From assembly GCF_032854445.1 (NCBI RefSeq), contig NC_088301.1, positions 29,374,402-29,438,401 on the forward strand: 64,000 nucleotides of DNA, given 5' to 3'. The stretch's first letter is position 1, and the number at the start of each line of letters is the position of its first letter. Shown piece by piece: positions 1 to 64,000 of this stretch. The notes beneath the pieces are model-generated. The model saw only the letters and a list, made by a program, of their open reading frames with translations, ran no database searches and was not told where the DNA came from. Position numbers and translations under genes: made by a program. The stretch comes from Liolophura sinensis. Lineage: Eukaryota; Mollusca; Polyplacophora; Chitonida; Chitonidae.

Positions 1-179
1 GGATACCACAGCCAAGTGGCCCTTCGGGATATTGTTATGTTTCTCTAGTAGTAGTTTCCGGGATCAAGTGATAGACTGAGATGTTATATCTACATGCCGC
101 GTGTTTAATAAACCCTAATTCACAGCTCATTTAATTAACATATTCTAATTTGGGGTGTATAAGTTGCTACTTTTAAGCA

Positions 180-245
180 TGCATATGAACACTTAGAATT
201 AAACCTTTACTGAGGTAAAGTGACAAGAGGCCGGTTTTCATGGAT
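180..245 (+). repeat. Interspersed repeat family C fragment
   Basis: ATGAACACTTAGAATTAAAC and ACTGAGGTAAAGTGACAAGA match the family start; the later part is lost. Confidence 0.68.
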
Positions 246-1043
246 GACAGTTTTGCTAACTCAAGTTTTACTCTCTAGCTGTGCTATAGCCTTTTATATT
301 GCCAATACTTGGTATTGTATTTCTCCTTTGCCTAGTCCTCCTACAAGCGATGTAGTTACGTTACTCACTGAATCTGAACAATAAGTTTTTACATTATATT
401 TTAACTGCCAGTTATGGGTTTCTGTTTTAAAGTTGTAATAAACTTTATAGAAAACATTAGTGTACAAAGATTAAATGAAAGATTTGAGTGCCAACAACAC
501 ATGTGGTGGCGCGACGTTAAAATCCAGACATTAGATTACAGCCAAGTTTTCATTGCTTTGAAGTGTGTCCGAGTGGTCTCTGATACGATCTAGTCCAATC
601 GGGTTACAATAATAATGGTTCATGTCACTAACATGTTACCCGCGGGCAGATTGCGGCTCTTATATGAGCGTAGGAAAGTAGATGACGTAGGCCAATGACT
701 GACCTGTGCAAGAAACGTTTTTGTCTGGAAGTGTAGATGAAGCAAGAAAGAACCAAGGTTCGAGCTCCTCTATCAAGAATTTGACCCTCTGGTCAGCGCG
801 ACAGCTGCTCGGGACATGTAATAGGACAGACTTGCCATACAGGATTGCTTCAGAGGGCACAAACAAGGCAAAGCTGTTTCGATGAAAATGAATAGAGCCG
901 GCAGGTTCCCAATTTAAGGCTGTTTCAGCTAGTTAAAAGCTGGATAAGGTGTTAGCGCCAACCTAGCTAAAACTGAATGCTTGTTTGCGCACTGTTTCCT
1001 GAGTACCAGTAACAGAATTCGACAAAAACGTCTGTCTTTTCAG

Positions 1044-1144
<101 letters not shown>

Positions 1145-4100
1145 GACGCCCGAAAAGCTTCATTCTCACTCATGTTAGAAAACGGGGCTACAAGAGAAGT
1201 CATATATTTGTAGCCCACGTGTTTCCGCAAAATCCTACACATTATTCAGAAGTACGGCAGCCGGCAGGGCGGTGGTTACATATACACGTGAAACAACTTT
1301 GTTTGGTTGATCTGCGAGGTACCCAACTGGCGAGCAAGTCGTAGACTCCTTGCTGATCAGGAATATATTTGTCAATAATTCATACTCTCGCTGATTTGGG
1401 TGGAATATAAAGTATAATTATCTGTTGAGAACTTCCCAGCGTAAAGATTTCTCTTAGCACTCCGACTGTGCACGACAGTCGGATGGGGGCTTCTCCCGAC
1501 CCAGGGGATTCCCAGGGACAGAAACTCGTATATACAAGGCCACGCTGTCATATCCATTTGGAGCAGATCTGTCAGAGGTGACATAAACCCACTGGAGTGT
1601 GCGATAAGGTATCAGCGAACATGATCCGAACGTAAATCTGGACAATATTTCAGGGGAATCTGCTAAGAGATGGGCGACTGCATAATATAACAACGTTGTG
1701 AAACGCTGAATACAGGATTCACACCGCTTTCATTGTACAACGTTTATACACACCCATCCTAACATTTCCATATTGAGGGAGACATAATGTTAGTGACCTC
1801 TGGCGTCCGGCGTCCACTGACCGTGATCCATCGTCAAATAAGATGAAATGCTGAGCGGTGTTGAAATGAAGTATTTCCCACTTCTGCTGAGGAGTAAACC
1901 TCTGATATCCATGTAACAGTTTCATGCCTTGTGCCACATCATTTATGTATTATTTTTCAAAAGGTAGGAGGAACAGGCAAAACTATCACATAATTGCGAC
2001 ACAGTTCACCATGAATAGTTAGCATAAGTCATTTCAAAGTAATGTTATCAACAGTAAGATTAGATTGGCAATCGTGCTTATATGTATGTTTATCTAACCC
2101 ATGGGTTTGAGGAGGAAGAATCGGTTTTACATTTGCAAACTACTTAATAGGCATTGGAGATAAATCCAAGAAAATTTTGCTGCATTCACTGTATTTATAT
2201 AATAAAAAATAAGCGTGTTTTTTTCTGGGCAGGTTTGCACATAGGTTTAATACATGTAGTAATATTACAAAGATTAGGCCTGTAAGTAGAGTTTGTAGCT
2301 CCAGATGCCGGGTGTAAGATGTTGTGACAAAGCGGAAAATAATCAATTCTCGCTTGTTTATGATAGGGTTGTGTTGCCCGCCATGTGTTTCTTCTCTCAG
2401 ATAGAAAATAATCTTCCAGAATCCATCATGTTTAGATGGTCTTGGATTGTCCTCGCATTCTTGCTCTAGGCTTATTAAACACTATTGTAGGTAAAGAAGC
2501 ATGTTGCTTTTCACGAAAAATAATAAGTTCATTACCCCAATGCTTATTTTCTTGACAGATTTGGAGCATGTATTGGAACCCAGGTGGAATTTTCATTCTT
2601 AGCTTTTAATTTCACACATATTATAATTTCCTCCTTCATTATCATGCCGTATTCTTAATATTTTGAATTCCAAACGGTTTCTAAACAGAATGGCTACCCC
2701 TTTAGAGTTACTTTAGTAAAGACTCGCTATAATTTATAAATGCATTTCTACATTTGCACGATATCCATCATTTCGCACTATTTCTCTTCACTTCTTTATG
2801 TACGTTTTATATATATATAAATTAGGACAAGCCAAAAACAGACGTAGGTATATATTTATGCCAGGTGATTACAATGGAAGCAGTTCCCCACTTATTAACA
2901 TAACGCCTAAACAGCTGGCTTGAAACAGGAAAATAGGCAGACGTAACCAAAACATGAACCAAGCTCACTGACAAGGACGTTTATCTGCACATCATAAAAT
3001 TAGTCTCGCATATACTACCATAACAATCACATAATATGATTCACGGATTATAGTTTATGAAAAAAACACTCATAGGTAAACGAGGTTCTTGGAAAACATC
3101 TAATGTATCGAGCAATTATGTTCCACGGAAAAATCATTAAGTGTCAACAGACAGATTACCGTCTAATCGACATATATTCACACAGGTATTTCTATGTAAA
3201 GATCCATTAATATTCAGGCAGTTCGCACGACGTTACATCAGCACTTTTTGAAGAGTGGTGTCTCCCCATCGTATTATGTTGCGTCTCTAGCATAAAAATA
3301 TCAGTACATTGTAATTGGTTTCTGGTATGGCATTTTGCAGCCATTACAAATTCATGGGCATGGAAAGGCTCAAAACGCCTAGCAAGTCCGTTCTTATCGA
3401 CATAACGTGTTCCACGCACGCACATTAAATGTGACAGGCAGGATTTTGTCTCTGTCTGTAGTAATCGTCGTTGTGAAATAATGGCAGGTGGATGCTGTGT
3501 TCCGTGTTCATGGATTTGCGTGACTGGCCAAGCCTGTGGCAGGTTACGAAAATCATTTTTTCGGTTGCAACTTCAAATTTATTGTAAGAAATTGCCATGT
3601 GATTTTTTTCCTGTGTTTTCACTTGTCTCTAGTGGGATACCATAAATCAAGAGATTTCTTTTTCTATGGTGAATTTCTAACAATGTCAGTTTTTCTTCCA
3701 GTGCAAAGTGGGGAGATTTTCTTGTGCTTTTGACATTATCACATTGTTAATTATTTTAATTTCTTTTGCCCGGAATTCAATGACCTAAGTGTAGTCATGC
3801 ACACTGGATTTCATATCTTATATCGTTTGCGGAACAACATGTTTCTCCGTTAACAAAGCTGTAACCACGTTAACCCTTTTGTTGGTCAAACGATGCTCTT
3901 AGATTGTCTTAAAGGCCGGCGACGCCTTACCTCAAATCATCATTTACTATCCACAATTGTATCACCATTAAGGTTGCTGCTATTATTTGTCGTTGACCAC
4001 TCTTCTTAGATGGTCATTGTGAAACGCATATACTTTATATATGAATAATGCCATCCACCATGTGAGCACAACAGCACCTTCAACTTTACAACTGTCATTT

Positions 4101-4661
4101 AAGTGTCTTGTTATTGGTCTAAACTGGTCCGGTATGTGAAGGTTTGGCCCTTTTACAGGGCAGGTGATCTTGTTTCGGGAACGAAATGTGCCGGCCTTGT
4201 CACACGTTCCCACCATGTTCTCTTTTTCTTAACTGTACACAAGCAGTTAATCGTTACCGGAATAGTTGTAGCAAACTCTCACATATAGATCGCTATTTGA
4301 GTGCGGTGCAGAATTTCCAACCTCTTGGTCATCCTTTCTTTGACGATATTCATTATGTTGCTATATGCTTTAACACGTTGCTGTTAAAAGCTTTATGCTT
4401 TATAGGCCTTCTCTACTATTTGTGCTGAAACGAAACTTTCGGCTTTGATACCATGTGGTTACTAAACTCAACAGAATATGACAACAAATGACAAGTTACA
4501 GTTAATTAATTAATCCAAGTTACACGTCCAATAACACATTATTTTACTGACAAGAAAGTCACCTTGCGTTTGCCTGAAGACCGGCATCGCCAAGGCAGAC
4601 GACCAAACCTCACTAAATTCATTACAGCAAACCACACGCTCAACTTGATAGCTTGATAGGT

Positions 4662-4934
4662 TTTTTTTTTTGATTTTTTTTTTGGTTGGTGTTTTACGCC
4701 GTACTCAAGAATATTTCACTTATACGACGGCGGCCAGCATTATGGTGGGTGGAAACCGGGAACAGCCCGGGGGAAACCCACGACCATCCGCAGGTTGCTG
4801 GCAGACCTTCCCACATACGGCCGGAGAGGAAGCCAGCATGAGTTGGTCTTGAACTCACAGCGACCGCATTGGTGAGAGACTCCTGGGTCACTACGCTGCG
4901 CTAGCGCGCTAACCGACTGAGCCACGGAGGCCCC
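4662..4934 (-). mobile_element. Full tRNA-derived SINE (family A) with 11-bp target-site duplication
   Basis: Read on the minus strand it begins GGGGCCTCCGTGGCTCAGTC, with a Pol III A box (TGGCTCAGTCGG, 4924-4913) and a B box (GAGTTCAAGACCA, about 4856-4844). It ends in a conserved segment (AAATATTCTTGAGTACGGCG) and an A-rich tail. GCTTGATAGGT flanks both ends (4651-4661 and 4935-4945), direct proof of retrotransposition. Non-autonomous: it codes nothing and would rely on a LINE. Confidence 0.93.
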
Positions 4935-5724
4935 GCTTGATAGGTGCATGACCACATTCCTGTGAGTCGGACAAATGTAGACCTATACAATTTTTCACCG
5001 TATATGTCATGGCGTAAAGGAAGTGACTAAAACTAGAAACTATATCACTAAATACATGAAGATAATATGGTCTTGTTGACGCGAAAAAAATGTGAAAAAA
5101 AGGATTTCTTCTGTGTTTTGACTTAGCTCACTTTGTTAATGACTGTGGTGGATGTTAACATCAGCACGAGTGTCAGCTCTTACCAGGTAATGTAAGATCA
5201 TTCCATGTGAGCCAGTGTGGGTGACAGTGTACCCCGCGCAACATTTTAACTGGTAAGTTCCCTCACAGCATGTAGATATCTAACTCTGGCGTCTCTGCGA
5301 TAACGAATATACTGCGTAGGCCAGCTCGCTGTTCGGTACACAGTCCCGTCCATTCGCTGGCAAACATGTTGAAGGCATGGAGCTTAGAACTTTCTACTGA
5401 CATCACGCCTTAGTCACGTGAATGCTATCTTATGAACATCGATTTTTCTGGGCTGTCCGCAGTGACTTAAATTTCATCATTAATCGACAGCAATGCAGAA
5501 TGGCAACACTCACCGGATGGTTTTTCCCCCAGAGTACAGAGCGGTGATGGAAAGTGAGAGTCCTTTGACGAAAGGTAAGCCATATTTTGTTACTTGATAA
5601 CTTTATATATGTATACCCACATGTATGTTCCCGGGGGAGAGGAAAAAACGGGAGGATAGATCAAACAGAACGATAGAAGGAATAGCCTTGGAGAGTTCGT
5701 GTAAGGATTTGATTTTGCTTGATC

Positions 5725-6105
5725 TGTGATGAAGTGCTGGTGTTGCTGTAAAATGCTGAGATTGGTGTAAAGTTCCGGAATTGTGGTAGCGTGCTGAAAT
5801 TGCTGTAAAATGCTGGGATTGATGTAAGCTGGCAGTGCTGGAGTTGTTGTAAAGTGTTTGTATTCTTGTAAATTGCTGTTATTGTTTTAAGGTGCTGTGA
5901 TTGTTGCAAAGAGTTGCGATTGTTACGAAGTGCTGAGATTGTTACAGTGTTCTGGAATTTTTGCAAATTTCTGTGATGGTGGAAAAGTGCGGGGATTGTT
6001 GTAAAGATCTTCGAATGTTGTAAAGTGCTGGGATTGTTGTAAAGTTCTGTGATGGTGGTAAAGTGCTGGTATTGTTTAAATGAGCTGACTTTGTTGTAAA
6101 TTGCT
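5725..6105. repeat. Minisatellite, about 19-bp unit, about 20 diverged copies
   Basis: The unit resembles AAAGTGCTGGGATTGTTGT, with base changes in most copies and some length slips. The open frame across it on the minus strand is a by-product of the repeat. Confidence 0.88.
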
Positions 6106-7790
6106 GAGGTGGTCAGGTGCTGTCACATTGGTGCTTCGTATCTGTAACGCCAGGCTACTTCTACTTAACTATGAAGGAAACAGTCTAATTTCTTCCAAAA
6201 CTGTTGTTTTATGAATATAATATGTGCGCCAACGACAAACTGGTATGTTATACTTTTTTTTACCGAGTTCTGTTATTTTGTGGGAAACCTAAAATCCTAA
6301 GATGTCGAATAGTAGGTCATTTACAGGGCTGTAAGTTGTCACCTTGTTGATAGATTTCACGTTATGCGTCATTTTAAGAAAATTCCAGGCTTTTCGCCCC
6401 GTGTTAAAACATTTAAATAAAAAAAATATAAAGTTAGACTCTTTTATTTCAGGGTTTTCTGCAAACGCCATTTACACCACTGGATTATGCATTCATTTTG
6501 TTGACGTTTCAGGCAAAATTAAAACAAAAAAATCTCAGTTGCATGCGTGAATCTGGTGGACTCTACGATTGGCCATTTGACTAGGAGGGTTGGGGGGGGG
6601 GGATTTAAAACCATATATAACCATCTAAAACGCAAAGAGAAACAAGCGGGTCTGTTTATTTCATTTTTGTTTTAAATATATGTTAGTGATCTGTTATCCG
6701 TCTTTGTTACGAAGAATGATACGCTCCCATTTAGAAATAAACGAAGAAAAAGAAGGAAAAATCCTCAGTACAAAGTTAAATGTACTATGTACAAGTAGAT
6801 GGAATGGTGTTACAGACTACTGGCAAAGCGGGAAAAAGACGCAATGTGACATAGAAATGCATTCAACCTTTTACCGACTAATGCCAAGGTAACATCTTGT
6901 CTTCAACCTAGCAAAATTTCATTTCCAAATTGTCACAACAATCGTCACAACACTCGTCACAAAGAAAGACATGTCCGTTCAAAGGCATGGTTTGTCTATC
7001 TTGTTACAGAGTAAATTGCTTGTGGATGAAAGGAAAACCGTGGAGAGTCTGGGGAAAACCCGCACACTCGCTCTCTGTCTCGCTGTAGTGAAGGATTGTG
7101 TGCATCGGAGAAGAACTGGACTTTTGCCTAGAGGCCGGGAGTTGAGCCCCGAGCTGGCTGGACTGAGATCGGATTATACTGTTGACTACGAACGTGTCGC
7201 GATCAGATTCAACACCTACCATGCCCGGTTGTTTACACTAGATTGACCACATAATGTGACGTAAACACAGCTCGGTAAAACAGAGAAATCCCTGCAGGTG
7301 AGTCTTGATTGTGCGAAATAGACCCGTCGATTTTCACAGGAGTGACCTGTGCTTCTATATGAACACAACACATGATCATCATGATAGCTTGAGCACTCCG
7401 ACACTTTGTTTGCAATACACCATAGAAGCTTTCACACGCAGTACTGCACCCTGTTACAGGCGTAATACAATTCCAGCCAAGCCAAGGTGACAAACAACCG
7501 ATTTTAGAAAAGCTTTAGAAGAGCCAGCTAATATACTATGCGGTGTATTGTAGTCGAACATTTCGAAACCAGTGCGAATTGATGGACACGCTAATGAAGA
7601 AAATTTCTCCCCTTTTTATTCTGTTGTATATCAAAATATCAAACTGTCTGATTCTTCCAGGTATTCCACCGAATGTAAAGGCTGTACATTGATGTGCGTT
7701 TGTACATGTATTTAAAAGCAACAGTCTGAGCGCTCTAACTTTGTCACAGGTTCTGTGTGCTATATGACCTACGGCAGCTTTGGCTTAGCA

Positions 7791-7797
7791 TATATAA
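7791..7797 (+). promoter_or_regulatory. TATA-like box upstream of the GPCR start
   Basis: TATATAA occurs 236 bases before the ATG in a non-repetitive setting and would place transcription start near 7820. Such words are common in AT-rich DNA, so this is only a candidate. Confidence 0.2.
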
Positions 7798-8008
7798 CTC
7801 GGCTTTTTTTTTTTTAACAGAGTCAACTTGTTGATTACGACACAGCAGGTCACACGAGTGTATTTACAACGACTTAACTTTTCTATTGACCCAAAGTTTA
7901 ATGTGAAATGGATAATGGATTTCTTTTGCGACTGTTGTGACAAATCAGGTCAGATAAGGGTTCCCTGGAATCCTACGGCACCGCATTGCTGATTTCTTTT
8001 TGGGGTGC

Positions 8009-8010
8009 AG
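8009..8010 (+). promoter_or_regulatory. Possible splice acceptor in the 5' UTR
   Basis: GATTTCTTTTTGGGGTGCAG ends at 8010, 22 bases before the start codon. It is pyrimidine-rich enough to be an acceptor, so the transcription start may lie in an unseen upstream non-coding exon. A donor-like CACG|GTAAGC at 8026 shows that the leader could also be spliced in other ways. Confidence 0.3.
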
Positions 8011-8032
8011 GCACATGTCATCACGGTAAGCC

Positions 8033-8371
8033 ATGGCGGAGAATAACCACACGATCACCGGGAACATTTCAGAAGTGGCGGGAAACTCGGGTTTGGATTA
8101 CCTCAACCGAACGACCCCCAGGCAACAATACCCGGGATACTACGATGAGTACTTTTACGATTATGATGACTCCATCAGCACGATACCCTTGGGGGAGGTG
8201 ATCCCGGTGGCCTTGGTTTACGGGCTTACTCTCATTCTTGGGGTCACGGGCAACACCCTTGTTATCTTCTCTATCGGGAGGTACAAACCCATGAGGAGTA
8301 TTACCAACATATTTCTGCTCAGCCTGGCTTCCGCCGACCTTCTACTTGTCTGTATCTGTGTTCCAGTCAAG
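8033..8371 (+). CDS. GPCR exon 1: N-terminus, TM1 and TM2
   Basis: This exon codes residues 1-113 and ends in phase 0 at AAG|GTAAGT. The ATG sits in a strong context (AAGCCATGG), and an in-frame TAA lies at 8027-8029, only two codons upstream, which fixes the start. The extracellular N-terminus has three N-glycosylation sequons (N5, N11, N25) and a Tyr/Asp/Glu-rich run (about residues 33-47) that resembles tyrosine-sulfation regions. There is no separate signal peptide, as is usual for class A receptors. TM1 is about residues 54-80 with the GN pair at 73-74. TM2 is about 91-111 with the LASAD motif. Confidence 0.95.
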
Positions 8372-8807
8372 GTAAGTCCTTTCTAGTGCACTTGCTTTAT
8401 GCATTAGTGAATCATGTATTAGAACTGAAATGGATGTAAAGTTGTTTTTAGCCAGTGTATCTATATATTTAAACTCGTCAGCTCGGGCTGGGTCACCATT
8501 ACTGTAAGTTTAATTCCTCCACAAGCACTACAGTCAATCAGTAACTCTTTTTCTTATCTTGTTACTTAAAGTTTTTGCTGCCGACGTAAGTAGCTTTGGC
8601 TGATGTTAAATTGGTGCAATCAACCGACCTTAAAAAAAAAGATTTCAGATCTGAGAGTGAACTAGATATGCCTGTCCTTGCACACATTTTATCTGCGTTT
8701 TCCAAATCGTTTTAAAAAGCTGCTAGCCAAATACTGAGTATTCAAATTTATTTTCTAGGATTGTAGAGTTACATGGTTATTTACTTTGTCACAAATTTCT
8801 CTCAGAG

Positions 8808-8905
<98 letters not shown>

Positions 8906-11900
8906 CTGGACTGGTATTCGCTCCGGACACGCTCGCTGTTTAGTTCGTTATGTTAACTACCTGACATGTTTAGCAAATCAAGCTATGGACACGAATTCTG
9001 TGTAAACAATGATAACATCGTTCGGGAATGTGTCAGAATCATTTTCAGTGTTAGTATATCTGAACAACAGCCTAAGCGCATAGAAATGATTTGATTTCCG
9101 AAATTTTGATATCCATTGTTTTCTTTTAATTATCGATATCTATAATATTAATCATATAATTAATCACGAGAAATGATTACCTACTTTCCTGTTTTAAGTT
9201 TATACAATTTATAATAGCTGAATAATGACTGACTGGTGCTTCCTTAAATATCATCTGTCAAACGATAGGGGATTTGTTTTAACTGCGCAAGGAGTGCTAA
9301 CAACTAATTGCGTCAATGGACACTGTTGGATAAAATCTGTTAACTTCATAACATAACTCCTTAGCGTAGCTGTATAGGCAGAAGTCAGTCTGTGGATTAA
9401 AAGATGTAACACATTGCAAATACCAGAAATAGCAGAAAGGAAAAGACCTCTAAGTTCGAAGTAGACATCATTTAATAGACGACTTAAAACTATGCATAAA
9501 TATACTTTCATTTATTTTTTTTTTGATTTTTTTAAGAGAGTTAAAGGCGTTCAAACGTTTCAATTCTAAGGTGGACATAATGGACCATACTATCACAGTT
9601 TAGGAACTCTGACGTCACAGGAAGATTTTCCAACTCTAGTCACGACACTGAATGTGGGAATACCTGTTTTTATCCACGAGCAAAAAATTACTGAAATAAT
9701 TTTCTCAAAAGTTGCTTCCTTCTGGTCAACATCAGGAGAAGGTGATGTGACGTTAGAGTTCTCAGATATCGTCAGTATGGCACATAAAGCCCACCATAGA
9801 ATTCACATATATGTACGCCTTTCAACACTCTTCATGCAAATCTAAAAAAATGAATGAAAGTGTTTTTACGCATAGTTTTCAGTTGTCTGTATGGTGAACC
9901 TTACTTCATTTTTAGCTTTCTTTTACATTAACAGAAAGGCCGCCATCTAATATCATATTTAAAGCTTGTGAAAAGAACCGATTTTCTTCATTTAATGTTT
10001 AATCGTTTGAGACATCGCTCAGCTGGGGGTGAAGTTCTTTAATGACACCCTCAAACTGTTTTTAGTTGGACATTTTGACTCTTTATACGAGGGCTGCGTT
10101 GCAATCTCTGACATGAGCACTGGTTATTCAGCGTGTATGACACATATGTACTTGCATGGTGGGTGAGTTTTTTTTAAAAAAAATTGTTAACAACATTCCC
10201 ACTGCCTGAAAAATACCATGCTTTATTTTTCAGCTACAGTTACGTGGAAACAGTCGGGGAACAGATTTTGATGGGCTTTTTGTTAGCGAGTGTGCAAATT
10301 GTAGAGCTATTTAAGCATTCACGTAATCAATTAGAATAAAAGCCTGATTGAGGTAAATTGACAGGAGGCCGTATTTCACCCTTTACGTCTTTGGTATTTC
10401 TCTAGATTTCCCGGGATGTTAAACTGTGTGTGACACTTCTGATTAATCTGCATGTCGTAATGATATAATTCATAATCGTTTATAACCATACGTGTTTAAA
10501 ATTCTCTTGATAAACATAAAAAACATGCGTTTTATTTGTGTTACTTGTTTAAAAAGTATTTTCCCTTTGCCTTTTGACTATATGGAGTCATGGACAGATG
10601 GCAAAGAAATCATTCGCTCAAATATGAACTGTATTGAGCTTGAGACAATCATGCAGGCATAGGGTGAGGCAGTGGGTCTAATGAAAACACCCCATCTCAC
10701 ATGTCCGGGACATTTGGGGCGTGAAGCTGTCACGTACATTAACACTCTTGGAGCTCATAACGAGAGAGCGTCATCCGGATTTTTATGGCACCATAAACTC
10801 TAACACACGGTTAATGTGTTGAGGATATTGCCTGGGCGAGCAGTCCCGGATATTGATGGTGGGGAGGTTACGATGGGCTGTAGTTTACGCGATATCAGGC
10901 TGTGACCGCATGCAATAGATGGTTTGTAATGGCAGCCATCTTTGATGTAAGTTTATGTATTGCCCACTGGGTGTCTATTGTTAAAGTTGTCATAAGCTGG
11001 GCAGAGGCCCTTGGCTGGTAAGGGCATGCAATGGGCAATATACACAAACTTACCTCAGATATGGCTGCCATTGCAAACCATCTGCTCAGCTGCACAAGAG
11101 CGTTACCAAGTTACGCTGAGTTCGACATCTGACAAAGTCATTCGAGTCTAACAACTGGTGACTCTTTCACAAAACGCCGTAAATCAAATTTCTCGTGACG
11201 TTTTGGGGTGTCACATTTCCGCTGTAAATGACGCTGTCTAGGTTAAAGTTCCGTAAAACGAAACAAATTATGAGAAAAAATACGAAAGGTAAATGAGTTG
11301 AAATGAGTTGAAATGAACGAGTCGACTTCCAAGTTCTAAATTTCAATATCAACTCCTTGCTGGTTCATTCAACTCAGGCGTCCTTGTGGCAACCAGTCCG
11401 TCCTTAGCCAGTGAGGAGGCAATCTAACCTGGTTTGCAATGTACCTGGCGAAGGGCGCTAGTTTTCTACGGGATCTACCTCGTCTTCTCTATCAATAATG
11501 TCGACAGCACCTCGTACAAGGGAAATATTCTTGAGCATTTGATTAAACACCAATGAACGAAATGCGTTTTGTGCGCCCGATTCAGTGAGTGTGGCCTCCG
11601 GTGTTTAGAGATAATCAATCCCAGCAGCAGTTTGAATTGGTCAGTGTCCTCAAGAGCTTTTTCAGACGTGTACAAATTGATTAAAACAATCGTTTGCCGA
11701 CGCAATGTTGTGGACTGAAACAGTTGTTGAGGACAGGCTTCTCCACAGGGGCTTTTCGCAAAACTAAGTTAGAAACTGACTAGGCTGTTTACCTTTATAA
11801 AGTAATTGTTTCGATATAGTTGATTGGAGTACACATATAACACTTTTCGCAGACTGGAATGAGACAAGTTTCTAATGCTATACAACGTCTAGCTATCAGT

Positions 11901-14900
11901 CTGGCCAATATTAAGTGGTTTGACACAAGTATATTATTATAGCGTCTAGCTATGAATCTTGTCCTTATTAAGTGGATGGTTTGACAAATATCTTTATAAC
12001 TATACAACATCTCGCTATGAATAGGTTCTCTATTAAGTGGATGGTTTGACTCAAGTGTATTACTGCAGCGTCTAGCTATGAATCTGTTCTCTGTTAAGTG
12101 GATGGTTTGACTCAAGTGTATTACTGCAGCGTCTAGCTATGAATCTGTTCTCTGTTAAATGGATGGTATGCCACAAGTCTCTATTGCCTTAGACATAGGT
12201 CAAAGACAGCAGATTTACATGTACATCAATTATTATATTTAAATTAAACACATGATTATCTGTGAGACATTGGGAGGGTCATGCAAAACTTTTCCAAAAG
12301 ATAAATTTTACGTATTTATTTTCTTAGGATTCTTGCTCGGCTTGGAAAACTATTAAGTATTGTTAAATACAATGGTGTTTTCGGATCTCATCTAAGTAAG
12401 TGATGTAACGTCATACATTGACATTCTTAATAAGAATTCCATTTATTTGTTTAAGCAGACCTTAGCATCATTCTTGTAAGTTTTACTGGGTTTTATTTCA
12501 AAATAATGTTGGAACCATGGACTAAAAATCCCATGTAAGAAAATAGTTGCCATTTTTTGGTTTAGAAAATGTAACAAAACATACTGCCCTTCATTTGTTT
12601 ATTCGTGTTATTTATTTGTTCGGTGTTTTACGCCGTACTCAGTTATAATGAACTCATACGACAGGGCCTGCATTATGGTGAGAAGTGCCCTTCATTTGAT
12701 GTATACGTTTTTAAAAGATAGGTTAAAAGATATAAATCTGGTTAGGCATAGAGGTAAATAGTTGAAATAAATCAAGATACTTCGTGTGTCTGTTGGTGTC
12801 ATCAAGTTGAACATACCAACCTCTTCTGTCGAGTGGTAATACATTTGTTGAACAAATCAGAACTGTTAACTATCACTTATATCGTTATATCTCTCACTTC
12901 GTCTCATTTTTTGAGCCAACGAATTTTGGGCCGAGTTATGCCGTCCCAGCCCCTGGTTCCGCGGGGGTTTCGCCGTTGAGGGGCTGTTCCCACGACATTT
13001 ATCATGCGGGTTAACCACTGCCTATCAGCTGGAGATGACAGCTGTATTCATCAGGGTCCAGCTTGTGACAGACTGTGACGTCAAGAGCGCCAAAAGGGAG
13101 CCACGTGAGGTCTATAATATCCTCTTTAACCCGTTATAACTGCCGAGATATGTAATTGGTTTTTTAAAGATAATTATATGAGGCACGGCACAATAAAACC
13201 ACCCATAGGGCTATAAAGTGAACGCACTTCAACTGATGAACGAGATGTTTTTTTTGTCCACGGCTGGAACTTTCAACTATAGCGCTGTTTTGACAACGAT
13301 TATTGAGTCCAGGTGTGTTCGTTATGAAAATAGCGGTGGCCTTAACTACAACTGAATGCAATGCCATTAAGCGCCATTTATTTCTGGTACATACCAATTT
13401 TCGATTTCCTTACTGTTGACCCTTATAGAAAATTGTAAACAGCTCAGGCCAGCAGTTGAACTGAAGCACTTAACCACATCTTCCGGAAAGGTCAGCGAAC
13501 ATAGTAAACAGCCACTAGACATTTAATAGAAGGTATTCTTCATTTATTGGAAAGATATTTCTGGTTCTGGAGCACCAACAGTAATTAGCGCTTCTCAGCA
13601 AATCTATTTCATTTCAAGTTATCGTTGCTTGTGGCAATTTACAACTTATTTGATTTACTTCGCACAGGCTGTTGAATGATTCTCTGCTCGGTGTGTCCAT
13701 CGCAGGAGGGATCTTCCAAGATACACAACGAAAGCTTTAAGGTTCTTTGTGCAAGTCACTTCAGCGAAGTTCTGTTTTTAAGCTGCAGGACAAACCAGTA
13801 GTTCTTTATACAAATGAACATTTATTTTCAGATAAGGTATAATTCTCTTCTAATGAGAAAAAGTTTTGGTTTATAAAAAGGCATGCGTCTCGGGTAGAGA
13901 TGGTATTACCGCGTCATTGAAAATGTAGCTATAAGATAGGAATTGAGCATTTATGCGTTATATAGTGTAGCTTTTCCATGATGCAAATAACGATGAGAGC
14001 TGACGTGGACAGTTAATGACCTTGTACGCGCAGAATATGTGATGTGCCCATGTTTATAGCTCGCTCACTTCTCTGTTTCCCCTATTGCTAGTTCGTCGTA
14101 CACGTTTTCGTGTTAGATCATTAAAATTCCATCCAACCCACGTTACTACGCACTATCTCAGTTTTTTCTCTCTCGTAGTGCCATCCTACCTGTCACTTTT
14201 TGCCCTTCATCACTTATACAACTAATAAATTCTCTTTCTATGCATTAAACGAAGACAAGCTAATGTATGCAGATGTCATCTCTTTTTTTATATCTTATTC
14301 TGGTGCAAAGTGCAATCATTTATTTTAAAGTTAACTGTGTTTAATGTCAATATTTGAATCTAGCGTCATCCATTATTTGATCTTCTTTGCCTGAAATAAC
14401 GTTGTAATTTCCTTCACTTATTCAAGGAGAAAAAAAGCTAAAGCGTCTACAAAAAAGATATACTCATATATCAGAGAATATTTGTTGATGTTTAGGGTTA
14501 AACCCAATGAAGGAGTGTAACGGACTAATTTGACCAAACCTCTATTAATCATATTTTTTATAGCTTCCAGTGATAAAACTTTTCTGATGATAGTTTGAAA
14601 AAAAACCCCACAAGTCCACTTAAGTTGACCTTAGTTGTACGTTAGGCTACACACTGCGTAGAAACAGGCTTATTCCAATTCAATAATCCAATAACTTTCC
14701 TGTTAGTAACTTGAAGTATTCATTAGCACACATAGTACTGTTTCTGATGCAGCTTTTAAGATTTGATGTGGCCAACACAAAGGCTTCTTCTTTGGCAAAG
14801 ACAAATTTACTCACAACAGTATAAAGTAGACAATCGATCTGAGCGTAGTTCTTGAAAGCCACGCGATTTTAAACCTGCCTGACAAAGAGGAGGCGGATAT

Positions 14901-17900
14901 TGTAACCACTCGAGTTGCAGAGAGCCCTGTTCAGCCGTACACAAACGGCCAGGGCCAGTCCTACCAGAGAAGCCCCGTGGAATCGGCCACAGCGCGTGTC
15001 CAAGCATCTCTTTTATTCTTCATCTAACCTCATTTCTGCCTAAACTGTGACCCTTTTTGCTTTTCTGGTTGAGTTTGCTTTCATAAAACTGTCAGTAAAT
15101 GGCATTGACGGTGGCATCACTGAGGACGCGATGTGATTTGCGTTTAATTGAGGTAGGATAGCCGTTCAACAGTCGTAGATAGCTAATCTGTTCGCATCAC
15201 TCGAGCGTGCAGTTAATGATTGGAATGATGGCCAAAGAAACTAGGCGAGGCATTTGTCGTGGTTAGTCGAGGATAGATAAATTCTTGATGCATTTCCGGT
15301 ACACCGTGGCAAAAGTCTGCTTTATTACCTTGTTGTCGAAACTTTCCTCTTGTGGAGACGGTAGAGTTTTCGGATAATAGAAAAAACCCGCCCACCCACA
15401 ACGCGGTTTTTGCGTTATTTGGACAATATACAGTCAGATATGTGAAACAGAAAGATAGATTATTATGGAATTGTCTGCAGAAATTGATGTGATTTGATTT
15501 GATTGGTGTTTTACGACGTACTGAAGAATATTTCACTTATTCGACGAGGTTCAGTACTATCCCGAGAGTAAGGAGAAGAATGTTTTTGATAACTCCACCG
15601 TGATTTGCAGAGATTATACCAAAGAACCTAAGGAGGAGATAAATACATGTACATGTATGGTTTAACGTCGTACTTTTTTTTTAAGTCAATTTTTCAATCA
15701 TATGACGACGAGGAGTCATTAGGTGTGTGTACATATATTGTGTCTTTCCTTTACCGGGCGAGTCCATGCCGCCAAAGTGCTGCCGGCTCTAAAGTGTCCA
15801 GAAATGACACCTCACCCAGTCACATTATGCTGGCAGTGGGCCAACCAGTCAGTGCTGAGCGCCAAGCGAGGTAGCAGCAAATACCATTTTTAAAGTCTTT
15901 GGTACGACCCGAGCCGGGTTTGATCCCGGGGTCTCCCGACTTCGTGGCGGACCCTCCAACGATTAGGCAATCGAATCGGTCTATATGTACATATGGCAGA
16001 AAATTAAATAAGTTCATTTGTGATCGAAGATCAAGTGCTGACTTCTTAAATCAGCCCACTAAGTGTGTTTTTATCCAGCTGGCATATTTTTTTCTTAGCG
16101 TCTTATTTTTCAATCACTTATTGATATTGCAAAATCAGCTGTTATTTGAAATTCCAGTAACTTTTATTTATTATGTGGGAGCTAACTCACCCAAATCATT
16201 GACTTCAACTGGACGTTTCTTCTCAAAACGATCGATAATAGCGTTATAAAAAAGTGTGTCCTTAGTTCTTGCCTCGAAGTACATCAGAAATGTGAAACGA
16301 AGTGATAAGCGCTCAAAACCAGGAGCAGTTTCCGCTCAATCTCTTAGTGGAAAGTGGAACACGAACGCTGAATTAATATTGAAATGAAATGCGACAGGTG
16401 CTATGAGAAGCAATGTCGTCGATTACTGAAATATGCCACTCATAAAAGCTACCTGGAACAGCATGAATCGGACAAGGTTCTTTGATCCATTTTTCAAAAT
16501 TATGATGAAGAATTTAAACTGAAACGCCTGTTTATAACGGTCAGTTAGTTTTCACGCGATGCGTCACTATATTCAAGAGATCATCTGAATTATTTCGTGT
16601 GGAGGCGACTTTTTTGAGGTACTTGACAATATGTGACTTAATGTCGGAAAGTTTCTCGTGTGCTACGTAATGGCTGCATTCACTCAAACGTTGTACAAGG
16701 CAGTCGAGTAATAAACATTCTATATATGTGCTTTGCAGTTTTATAAAATTTAGCCGTTCTGTAAACTGGGTGTTAGCATTTGAAAAAAATTAACGTACAG
16801 CTACGACTGTAATACTTGACAATTGATCCCACGTAACTGGTGATATACGGCCTCTTGTCAAATTACCTCAGGTCACAGGACCACAAACCTTAGACCTGAG
16901 TCCGGTTAATCTTAACTTGTGTTATTATTTCTAAAGTTAGTTTTGAACTTTAATATCCAGTTTTATCATGATTCAAAGTATCCCTAGGTAAGTCTGAATT
17001 TTAGCTCTGTAAAGTGTTTGAATATCATGGTTTTAAGTCAGACTTAAGTGCAAGACAGCTTCGTCACCCCGGGGCCAGTGGTATTATGTCGCCATGGCAG
17101 TACCGCGTATCTAATTTGTAAATCTGCCCCGGGCTGCTGCCCCATTTCTTTTTGGTTAATAGCCTTCGTATTACTAGCTCTCCATTTGAAAGCATTGCCA
17201 GGAAGATTTATGGGTACTGCAAAGCAGCTTTATTTGATCTGGTGATTTACCATGCCTTCGAATGAAACATGTAAACATTGTTGCTGAAGGATAGAATTTT
17301 ACAAACCACATATTATATAAAAAATATGACGGTACACTTTGCATTCAATGCCTTTAATCTCAACAAGAGATATATGATGAACTTCACCATAGCTATAGCT
17401 TCAATGTTTTCTGGCATATTTTCTTTTTTGTGCTTCTTTTTGTGATTCTTTTTTGTTATAGCTATATACTCTCTTTAAATTACTTCTACACTTATGTTTA
17501 CCATTAAATCGTTTTAGGTAGACAGTGAGTATATTCTTAAGAATATATATTGAGTCCATTTTGGGCACAAACTAATTGGAGACTTTATTGGCACGGTGTA
17601 TGTGCCATACGCTCTGAAAGAATGAGCTATAGGATTATCAAGCAGGGGAAATTAAAAACGGCTTGTTACATGTCTCTGGTTAGTGGTGCTGGCCTGACAC
17701 TGCTGTCATTGTTGGTGGTAGTGGCAATGCGTGTGGGTGGTGGTGGTTAGAGGGTGTTGGTTTAGGGGGGATGAGGTGGCTATTGGAGTCAGTGTATCCA
17801 TGTATGTAACAGACTATCTGAACAAGTGCATGTGCGAAATACTAATACTAAACTGTAAACTATCCGATATACATGCAGGTTCGCTTACAACTAATCAGTA

Positions 17901-20900
17901 CAAAGACCCAGCATGCGCCAAGTTTCTTGTTTGTTTCCATGTGCGCCGTTTTATATGAAAACGGGTCTATCATATACGTGTCTCCCGTGGGCGGTCTTGG
18001 CGTGAAAGGTGTCCAGCCTAAAGCTCTCCCGTCTTTCGATGAACAGAACAGGCGAACATCGTTTAAAACATAATTTTGTTCTCACATTCCCAAATGTGTT
18101 CCTTGTAACATTTGATTCTGTTTCTCGATTGTTTCACAAGCGTTGCTGTCGATAGTGTAGTTAAATATTTAAAAGATATTTTTAAAGTTGCCGAACTATA
18201 TCCAATGTGAATTTCGAATTTTAACTGTTTTCTTCTTTTGTTTTATTTAGGTGGTTTAAAATGCGTCTATTTCCTGATTATTCTAATTTTGTCGAAAGTT
18301 TTTCCTGATTTTAATATGTTCTTGCGACTATCTGGCAGAAATACTGTCAGCGTGGTGTCAAACCCTATAACAACCATTTATTCATTCATTCTATCATTAT
18401 ATATGGTACTGCATCACAGCTGCATAATAACAGTCCGACATTCCACAATGTCACAGAACGCAGTTACCTGGCCGCCCCGCCTCTGCACTGCCACATCCCT
18501 GTGTTGTGCCATTTTTACACTTTGTAAGATTGAACAATGACCTTTCAAACTCGAGGCGGAAGCTCTTACTTGGGTATAACGTGCTTGCTGTTTGTTGAAT
18601 GCTTTTTTTCTGGGATTTTAGCGGAAAGTACCTGGGGGATTACCAGGAAGTATATGAAGTGTTATTGTAAAGGAACAAACGCATTGTCCACTCATCCGCA
18701 TGAGAACTCTTTTAATGTTTCCAGATGAAACAGACGGCTACTGTTTACTGTCTCAACACACGAGGCGAACTCGCTGATAAATTCCATACTGTTATTATTT
18801 ATAATAATTTGCCGAGGTACTCTACGTGACACAGAGAGTCTGAGGGGCACGGTTCATTGTGAGGACATACAGCGTTCCAGCCAATGGTCTTTACTGTCAC
18901 GCTTACCGGAAACCAACCTACATGACGCCAAATTAATGTTTTTCTCATGTTTGTTTAGTTAATAAAATATGGCGGCTTGAGTGGACACAGAGCTTTTCAG
19001 GAACTAACTTAAATCATGATTCCTGGCGCACTAGATGCCTTTTCTTCACTGTCTACCAGGCTCTCATTGTTGAGGGCACCTGTCGGTTCCCTTCAAAGTG
19101 CCTCTTGCGTAGTCTTATTGTCGTCGAAGATCAGTTGTCCCCTACCAATATGGCATGAAAGTCTACATGTAAACTGGTTAAATTTCGCCAGAAACGCGCC
19201 AAAGGCCCCAGGTTCCCCCGGGCACACAGTTTTCCATCACCCATAAAACTGGTTGAGTTTGTAAAAGTTACAAAAAAGTCTTGAGAATGGCATTAAATAA
19301 CAGAGCATTCATTTGAGAGTTGAAGTCGGCATTATATACATCACCAAAAAAGAGGAAAATAAATAATTAAAAAAACTATGTTGGAAGCTATTTAAACCCC
19401 TTAGAATGAAATCAAATGAGAGTTTAAGTGAATGGAATTCATTTGCGACGGGTGATTCATATTTCTGCGCAACTGATTGTCACCCAGAACTGCTGGAATG
19501 AATCATGTTCTGAGAAATTCTTAATAGATACACAGTTCATTATTTGTTGCCTTTCTTCAAATTCTGTTGAACGTTATCCAATATCCGAAAACTGGAAACA
19601 TTTGAAGCCTTCTGAAAAATCAGCGAAGAATAGAAATATTTTTAGAGAATTAACCGCAACCCATATTGCCTCCGAGCGAGATCACCTGGTGTTTTCTTTA
19701 AATTAACTCATTAGATATACCTCTTCACGCCAAGAGTACTTCCACACAGTATCCTTAAGCTGAGATTTCCGGTAGAAATGAACGAAGGCCACACGTTTGT
19801 AAAGCTTTTAATCATCATCAGAAAATATTTGATGTTACACAGATGCTATTTTAGTATTTCAAGTTTACAAAAATGTCATTTTATTAAGTTTGTTAAGGTA
19901 GATATGGCATAGATACACCGGTATGATACTATATCTCTACTTGGCCTGTTTCCTATGCTCCTGTGCATTATGACAATATTCCCAGCATCCCCGTTCCTGC
20001 GTAGTCTTTACAATTAGCCTCCGCTGAATCCTCACCTATCTAAGCACACGATAGACCAAGAACTGTGCAACATAAACATTGTGTTTGAAAGCTTGTCTCT
20101 TGTCCAAACAGTATGTGATACCCCCATGTAGAGAAATCCATATTACCACTTAATTTGAGTACCAGGGTTCATAAACATTGAGAGGTAAAATGGGCAGGGA
20201 AATCTAAAGTCAGCAAGCGTTTACTTTGCGCTTACCGTGCACCTCAATAAACAGGTAGCGTAACATAAACAGCAAGGAAACAGACTGAGTTACCTCTTTT
20301 TAGTTCGCTGTGACATTAGAAATTGAAGATAACTATAGAATGCTTACAGTATAACCCTTGTGAATACACAATATTAGGTAGAGTGAGTGAGTGAGTGCTT
20401 GGGGTTTAACGTCGTACTCAACAATTTTTCAGTCATATGACGACGACAATATTAGGTAGACACTGAACGCAAAATGACGGAATTCTGGACAAATATAACG
20501 GTGAATCACATTATTGTATGTCCAGTGCTTATCGGTGAATACAGCCATTGTATGTCCTGTGCCTTTTGGTGAAACCCGCCTTTGTATGTCCAGTGCCTTT
20601 TGGTGAAACTCCGCCATTGTATGTCGAGTGCATTTCGGTGAATCCAGCCATTGTAGGTCCGGTGACTTTCGGTGAAGCCTGTCATTGGATGCCCAATGCC
20701 CTACGGTGAATCCCGCCATTGTATGCCAAGTGTCTTACTGTGAATCCAGTCACTGCATTTCCAGTGTCTTAAGGCGATTCTCTTTATTGAGTGTTCAGCG
20801 CCTTGCCGTAAATTCCGTCGTTGTATGTACAGTGTCTTACGGCGATTCTCTTTATTGAGTGTTCAGCGCCTTGCCGTAAATTCCGTCATTGTATGTCCAG

Positions 20901-23900
20901 TGTCTTACGGCGATTCTCTTCATTGAGTGTTCAGCGGCTTGCGATAAATTCCGTCATTGTATGCCCAGTGTCTTACGGCGATTCTCTTCATTGAGTGTTC
21001 AGCGCCTTGCCGTAAATTCCGTCATTGTATGTCCAGTGTCTTACGGCGACTCTCTTCATTGAGTGTTCAGCGCCTTGCGATAAATTCCGTCATTGTATGT
21101 CCAGTGTCTTACAGTGATTTCCAAGAATATATTTCATCAAAGTTGAGTCTTTCCAAGAACTTTGAATCATTGGTATGAATAACTATTGAAACATTGTTTC
21201 GGCGGACATGTGCTATTTTATTTTCGTTGGTTGTATTCCCTCCGAACCACTCCTACTAAATCTCTTTTTTGGAAATATTCTATTGGTTTCTGACTAATTC
21301 TGCAGTTTTTGGAAAAAACGTACTGGAGTACTGATTGACAGGAACGTGTTTTAACTTTGACAATTCTGTTCAGTCGTAAGCTGATGCTCATATATGCGCA
21401 TATCCTCGAATTCCAGCTGACAGGGAAAACAAGTTGGGTTAATTAAAGAAGGCTGAGTTAGGACGATGGGTCTGTTTTAACTTCAGATCCACAGCTCGCG
21501 CTGTTTCTTTATACGTCACTAATTGCTGGATCAATATCACCCATTCGTTACCCAACACTCCTGAGGTTTGGCGACTGTATTTCACCCGCGTTCCTTACTG
21601 CTTGGCGGATGTGAATGACTTGAGTTGCGCAGGTACCACACATTCCTTTGAAGGTTTCAATCAGTGCTAACAACAAGTCGCAGCCTAAGACAAAAAAAGA
21701 GGTACTAATATCTGCTCTTCTCGAACAGATGTTCCAATCACTTGGCGTAGAGAAGACTTTGCGTTTTTTTAAAACCTGAAATGAAACTTTAAAGCCTCGT
21801 GTTGGCAGTAACTATAGCATGTACATTTATGTTAATCGTGTGCCAGTAGATCATTATTCCATTCACTTTGTAGGTTGAGAAGTCTTGATAGTTAGAATAA
21901 AACACTAACTGAGGTAAGTTCACAAGAGGCGGTATTTCACCAGTTACCTGTGAGCATTTGCCATCTGTCATACTGCCGTCGCTGTTCTGGATTTAGTCTC
22001 TATGCTGTACGTTTTTCATTACAATGTATTAGACCGCTAGATCGTGAGTGGCTGTGGATTCTATACAGCTCATATGGCCTCGGACCCGCCTTTATGCTAG
22101 GCGTGTCAGATATATCTTGGCCCTATCTTGCTGGGCGCTCAGGATAAGAGGGATAGGTCAAGTACAGGGGGTAGGTTTCATGAAGCTTAATTAGTGTTAA
22201 GTTGCCCTTAGCTAAGTGCACTTTATATCTCTACAACATACGTTGCAATGGTAGTCAAGGGCTTACTTAGCTAAGTGAGCTTCATGAAACCGACCCTCAT
22301 GAAATCGGCCCTAATGTCAGTATAATGTGGCTGTATGAGGCGTCATGTCTTAGGTCTTTGGTATACAAGGCATTCCAGTGAGGTGGCACTAATGACGAAA
22401 CTGGGTCCAAGGATATTGGTGTGATATCACAGAAGTAATGTTGAAAGCAACCTTAAGCTCAATACAAACAAACAAACAAATCAGAATATCTTCGCCACGA
22501 CATAAAGTATTTAACAGTCATTTCTACTTTGTGTATCACCTAGTACCGGTTTCATGAAGCTTACTTAATGTTAAGTCGCCCTTAGCTAAGTGCACTTTAT
22601 ATCTCTACAACATCCGTTGTCATGGCAGTTAAGCGCTTACTTAGCCAAGTGAGTTTCATGAAAATGGCCCCTGCTATATTATTTAAGAAAGTCAAACAGC
22701 GATACCAAAAGCGAGAGAAATTTATAACGGTTAATTCCTGCAAAAATGTTGTAGTTTGAAAATTTTTCGTGTTTTTATGTTTAACGAAATATTTATACTA
22801 ATGAGGATTCTCTCTCGTCTGATGGATTGCCACGCAAAAACAAGTGCAGGAACATTCGTGTCAGTGACGACATTGTGCACTGGGAATTGTAAACTGGAAA
22901 CACTCACCATTTTGTCCAATAAACACTGACTCACAATGTTAATTAACAATAAATCAACAAAACCCTTCGACTTCTCACGATCTCTAACAAGCGCATTGAG
23001 TTTCTTGTGATAAAAAGCAAGCTCTAATTTTATCAAGAGCAATGGATCTGGCTACAATGACATTGGGAACTTGTTGTACGCAGTCTTGTACTCGTGAAAG
23101 AAGGTTGAACATTGAGTGTAACAATTAACCATTAATAGGATCTAATCTGCTATTAGCCAGTAAAGATACTTCTGTACTCTGGCATTAAACATCCCAAGGT
23201 TTTTCGACAAATATGAAGCACACCGACCTATCTTACGCACCAAAGTCTACACCAATCCCAGGTGCCACAATTATTAAGTTTTGTTTTCGTTAAAAATCCT
23301 GCTCATGTGCCGCTTTTGGAATGCCCAAGTCGGTCCGATAGAAAACAGGATAAAACACAATTAAAACTCCTGGTATATACGATAATAACACTGATGCAGA
23401 ATAGCTATAACTGCTTTGTTGACACTTTTCTTTAGGGCAGAAACGCTCAGATACACTTTAACTGTCCCTTTTAAATGACAGACATATGAAATAACATACG
23501 TAAGACCGGAAAAACATATTATTAGGTATTGGTTTTATTTCTTCTTCTTTATATTGCGCAAATGCTGTGTACGCAGCGTACCATGATTTAGTATACAATA
23601 TTATGTGCGATATAAAAGTTGTATATAAATAGGTCTATTTGTTCACATACTCTGTTGTCACAAATATGCAGGCACTCCCTCGATTTTTGTTTCTGTGTAG
23701 AATCCAAGCAACATCGGCATTTTATTTATTTAGCATGTCTGAGTGTATGAAAACCTATTTCGTAAATACACAAAAGCGTACACAAGCTTGATGAATGTAA
23801 CTTAAAGCATACTGTTTTCGAGGAAACCTCTGAAGACACTGCGTAGAGCAGATTATTTGTGCTGTAAATGATCAGTTATCACATGGAGATGTTAATCTGA

Positions 23901-26900
23901 GACATCAGCAGGGGCATTTTGAAATATATATATATAACCAAAATAAACTCAAAGAAACAGATAAATCATTTTGGATTAAAGATCCATCATTTATCGTGGA
24001 CCTCGCTGTTGCAGGGATCAAATCAGCCCTTGCTGGCTCTTGGCTGATTAAGTCGTTGGTATAAATCCAGCCCTTGTTGGCTCTTGGCTGGTTAGGTCGT
24101 CGGTATAAATCCAGCCCTTGCTGGCTCTTGGCTGGTTAGGTCGTCGGTATAAATCCAGCCCTTGCTGGTTCTTGGCTAGTTAGGTCGTCGGTATAAATCC
24201 AGCCCTTGCTGGCTCTTAGCTGGTTAGGTCGTCGGTATAAATCCAGCCCTTGCTGGCTCTTGGCTGGCTAGGTCGTCGGTATAAACCCAGCCCTTGCTGG
24301 TTCGGATGCGAAGCTAAGGCAAATCCAGGTATATCTGACGAGGTATATGTGACATGTATATGTGACGAGGTGTATGTGACGAGGGATTTGTGACGAGGTG
24401 TATGTGACGAAGTGTTTGTGACTTGGTGTAGGTGACGTGGTGGATATGACAAGACGTATGTGATGGGGTACATGTGACCAAGTGTATTTGACCAAGTGTA
24501 TGTGACGAGGTGTTTGTAACGAGGCGTATATGACGAGGTATATGTGACAAGGTGTATGTGCTGAGGTTTTTGTGACGAGGTGTATATGACAAGGCGAATA
24601 TGACGAGGTACATGTGACCAAGTGTGTGTGATTGGGTATTTGTGACGAGGCGTGTGTTACAAGGTATATGTGACGAGGTGTATGTGCTGAGGTGTATGTA
24701 CTGAGGTGTTTGTGACGAGGTGTATATGACAAGGCGAATGTGACGAGGTACATGTGACCAAGTGTATGTGACCAGGTGTATGTGTTCAGGTATTTGTGAC
24801 GAGGTGTTTGTGACGAGGTGTATGTGCTGAGGTGTATGTGGTCAGGTATATGTGACTAGGTGTATGTGACAAGGCGTATGTGACAAGGTACATGTGACCA
24901 AGTGTATGTGACCAGGTGTATGTGGTCAGGTGTTTGTGACGAGGCGTAAGTGACGAAGTATATGTGGCGAGGTGTATATGCTGAGGTGTTTGTGCTGAGG
25001 TGTTTGTGACGAGGTGTATATGACAAGGCGTATGTGACGAGGTACATGTTACCAAGTGTATGTGACGAGGTGTATGTGCTTAGGTGTATGTGGTCAGGTG
25101 TCTGTGACGAGCTGTATGTACTGAGGTGTATGTGGTCAGGTATTTGTGACGAGGTGTTTGTGACAAGGTGTATGTGCTGAGGTGTATGTGACAAGGTGTA
25201 TGTTACGAGGTGAATGTGCTGAGGTGTATGTGGTCAGGTGCATGTGACGAGGTGTATGTGACAAGATGCATGTGAAGAGGTGTTTGTGACGAGGTGTATG
25301 TGCGACTAGGCGTATGTGACGAGGTGTATGTGCTGAGGTATATGTAGTCAGGTGCATGTGACGAGGTGTATGTGTTGAGGTGTATGTAGTCAGGTTTATG
25401 TGACGAGGCGTATGTGACGAGGTGTTTGTGCTGAGGTGTGTGTGGTCAGGTGTATGTGACGATGTGTTTGTGACAAGGTGTATGTGACGAGGTATATGTG
25501 ACAAGGTGCATGTGACGAAGTGTATGTGCTGATGTATATGCGGTCAGGTGCATGTGATGAGGTGCATGTGAAGAGGTGTATGTGCTGAGGTGTATGTGGT
25601 CATGTGTATGTGACGGGGTGTATCTGACGAGGTGAATACGCAGCCGTATTTGTGACCAGGTGTATATGACCAGGTTATGTGACCAGGTATTTGTGACCAA
25701 GTGTATGTGACCAGGTGTATATGACGACGTGTTTGTGACCAGCTGTATGTGACCAGGTATTTGTGACCAGGTGTAACTTTTCATCTATTGACTTCCTTCA
25801 TATTAGTGCAATAAGTGAGCACACAATAAATCTCCAGCCAAGAATTAAGCAAATGAATATCTATCTATCATTGGTTTCTCCCGTGCTCTGTCCGGTTTCC
25901 ACCCACCATCACAAATCAAATCAATCAATAAATAAATCTATCTATCATTACAAACAAGATTCTGAGGTATGCGAAGAATTTTTAATTCGTAAACTGTTTA
26001 TGAGCTTGATTTTGGTTTCTATGGATAATGTTGTTCGCTGTAATCTAATGCTTAATGAAATGTATGTTGGCTTTATTTTGATTTTTGTCCCATGAACAGA
26101 AATCTTAAAGGATGAAATTGAAATTTGGTCTGTATACTAAGGACATAATGGCTTTTGAGTGTGGAAATTTTTAGAAGCTGACGTAAGAGGGTTTCGAAGA
26201 TATTGAGTGTCAAAGTACATACCCGTGTTCACTGCTGGCCTGTTGGGAATTTATGGCCCTTATCCGTGGCATCTGAGAATTTGAGATGTGCTAACGTGCG
26301 TATGTGTTAAATGCTTAATGCCTTTCGGTGTTATTATAACGAAGACGGTCGTAGTTTTCTGTATGGTTCTTCTGAGGTTATGTAGGTTCTGTTTCAGCTT
26401 ATGTTCTCCCGTTTCGCTTCGACGTGATGCTGACGAAATGCTTAAAGCACACGTTCAGCGGAATCCGTTTCCAGTAAAACCTTGAATCCCGACCTTCGAT
26501 ATGGTTGTTTTACCATTAATACGTACGGCGTTGAGATTAATACACCATCTCGGCGTCCCATTACATCTGCGATCGAAACTGTATATCCCCATAACAGTAG
26601 GGGCGATTAAGACAAATGACCAAGTGCTACAGGAACTCCATTAAGCTTACTTCAGTAGCAGTTGCTTCAAGTCAAGTAGAGATAAATCAAAATCTGATTT
26701 CGATAAAACAAGTAAAGCCAGAGACAAGATTTCCCGTTGGCTTTATCTTGACAGAGAAGTCTTGGAAAATCTACGAGTTTTTAATCTGTAGTACACCATT
26801 ATCCGATTCTCTGCCATCAGTCATAACTATGGAGGTGAATCCCACTGATTTATCAACGTTAAGGTCGTCTGATTGGAACATTGAAAGCAGCTAATACATG

Positions 26901-29900
26901 AAGAAATCATTCCAACAAAAGCAGAGGTAGCTCACAGCAGACAACAGTTCACTGTTTGCTGGCGAGTGGCCCTCAGACAAATGCAAACGCACTAGTCTTC
27001 ACGGCGACAACCAGCATCCGTGCGCAGTCAGCTAAAGGGGTTAACTAATAGGGCCTCAGCTTATTGATATACTACAATGATTACCACAGCTAAATTAATT
27101 ACTTTTCTAGTCGATTGGGCAAATAGTGGCTGACGTCTGACCCTGCCAATTGCGGGCGGTCTTAGGCAATACTTTTGGCGAAGCTGTCAATTCTACTTAG
27201 ACAATCTTAACTGAACCTTTTTAAAGAAACTGTAGTAGAACTTTAGTGTTTCCGCCAGGGAGACAAACATCAAAACATGGCTGTAAACTGACAATGTACC
27301 GTGGAATTTTGCCTATATTTTTTCTTGCATCACGCTTCCGCAATCATTGGTTGACTAATGAGGCTAGAGTGGCTACCTGACTGAGGAAATCCTGTTCTGT
27401 ATAACATTCGATACAGGAGCCAGACATCGACGTCAATACAGGCTAATAAGCTTTACTGAGAGGAACTGGCGCATTGATATTGCTACAAAAGCCACACCAG
27501 ATATTCCCTGAAACGTTAGACATTTTACTGTTTGTAAAACGTCTACTTTTATTTCATCGCCGACTACGATTCGACGGAAAAGGAGATATTTTGTGCTGTT
27601 ACTTTCAGTTCTATTCAATATTCTGAGTATGGCTCCATTAGAAAGCTACATGAGCACTCTCACTACTTTATGAATAAAATGAATGAATGTGACTTGCCTA
27701 AATATAATTTATAGAGTAAACTCATTTAGCCTTGAGCATGAGAATGGTTTGTCGACGTGGCAAAATTCGAAGTTGTGACAGTCACGTACTGCCCTTGGAC
27801 ACCCGGGAATAGCTGTATCTTCTCTTATGACTAACGGGATACAGAATCAGATCTGACTGGCTGGTGTGACAGGTAGTGCAACCTGAAGGGTGAAAAAAAA
27901 AAAAAACAAAGCTCAATTTTAGGCATGGCAGATGTATTTAAGCGTGGTTAAGGGTGTAAGATTTAACCCAGAAAGTCGTGTCTTCACTGTCAGCCAATCA
28001 TCATCGATTCTGTATCCCTTTAAGACAAAGTTCGATCCCAGAATCTCGGCTACTCATAAATCTAGGATTGATCCCACGATAACTCATCAGGAATCGCAGT
28101 GATCGTTTAAAGGCTGCACCATACCAATTCTCATAAACTGTGGACACATATACTCGGACCCTAGTTCACGAAGTCATTTACCATAAAGCTTTGTAAGACA
28201 TGTTGTTCTTCCAAGATTTCAAAAATTGATATTAGAAAACTGAAAATAGTAATGCTATGGCAAGTTACAGTAATTGGTTTTATCAGGGTGTGGAAGATGT
28301 TCACAACGTTTTGTTCTTACTCAGCATTTACACACGGGAGGATCTGGATGTTGAATTTCCTTATAGCTGGATACTGTGGAGGAAGGCTTGGCCGTCACCG
28401 TTTGGGTCTCTAGTGCATATATCTTGTGATAATACGCCTATCCTACAAATTGCCTGCCTTTGCCTTGAAGTAATAATGTAAACCTTTTCTTGACATCGTT
28501 ATCTTCTGGAACTTGACATTGAATGGCTTACTGTTAATGAAATCATGACCTGAATTATACTTAGCCTACTTCTCTTGTCGAAAGAGTGAGGTGTAACTCT
28601 CTAGCTTGTTCGGTAAGTATACAATTCTAACTTCTCATTGAGTTCGGTGGCTGTAGATCTGAGCCACGGACAATTGCCATATCCTTATAACAACTAAAGG
28701 ACTCTGGACCAGACGGATTCAGACCAGGGCCCGGCGAAAATCGTGAGTGAGCATTAGCCTTCAGGTTACACAAATCCATTTGGCGTAGGCGTGAAATGCA
28801 TCCATAGTTTGGAGCCAAGAGGAAGTTGCTTACGACTATGTCCGTTGTCGGCTAGGAATTCAACGGAGTTAATAATCCATTTGACCTTTTAGGAGTTACG
28901 ACTAGCCGAGCCAACGCACAGCACGTCAAATCTTTGAAATGAGGTCAAACAAGTTCCTTCGACAACGAGCTCTATCTTCTAGAGTATATTGTATTTTCTG
29001 CTTTTAAGCGTTGAAGCGTATTGTGAAATTGTGGCATGGCCTTTCAAATGATATCTTTTCACCTGAAGGCTAATGAAGCATGAACTTCATGTTGAGTTCC
29101 AACGTTTTGAAATCTGCTTGTTAAACTAATTGGTCTCTCAAGATATGTAGTCTACTCAAGCAAACATCGCTTGCTTCTCGGGCAACTTGTGCGGTTTAAA
29201 CCATGTAACCAATTTGCTTGTATACGGCTGTTTCACATTATTAAATGGACGAAAAGTTTATATCTACTGTGTAGATAAGGAGACAAATTTGGTTTCGTGC
29301 GTTTTCTCTTGATGTGTTGACAGATTGATACAGCCCTTCATATGGAAGAATGTAGTCTAAAATATAATAGTGAGTGTTCTCCCTTCACTCACACGTCATC
29401 TAAATATACATATAAAAATAGTGCCCATGCATGGTTGTAGCTCCAACGCCTCTTTTTCTATTCAAGAGTTTCGATGGTATATTTCAGCAGTGTTTCGGTT
29501 ATTTCGGTTCCTGACGCGTTTGTCTGTGAGAGGGGATAAAAGGGGCAACGTTACATGTTATTACTGATAAAACTGGTGTGTCTAAGTTAATCCATCAAAA
29601 GCTTTCACTCCAAGGTTCTTAAATTTTACAATGAGTATAATTCTCTTGTAAGTAAATATGGATTGAACGTGCAGAATCTCTGGCGTTCTGCTTGATGATT
29701 GTGTCTAATTCCGCTTATCCCGGGGCTGGGGCTGTGTATTTATCGTGTTGAATTAGATCGCCACGTTGGATATTAAACAGTTGAAATCAAAGCGCTACTG
29801 TTTACGATTTGAATATTGATTTCATTCAGTCGCCTAGAGCATACCTTGCGTCTTTCCAACACCAATGAAAACTGTTCACTGCTTCTCTTTGCATGATTCC

Positions 29901-32900
29901 GTCCTATTTTCATACTTCATATACTTATTTTAGTTCTTTGGTGGTTTGTGTTATACGTCGTTTTGGGAGTTGGCCTTGCGATTATTAACCTGGAAGATCC
30001 CTATTAGTTGACGGCTGGTATACGGGTACGATTTCAGGATTAATATAAAGTTCACGAAATATGTAGATCCCAGAGGTAAACTCGGACTTGTGGAAGCAAA
30101 CCCTCTATAAGTGTAAACGCCTTTGTGTTAACACATTACATTATAATGCTCAGCTTGACGAAAGTCCTGTGGACCATATAAATGGGGTTGAACAATGAAT
30201 AATGAGCAACGTCAGTTCGATATAATGAATTGGCAGTGTGACTTGTGAAATACTATATCTGTTTACGTGACCAATGATGCGACTTCGTTGGTGCACAGCT
30301 GCTGGCATCAAACAACTAGGTAGTTCGGGCCGACATTCAAGGAAGGTCAAGTGGCAACTTCATTTCATTCTAACTAACGAATCTAATCCCTTGTTACTCG
30401 TGAACTTTAGGAAATGCTGTATTCATGACATATGTGACATAATTAACTGCAGGCTATAACAAGGCTGATTAATAGCTTCTTTCCACTTGCTTTCCACCTT
30501 TGTATCTGGTTATAAACGTTCCCACGTGCTCTCCTCTGATTTTATTTCTCTTGTTTTATATTTGTTGAAAAATTAATTTGTTAAATTTAACAGAAAGTCT
30601 GATGTTTGAGTTATTGCTGCAGATGATTTTGTGAAATATAATACACATATTCTACTAATTCAACATAATCATTCTATTAGACTAACAGGATATTATATTG
30701 AATATGACAGAATATTATTACAATATCAGAATACCTTCTAGCATCACTCAGACAAGACACTTTCTGTTAAATTTAACACATTAATCTTTTGAGTGTATTA
30801 CTTTGCGTGGTTACCGTAGAACTCCAGGAAAGGTTGCCAATTTATATTTATAACTTTCGATTCATTGGATTTTTTTAGTCTTGTTAGACAGATATATCTT
30901 ATGTTTTATAATTTCAATCGATCGACAAGTAATAATATTCGATGATATAATATGTTCATAAATTCTAATCATCCTAAACTTTCCTCTGTCAAATAATTCA
31001 AAATGTTTGTGTTTCTTTTGAATGCCTAAAGCGATCGCTCAAATGTACAAATGTAGGTCAGAGTGTCTACGCACACATGTACATGGAATTCGGTTAATTC
31101 AATGTGTTAATCTTTCCGTAGTACAACACAATTAAGTTGATCGAATGGAACCTGTTTATGTTGGAAGTGTTGTTTGTGTGTGTATGGTATCATGTAGTAT
31201 AAACAGTTTTGTTTTGACTTAGGCCTATGGCATTTGTTCGTGTCAGCTGACCATTGCCATATAAATTCATTCCGAGTTGTCCGCTACCAGACCGTGACAA
31301 TTGTAAGAGAATAGCTCAGGCAACTATTCCGCGGAGATTGTCTTGTGACACCGCGTCTACAAGGGAATTCACGTGGATGACATATTTTGTTCTGGCGTGA
31401 TATAATGTGTTTTTCCTAGACACAGGACAAAACTTCATTTTTGTTACTATCCGAAGAAGTTGTTTATTCACGAGATGGGCTTGTCCTTTCGGCAATGTTT
31501 GAGATGAGACAGTTCCAAGCAGTACAATTGTGCGGTGCGACATAACTGGAGAATCAGTGATTGAGTCCATTGACCTTAATGCCTCATCAGTCATGTTCAT
31601 ACTTACTTAAACAGAAAGTATCTACATTACACAGGCTTCTTGGAATACAGAATTGATGACTAGTCTGTTAGGAATACTGGACGCCACGTCTACGAAAACG
31701 GGCGAGAGCTGCGCCAAAACCTATAAAACTAACCAGGTCGATTGACCAGAGTTTTGCCTTCTATTGCTCACGCGTTGAATTTACTTGTAGAAACGTGTTG
31801 TCCAGTAGGACAACGCCTTCCAGGGAATATCTCGTTAACAGGGCAACTGCGTTCCATGTCGTAATAAATCGCCTGACGGCCAGTTCGCTTCCCAAGTTTG
31901 GACATCAATCTTTCCCCGTCACAGCAATATTTTATCAATAGAAACATTATCTAGTCTGTTTTCGCCGGATAACAGCCCTGAGCTGACGACAACGTTTTGT
32001 GAAGACTGTCGACAGCAGTACCAGTTCACCTAGCCACGCGATCTTCAGCAATTCTAATCCTGTCAATTAATTTTACTCATCAGATTTTACGATTCCACGC
32101 TCAGGAGAAAAAAAGACATTTCTGTGGCTTCAAAAAGTATCTCAAGCTGCATGTATTGTTTTTGCAGACGGAGATGCGGATGGCTGAGTAGTTCTGTGCA
32201 AAAAATGTAATATCCCTGAGCTTTGTTGGCTGTATTATAGTCAGAGTCAGAAATGTTGACGGGACAAACCTTGCTTTGGAGAGATGTATTTAAAGAAATA
32301 CACCAAAATTTTCAGTAAGGCAGTGCTAAATTTGGCCTAATAATATTCATGGGGTTTCTTATTAGAGAGCTGTAGATTTCAAATATGAGAAAATCTGAAG
32401 AGTTTCAGTTTGTAAGTCTGCAATAACGCTGTTGAAATACATTCAACACAAAAATTATCACGAAAAGTATTCTACCTGATAAAGGCTATCCTGAACTGCA
32501 GCAGAGCACAAAACAAATACCTTATGTTTTGACTGCGACTTCCAACATTCCCAGGACAGTCTAAATTTTTGTACATGTATATGACATTTGTACACATACA
32601 AGAATCACCACTGAATATGGGTGTGAAGTTTGAATGTAACAGCGGGCTAAAATTGGGGATTGAAAAGACATTCGTCTGTATAAGTCTAAATAAACAGAAA
32701 AAATCCATGTTCAGTAGTTTTACGCTACTTTGATCTACTTTTTTCTGCCAGTATTATTGACAAAGCCTACATCGAATTAAAAGTTTTATTCCAATTGCAG
32801 TGTTCAGTACGGCTTGGAATCTCTTTGTTTTCCTCACATTCACTGTTTTTTAAATCCCATCTCGATAGTGTTTCTTTGCAGCAGTGCCGTGTCAGTACAA

Positions 32901-35900
32901 TGGCTCGGGTGGGGCGGTTTACTTGCCTTCGGTTGTCTCAGTGAAGCAGCACTAGATAAAAGAGCGATGGAAATCCGTACTGCAACAAGGAGTCACATTA
33001 CATGCACTCTAAGGATTCCTTCGTCGTCATATGACTGAAAAATTAAGTACGACGTTAAGCCCAAGCACTTACTCACTCACTCTTCGTTCTTTGGAGGTTT
33101 GTATTAAACGTCGTTTTGGGAATTGGCCTCGCGATTTTTGCCCTTTGACCGGTCCTTACGAAGCAGTCGCATCATGCGTAACGCCCGTGTCAAAATATAG
33201 ATCCGTCACCATGGCAAATGCGCTTAATATCCCTGGAACGTCCATATGGGTTGTCGGCTGGTATACGAATGTCTGTTTCGACGCATAGATTCGCACATCA
33301 CAGAAGTCAGATAGTATTTCTTTCGCAAGATTATAACCTGTAAATCCACCAATGTGACACAGCTGAAAACCGTTTCAAGTAACAAACAGTAGCCTAGAGA
33401 CCGGATGCATGAACGAATCCATCCATCGACTTTTTGCTACATTAAAAGTAACTAACAGTGCGAAAACCATGGAAGCACTAACTTTTTGCCTCTAATTTCT
33501 AAATGTATTTTTGGTTTGACAGAATCGCCTCGATACTTTTGGAACTCTGAGGAATCAGCTTACTTTGCCGTTGATATAGATTAATAACAGAAGCCACTGG
33601 GTATTCCTTCAAATGGCCATTACCCCGGTGGCATGGAGTTACCTTTGCGAACTCCGTTTGGGATAACGGAGTGAAGACATGGGAAAATTGACATCCATTA
33701 CTCGAACCGTCTCGAGACTACAATGTCTTTTGGGCTATATGCCGAGTTTTACTTGCCATGGCGGCTTAAGGATACTAGGGGCTGTTCACACAGAGACCTT
33801 TCATTGACCACCCCAGAAGAGTTCCATTCGCCCGGCTTGCTGGCGTCCAGTGGCTTTTAAGGAGACAGAAGGGACCCGGAGAAAGGGATAATCAAAGCTA
33901 GGTCTCGCTATATGGCTTCATCATGGTCCTAATTGGATAAAAGACAGAATGCATTAATCTTTTGATACAGGGCTGCCTTTAGACCACTTCTGTCACAGTC
34001 TGCATAGGACTCCGCCAACAACAAACGACATTTGAGCGGCAGGTTTTTTGTAGCTTTTCAATATTTATTCCACCATATTACAAGCTTGATGTATTTTGCC
34101 CATGCATGGGTTGAATTTCAGGAAGGGAGAGGGGTAGGGAGCGTAGATGAGATTAGGCTGGTTAATTTTCGAACCCATACTCTGTATTCAAACCAATTCA
34201 GACAAACACTTTATGAGTTTTTTTTTTAGTGTAACAAAATGTTATATGCATGTTGAGGAAAGGACACATGGGGACAGCGACGCTGTATAGGCGGGAGCGA
34301 AGGGGATAAGAAAGATGATTTTAGATATTGATTCTGAAAATTTTCTTCATTATTGCGTTAAACAACAATCATATAAATAAATATGTGGCGAAAAGTGTAA
34401 AACCGTTCAGAACATGGATTTCCAAGAATAGAGTTTTATTTATTTAATTATTTGATTGTTATTTATCACCAAACTCACATTTTTCTCATACTTTGACGGT
34501 CATTTTTCATGACTTCAGGAAAGCTGAGTGTCCGTCATAATATCAGCAAGCTTTGGCAAGTTACTGACAGACTTTTAATTACTATTTCCGGCGCCAGTCC
34601 AGGTACAAATGATGTGTCATCCTGGTCTGCCAGAAAATAGTGTTGTGTCTTTGCATGAGGTGCGTCAGCCCTTTAGGATTGTAGGTGAAATCGGATAATT
34701 TGGATCTCCAAATCTGTAATTCTTGTCCTCGATTACAGTGAAGACTGAAAGGCTTACATCTTGCTTCCATCAACTGCTATCCTCTCATCTCCTACTTATT
34801 TCTTTACACCTGCGTTTCATTTAAGATTTTTCTTAACCTGTAGTGATCGACTGCATCAATATTTTACTGTCACTGTATCACTGTTTCATGTACTCAAGTA
34901 AGATGAATGAAAATCGGGCAAATCAGCTGCTCTAGCAAAAACCACTGTACGTCATCTAAATAATGAACCGCATTGCCGACATCCAGGCTCTACTAAATGA
35001 AGGGCAGCTGTTTTCGGTTGGGGAATGCGGATTTTCGAGGTCTAGTTTACTCCTGCACAAAACTTTTTTTGTGGCTTTGGAAAGTGTGTGATCAAGGAAA
35101 CAACATTCGCTGATCAACGACCGGGATACAACAAGAGTGGAAACATCCTCCCAGTAAATTAAAATATTCGAATGTCTCTAATTTAATGTGTCATAGAGTT
35201 TAAACATAGTAGATACATCTGAATTAAGGTGCTGCTTAGTGTGGTGATCTACCATTGACCATAGTATTACTGGAGACGCTGGATAAATCTTTCTGAAGTA
35301 GCTTTGGGGAGTTCATTTCTGCTTGAAAATAGAATTAACTATCTTCATGTACTGTAAGCCTACGCATCTTTTCTCCATACACTTTATTTCTCTGAAGATA
35401 AGTGGAAACTGTAGCTGGTATACCACCGATATAAATCGCGAGAGGGCATCCTTTCTAGCTGCGATAAGCAGGGCCCAATTTCACGAAGCTCTCTTAATGT
35501 TACGAGCTCGCAACTACCATGACGACGTAATGCCTACAGCCTTGGTTGCCGTGGTAGTTTAGCAAACGTAACTTTAAGAGTGCTTCGTGGAAGGGGCCTT
35601 GGCTCTGTAAATCTGTCCGTGTGTCGGTCGGTCGGTCGATCCGTAGGTCAAATTGTTGACATCCTAACTGATAACACAGATCCTTCACTCGCACATGTTT
35701 CTGTCTTCTTTTATACCCAGAAGTTGGTAAAGTTACTTTCAATTATAGCTGAATACTATTTGATTGCAAACAAAAATGATTTCATTTGATGTGTCCACAC
35801 TGAATGAATTACATAAATAGATTTAGGAGTGTTTATTACTGAAATACAGTATCTTAATACAAAGTACAGACTTTTCCGTCTTTATACCAGCCGATCGATT

Positions 35901-38900
35901 TAGAGCATCTTTGGACCCTCCGCTTTGGATGCAGAGCCTATTTGGTTATTTATTGATCGACTGTTGTTGACAGAAGCTAACTTTGCTATCGCTGTGTCCA
36001 GCTGGTTGATCAGATTAGGGTGACTCCGCCGCCCGAAGAGACGCTTCACTGCCTTTAAAAGTACCCTGCTGCCTTCGAAAGTATAAATAAAGGACTGGAA
36101 AACTAAGAAAATAACTGGTACTAACACAACGACTGTCATAAAAACTGGACATCTTTGAAGTTTACAAATAACTATACACAACCCTTTTTCGTTTTATAAA
36201 TAGAAATCGTGATGGACGTTTTCTTCATGGGAAACAGATGTTTTTCGTAATTGAATAGATACAAAAAGCAATTTCATTGTTACCTGTCACTAGATACCAG
36301 GAGATATGTAAACTTCATGAGTTAGTAATTTCATGAAGACATATCCTGATTGGGGAGCCTTTGTGAGTTAGAATTAAGAATTGCGTGTTTTGTACATAGT
36401 CAAGCCCATATGTAAACTTCATCAGTTAGTAATTTCATGAAGACATATCCTGATCGGGGAGCCTTTGTGAGTTAGAATTAGGAATTGCGTGTTTTATACA
36501 TGGTCAAGCTCATAGCCTATAGGACCGAAACAATGAGACCAGTGAGTATATGGAGGAACAGATGTAAACAACGTAACTGTAAGCGCATTGTGTGGGAGGA
36601 TATAATTTATTTATTTATTTATCTGATTGGTGTTTTACGCCGTACTCAAGAATATTTCACTTATACGACGGCGGCCAGCCCGGGGGAAACCCACGACCAT
36701 CCGCAGGCTGCTGGCAGGCTTTTCCACGTACGGTCGGAGAAGAAGCCAGCATGAGCTGGACTTGAACTCACAGCGACCGCATTGGTGAGAGACTCCTGGG
36801 TCATTGCGTTGCGCTAGCGCGCTAACCAACTGAGCCACGGAGGCCCCGGGATGATATAATAAATAAAGCCCTGAGATTTCACTGTCGATGACAAAAGATT
36901 CTTCGCTTGAATTTTTCCGCTTCGTATTGATACTGGGGCTATATGTAGTTCTCCACTTCCAAAATGCCGTCCTCATCACCTGCTCTCCGCTTCTGTTACG
37001 AATCAAAGAAATGATGACGAGAACTATAATCTCTGGCAGGTTTTAAGTATAACACTGTTTGTAATAATAGAACCTGACTAACACACGAGCTACTGTGGCA
37101 GAGTTATCCGTTGGGTTGTGCGTTTGACACCTGTCAGATACAAAGATATCATGTGGGCAGATTTGATATCGTATAGTAAGAGTGAAGGTCTACCAGCAAC
37201 CTGCGGATTGTCGTGGGTTTCCTCCCACCATAATAGTGGTAGTCTTCGTATATTATTCTGAAACACCAATCAAATAAGTGAATGCATCCTGATACCTCAG
37301 GTGTAAACACATTACAGTGTTTTTCAGGCTACAAACAGCCATTTGCCGTATATAACGTATATAAAACAATAGCAAGCAGTGAAAATGAGATAATAGGGAG
37401 GTTTCAGTCGACAGATACGGCATAAGAACGGATTAGTTTAATTTTGAACGAGGGTAACATATAGAGCTCACACGAGATTTGACCCACATGCCAATCTGTG
37501 CATACGACAGATGCCGTGTTTAACTGAATAAATCAATGACCGTCGATTAACACTGAAAGATTGGGCAAGGCTAAACTTGAAATTACCTAGTAATTTTAAT
37601 TTCTAAGCTTTGATTTCTAAACTTTTGAACTTGAATTTTGACAGATCACTCGCTAGAACGACATTCGTGCTCTTTATTTAATAAATATTTTTCTTTGTCA
37701 AAATAAATATTGTTTTACAGCACATTTATTAAATTTAGGTATGATGTGAAATGATTTCTAAAATCTGTCTGTTTCTTTTTGTCTCTTTCCCCTCCAAACA
37801 CCGCGAGCGTCAAGTAGTCTAAGCACCAGAAGGCATGTAAAAAAAAAACGTCGATATTTCATTAAAATGGAATTGTAACATAGCCTCTACTCGCTCAATC
37901 ATAACGTCTTGTTTTAGTTTTCCGCTCATATAACTGTCATTGGGGAAGACTTTATGAGAAGCAGGTCACAAAGGATTGATAATTGATGACAGTGTGAAAG
38001 TGAAGGGTAATATGTGTAGAGCGAAGATTTACATTAATTTTGGTTGTCACATTAAGTGTATCCTTTCTCAGTCATGGATCTAATCTAACGCTGTAACTTT
38101 TTGTCACCTGTTAAATAACAAAGATATTTTAGCGAAGGGTTTAGATCATCACCACGACAAAACATTACTGTTTATAGACTTTTATAAGTCTACATTATTC
38201 AGTGAATGAAAATCATGGCCTTTGCGAAGGCACCGGTTTAAACAGCCTTTGGTGAAGAGAAACTTGAATTATTCTCCACAGTCAGTTTTTCATGGCGGTC
38301 AGTTTTATGGGTAAAGGAAACACTATTGCGGACGGCCACAGGAGCGTCGTCGACCATTTATTGTTACCAAAGCCTCAAAAACAGTGAAAGGGGAGATGGG
38401 GTGGGGGGCTGGGTGGTGGGGTGTTGGGCTGGGTGGTGGGCTGGGTGGTGGGCTGGGTGGGGGGATGGGTGGTGGGGTGGTGGGCTGGGTGGTGGGGTGG
38501 GTGGCGGGCTGGGTGGTGGGCTGGGGAAGGGAGATCCACGAATTCCTTGTCCAAGGCCGGGATTGAAAGGTAATTGTTCTGATTTGCGATTAGTGTGATT
38601 CCTTTGACTCAAAGGCCGGTGAAAAATACGCTTATAAATGTTGCCTTGGTTTGATTACATGGTTCCCAGGCTCTAGAAAGCAGTAACTGAACATGCCAAC
38701 AACGCCTGGGCAATTCCATTTCTCTCTTCCATGAGCTGCGTAACTTGATAAAAGCTATATAACATGATATCTCTCTTTTATTCCCACAGTGCATCGCTTT
38801 CTTCACGTTTACCTGGGAACTGGGTTTGTTCATGTGTAAGTTTGTCCACTACATGCAGAATGTCTCCATGATCTGCTCTGTGGTGACCCTTACCGTCATG

Positions 38901-41900
38901 AGTGTGGAGAGGTAAGACTACCACCCTTAGTGTTCTCAACTTAAAATGATATATACATGTGCATGTTTGGAAAAAAAACTTTAAACGTTAACTTTGTGGT
39001 TCTCTAAAATGTATTTCTTACTTATGAATGGTTTTTCAACATTGTTTTTCTAGCGTTATTTTTTTAAAATTGTAATATCTTTGCAATATATAACATCATT
39101 GATATTGAATTACATATAACAGGGTAGTTGGTATATAATGGTTGTTATATGGGTTTAAGCATTCGGCCCTCAGTTAGGGAGACGCAAACCTCGTGCTCGA
39201 CGTGGTAACCTATATTCATTTTATAAACAAACGCCATTTTCAACGTGTAAAATATCTTTACATCATACCCACTAATAATTTTTGACTGAAGGCCTGTGGA
39301 TACAGGCCCTGTTACAGACTGGGCTTGTAGCAGAGCCAGTCAATACGCGGTATATGATGCGACAAGTACAAATGCCGATGTGTCGATTTACTTGATGTAA
39401 ACAAAGAAGTACAATTATGTTTCTTGGATTGTGCCAGAATCAAGATGTTAAAACCTATATTTTATTCTGCGTTGTGTGTCTGTTTGTGGTAGTGTTTGAC
39501 CATTAAAACAGAATTTAACTGATGTATTTCTCTAAATACCAGGAACACTTTAGATCTGAATTCACCACGCTCTTATCAGAATATGACTGTATTTAAGCGT
39601 GAGCAGAACAAAGGAAATGGGAAGGAAATTAAAACAGAAATTTCAACTTCAGTGAACTGAATGTAATATCTTCAGAAAGCTGGTCTGGTAAAAATATGCC
39701 GGCACTGAAAAAATCTGTTCGTCAATCGAAATGTCAAGACAACAACAATGACAGCCCACTGATCAGCCACTCCCTTTCAAATGTTGGAAGGCTATACTCC
39801 TGTAGTTTTTGTATCCCTACCAATCAGCCTTACCAACAAGCAAGTGGTTTTCCCTTGTATTTGTCAGTGTATGGTTGGTGATTTAGTCCGAGATGTCACT
39901 GCCACTGTCGAGGTAACATTCTTCTTACAACAGCCTATGTGTAGCAGCCTTTAAATGGTTGTAAATTTCATGTGATATATAGCGGGGAATGAAGTTATAT
40001 TTACCAGCAGGTAAAGCGGGAAGGCAGATGTGATATACTCTCTTTGATTACAAGCGCACAATTCACTGACTACCTGACTCTTGCATGCCCTCGCCATGAT
40101 ACAGATATAATACTGTGGATTACGTAAAGCCATACAAATTCCTTCATTTAAATTACCTGACCGGAGATGTATCGATTTTTAACTCTTTCAAATTTATATT
40201 TGATAATATTTATTAATTTCAATCAATGGGCAAGGCAGCCACACTTTTCACACTCAGGGAATTCGCAGTAAATTGGAACGACCTACCGTGCCTTCATATG
40301 AGCAACGAGACGCACAGGAAAAAGTATATAATGTTAAACACTGTTTCTCTCCCAAGAGAAACTCAGCATGACATTAGCACGTTAACAAAGAGATCCCTTT
40401 GTATCCATCTACATAAAGACTGCAGCACTGGACCATCAGAAATTCTTCCCATTTTAACGTGAAAAAAGGCATTGAAATAAATGTTTTTTGAAAGAAAAAA
40501 TACATTTCGGTTAACCATTGCAAGATAAATGGATCAGGGTTCAATTGTCGTGTTGGTAATTTCTTTACGGTTGGATTACAGAGTTTCCCTCGTTACCAAG
40601 ACGAGTGAGTATGTGGTTGCAGTGCACCAAATGTGGTTGGCATCTTTGGCGCACAAATGATGCTGTTTTTGTCGTTCAGCAAAAATGGAAATTGAGACTT
40701 TTGAGAACCATTACGAGAAAGTGCTGCGCTTTTTATATGTAAGGCTATAGTATCCATTCCGAAAATCATGCATTTCTAGAGTAGCTAACATTGACCTGCA
40801 ACATTCCATCGGGGATCGCTGTAAATTATCCCCGAGTCTGCACCATGTCACTTCAACCTTGGGTCGTTTTAAATTGTAACCAATAGAACTGTTTGTATAT
40901 CCTTGTTAGCAGAATTTTAAAGAACGCCGTTGGTGTTACACCAGTACATGCACCAGTACAATCTTGCAAACTAATTTCTTGGGGCTTCGTGTGCCATTTA
41001 TTTTGTATGATCAATGATAGCCTAAAAGACGATTTGCAGTTTCGTTATGACAAAGTAAGTTTCCTGATTTATCATTACTGACTTTAAATCTACTACACTA
41101 ACACCAAGGCCTCAAGATCCAACTATCCATCCAGCTCGTCCTAATAGAATACATAGTAACATCGTCTACGTGTAAAACCTTGAATTAATAAGTTATTAAT
41201 TATATCCAAGTACATCTAACAAAGGCGATTAGAAATAGTGACAAAAGATGTATGATTTACTTGTACATTCTCAAAAAAGGCGAGAAAAGCAGCAAGGAAA
41301 CGTGATTGATAAGGACAGAGAGAGTAGGCTGCTTTCTACTGACATTATGATCGACGTCGCATGGTTTAACAATCCATTTGTAACAGATAATGCTGTAATT
41401 ACGTTATTCTGTAGTAACTGTTTCTGAAAAGGGAACTGTATAAACGATGCTAGTTATTCGGGCCACGAACGGGATGTTCCTCAGTTTCTGACAAGATAGG
41501 TTTCTAAATTTCCTTAACTTATTCACTGTCTATGTACACAGACAGTCAGCTCGTGGTTAAACGTCAAAGCTACCACTTTTTCAAGGGGATAGTGGAGACA
41601 TTAGAAAGCTATGAGAAGAGACCGATCAATCTAGCTTCAACTTCAGCACGCCTAAAATCCCACTGACTTCATTGTCGCATTTGAATTTGCATACTATATG
41701 GAAACAGCGACAGAAATCCACGAAGCAAAATGCAAGCGGCCTTGTTTGTGTTGGTTTGTTGGTTTGCTGGTTTGAAGCCTCGCACAATGATTACTCGCAG
41801 CACACGCTAGTTTTTGCTGGGAAACTGTTATATACGTGGTTTCAGATAAAGTCTTTTGTACTTGTTCATGTGTATATAGTTCTTGAATTTTCAATGTATG

Positions 41901-44900
41901 ATTTCATTGTATCCCGTCATATATAACATTTCATCATCTTTCTTCAAGATTGATAGTAGATGTGGCTTTCCTCAGATGTCTATATAGAAATAAAAGCTTT
42001 TGAGAACAGTGACGGCCGTTACTGCATGGTATATTGAGCGAATAGATGGGTCAGAATGCGCTTAATATTCACATGCATGTTTATGTAATCTGATGACAGG
42101 ACAACATTTTGAGTAATTCTAAACAGGGGATGTCTAATAACTACATTTAACATCACTGGTGTTTTATTTTTTTGTTTTTTGTTGTTGTTGTTTTTTAACT
42201 GTGCGCAGTCTTGGTGGTAGGGGGTGTTTATTTTGGCAGTTTTCATCATTTATACATGAACAGTTAGAATAAGACCTTAACTGAGGTACACTGATGAGAG
42301 GTTATATTTCACCGGTTACGCCTAATCATTTACCAACTATCACACTGTCGTCGCTTCTCCAGTTTTACTTTCCAAGCTGATGTCTCGTATTATACATTCA
42401 GTGTGAAAATCTTATAGTGATTAAATCTTATATTTCCAGTTCAGTGCTTCGTGGCCTAAAATTGTAAGGCATTGTTATCTTAGGTCTAGAACACAGAATT
42501 GAACGTGTATTGTGAGCTTGGATGGATATGAAGTGGCTTGAAACGAAATCTTCTCCATCTAAAAGCTGTTCTCCGCTTTTCATGTCAAGTGCTTTCGCCG
42601 TCACCTTTAAAGACCATTTCAAACAGAAAATGTGAAAATTTTCTCAGACTTATGAGGTTTTGGCCTGTTATGTCCGATGGATACGCTACAGACTAAAATA
42701 ATAAAAACAGCGTCTTACAGTGCACAAAAGAGTGCAATGTCCTCCGCACCTATAGGATCTGAACTTTTATGGCTTGTTTTACGTATACGTTAATATTTTT
42801 TGGCCGAAAGTGTTTATTTTGTCCATTTCGTTTTGAATCCTTGACTAAAAGCTTTCACAATTTGAAAACTACACGTTGAAAAGAATGTATACATACACAT
42901 TTAAGTCTTATTTCCGTCATAATGTCGTACTTTATATACTGTCATAGCTCCAGATAAAATATACGATTTTTCCGCCCGCATCTAAATATGAAGGTTTGAT
43001 TTATACTTGGAGGACAGCAGGCAAGCATTCATTGAGTAAGAACAAGTGCCTTAAGATAACATAGGAAATAATTTGTTCTCAGTTCAGTGCTTCGTGGCAT
43101 TTTGCTAATGGTATCCTTCACTAACGTAAATGGACGATGTAAAATCACTTTTGATTGTACACTACATGAATAAAACTGTAAACTGAGAGCACAAAAATGC
43201 ACACAAGGTTACCAGCAAATATCACTGTATAATTACAGTGAGGAGTATTATGCTCTGTATTCTACATTATAACAGTGAGGAGTATTATGTTCTGTATTCT
43301 ACATAATTACAGTGAGGAGTATTATGTTCTGTATTCTACATAATTACAGTGAGGAGTATTATGTTCTGTATTCTACATAATTACAGTGAGGAGTATTATG
43401 TTCTGTATTCTACATAATTACAGTGAGGAGTATTATGTTCTGTATTCTACATATGATCTACATTGTCATTTTACAACACCTTGGCCTTTGTATATAACAA
43501 ACAATTGAAAGTGTATGTAATATTTGTGTAGAGTTATGTAGAGTTACCATTTTTGTGAGATACAGTCGCCATCGGGCTTTGCACACCCAATAATAGGAAA
43601 ATACTTTTTTTTGTCGCTTATGAAAAGAATGGTTCACTGCAGGGCTACTCCATTACAGGGGATATTCTATTACTTCAATAGATGGCTTTTACACGTGTCC
43701 AAGAATTGAACTTTAGGTCAGGAACATTTAAACACAAAAAGGAAAGGTTGCACTCAAACACTTTTTTGATAGGAGTCAAATTCGTTTGGTATTTTGTATG
43801 AAGTTCAATATTAACAGGATATGTTTAAATAGCTTGAAAAGCTAGGATAATGTGATTTGAAAAACTTGGTTTCGATGGCGCGTAACCTGGAACCTGCATG
43901 ATTTGTTTAAATGCCAAATTTCATAAAGACCTTGTTTACATGCAAACCAGCTCGATAAATAAGTTAAAATATTTAGGACGTGTGTAGGGAAGACTGTTAT
44001 GTATTTCTAATGTGATCTTGTGCGATTACAATGAGGGTGAATTCAAACACCACGTACAGTTATATATCCCCGAAACCATGAAGTGATGGATATTAGGGCT
44101 TTGCGCCATCATGCAACCTTTGATTTCAGCACAATAAATTAGCAATTAAACTTTTCTTTCCTCTTGGATTTTAGCCTCACAGTGTGGAATTTTTTATTTC
44201 TTGCTGTGAGTGATTGCTGAGCAATTCGGTCACCGGTTAAATACGTTGGTCAGCTGCCTCTTCCTTGTACGCTGTAGATTTGTGGTTCATTTCGGAGTGG
44301 TCGTGACTAATACCGTAACATCGGTAACCTTGGTACTACCTCGCTTGGCACTCAACGTCAATGGAATAGGCCAAGTACTGGTCACATAACCTGACTGGGT
44401 AGAGTGTCCTGTGTGGTGTCTTCAGCATGGAGCGCCAGTGAGTCAGCATTCTAAACATGTCGACATAGGGTCTGTTAGGCTACAGGGAACACCGTCTTGA
44501 TATGACCAAAATGTGTATATTTTTGAAAACGATGTTAAAACCCATCCAAAGTACCAAAAGAAAGCAAATTGGCCCTAGCCTCGGCTTTTTTTTTTAGGAC
44601 GATAGCGTTCATGAGTCAAATACAAAGTCTTTATGCACCGTGTTGATAAGGTCGACTTGTGTTGATCAGGCCTGATTGAGGTTGATTACATCTCGAAACA
44701 ACGATAACGACTAGAAAGAAGACATGTATATCTTCCTATAACCTCCAACACATTTGTAACACATTGGAAAATCTCTTAAAAACTATCATTTCTTTATCCT
44801 GTGAATCCTGGTTGAGAACACATGTGGTTCACTAGCTATCTTTAACAATAACATATTAAGTGTAGAGGAAGTATAAGGCAGAAAGTTGCATTTGTTACAT

Positions 44901-47900
44901 ATTTATTCATTTGACTGGTGCATAAATGCGTATTATGCAAGAATTCTTCACAAAGTTACATTTGTGATGCAGTGATTTTTATAACGCTGCAGTGTCTAAT
45001 GCAGAAAAAAAATATTTCAGTGTCACTGGAGCCGGCTACAATTTTTCGATTATATGACGTGTACATCTCTTCAGTCCATATTTGGAGCTTTATAAGTCGT
45101 ATGCTTGCCATATAACAGGAAAAGACGAGTAAAACAGAACCGGAAAAAAGAAGTAGCCTTACGAGTGTATCAGTAGCTGTCACTTACAGCTATAGTCACT
45201 TTCGCTACTAGAGGTCCACAGTTTCTTGCACAGGGGCTGATTCCCCGCCTTACCACACCACGTCCTTCATGACTGGACACCGACAGCGACATCGATATTT
45301 CCACCATCACAATACTTCGCCTCACTTCTTTACAGCGAGCTAAAACCCTCATTTTCTTTGGTGGAAACTTGAACAAAGACCATATGAAATAAATTTTTAT
45401 CATGGGTGATGTTATAATTTATGATGTATTTTTCCCATTATTTATTTATACACCTTTCCTCACTATCATATATCCTGAGGATTTTTCAACTCACAAGCCG
45501 ATATGTCATGTACAATGTTCTCAAACTGCATCCGCAACACTCTTCTTCTTGATCTCCACCATTAGCATTAATCACCACTTGCTTCAACCTCTGGCCAGTT
45601 CGTTATAACCGTCTCTGTCACAACATTCATCAATTTGACCGTCCAATTTGACCCTCTTTGCAGACAGATACTCTGCCTGAAAACTCCTGTGGACTCAGTA
45701 TAGGAGCCAGGGTAAACTGTCGTTGGACTCCGTCCGATTGAAGCCATTCCTTAATTACCAGCGGATGTGGTTGAGTTATTTTCCCATTAACACATCGAGA
45801 ACTATTTTCCCAAATCTGTAATAGCATGCGAATCAGTCGGAAACCAGTGCGATGTCCTAGCAACAGATAAAGCAATTTAAAAATCGGGGGTCCAAGGTTG
45901 TGTCCAATGCAACCCGCAGTGCATTGATTTGCCTTTCGTCCATTTGTCACCAGAGCTGATCAATCTACCCTATGAGTGCCCCAAGCTGACACCTGCAGCT
46001 TCATCCCAATGCCAAACATCAGCCGGGAGTTTTGCCTTTACTTGTTTTGCTCGGCAGTGACGCGTCGAATGTAAATGTCGAGATCTTCCGGGAGTCGTTA
46101 ACATTCACGCTTCATTGGAGAGCGTGGCGTTGTGTTCTACCAGACTTAGTCTGGATTAAGCTGTATAACCGGTGCCGAAACTGAAGCTTTTTAGGTTACA
46201 AACTGTCGGAGGCTTGGTTGAATCCGGCACTTGATTTTCTGCAAGATTGTTTGCATGCTGACGCCATCGCATGGCGCAGAGTGTTGTGCTGGACTGGCAC
46301 AACACTCAGTAACACTACCTAACAAACAGTGCAGGCGTAAAAAGTAATTTACAGTTTTGCAAAAACCTGGTGTTTTTCACACAGCAGTTAAATTTCATTT
46401 ATTCATATGGGCTGTACATGTAGGGTAATTTCTTACAGGTGGCACTGCGCAATAAGAAACTCATCTGGTGCTAGATTTATTGAACCTTTTACCACATTTT
46501 CGAGAAGATTAAGAAACAAAGGATTCTGTGCGTGTAAATTTACAAACTGCGGTCTAATCAAGTCTAAAATAACGGATTGTTTTCGTAAACTCTTAACGAA
46601 TTTGGATTATTCAGCTGTGTTCTGTGTTACCGGCTAGGCTTCAAGGAGAGAGGCGCACTAGATAGAACCATGCACTTTGGATGTACTTAAGCTGAATCCA
46701 GCTTTTGTCCATGTTCTCCATATTTATCATCAGAAATTTGATAATTACATGCATTTTTTGTAAGCTTGTACTTTTACCCGTAAGACCTGCCAAGGATTGG
46801 CAAACAGTTTTGTTTTTGTTTCCAAGAGATACAACAAAAAAGTTTCTACATTTTTTTCACCCTCAGGTTCATAGCCATACTGTTCCCCCTCCAGGCCAAA
46901 TCCTTGTGCACTCCGAAACACGCAATTATCCTGTGTATTCTAATCTGGGGCATGTCCTTCATCCTGGCAATCCCCATTCTCTTTGGTCAGGTAAGTCCGT
47001 ACAAGTGTATAGAAACACGCAATTATCCTGTGTATTCTAATCTGGGGCATGTCCTTCATCCTGGCAATCCCCATTCTCTTTGGTCAGGTAAGTCCGTACA
47101 AGTGTATAGAAACACGCTGTTATCCTGTGTATTCTAATCTGGGGCATGTCCTTCATCCTGGCAATCCCCATTCTCTTTGGTCAGGTAAGTCCGTACAAGT
47201 GTATAGAAACACGCAATTATCCTGTGTATTCTAATCTGGGGCATGTCCTTCATCCTGGCAATCCCCATTCTCTTTGGTCAGGTAAGTCCTTTTAAGTGTA
47301 AAGAAACACGCTGTTTCCCCTGTGCAACCTGGTCTAGTGCATGATCATGTCCTTTATCCTGGCAGTCATCATTCTCCTCAGTCAGGTAAGCCCTTGTTAA
47401 TGCATAGAAACTTGCAGTTCTCCCATGCATCCTAATTTGATGCATGTGCTTCATCCTCACAGTCTCCATTCTTTTTGATCACTTAAGCCCTTACAAATAT
47501 ATAGAAACATGCGTTCCCCGTGTATCCTGATAGGGCGCATGTCCTTTGATCAGCTAAGTCCCTGTGAACGTATAGAAACACCCTGTTCTCCTGTGTATCC
47601 AGATTTCTTGCATGTCCTTGATGCTGGCAATCCCATTTCTCATTGGCCAGGTAAGTCCTTGTGAACGTATAGAAACACCTTGTTCTCATGTTTATCCAGA
47701 TTTCTTGCATGTCCTTGATGCTGGTATTCCCTATTCTCACTGGCCAGGTAAGTCCTTGTGAACGTATAGAAACACCCTGTTCTCATGTTTATCCAGATTT
47801 CTTGCATGTCCTTGATGCTGGAAATCCCCTTTCTCATTGGCCAGGTAAGTCCTTGTAAACGTATAGAAACACCCTGTTCTCATGTTTATCCAGATTTCTT

Positions 47901-50748
47901 GCATGTCCTTGATGCTGGAAATCCCCTTTCTCATTGGCCTTGTGGGTATACAGAAACACGAATTTCTCTCGTATATCTTAATCTGATGTGTGTCCTTCAT
48001 ACTGGCAATCTCCAACCTCTTTACCTTAATTATTTTGTTTTCATGTGTTTACATGTACATGGTTGATTTCCTCGTGCTCTTTGCTGTGTGTCAAATGTCT
48101 TCGTACACACCGATACATAAAGTGCTTCTAACGTGCTTCTATCTGCACTGAGTCAAGTCAACGTTTCCTGTTTTTCTGCTTTAAAAAAATTGTGCATCAG
48201 CACTTCCCCTCCGGGTGACGATTTCGCATCTAGTTGCAAGAGGTCCTTAGCGACACTTTTTGCTTTCCAAAAAAACAAAAAAAAAACGTTTGACGACAAC
48301 CGGCGTTTTCAGTGGTTGTGGAAACATAAAAAATGTGAAGTTTTTGTCCAATTAGTTTTTTGTTGCAAGAAATCAACCCAAAATAACAGATAACTTTCAT
48401 TTCTGTTAGTATGTTTTTTTCTCGCATAGTGATGAATTTAATAGCTTGGCGTTTGTTCGTGAATGTTTGTACTAGATGATGTGAACACTTTGTCTTTGTG
48501 TCTGGTTCTTCCCACCATAATGCCGTCCGCCGTCGAACAATTAGGTGAAATATTCTTGAGTACAGCGTAAACCAGCAGTCAAAAAATACACTTGTCTTTG
48601 TTGACAGACTGAGGTTGAAGTTGGAGTGCTTCGTAAGGCTTTTTGGTGTATGAAGCGCTGGGAGAAGCCGTTGTATGATAAGCTGTATGAAATGTACATG
48701 CTGGTCTTACTCTTCATCATACCTGTCTTCATCATGGTCATCGCTTACGCTGGCATCTGCCGTGAGCTGTGGGTCGTGACGTCACATCGGGCACAGCTGC
48801 GGGCGTCAAGGTAATACATACAATTTAAACTCGTGTTATCAGTTCATATCTTGTGCTGGGATTACACTATCAGTAAAACTTGTCCAGAAGCCATTCCTGT
48901 GAAATTAGCGATGGAATTTTGCCTTACAATGCTCAAGCGCCAGAAATTTTCTGCAAACGTTAAATCTAATCGATTTTTTCCTGTTACCGTACAATAGCCC
49001 AAATAATTATCTTTTACAAAATGTCAGTCTCGTCTGTGGTACTAAAGTTACAAAGTGAGTTCCATTTTTGTATCATTTGTTGAATCATTTTAAGACTAAA
49101 TAGCACAGGTAAGAGTTTAATATTTACTAAAATCCAGTATTTGAGTTACTTTGAAGTAATACAGAAAACTGATTTGATTAGCAAATATGTTTGTTTTTTT
49201 TTTGGGGGGGGGGGGGGGAGGGAGAAAAACTTTCTGGTACTGTCCCCATGACTTGCTAATGGACAAGACAGTACCTGTGTCCATCAGCTTAGTACATGAA
49301 AAATGTGAACTCCAGGATCAAGAACAAGAAAAAACAGCATCCCCAACAAGAACAAAAAAGCCAGTAATGTGCCGTTCTGCAGAGTGTAATGTTACTATTA
49401 TACTGCTTTGTTTCAGCGATGTCCAAACTATGTATTACCATCCTGCCGGGCATACGGTGGCTCCTGTAGCCAGATCCTACTTCGCTAAACAAAAAGTCAA
49501 GAAAGTCTCAAAGGAAGATGACAACACTAGGAGACAGGTAAAGAAATTAAAAAGAATGGAACAAAAACTGAAAATAATATTGACTTTAAATATAAAAGAC
49601 TACAACCTAGAGGGGAAAAGTAGAGCAGCGAGGACAGTGTGACAGTTGGCAAATAGTCTCACGTAACCGGGGAAATCCTTGTCATTTTATCTCAGTTATT
49701 GTTTTATTCTAACTGTTCATATAAATACTGACCTCCTATCACCATAGTTGAAGCAAAACATCATTGATACCTGGTGTTATAAGCCTGGACCGTTTGAGTT
49801 TGCTGAAAAGGACGAAGCCAGGACATGTCGCCGCAGACAGAGTTCGCGGCCCAAAAGACTATGTGAATGCGCATACTCCAGGCATATAGTGACAAAAATA
49901 TCACAGTGTAGATTATGAAGGCTTGCCCGTAATCTTTCATCGCTGATAGAGACGGATGGACGAAAGAATTCTTCATAAGGCCTTCTAGTTTTGCAAAACT
50001 AGACGACTCTTTCAATCAGAAGCTCCCTGGAACGTTTAGCACTCAGGTGTATGTGTGAGAGAACAAGAGCTTCGGGCAAGGACATATGTGGGCCTATAAA
50101 GAACGTAAAGGAATAAATGAATGGAAAATATTAAACATTTTAACACGGCCAAATTGATTCGAAGAACTGACAATATAAATTCATTTGTTCGGGTGTTTTT
50201 TATGTAATGGTCACCGCGCTATTGTGTCAGATAAATACAATTCTGAACACCATTTTAATGGAGTTAAGTGGAGGTGATTGTAAGTGTGATATTAACTTTT
50301 TTTCGTGTAGGTCATCCAGATGTTGGTGGTTGTTGTCGTACTGTTTGCAGTGTGTTGGGGACCAATACTGATTAACAACGTTTTGGCTGCCTGGGGAGTC
50401 ATACACAAACTTCACTACGCCTACCTCAAGCCCATGAGACAGGCGTTTTTCCTTATGTCCTACCTTAACAGTTGTGTCAACCCAATCGTCTATGGATTTA
50501 TGTCTAAAAATTTTCGAGAAAGGTTTCGTCACGCGATTTGTCGCGCGTGCGGACGCCGGATGTGGCTGTCCCGATGGTTTCGTAAGCGGAAACATGAGCG
50601 AGGAAATCGACCCTCTAGACTGACTGGAACCATCAGCATGTCGAGAACAATGTCCATGAGAACGGACCTGGAGACAGACCAGACAGACTACCTGTCAGAT
50701 ACCATACGGCCCATAGCCCCTTTCGAAAACAGCTCCGATACGACTTAA
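8033..50748 (+). CDS. Class A (rhodopsin-like) neuropeptide-type GPCR, complete, six coding exons
   Basis: I joined 8033-8371, 38790-38911, 46867-46990, 48608-48810, 49417-49537 and 50311-50748. Every junction is GT-AG, and the total is 1347 bases, giving 448 residues and a TAA. The product is a plasma-membrane seven-helix receptor expected to couple an extracellular peptide to G proteins. Landmarks are N74 in TM1, the LASAD box with D102 in TM2, C129 before TM3 paired with C209 in ECL2, E153-R154-F155 at the end of TM3, W181 in TM4, FxxCWxP (315-321) in TM6 and NPIVY (360-364) in TM7. Cysteines 380 and 383 after helix 8 could be palmitoylated, and a Ser/Thr-rich tail follows. Intron phases are 0, 2, 0, 2 and 0. 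By eye it fits the CCK/QRFP/TRH/ghrelin/trissin-receptor-like peptide group; the exact subfamily is inference. No frame break or missing key residue is seen. Confidence 0.95.
8811..8902. repeat. (TA)n microsatellite in intron 1
   Basis: About 92 bases of AT repeats with one C interruption near 8868. Confidence 0.98.
10325..10390 (+). repeat. Interspersed repeat family C fragment
   Basis: AATTAGAATAAAAGCCTGAT, TGAGGTAAATTGACAGGAGG and CCGTATTTCACCC match the family start. Confidence 0.7.
10918..11082. repeat. Fold-back element with about 50-bp inverted arms
   Basis: The left arm (10918-10966) starts GATGGTTTGTAATGGCAGCC and the right arm (11032-11082) ends GGCTGCCATTGCAAACCATC. The arms are about 85-90% complementary around a 65-base loop. 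Likely a MITE-like or fold-back transposon relic. Confidence 0.85.
11870..12175. repeat. Tandem repeat, about 57-64 bp unit, five copies
   Basis: GTCTAGCTAT(GAATCTGTTC) recurs at about 11887, 11946, 12007 (as ATCTCGCTAT), 12070 and 12131, each followed by TTAAGTGGATGGTTTGAC. The last two copies are almost identical. Confidence 0.88.
12611..12680 (-). mobile_element. SINE family A fragment
   Basis: Matches the 3' segment (GGTGTTTTACGCCGTACTCA ... GCATTATGGTGAG); the tRNA-like head is missing. Confidence 0.7.
15488..15560 (-). mobile_element. SINE family A fragment
   Basis: GATTGGTGTTTTACGACGTA followed by AAGAATATTTCACTTATTCG matches the 3' end of family A; truncated. Confidence 0.7.
15650..15985 (-). 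mobile_element. SINE family B relative, near full
   Basis: On the minus strand it has a tRNA-like head with GGGATCAAACCCGG (B box), CCTCGCTTGGCGCTCAGCAC, GCGGCATGGACTCGCCCGG, then the family-B tail with ACGACGTTAAACC. No protein is encoded. Confidence 0.85.
16838..16885 (-). repeat. Interspersed repeat family C fragment
   Basis: GATATACGGCCTCTTGTCAA and ATTACCTCAG on the + strand are the reverse of the GAGGTAA-TTGACAAGAGGCCGT part of family C. Confidence 0.55.
20383..20445 (-). mobile_element. SINE family B, extreme 5' truncation (63 bp) with 15-bp target duplication
   Basis: Only the 3' end is present: GAGTGAGTGAGTGCTTGGGG ... CAATTTTTCAGTCATATGAC. ACAATATTAGGTAGA occurs exactly on both sides (20368-20382 and 20446-20460). 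Confidence 0.93.
20470..21120. repeat. Minisatellite with 34-bp monomers that become a 68-bp higher-order unit
   Basis: The left part (to about 20750) is a run of diverged ~34-bp monomers of the type GTGAATCC-GCCATTGTATGTCC-AGTGCCTTTTG. The right part (about 20760-21115) is a 68-bp dimer unit (period checked at 20835 and 20903) whose copies are nearly identical. Confidence 0.9.
21888..21990 (+). repeat. Interspersed repeat family C copy
   Basis: TAGAATAAAACACTAACTGA, CACAAGAGGCGGTATTTCAC and CATACTGCCGTCGCTGTTCT match the copy at 42250. Confidence 0.78.
22163..22300. mobile_element. Palindromic MITE-like element, copy 1
   Basis: GTTTCATGAAGCTTAATTAG at the left and CTTAGCTAAGTGAGCTTCAT-GAAAC at the right are inverted. 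Inside is CTTAGCTAAGTGCACTTTAT. No coding capacity. Confidence 0.85.
22548..22662. mobile_element. Palindromic MITE-like element, copy 2
   Basis: About 85-90% like copy 1, in the same orientation 385 bases away, with the same GTTTCATGAAGCTTA start and GTGAGTTTCATGAAA end. Confidence 0.85.
24020..24310. repeat. Minisatellite, 44-bp unit, seven copies
   Basis: CAGCCCTTGCTGGCTCTTGG recurs at 24024, 24068, 24112, 24156, 24200, 24244 and 24288, an exact 44-base period with few changes. Confidence 0.95.
24325..25775. repeat. Satellite of about 14-bp units, roughly 100 copies
   Basis: The unit is GTGACGAGGTGTAT with variants (CTGAGGTGTATGTG, GACCAGGTGTATGT, GACAAGGTGT). Because 14 is not a multiple of 3 and the unit lacks minus-strand stops, the minus strand is open in all frames as a 14-residue repeat (LVTYTSSHTPRH-like). 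I treat these frames as artefacts. Confidence 0.95.
25884..25945 (+). mobile_element. SINE family A tail fragment
   Basis: CTCTGTCCGGTTTCCACCCA plus AAATCAAATCAATCAATAAA matches the end of family A; it lies just beyond the 14-bp satellite. Confidence 0.5.
29930..30045 (+). repeat. Repeat family D, copy 1 (shortened)
   Basis: TTCTTTGGTGGTTTGTGTTA, CGTCGTTTTGGGAGTTGGCC, TTGCGATT and GACGGCTGGTATACGGGTAC match the copy at 33088-33285, but about 90 internal bases are missing. Confidence 0.7.
30571..30785. mobile_element. MITE-like element with 28-bp terminal inverted repeats
   Basis: The left arm (30571-30598) starts AATTAATTTGTTAAATTTAA and the right arm (30758-30785) is its inverse with two or three mismatches. 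The about 215-base element is AT-rich and non-coding. I could not fix the target duplication because the flanks are A/T runs. Confidence 0.82.
32873..33082 (+). mobile_element. SINE family B, 5'-truncated
   Basis: GGCTCGGGTGGGGCGGTTTA through ACGACGTTAAGCCCAAGCAC and an ACTCACTCACTC tail, close to the copy at 54894-55214. I found no clear target duplication. Confidence 0.88.
33088..33285 (+). repeat. Repeat family D, copy 2
   Basis: TTCTTTGGAGGTTTGTATTA, CGTCGTTTTGGGAATTGGCC and GTCGGCTGGTATACGAATGT match copy 1 in the same order. It directly follows the SINE at 32873-33082. Class unknown. Confidence 0.7.
35468..35600. mobile_element. Palindromic MITE-like element, distant relative
   Basis: CCCAATTTCACGAAGCTCTC at the left and AAGAGTGCTTCGTGGAAGGG at the right form inverted ends, with CGCAACTACCATGACGACG inside. 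Same general design as the 22163 and 22548 elements, but diverged. Confidence 0.65.
35832..35837 (-). terminator. Poly(A) signal on the minus strand after the candidate small gene
   Basis: AATAAA on the minus strand (TTTATT on +) lies about 62 bases after the TAA of the 35900-36139 frame. Its placement supports that frame as a real 3' end, although the hexamer is common in AT-rich DNA. Confidence 0.35.
35900..36139 (-). CDS. Candidate small minus-strand gene or terminal exon nested in intron 1
   Basis: From ATG (36139-36137) the frame codes 79 residues and ends in TAA at 35902-35900. An AATAAA follows on the same strand at 35837-35832. The first about 20 residues (MTVVVLVPVIFLVFQSFIY) are strongly hydrophobic, like a signal peptide or membrane anchor. 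They are followed by VLLKAVKRLFGRR, a cationic stretch holding dibasic sites and a Gly-Arg-Arg amidation-type signal. Alternatively, TTTTCTTAGTTTTCCAG| is a good acceptor at 36095-36096, which would make 36094-35900 the last exon of a longer gene whose upstream exons I cannot find. I do not recognise the family. The ATG context is weak. Confidence 0.35.
   Translation of the reverse strand: MTVVVLVPVIFLVFQSFIYTFEGSRVLLKAVKRLFGRRSHPNLINQLDTAIAKLASVNNSRSINNQIGSASKAEGPKML
36306..36513. repeat. Tandem duplication, 104-bp unit, two copies
   Basis: ATGTAAACTTCATGAGTTAG starts at 36306 and its near copy at 36410; each runs through GGGGAGCCTTTGTGAGTTAG to a GTCAAGC-CATA end. About 93-95% identical. 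Confidence 0.93.
36607..36852 (-). mobile_element. tRNA-derived SINE (family A), second near-full copy
   Basis: Same structure and orientation as the copy at 4662-4934, but lacking about 27 bases in the middle (the ATTATGGTGGGTGG segment). The likely short target duplication is GATATAAT at 36599-36606 and 36853-36860. Confidence 0.88.
37192..37290 (+). mobile_element. SINE family A fragment, opposite orientation
   Basis: CCAGCAACCTGCGGATTGTC, then CCACCATAATAGTGG, then AACACCAATCAAATAAGTGA match the body and tail of family A on the + strand; diverged. Confidence 0.7.
38396..38528 (+). repeat. G-rich minisatellite with many G-quadruplex runs, before GPCR exon 2
   Basis: Built from GGGCTGGGTGGTG and related units with more than a dozen GGG runs on the + (sense) strand, ending 262 bases before the exon-2 acceptor. 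In the pre-mRNA this would be a G-quadruplex-prone stretch. Confidence 0.93.
38790..38911 (+). CDS. GPCR exon 2: ECL1 and TM3 up to the ER(F) motif
   Basis: The acceptor is TTCCCACAG| and the donor is AG|GTAAGA. The exon codes residues 114-153 and the first two bases of R154. It supplies the ECL1 tryptophan (W122), the TM3 cysteine C129 that normally forms the disulfide to ECL2, and TM3 ending in SVER. The intron splits the arginine codon of the (D/E)R(Y/F) motif, a known old intron position in rhodopsin-like receptor genes. The exon is too short and too isolated to show as an obvious open frame; it was found because its translation continues exon 1 in phase 0. Confidence 0.94.
42250..42365 (+). 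repeat. Interspersed repeat family C (ATGAACAGTTAGAATAA), best copy
   Basis: Starts ATGAACAGTTAGAATAAGAC, then CTTAACTGAGGTACACTGAT, TTTCACCGGTTACG and CACACTGTCGTCGCTTCTCC. Other copies are at about 180-245 (+), 10325-10385 (+), 16838-16885 (-), 21888-21990 (+) and 49632-49728 (-). No coding capacity or clear ends, so the class is unknown. Confidence 0.8.
43230..43452. repeat. Minisatellite, 37-bp unit, six copies, in intron 2
   Basis: GTGAGGAGTATTATGTTCTG recurs with an exact 37-base period (GAGGAG at 43240, 43277, 43314, 43351, 43388 and 43425). Copies 3 to 6 are essentially identical. Confidence 0.96.
44310..44450 (+). mobile_element. SINE family B relative, fragment
   Basis: GGTACTACCTCGCTTGGCAC, GGCCAAGTACTGGTCAC and CTGACTGGGTAGAGTGTC match the middle of the 15650-15985 element on the other strand. 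Confidence 0.65.
46867..46990 (+). CDS. GPCR exon 3: ICL2 and TM4
   Basis: The acceptor is TTTTTCACCCTCAG| and the donor is CAG|GTAAGT. One base completes R154, then 41 codons encode residues 155-195. ICL2 reads FIAILFPLQAKS, typical of peptide receptors, and TM4 contains W181 and P190. The last 76 bases (46915-46990) are the founder of a tandem array that fills the start of the next intron. This first donor is the one that joins exon 4 in frame. A 97-base extension to the second donor would meet TGA immediately inside exon 4. Confidence 0.93.
46915..48030 (+). repeat. Tandem array of the exon-3 end plus its splice donor (97-bp unit, about 11 extra copies)
   Basis: The unit is the last 76 bases of exon 3 joined to the first 21 bases of intron 3. 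Copies end at 47087, 47184 and 47281 (97-bp steps, nearly identical to the exon), then at 47385 (104), about 47483 (98, donor lost) and 47553 (70, shortened). They continue at 47650, 47747, 47844 and about 47940 (97-bp steps, a second similar subgroup), with a decayed last copy to about 48030. Intact GTAAGT or GTAAGC follows CAG at 46991, 47088, 47185, 47282, 47386, 47651, 47748 and 47845. The copies lack the first 48 bases of exon 3 and its acceptor, so they are not full alternative exons. Confidence 0.95.
48508..48585 (+). mobile_element. SINE family A fragment just before GPCR exon 4
   Basis: CCCACCATAATGCCGTCCGC and GTGAAATATTCTTGAGTACA match the SINE tail. It ends about 25 bases before the exon-4 acceptor, so part of the pre-acceptor intron sequence is SINE-derived. 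Confidence 0.75.
48608..48810 (+). CDS. GPCR exon 4: ECL2 and TM5
   Basis: The acceptor is TTTGTTGACAG| and the donor is TCAAG|GTAATA. It codes residues 196-262 and two bases of S263. ECL2 contains C209 (in FWCMKRW), the expected partner of C129. TM5 is about residues 222-245 with P234 and ends in AYAGICRELW, a form common in peptide receptors. The exon then enters the third intracellular loop. It starts in phase 0, matching the end of exon 3. Confidence 0.94.
48811..49416 (+). other. Intron 4 of the GPCR gene
   Basis: A 606-base GT-AG intron. Its only notable content is a homopolymer block, about T10 followed by G15, at 49194-49218. Confidence 0.85.
49194..49218. repeat. T10-G15 homopolymer block in intron 4
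   Basis: A run of T followed at once by a run of G; the exact lengths are prone to sequencing error. Confidence 0.85.
49417..49537 (+). CDS. GPCR exon 5: third intracellular loop
   Basis: The acceptor is CTTTGTTTCAG| and the donor is AGACAG|GTAAAG. It completes S263 and codes residues 264-303. The segment is hydrophilic, contains HTVAPVARSYFAKQKVKKVSKEDD and ends in TRRQ, the basic stretch that leads into TM6 in this receptor class. The long third loop is where G-protein choice is largely set. This is the least conserved exon, so the call rests on splice sites and on the exact phase match (phase 2 in, phase 0 out). Confidence 0.85.
49538..50310 (+). other. Intron 5 of the GPCR gene
   Basis: A 773-base GT-AG intron. 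It contains a reverse copy of the ATGAACAGTTAGAATAA interspersed repeat at about 49632-49728; I see nothing else. Confidence 0.85.
49632..49728 (-). repeat. Interspersed repeat family C copy in intron 5
   Basis: On the minus strand: ATGAACAGTTAGAATAAAAC, AACTGAGATAAAATGACAAG, CCGGTTACGTGAGAC, TTTGCCAACTGTCACAC, in the same order as the copy at 42250. Confidence 0.78.
50311..50748 (+). CDS. GPCR exon 6: TM6, TM7, helix 8 and cytoplasmic tail
   Basis: The acceptor is TTTTTTTCGTGTAG|. The exon codes residues 304-448 and ends in TAA. TM6 begins VIQMLVVVVVLFAVCWGP with the W319/P321 toggle motif. TM7 ends in SCVNPIVYGFMSKNFRERF, with NPxxY followed by the helix-8 phenylalanine. Cysteines 380 and 383 are candidate palmitoylation sites. 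The tail has basic clusters and many Ser/Thr residues, suitable for GRK/arrestin control by family knowledge. Confidence 0.96.
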   Translation, partial: VIQMLVVVVVLFAVCWGPILINNVLAAWGVIHKLHYAYLKPMRQAFFLMSYLNSCVNPIVYGFMSKNFRERFRHAICRACGRRMWLSRWFRKRKHERGNRPSRLTGTISMSRTMSMRTDLETDQTDYLSDTIRPIAPFENSSDTT

Positions 50749-50950
50749 GATGAATGAAGGCACACAACGCAGCCCTCCGGTTAAATTTTGCTACAGACGG
50801 AAAATTGTCCGAGTCTGCTTTGGTTTAAAGAGGAAAAACACAGTAATTTGTTATTTATGGCTTATGTCAACAGGTACTTCAAGACGCCATACAATACCAT
50901 ATATCAGCGTTTAAGTTTTGAACGACAATAAACTTTGTTCAGACCTTTGT
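50749..50950 (+). other. GPCR 3' untranslated region (short form)
   Basis: The sequence from the stop codon to just past the AATAAA at 50927 has no further coding frame. The cleavage point is inferred as roughly 10-25 bases after the hexamer, because a GT-rich stretch (TTTGTGGTCTGTAAATTTGTTG) follows at 50944-50966. Confidence 0.6.
50927..50932 (+). terminator. Poly(A) signal AATAAA of the GPCR gene
   Basis: A perfect AATAAA lies 179 bases after the stop and is followed by a GT-rich downstream element. A second AATAAA at 51314-51319 could give a longer 3' end. Confidence 0.7.
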
Positions 50951-51144
50951 GGTCTGTAAATTTGTTGTAAGATGAGTATTTTTTTTCAGAATGAAAGCGA
51001 TGACTTTAGTTTTCTTTCTAGTTTAAGGAAAATTGTATTTCCAAATACACGGATGATGGAGTGTGATTGTAACCTTCTAGGTGTTGGCGTAAGACGGTTT
51101 TTTCCGGGTGAACTTCCCCTCACAGCAGAATGAGTTTAAGTTTG

Positions 51145-51203
51145 TAGGCGTGTCAGTTCTGTGTAGGCGTGTCAGTTCTGTGTAGGCGTGTCAGTTCTGT
51201 GTA
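51145..51203. repeat. Three direct 19-bp repeats
   Basis: AGGCGTGTCAGTTCTGTGT occurs three times in a row, about 200 bases after the main poly(A) signal. Confidence 0.93.
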
Positions 51204-52544
51204 TTCATAGCATTCATCTATTCAACAAGTGACTTCCTCCGGGGATGTACCATCTCCTCCCCTGAGTCAAACTTGTTATATCGTATTGACGGAGTGCTTG
51301 CAGTAATCAGATAAATAAAGGGCGAAGCGTGCAGCACCAATTAGTTAAAAAAAGTACTGATAAGTAAATCAGTAAATGAAAGGAATAAGTAAGGAGATAT
51401 TTCCAAAGTGGCTAATTAATTTTAAATGAAATGAAATGATTCATTATTTTTTAATCTTTAAATTGAGAATGAGGTCATTGATTGGTGACATAAATTTTAA
51501 TGAGGTAATGCATGGCTTAGTTATTGCACAGTTGCTTTTATGTATTAAATTATAGGCAACAGAAAGTCGCGTTTAAACTATAAGTATGTTACTTTTCAAA
51601 CGCGCGGGAAGGTTGTATTCATTGTTTATCTATTGACATGTGTTTACATTTGTATCATTACGAGGCCGAATCCGTTTTCCTCGCAGAAATATATGTGTGG
51701 AATTTAATGGAAAAAAATCCGACATGTGTCGGCAAGGACATTGGTGTACTATAGTCGCCCTTCACCGGCTGCTGGATATTGTCACCTTGTTAGTATGTTA
51801 TTGCCATTGTAAATTCACGATAGAACAAGTGTGCTAAACAATTATCTGCCTGTATGCAGCTTGCTTAAGGAGGCTTCACGGACGAACGATCTGCAAGAGG
51901 AGTGCATTGCTTCAGATCTCAGAAAGATGTACACATCCAGAACTACTGGTGTACTAGTATATTTACCCCATGTATATGTAACGGGCTAAATCAGCTGGTA
52001 ATGGAAAAATGATGTTTAATGGTGATAAGGAAAATGTGGAAACTCTGACAAACCGACAGTGATCAGAAAAACGCAAGCCTCGTAATACGTGGCTCTAGAG
52101 TCTTCTGCAACTCGTGGATCGAGGATATGATAGCGCAAAAATAGTGGCAGATTGTAGACTTTGATGTATTGTCCGCGTTGTCTTTCTCGCGATGCAAAGC
52201 TCGTGCGGGTCGAAAACGAGGGTATAAGTGACGAAAACGAGCGGACGTTTTTCGTGTTCTTTATTGTAAATATGAAAACCTATTTATGTAAAATTTAATA
52301 ACGTATTAAGGAAAAATTTGAAAATATCTGTTTTTTTTCTTCTGTAAAACATTTGTTTTAGATTAATAGATTGTTATTTAGGTTTTGAAATAAATGCCTG
52401 ATTTACCCCCTCAGTTCTTGTTTGGTTGAAAATACATATACACGCACCTTTTATAGAAGAAATCTCACAGTTTGCAAGCTGACTAAACAACTCGATCGTT
52501 CAAATAAAACAAGCAGTGTTATGGGTAGATTAGGACTCTGCCCA

Positions 52545-52725
52545 GCCACGCAGTCCTGACTCCTTCAGTACAGACCATTAGCGCTTAGACCAACGTGGTT
52601 GTGTGTTCGAATCAAGCTTACCGCATATTCTGTCCGATTTCTTTGGACCATCAACTTGTCAAATGTCTTTAAGAGAAATAGACTTGAGTTCGGCGTAAAA
52701 CACCAATCTACTAAATAAAATATAC
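52545..52725 (+). mobile_element. tRNA-like SINE with family-A style tail
   Basis: A tRNA-like head with a B-box-like GTGTTCGAATCAAG near 52604 is followed by TTCGGCGTAAAACACCAATC and an A-rich end. Diverged copy. Confidence 0.6.
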
Positions 52726-54287
52726 AAACAAACGCATATCATTGTGGACTGATAGTACTGAAGGATGTCAATACTAATTTTGAAGGCACTAGGCCAGATA
52801 CACTAACATGAAGTATATATCAGATGAAAGACCATGAAAACTGTCCAGAAAAATAGTTTGATCTGTTTTTTTAGGAATTTTTTCAACCATGTAAAATGTC
52901 ATGAAAACATCCCATTCTACGGTGATCTGTTGGGACCTAGAGGATATAAGTGGCGTCACATCCATACTTTTGACATGAAATAGTTTATTTCAAGGTCCAG
53001 TCGGTGAATGCGTGCATATTTCTGTACGCTTGTGCAGTTTGATTGATTAGCAGTCTATGTGTGTCAAGAGTCAAAAAGTTGATCTGACGTCACTGGTCCC
53101 GATTTCTTCAGAAAACCGTAGAATCCAAAGCTTCAAATGCAATTTACTTGAACTAAAACATTTTCAAAAAAATAAATCGAGCTACTTTCCTAAACAGTAG
53201 TTATCGGGACTTTAATCGGAAAGATATTTCACGTTATTGTTGTCTTCTCCTTTAAACCTCAACCGATAAGCCCATAACGTGATCTTTTACCATTAACTGA
53301 TGTTGACCGGTGGATGGATGATCGAAGTGAAGGCCCTGGTAACTTATACATAATACGCACGTTTCGAGACGCGACGGTACAACAACAACGAACAAGTTGA
53401 TACTGCAGAATAGTTGACTTATGTCTAGCATGCGTAATATCTCAAAATTTTGCACGATAGCGTTTGAGCTACATGCATGTGTAAAGATTTATACATGTCA
53501 GTTGTCATCAAAGCTGTCGGGTAACGTTTTCGTATTAATGTCATCTTTGAAACATGTTATGCAGTGTTTCAGTCGAAGGGCATCATTCTATCAGGGAATA
53601 CAGGAATTAACAGAATTCGTTTGCACATAGTGTAGGTGGTGTACTGTTTTCAGCTTTCCCCTCCACTGGTTTCCGTACGATATTTTACTTAGACGTCCTT
53701 GATAGGTCTGGAATTTGGTATGTAGATTCCTTGGCATGACCTGTTCTTTATTACCATCGTCCGTCTGGCGTTTCTACGCAATATCACGAGTTAATGTTTG
53801 TCTTATACGTGTCCAGCCGTCCGTCCGTCGGTTTTTTGCGTCTGTTCTTGTTTTGGTATTTGGTTGCCTTGGCATGAGACCTTACTAAGGCTATGGGCCC
53901 TTTGCGTTACTCTTTGTGTCTGTTCATCTGTCTGTTATCTACAAACAGGTCTATCTACAAGCACACTGACTCGATCTATTTCAGTGATCACATCCGGCCT
54001 CAATACCATTGATATATTTGGTACATTAGGTACTGTTAAAGTATACCTGGGAAGTTAGAAAGTTTGCTAATTTCTTTGACAAAGTTAGTACTGTGCGGGC
54101 TGAAGTTTCGAACACTGTTTTGATTTTTATGTACTTTCTTGATTCATGCAATAGTAAGCTTCTTTGCATAATTATCCCATTCTTCATTCGGAAACACAAA
54201 TTAAATAATTGTGATGATGAATGCAATTCAAAATTACTCATTTACACTTACCCTTCATAGTAGACTTTCCCACTTAAAAGTTTATTT

Positions 54288-54362
54288 ACTTGACTGGTGT
54301 TTTACGCCCAAATCCACGGTCATCCTCAGGTTGCTGACAGACCTCCCTACACCCAGTTAACT
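54288..54362 (-). mobile_element. SINE family A fragment
   Basis: GACTGGTGTTTTACGCCCAA is followed directly by CCACGGTCATCCTCAGGTTG and GCTGACAGACCTCCC, so the central part is deleted. Confidence 0.65.
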
Positions 54363-54893
54363 AATCTGACAGTGGTATGCAGGGAGGGGGTACATTACAA
54401 GCACTGCAACAAGATTTTAAACAGATTGCATGAGCATAACCTACATATGATAATGCCTGCAACGGCAGTTCAGTTATATTTCTTATTTGGTTATAAGAAT
54501 AATAATCAAAAACAAAAAAAAAAAAACTGCTATCGCAGTCAACAGTTGACATGCCATCTGTCAATGCACCTGTGTTTTCAGATATTCTACAGCCCTGCTT
54601 AACTATCAAAATTCAGGTTCTTCAAATTGATCTGACTGTTGTGTAAGGATAGTAAGTTTGATTAATCAATAAATATAATTGTCATCAATTAAATAATAAT
54701 AATAAAAATAATCTCTAGAGACAAACACTTCGAGCTGTGGAGATTTGATCTACTGATGCAGTTAGCCTGGTTTCGAGCTAACATATGGCTCTTAAAGAAT
54801 CGTGATGTTGAGGTTTATTGAAAACAAAGAAAATATCTACTTTGCAATATTAGGTGTAATATACGGAGATATGTACACTGAAGTCGACAGGGT

Positions 54894-55214
54894 GGGGACC
54901 GGTAGATCCAGGATCAATCCTTGATCGAGTCACACCTAAGACTTTAAAATAGGGAGTTGTAACTTCCTCGCTTGGCGTTCAGCATGAAGGGGATAGTGCA
55001 ACGACTGGTTGACCCGTATCAGTATAATGGCTCGGGCGGGGCGGCTTACTTGCCTTCGGTAAGTCGTCTCAGTGAAGCAGCACTAAATAAAAGAGCGGTG
55101 GAAATCCGTCCTTCAACAAGGAGGCACATTATACGTACATGCACCCTAATGATTCCTTCGTCGTCATATGACTGAAAAATTGTTGAGTACGACGTTAAAC
55201 CCCATGCACTCACT
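54894..55214 (+). mobile_element. SINE family B, full or nearly full, with target-site duplication
   Basis: A second SINE family: tRNA-like head, a middle segment with GCTCGGGCGGGGCGGCTTAC, then ATGACTGAAAAATTGTTGAG, TACGACGTTAAAC and a CACTCACTCACT tail. GAAGTCGACAGGGT is repeated exactly on both sides (from 54880 and from 55219), proving insertion. Confidence 0.93.
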
Positions 55215-58200
55215 CACTGAAGTCGACAGGGTTCCTACAGCTAGGATAAATGTATCGTTCCGCAATCTCAAATGGAATGCTTTGGTTTCTGTGTATTTCA
55301 GCTTGTTACTTCCAAGTGATCTTTGATGTAATCATAACAGAAGACCATATTAATTAAAGAGTCACCGTGAATTTAGTTGTAAACTCTAGTAACATGTACA
55401 CACAACTGGAAGTTGGAAACGACACCATATAGTATAAAACCTGGCGGTATTGCTCAGCGCACGCGCGTTAATGCACTGCAATGGTACAATGAAAGTGACG
55501 ATGTAATTTCCGATTTCCTTCAGCTGTCGAACATTTCTTAGGTTTTAAAAAATGTACACACTGTCGGTTAGGTTATGCCAAGGAGGTTTTCTGAGATAAA
55601 TAACGCTTTTTGTGACGTCACTATATTCAGAAAACCATAATTCCTTAGTCAGGTAAGTACGGCAGCTGTCAGCTGTATATTCCTATATTCGTCTGGCAGA
55701 TTGGATAATACGTGTAATGCATTCTTCGTGTAAGACGAACCAATCAGTGTCCTATATTTAACCTGGGTAGGCACGCCACTACTTACACGCTTCCTGTGAC
55801 GTCACGCTATTGTCTGCGCAGTTAATTATTTTTCGAGAACGCGCGCTTGCGAGTTTAAACGTTTGTTGTGACGTCAATTCTTTATCTAACCGATCATAAG
55901 AATGTTATATATAAAGGGTCCATTCATTTCTGATCAATGTGAAATTCATTTTCTAACAGTTTATTTCTTCCCCTTCTTTTCAAATACACCAAATGTTGAC
56001 AGTGTGAGAAATATGAACAGCAAGGTGAACTGATGTGTCTAATTTGTGGCATTCTGATTACGAACATGGATATCTCGAGGCCTGGTGGTGTCATTGTGAC
56101 AGATTGTATAATCTACTATCAGACTGTGTTAGATTATACGTAAGCGTCATTCTATTCAGATTTATTTTCCCGCATAACTAATCACATACCGATTCACTGT
56201 CCACACACCCAGTAGTAATCTATACACAGTACAACCGACTGGGCTCCCAGTGGCTAAAACTCTAACGCTGTTGCACTGAAACTTCATGTAACATTATCAC
56301 GAAAGATCAACCGTGCTACGTATTATAGGCCTATTCCTCTAGGCAAATAATGCAGCTCAGCCGGCACGAAAGGGCATTCATTGACGCTAATTGTGATGTA
56401 ACGTTTTTTAAAAAATTGTTTTTCTGAAATGACACCGTGCGATTCTCGAGAATCGATAGGTGTTACGTTACTTCAAACATGATTAAGTAGAAGTGGGTTA
56501 TGGCGATACTATTACTCTCCGAATCGGACATGATACGAGCTTTGGCAGACGCATGAGCGATCATGTCTCTTATATAGGCCTAGCCATCAAGGGAAAGTTT
56601 CAACCACCTGCATCTGAATTGTCGATTCAAGGATTCAAGGCCATGTCGCCATACATGAAGAAATAGAGCTAGAACACAGTCCCCGTACTATCTGCGCACT
56701 TATATCCCCGCTCCCTCCCATCGCTAAACACAAAAATCGTTTATTATGTAATACTAAGGCTTCGCACCCTCGTACTTTCTTATTCAGGAATGTACATTTA
56801 CTCGGCCTTTCTCCACACAGTAATTCACTGTATTATTGTTGAATGCATTCCTGTGAGAAAAGATTATCTTGCAGTGTCGTAGACTCGCTAATCACCTCTC
56901 GTCTCACATCGGAAAATCTGGAGAGCAGATGAAAGAAAATAAATTCGCCCTTTCCCGGAATTAACGGGAAGCAAGGCAGAGCTCTAATCGCCATTGAGTT
57001 ATTCGCTTCCGAACGTTTTATTGGGTGAAATCATATTCAAGGAAATCATTTGCATACCAATGCAGTTTGCTTTCGAAATCAAATGCAAAGCTAAGGCTTG
57101 AAACTGTCTCAACATAACATCAGTGAAAACAAACCCGGTAAACATTGTTGGGCGAGGCGAAACTACGGAAAACAGTCGAGTGGTAAACTGTGTAGCGAAC
57201 GACGTTCTGCAAGACCCCATCCAAGGTCTACTGATGTGGTATCCTTAATATTGTCCGAGCAATAGCGATTGGAGGCAATAGGCTATAACCGTCTGGCATT
57301 CCAGTTTCTTTGTGATTCATGCTCCAGCCAATAAAACCTAATGTACATTGATAAATAAACTGTAGCTCCCGTCTGCGCAATTGTTCTACATCCTGAAAAG
57401 CCATTGTATTGTCACTGAATTGGTATTGGTGTGAGCTTCCCAGAATTAAGTCACTGTAATGACTGAGTAACAAAAACGTACATGATGTTTTGATTTTGTT
57501 AGAAGCGATATTGCGATCACGTGGTGTTATCTGCAAAAAGATTGAAGAGTGTTTTTGTTTTGAATTGAATGTTTTGGCGACGTTCGTGATAAACATTCCT
57601 TACAGGGGTAAGTCAATCATCTCTATACAATTTATTACGAAAATTTAAATACAATATATTAAGTTAAATATTGTTTATAATAACAAAAATGTGCTTTCAA
57701 AGCCACAAACGCAAGATGTAGAGAAAAAAATGTAAACAATTGTTAATAATGTTTGTTCACCTGGTGCATGATCACAGCATGTATCCAACGCCTTATAATT
57801 ATTTTGTAGCTACAGTTCAAGGATTTCAACCGCGAGGTGTAAGTTCAAACCTGGCCTAGGACATTGCCCCGTTATGACGCCTTGTGCATAAGGTCTTAGT
57901 GACAATAACCGTTCGACGACCAAGGTTTTGCCGTTGGAGATGTCTAACGCTCGTTGACGACCACCAATACTGTACATTTGTACGTGACATATGGAAAATT
58001 TCGTCGGTGGTTTACACCATTAGTACAAGTGACCTAACACAAGTGGATTGGCTGGTGAACAGCTTACTAAACATAGTATGTAACAGCGCGTGATATATAC
58101 AAAAATCACATTGAAGATGACCCACCCATGAGTGTTCAGCACAGTAATTAAATATTTAACAGAAAGAACAAGAAAGAAAACAAGTGTACGTAGGCCGATA

Positions 58201-59417
58201 CATTTTTACGGACAGGATAGCCGAGCGTTAAATTGATGATTCACAGAGGATGATACGGGTTGTCAGCATTTAAAGCCACGAAAGCTACCAAAGCAACGCA
58301 GCTGTCGACTAATCACGAGAAAGAGTGACAATCGTCTCAAACTAAGGGAAGTAATTGTCAAATGGCTGCAATCTTTCTTTACTTCTTTGCCTTTGATGAA
58401 TTTTCTGGATGAGACCGGAAATGTTATACAAAGAGGTACCGTCAGCAAAAAAAGGTGCATTGCTTATATTATACTTTAAGAAAGTAAAGATAGTAAAGAT
58501 CCAGAAGTTATCTAAAACACAGCCTTAACAAGAGACTAGCTTGGCCACAACGCCATAATACTATACACCACTCAAAACCCATGGAAATGTGACTAAATGA
58601 TGGTCAGAATATGATTTCTTTGCCATTATCTGACGCCCTCTGTTAGATCATGACTTATGTTCAAGTCCATTATAGGTTGGTTGTGCAGGTCATCAGATCC
58701 GAAGCTTTAGTTAATTGGAGTAATAGCAGCGTTGCGTTGTCCAGACTACTTCTGCTTGCGAATGCTTGTTTCAGCAGATCTGACTTTGTCTTTGAAAAAA
58801 GAAAAAAACACGTGGGCAGTGTGTATACTTGAAACAGCGCGATCAAACAAACTTTGTCGAATATACATATAGTCTGACATCGAGGTTAATGAATCCAATG
58901 GGATCATGGAACACAGAACATTCAGCTCTTGTAAACCGGATATAGCCTCGTTTTCCACGCTTCGGATCAATTTGTCGGTTTTATTTTTTTCACGGGCTCA
59001 ATTGGATAGTTTATCGAGCGGTTGATGTGGAATGATACGATTGCTGTCCTCGAGTAGGCGCTCACGTCTCTGATAGCTGTGCCGGACTGGTTTAAGAGGC
59101 TGGCTTGTATGTGTTTATCGGTTTAGAGGCTGAACACGCCATCATTTGAATGCCATACAGACGCTGAGGCCGTCATTAAGCCAAACCCAGAGACGACTAA
59201 TACACAAATTCGATTCTTGGAAACAACCGGATTCCGCGAGATTCTCGCGATCAAACATCCAAACTGAGCTGAAATGAAAACATTCCACTGAGATTGGCGC
59301 GCTATAATCCAGTTTCCCTCATTCAAGGAAAAACAGGGCAAGTAACTTTTCGTGATGGTTTCCCAAGGCTCAGTCGATGTTCTGACTTAAATTGTGGTTT
59401 GCCCCGGTGATCGGACC

Positions 59418-59452
59418 ATATATATATATATTGATATATGTGTATATATATA
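59418..59452. repeat. Short TA/TG microsatellite
   Basis: TATATATATATATTGATATA followed by TGTGTATATATATACACA; partly palindromic. Confidence 0.85.
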
Positions 59453-60684
59453 CACATGCTATTGAGGCGCGTCATTTTGTCTGCAGTCTGGCGATGAATA
59501 CTGTTGAAAGTAAGTATCTGCGTTCTTAACCTTGTAGATGTAAATCAGTTGGCAACCTGATATTACGAGCGCTAGCGACTCCATCGAATGATCATAACTA
59601 GTCTTCTGATTATCTCATCTTAGGAAGATGATTGAGGTGCTTGACCCTAGCATCCGTGAAGTTCTCCCTCTCCCCAACAATTGTGAAACACGGTCTGTTG
59701 ATGCCGTCAGTCCAGCCTGTATCAAAATTTAGTCGATAAGCTGCACGGAAATCAGACCACACAGGAATTACGCGAAGTCAACGGAATTAATTGACCTGAA
59801 ATAAAAGCAAAAGACTATCAGATCCACACTTTGGAAAACAAAGTCTAAAACTATTCAAAATCAATGGCGAGAAGAGGGTTTTTTGTGTGAATTATGGTGA
59901 TATTTATTACGCAAGAGTAATTTGTAACATCTAGCACAGTGATGTCCCTGAAGCTAGAATGCCCTTCTAAAAATCCGAATATAAGAATACAAGCCCAACA
60001 TGGCTGATTCCTAAAACTGCACATTTCTGACTGGCTATGACATGTACGTGCATGTTATTTCCACATGCTGTTCCAATTAGGTATACAACATGATAAATAT
60101 CTAGCAACTTCCACCAACCGGCTATGTAGAGCGCCTTCGTGATAAGAACTAAACTACATAGCCTAAACATCACATCTACATGTACTACATACAAATATTC
60201 CGCAACTGAGTTCCTGTCTCGCCATGGTGAAGAATCTCCTAAAAAAAATTCCTGCAAACTGGTTATAGATCCGGATCGCCACGAAAATGATTTGACGTCG
60301 TGTTTGTGCCAAGTCCTAACTGTACAAAAATTCATCAAAATCTCAACATAATTTCTTTATGGCAATGGTGAGGAGTCGTGAAAGAAATCCTGGATCCAAA
60401 TCAAGATCATAATCACCATCGATTATGTGGAAACGTGTGTGGGATTATGTAAAGTCAAGCGGTGCGCAAAGTTTCATTAAAATCTGAATAAGCATGCGTA
60501 GCTTTTTCTGTAACGTTGATGGCATGCATCTGACAATGGTGTATGTGGAAGCAAACATTCACTTACATCAACGGCATTGTGTAGCTTTCATTTAAATTTG
60601 TTCAAAATATGAATGAGTCACTTAGTCTCTTAGTTAACGCATTCTTACAATCTGTGTTACTTTGAGGACATGTTTATATATGAA

Positions 60685-60812
60685 TTCTCTCCGGTCGTGG
60701 GAAGATCAGACAGCGGATGGTCGTGGATTTCCCCTTGGCGCTACCTGGCTTCCTCTCGCGATAATACTGACCGCCTTCGTATAAGACACAAATCAAATAA
60801 ATGAACAAACTA
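60685..60812 (+). mobile_element. SINE family A fragment, diverged
   Basis: CTCTCCGGTCGTGGGAAGAT, then GGTCGTGGATTTCCCC, then ACCGCCTTCGTATAAG and CAAATCAAATAAATGAAC follow the family-A body in order. Confidence 0.65.
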
Positions 60813-62316
60813 ACATATATCAATTCTCCATTTAATCTTGATAATTTAAACACCATTAGCACCGTTTAAAGGGTTAGAGTCTACCAAGACTTTGCAAGTT
60901 ACTAGCGAATTTTCCCACGTGTGAAGAACACATAAATGTAGGCTTAGACCATTCCGATGGAGGACAAGCTTTCAACGAACGTTAAAGTTTGTTCACACAC
61001 GGGCTCATGAGCGTCATCGGCCGGATATGCACCAAGGTCTCGTAAACAATGAGAGGAGGGGGAGGCGCATAAATTCCATGTCCAATGATTAAGAAAATCA
61101 CCTGCTTAACTCATGTTCAACACAGGTTATTCCTCTTAAATAGGGTTTAAAGCTGATTTTATTTGTACTTATCGGGATAATAATGTTACAGGAACAAACA
61201 TATAGAAACACGAAGTGTAGCTTACCTGAACCTCTGTTTGCACACTTTTTAAAAATTTATAACGCTGTCAAATGTCTAAGGTTGTCAAAGGTTTACATTC
61301 TACTAACTGAATAACATTCTCTGATAAGTCACGCGACAAGGGCCATTTATTTCACCTGCCTTTGTCTGAATTTGGAATCTTATTCGCTTTCCAACCGGAT
61401 GGCCGGAACTCTTTGAAATCTCATCGTGTTAGGGAAAAACCGCGTTGCAGAGGGACAGAAAGTTCCGGAGTGCACTGAGGGATTTGTGTCTATTACGCGA
61501 TCGATGTGAGGCCAATCGCTCATCCGATGCCTGATAAAACACAACCCTATATTGACAGCATCACCAGGAAAATAAAGGCGTGCCGATTTGCAATGCTAAT
61601 ACTGACGTGAACGTTCAAGTCAACGGCAGCGCAACACTGATTGAAAACTAATGAAGCTGTGTCATTCTCCCACGGCTGCAATCACGGCATACAAATCCTT
61701 TTTAGTGAGGAGTTAAATCTAAACACCGATCATGCAGACAAAGTTGTTTTCGGGTCAACAGTTTCCTTCTTTCTTCAAAGCAACTGGTACTTTGTTTCCA
61801 TGTAGGCTTGTGTATTGTAGTTTGCGCAGAAACTTACGACTGAACATAATAAATATCCTTTAATCCACATGAACAAACAAAATATTTAAAGTAAACGTTT
61901 ATTTATATTTCAAACATGGCCGTTCTCTATCAAAAACTTTATCAAATGTGTAAAAAGATCATCTTTGCAAAGATGACAGTGTCTCCTGTCGTAAGATAGG
62001 GATAAAAATGTGTACACATATACACTTCTTCAACGCAATGCCTTTATTGTGGGATTTCTTTCGTTCAATTTTACTGACAAAGCTTGTGAAGATTAAGAAT
62101 CTTGAAAATCCGGAATACATGCGCCTGTCTAATCTCACAACATTGCAAGTTTTGTGATGTGTTGAAATGATACAATGCAGATTATGCTGACCTTGCTCCT
62201 TCATTTATAAATGTTCACTGACTTAAACAACGTACTCCGAAGGGGAAAGTCGATAATAAAACAAGAATTGATAAATACTGTCTAAATTGTTCGTGTGTAC
62301 ATATGTATGTATATAT

Positions 62317-62576
62317 GCCTGGTTTTTCACGTCGTACAATTTTTCAGTTATACGACTCATTACAGGTATGTGTACAAACACTGTGTCTTCTTATGCATGG
62401 CAAGACGTGTCCATGCCGCCAAAATGCTGCTGTCACTGAAGTATCATGACGAAGACACCAGGCATGACACCAAACCCAAATGCATTGTACTGACACTAGG
62501 CCAACCAGCGCTGTTTCTTTGCTCTAACCTCTCAGTGCTGAGAGCCAATCGAAGCAGCAACAGGTACCATTTTTAA
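62317..62576 (-). mobile_element. SINE family B relative
   Basis: Shares GGTACCATTTTTAAC, GTGCTGAGAGCCAAT, GGCCAACCAGCG and ATGCCGCCAAAATGCTGC with the copy at 15650-15985, and ends in the same CACGTCGTACAATTTTTCAG tail. Confidence 0.82.
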
Positions 62577-62950
62577 CAAGGATTTGATAAATTGTTCGTA
62601 ACTGCACAGTTGTAGAAGGCATGGCATCACATAAATCCAAATGCCAATTCTATAAATCCAGTATTCATGTGCCAAAATTTAAAATGTGATTTAAATGCTT
62701 ATTTTTAAACCAAATATGATTTAAAATTGGAAACACTTACCAAATTAAAATGTCCGACTCGATTCAAAGATTTGTATGTTTCTGTGTATGCCGTGTGTAC
62801 GTATCTCGTCTTGTAGCGTTTATTAAGATGTGTTGTGTGACGATTGTTTCGAGTCAATGTCACAAGTTATTACTAGAAAAACTATCATGTCAAGGATATT
62901 ATATTAAACACCTTCACTCTATACGATTCTTAAAATGAGTATAACTATAC

Positions 62951-62972
62951 TATATATATATATATATATATG
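62951..62972. repeat. Short (TA)n microsatellite
   Basis: About 22 bases of TA repeat. Confidence 0.9.
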
Positions 62973-63674
62973 TGACATATATAGAATACTGTCACATTTC
63001 CACTACAGACATGATGTTTTGACAAATTTCTCTTTATAATTACTTGTATTTGAAGACAGATGTAAAGAATGGTGATTCTCTGGGTGTACTGTAATCTTAA
63101 GTCTTTAAGATTTAGTTCATGAATGTGACGATGCATAAGGCATGCACAAGACATGTGAGAAATAATGACGGGTACAATATAGGGTATATGGAGGCTTCAT
63201 ATCGAGCTTGTCTCGACTAGACAGATGTTACTCCATGATCTAACATGATAAATATCGGATAAAATATGACACATGTACAAGAAAATTAGAGGAAAATCAG
63301 GTTCCAATCGAAGTGTGTTTCACGGTCTTTTCTTTAACCTGCAGATAGGACTATCGAATGGGATTACCTCGCCATTTCCAACTGGCTGCATGTTTCGCAA
63401 TGTTTGGGTCGTTCGACCATCTTAATTAAATCAGTTAAGAAAAACCTTGGGAACACATTCCACAACCCGAAGGTTTAAATATGATATTTCTTCACGCCAC
63501 GTTTTTATTCCAGTGAAAAACATATTTTAGGACAATATAATTGTTTGGTACACCAGGGCGCAGGCAATGAAGAGTAAATTATATCCGTTACAATATTATG
63601 GGTAATTTTCTGGTCAGCTAACGATGGCTATCTGCCATTCTACGGTCAGAAGACCGGATCTGTCTACCTTTTAA

Positions 63675-63820
63675 TCAGACTTTTGCGAAGACCCCTGTAG
63701 GAGAGATGACTAAAGTGGTAAGATCCACAATGTCTCCCACAAGTTTCGTGATGTGCCTGTTCATGAGATACGACTTGCTGTCGAAAACGACGTACACTGT
63801 AACGTGCAGCGTCAGATGGA
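63675..63820 (-). CDS. Possible exon of an unidentified minus-strand gene at the window edge
   Basis: The minus strand reads an open frame from about 63820 to TGA at 63677-63675, with alternating hydrophobic residues (VHLTLHVTVYVVFDSKSYLM, then HITKLVGDIVDLTTLVI). Codon third positions are often G or C, unlike the surrounding AT-rich DNA. A CAG| acceptor-like site at 63821-63822 precedes it, but its pyrimidine tract is weak. The pattern VxVYVVxD followed by a helix ending NIV/DIVD-like recalls the start of an M12B (ADAM-type) metalloprotease domain, though the catalytic motif would lie elsewhere and is not seen. This may be an exon, a pseudo-exon or chance. Confidence 0.25.
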
Positions 63821-63934
63821 CTGGCGCCAGAAGTAATAATAACCTGATCTTACCTGGTTTAATTAAAAAGGTCGAACACAGATTGAAACTATATGATACC
63901 GCTATAATAATATGCTCTATCACACAAATAAACT

Positions 63935-64000
63935 GAGTGAGTGAGTGAGTGAGTGAGTGCTTGGGGTTTAACGTCGTACTTAACAATTTTTCACTCATAT
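63935..64000 (-). mobile_element. SINE family B, cut by the window end
   Basis: (GAGT)n followed by GCTTGGGGTTTAACGTCGTA and CTTAACAATTTTTCACTCAT is the 3' end of family B; the body continues past the window. Confidence 0.9.

Follow-up and report, generated by a model that had tools for sequence, protein, structure and literature searches.

The boundary between exon 3 and intron 3 of a complete peptide-receptor gene is overlaid by a tandem array of 12 units in the window (the whole 64-kb stretch of DNA that was analysed). With a probability of about 0.88, this array is a minisatellite of the kind called 'mirage', in which an exon-intron junction was duplicated, amplified in at least two bursts and followed by decay, with the first donor used and the rest spliced out. 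According to this explanation, one tandem duplication would have included the final 76 bases of exon 3 together with the first 21 bases of intron 3, and slippage or unequal exchange would later have amplified the unit in at least two bursts, one giving units 8-11 and a more recent one giving units 1-4. The remaining copies would have decayed, and selection on the receptor would have kept the live exon intact. With the first donor used, the remainder of the array would leave with intron 3 in splicing. In this course of events we infer the duplication mechanism, the order in time and the donor actually used.

The receptor gene and its exon 3 boundary

Joining of the exons gave a complete six-exon gene that codes for 448 residues of a class-A peptide receptor. 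The product is a Rhodopsin-family (class A) 7TM receptor with a full 7tm_1 domain: residues 73-364 of the joined protein match the Pfam profile 7tm_1 over its entire length (1-260 of 260, E 2.1e-60), and the best solved relatives, among the best 60 of 882, are galanin receptor 1, KiSS-1 receptor and orexin receptor 2. Each of the five introns begins with GT and ends with AG, and the open frame starts with the ATG at 8033 and closes with the stop codon at 50746-50748. Exon 1, which was located through its TM1/TM2 motifs, lies 38 kb 5' of exon 3, and its start is a proposed one, the first ATG of the open frame. Exons 4-6 were located by following the sequence further in the 3' direction. A frame-by-frame Pfam scan of 10-kb stretches returned no match, for which the way of asking is at fault, given the strong match of the joined exons. 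Searches of the 64-kb window with Rfam, at gathering scores, and with ARAGORN gave no hit. The exons are as follows.

8033..8371, + strand: exon 1, N-terminus, TM1 and TM2 (open frame, GPCR motifs, donor AAG/GTAAGT, joined frame)
38790..38911, + strand: exon 2, TM3 up to the ER of the E/DRY motif (found through the split codon at ER)
46867..46990, + strand: exon 3, the stretch between the ER motif and the end of TM4 (covered by Pfam 7tm_1; its last 76 bases are unit 1)
48608..48810, + strand: exon 4, extracellular loop 2 and TM5
49417..49537, + strand: exon 5, intracellular loop 3
50311..50748, + strand: exon 6, TM6, TM7, C-terminus and stop

The preliminary description had placed the array inside a receptor gene and at the end of the TM4 exon, and the joined gene bears out both statements. 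Its further claim that the 97-bp unit consists of 76 bases of exon 3 (46915-46990) and 21 bases of intron 3 (46991-47011) was confirmed by TRF, which called period 97 at 46915-47311, 46915-47546 and 47551-47939, and by splitting the array into units at the recurring GAAAC motif. This split delimited 12 recognisable units, namely the end of exon 3 itself and 11 copies in intron 3. A profile made from the units found 12 matches in the 64-kb window at E up to 10, all of them in 46915-48023. Eight of the 12 units are 97 bases long, and the others measure 104 (unit 5), 71 (unit 7), 87 (unit 11) and 78 (unit 12). Among the exon ends, only the donor side of exon 3 has tandem copies: blastn with 120-base exon-end stretches found none at the other exon boundaries of the gene at E up to 0.01.

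Chance can by no means account for the repeat itself, but its position has to be judged against the other arrays. Minisatellites with a period of at least 10 cover 7.5% of the window, and in circular shifts of all arrays, which ignore selection, at least one of the ten internal exon boundaries of the gene fell inside an array in 41% of cases (26% for arrays with a period of at least 30). An array that overlaps some exon boundary is therefore not surprising here, and selection would ensure that the exon under the array still works.

Several other repeats are present in the window. The 30-kb intron 1 contains a large minisatellite block at 24020-25775 (44-bp x 6.4 and 14-bp x about 103) and tandem repeats of 34/68/103 bp at 20513-21119, and a G-rich minisatellite of the GGGTGGTGGGCT type at 38399-38525 ends 264 bases before exon 2. 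In intron 2, a 37-bp unit containing TTACAG/TGAG is repeated six times with 97% matches at 43229-43453, and no exon of the receptor gene was found at this array. The translations of 32781-33038 and 54963-55175 end alike (IPSSSYD), perhaps as parts of a dispersed repeat element. The stretch 48548-48588, before exon 4, has reverse-strand matches of 83-87% at 4678-4716, 15498-15533 and 36616-36657, and is perhaps a short dispersed repeat.

Donors, units and the history of the copies

CAG/GTAAGT or CAG/GTAAGC is present in eight of the 12 units, that is, at the exon's own end and in seven of the 11 intronic copies, and the donor has been lost in units 6, 7, 11 and 12. The eight donors stand where they had been described before, and six of the seven downstream ones are as perfect as donor 1.

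46991..46996, + strand: donor 1, full receptor (given by none of the other seven)
47088..47093, + strand: donor 2, +97, frameshift, stop just past exon 3
47185..47190, + strand: donor 3, +194, stop within the extension
47282..47287, + strand: donor 4, +291, a multiple of 3, yet stop within the extension
47386..47391, + strand: donor 5 (GTAAGC), +395, stop within the extension
47651..47656, + strand: donor 6, +660, a multiple of 3, yet stop within the extension
47748..47753, + strand: donor 7, +757, stop within the extension
47845..47850, + strand: donor 8, +854, stop within the extension

Every one of the seven downstream donors (2-8) thus leads to a premature stop. A longer exon 3 as coding sequence was considered and ruled out, as none of the seven gives a frame without such a stop. 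Because the receptor is obtained through donor 1 only, the array is expected to have no effect, or to do harm if splicing moved to the later donors. Donor 1, the nearest to the exon 3 acceptor, would normally be the one used, and the array probably leaves the protein unchanged.

In relation to the unit of the exon, the copies form the following parts.

46915..48030, + strand: tandem array, 12 units over the exon 3/intron 3 boundary (TRF, unit split, profile)
46915..47302, + strand: young block of units 1-4, the first of which is the end of the live exon, mutual identity 93.8-100%
47303..47574, + strand: decayed units 5-7, donor kept in unit 5 only (GTAAGC)
47575..47952, + strand: second burst, units 8-11, mutual identity 86.2-94.8%, CAG/GTAAGT in units 8-10 and lost in unit 11
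47953..48030, + strand: unit 12, the most distal, truncated, donor lost

The three units adjoining the exon had been called nearly identical to it, and in ungapped columns they match it at 97/97 (unit 2), 95/97 (unit 3) and 93/97 (unit 4) bases. Units 5-12 match at 62-76%, with 72/97, 73/97, 44/71 and 74/97 for units 5-8 and 69/97, 73/97, 62/87 and 55/78 for units 9-12. In the tree of the units, which has 12 short rows, mostly weak branches and a root for drawing only, units 1-4 are grouped with support 82/95 and units 8-11 with support 96/99, and units 5, 6, 7 and 12 are isolated. Therefore, the second, diverged subgroup that had been proposed for the far units holds for units 8-11 but not for units 5, 6, 7 and 12, which stand apart. 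The separate groups 1-4 and 8-11 point to at least two rounds of amplification, of which the younger would be the one beside the exon. A C at column 15, a C at column 26 and a T at column 36 are common to the seven readable old units and set them apart from the exon group, which means that the exon itself has since changed or that the old units all stem from one early copy.

Two aspects of the old copies bear on whether they have ever been held as coding sequence. Units 1-4 keep the codon that aligns with the TM4 tryptophan (TGG), and it is lost in all seven readable old units (5, 6 and 8-12; unit 7 has a gap there), with a stop in its place in units 5, 6 and 12, as expected for non-coding DNA. 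The ratios of nonsynonymous to synonymous change against the exon are 0.49-0.69 for units 5, 6, 8, 10 and 12 (unit 7 was excluded for its gap, and units 9 and 11 are outside the set). They say nothing on coding selection, since in neutral simulations with 20 changes, owing to transition bias, 15-35% of runs come down to a ratio of 0.62 or below and 7-20% to 0.5 or below.

Alternative explanations

The closest alternative is a variant of the mirage explanation and compatible with it, namely repeated rewriting of the adjoining units through gene conversion, with the live exon as the source. Among units 1-5, each of the four combinations of the variants AA or TG at columns 10-11 with G or T at column 92 is present, which means that these units recombined or were converted, or that a mutation recurred. 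However, unequal exchange within units or repeated mutation yields the same mosaic, and conversion is therefore rated as possible but doubtful. Of the two processes put forward in the preliminary description, repeated rounds agree with the unit groups and with the most exon-like units being next to the exon, whereas the mosaic offered for gene conversion could also come from unequal exchange or a repeated mutation. An assembly artefact, in which mis-joined reads or joined haplotypes inflated the copy number, is the least probable of all. Units 1 and 2 are identical over 97 bases, so one of them could be an assembly duplicate, and there is a precedent in an aberrantly assembled mirage noted in the amphioxus draft (PMC3087553). 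On the other hand, units 3 and 4 carry variants of their own, and units 5-12 are too far from the exon, with 24-38% difference, to have arisen as its copies in assembly. It is also very improbable, though marginally less so, that donor choice is regulated, with donors 2-8 giving premature-stop mRNAs and nonsense-mediated decay tuning the level of the receptor. The uniform premature stops and the well-preserved downstream donors are in agreement with such regulation; however, wherever reading runs on into an intron a premature stop is likely, and a third of the units lack the donor. In six representative units, and against plain neutral decay, conservation is among the highest in the columns immediately inside the donor: columns 78-86 (TAAGTCC and neighbours) rank first of 89 nine-column windows (0.911), and the windows starting at columns 76 and 79 are also within the top eight, but the window that coincides with CAGGTAAGT, at columns 74-82, has a score of 0.826, with 0.807 as the mean. 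Judged from these six units only, the conserved columns could leave some room for a function of later donors.

The exon 3 end could also be read as a branch point, a pyrimidine tract and a CAG joined to GTAAGT, which would make the array a ladder of recursive splice sites, removed by one or more units per step with the exon 3 end restored each time. We consider this ladder improbable, and likewise the reading of the exon end on which it depends. Units 2-4 each have the branch-point-like motifs CTAAT and TTCAT, 73 AG-free bases, 82% pyrimidine and then CAG/GTAAGT, and among the five donor-side exon ends of the gene, that of exon 3 stands out by its 82% pyrimidine, its long AG-free stretch and its branch-point-like motifs. 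With a loose acceptor rule (pyrimidine at least 0.64, AG-free for 20 bases), 5/5 real acceptors, one of the five exon ends (exon 3) and six of the seven intronic array donors pass, compared with a background of 130 of the 1117 other YAG in the gene (11.6%), and the array sites make up eight of the 12 YAG/GTRAG on the + strand of the window. However, the loose rule followed on a stricter one, which 0/5 real acceptors met, a branch-point-like motif is found in the AG-free zone of just one of the five real acceptors, and eight further YAG of the array, which stand before no donor, also pass (15/29 overall, including the exon end). The copies all descend from one site and are therefore one observation, not eight, and the TM4 coding sequence alone can account for the pyrimidines. 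The ratchet points of Drosophila, from which the definition was taken (PMC8605326), are acceptor-like sequence joined to a donor, which the exon 3 end and most of the array donors may resemble by the loose rule; as described there, they are mostly in long introns and demonstrated on RNA, whereas here the sites are in tandem, in a 1.6-kb intron, and read from DNA. If the recursive reading were true, the extra copies would be harmless to the mRNA, each being spliced away without trace, and mirages would be retained preferentially where an exon end acts as a ratchet point; this reading would also explain why such arrays are tolerated.

Comparison with known splice-junction repeats

Mirages are described in amphioxus globin genes, where splicing is reported as normal though many copies carry splice signals (PMC3087553). 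According to the same source, mirages can affect either exon end, Adh3 and other loci are cited as examples, and mirages are proposed to seed new introns. In lancelet PGBD5, imperfect tandem repeats of 60 and 108 bp lie over splice sites, and troponin C is mentioned as well (PMC3902484). To call a coding exon edge turned into a minisatellite unusual, as had been done at the outset, was therefore overstated, since the same structure is in print for several amphioxus genes (PMC3087553, PMC3902484). The array would be classed as a mirage on its anatomy, as it spans the exon-intron boundary of a real gene and many of its copies keep the signal, and it is on anatomy that the likeness to the amphioxus mirages is drawn.

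A peptide-receptor gene is thereby added to the genes with splice-junction minisatellites, and its 12 units exceed those given for BflGb6 (6 and 3; PMC3087553) or for the 108-bp repeat of PGBD5 (3; PMC3902484). How the spliceosome chooses among several identical donors can naturally be tested on such arrays, and so can the intron-seeding proposal of PMC3087553.

The nearest parallels are BflGb6 and BflGb9, in which, as here, tandem copies span a boundary, many copies keep the splice signal, and the units are homogenised within the cluster with the edge unit left out (PMC3087553). In our array the homogenised units are 1-4 and 8-11, and unit 12 at the edge is diverged; divergence is also seen in the middle, in units 5-7, and homogeneity is greatest at the exon edge. 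BflGb9 shares with it the duplication of the 3' boundary of an exon, with a unit of 157 bp against 97 bp in 12 units at a 7TM receptor donor, whereas in BflGb6 the units, 6 in one haplotype and 3 in the other, measure 150-160 bp and lie at an acceptor (PMC3087553). The amphioxus Adh3 mirage (Canestro et al. 2002, via PMC3087553) likewise has boundary tandem repeats with undisturbed splicing; its units are 10-72 bp, and instability in length and in somatic tissue is reported for it, compared with the one haplotype considered here. In PGBD5 the tandem repeats include splice junctions in the same way, but the 108-bp unit is triplicated there as against the 12 units of the receptor gene (PMC3902484).
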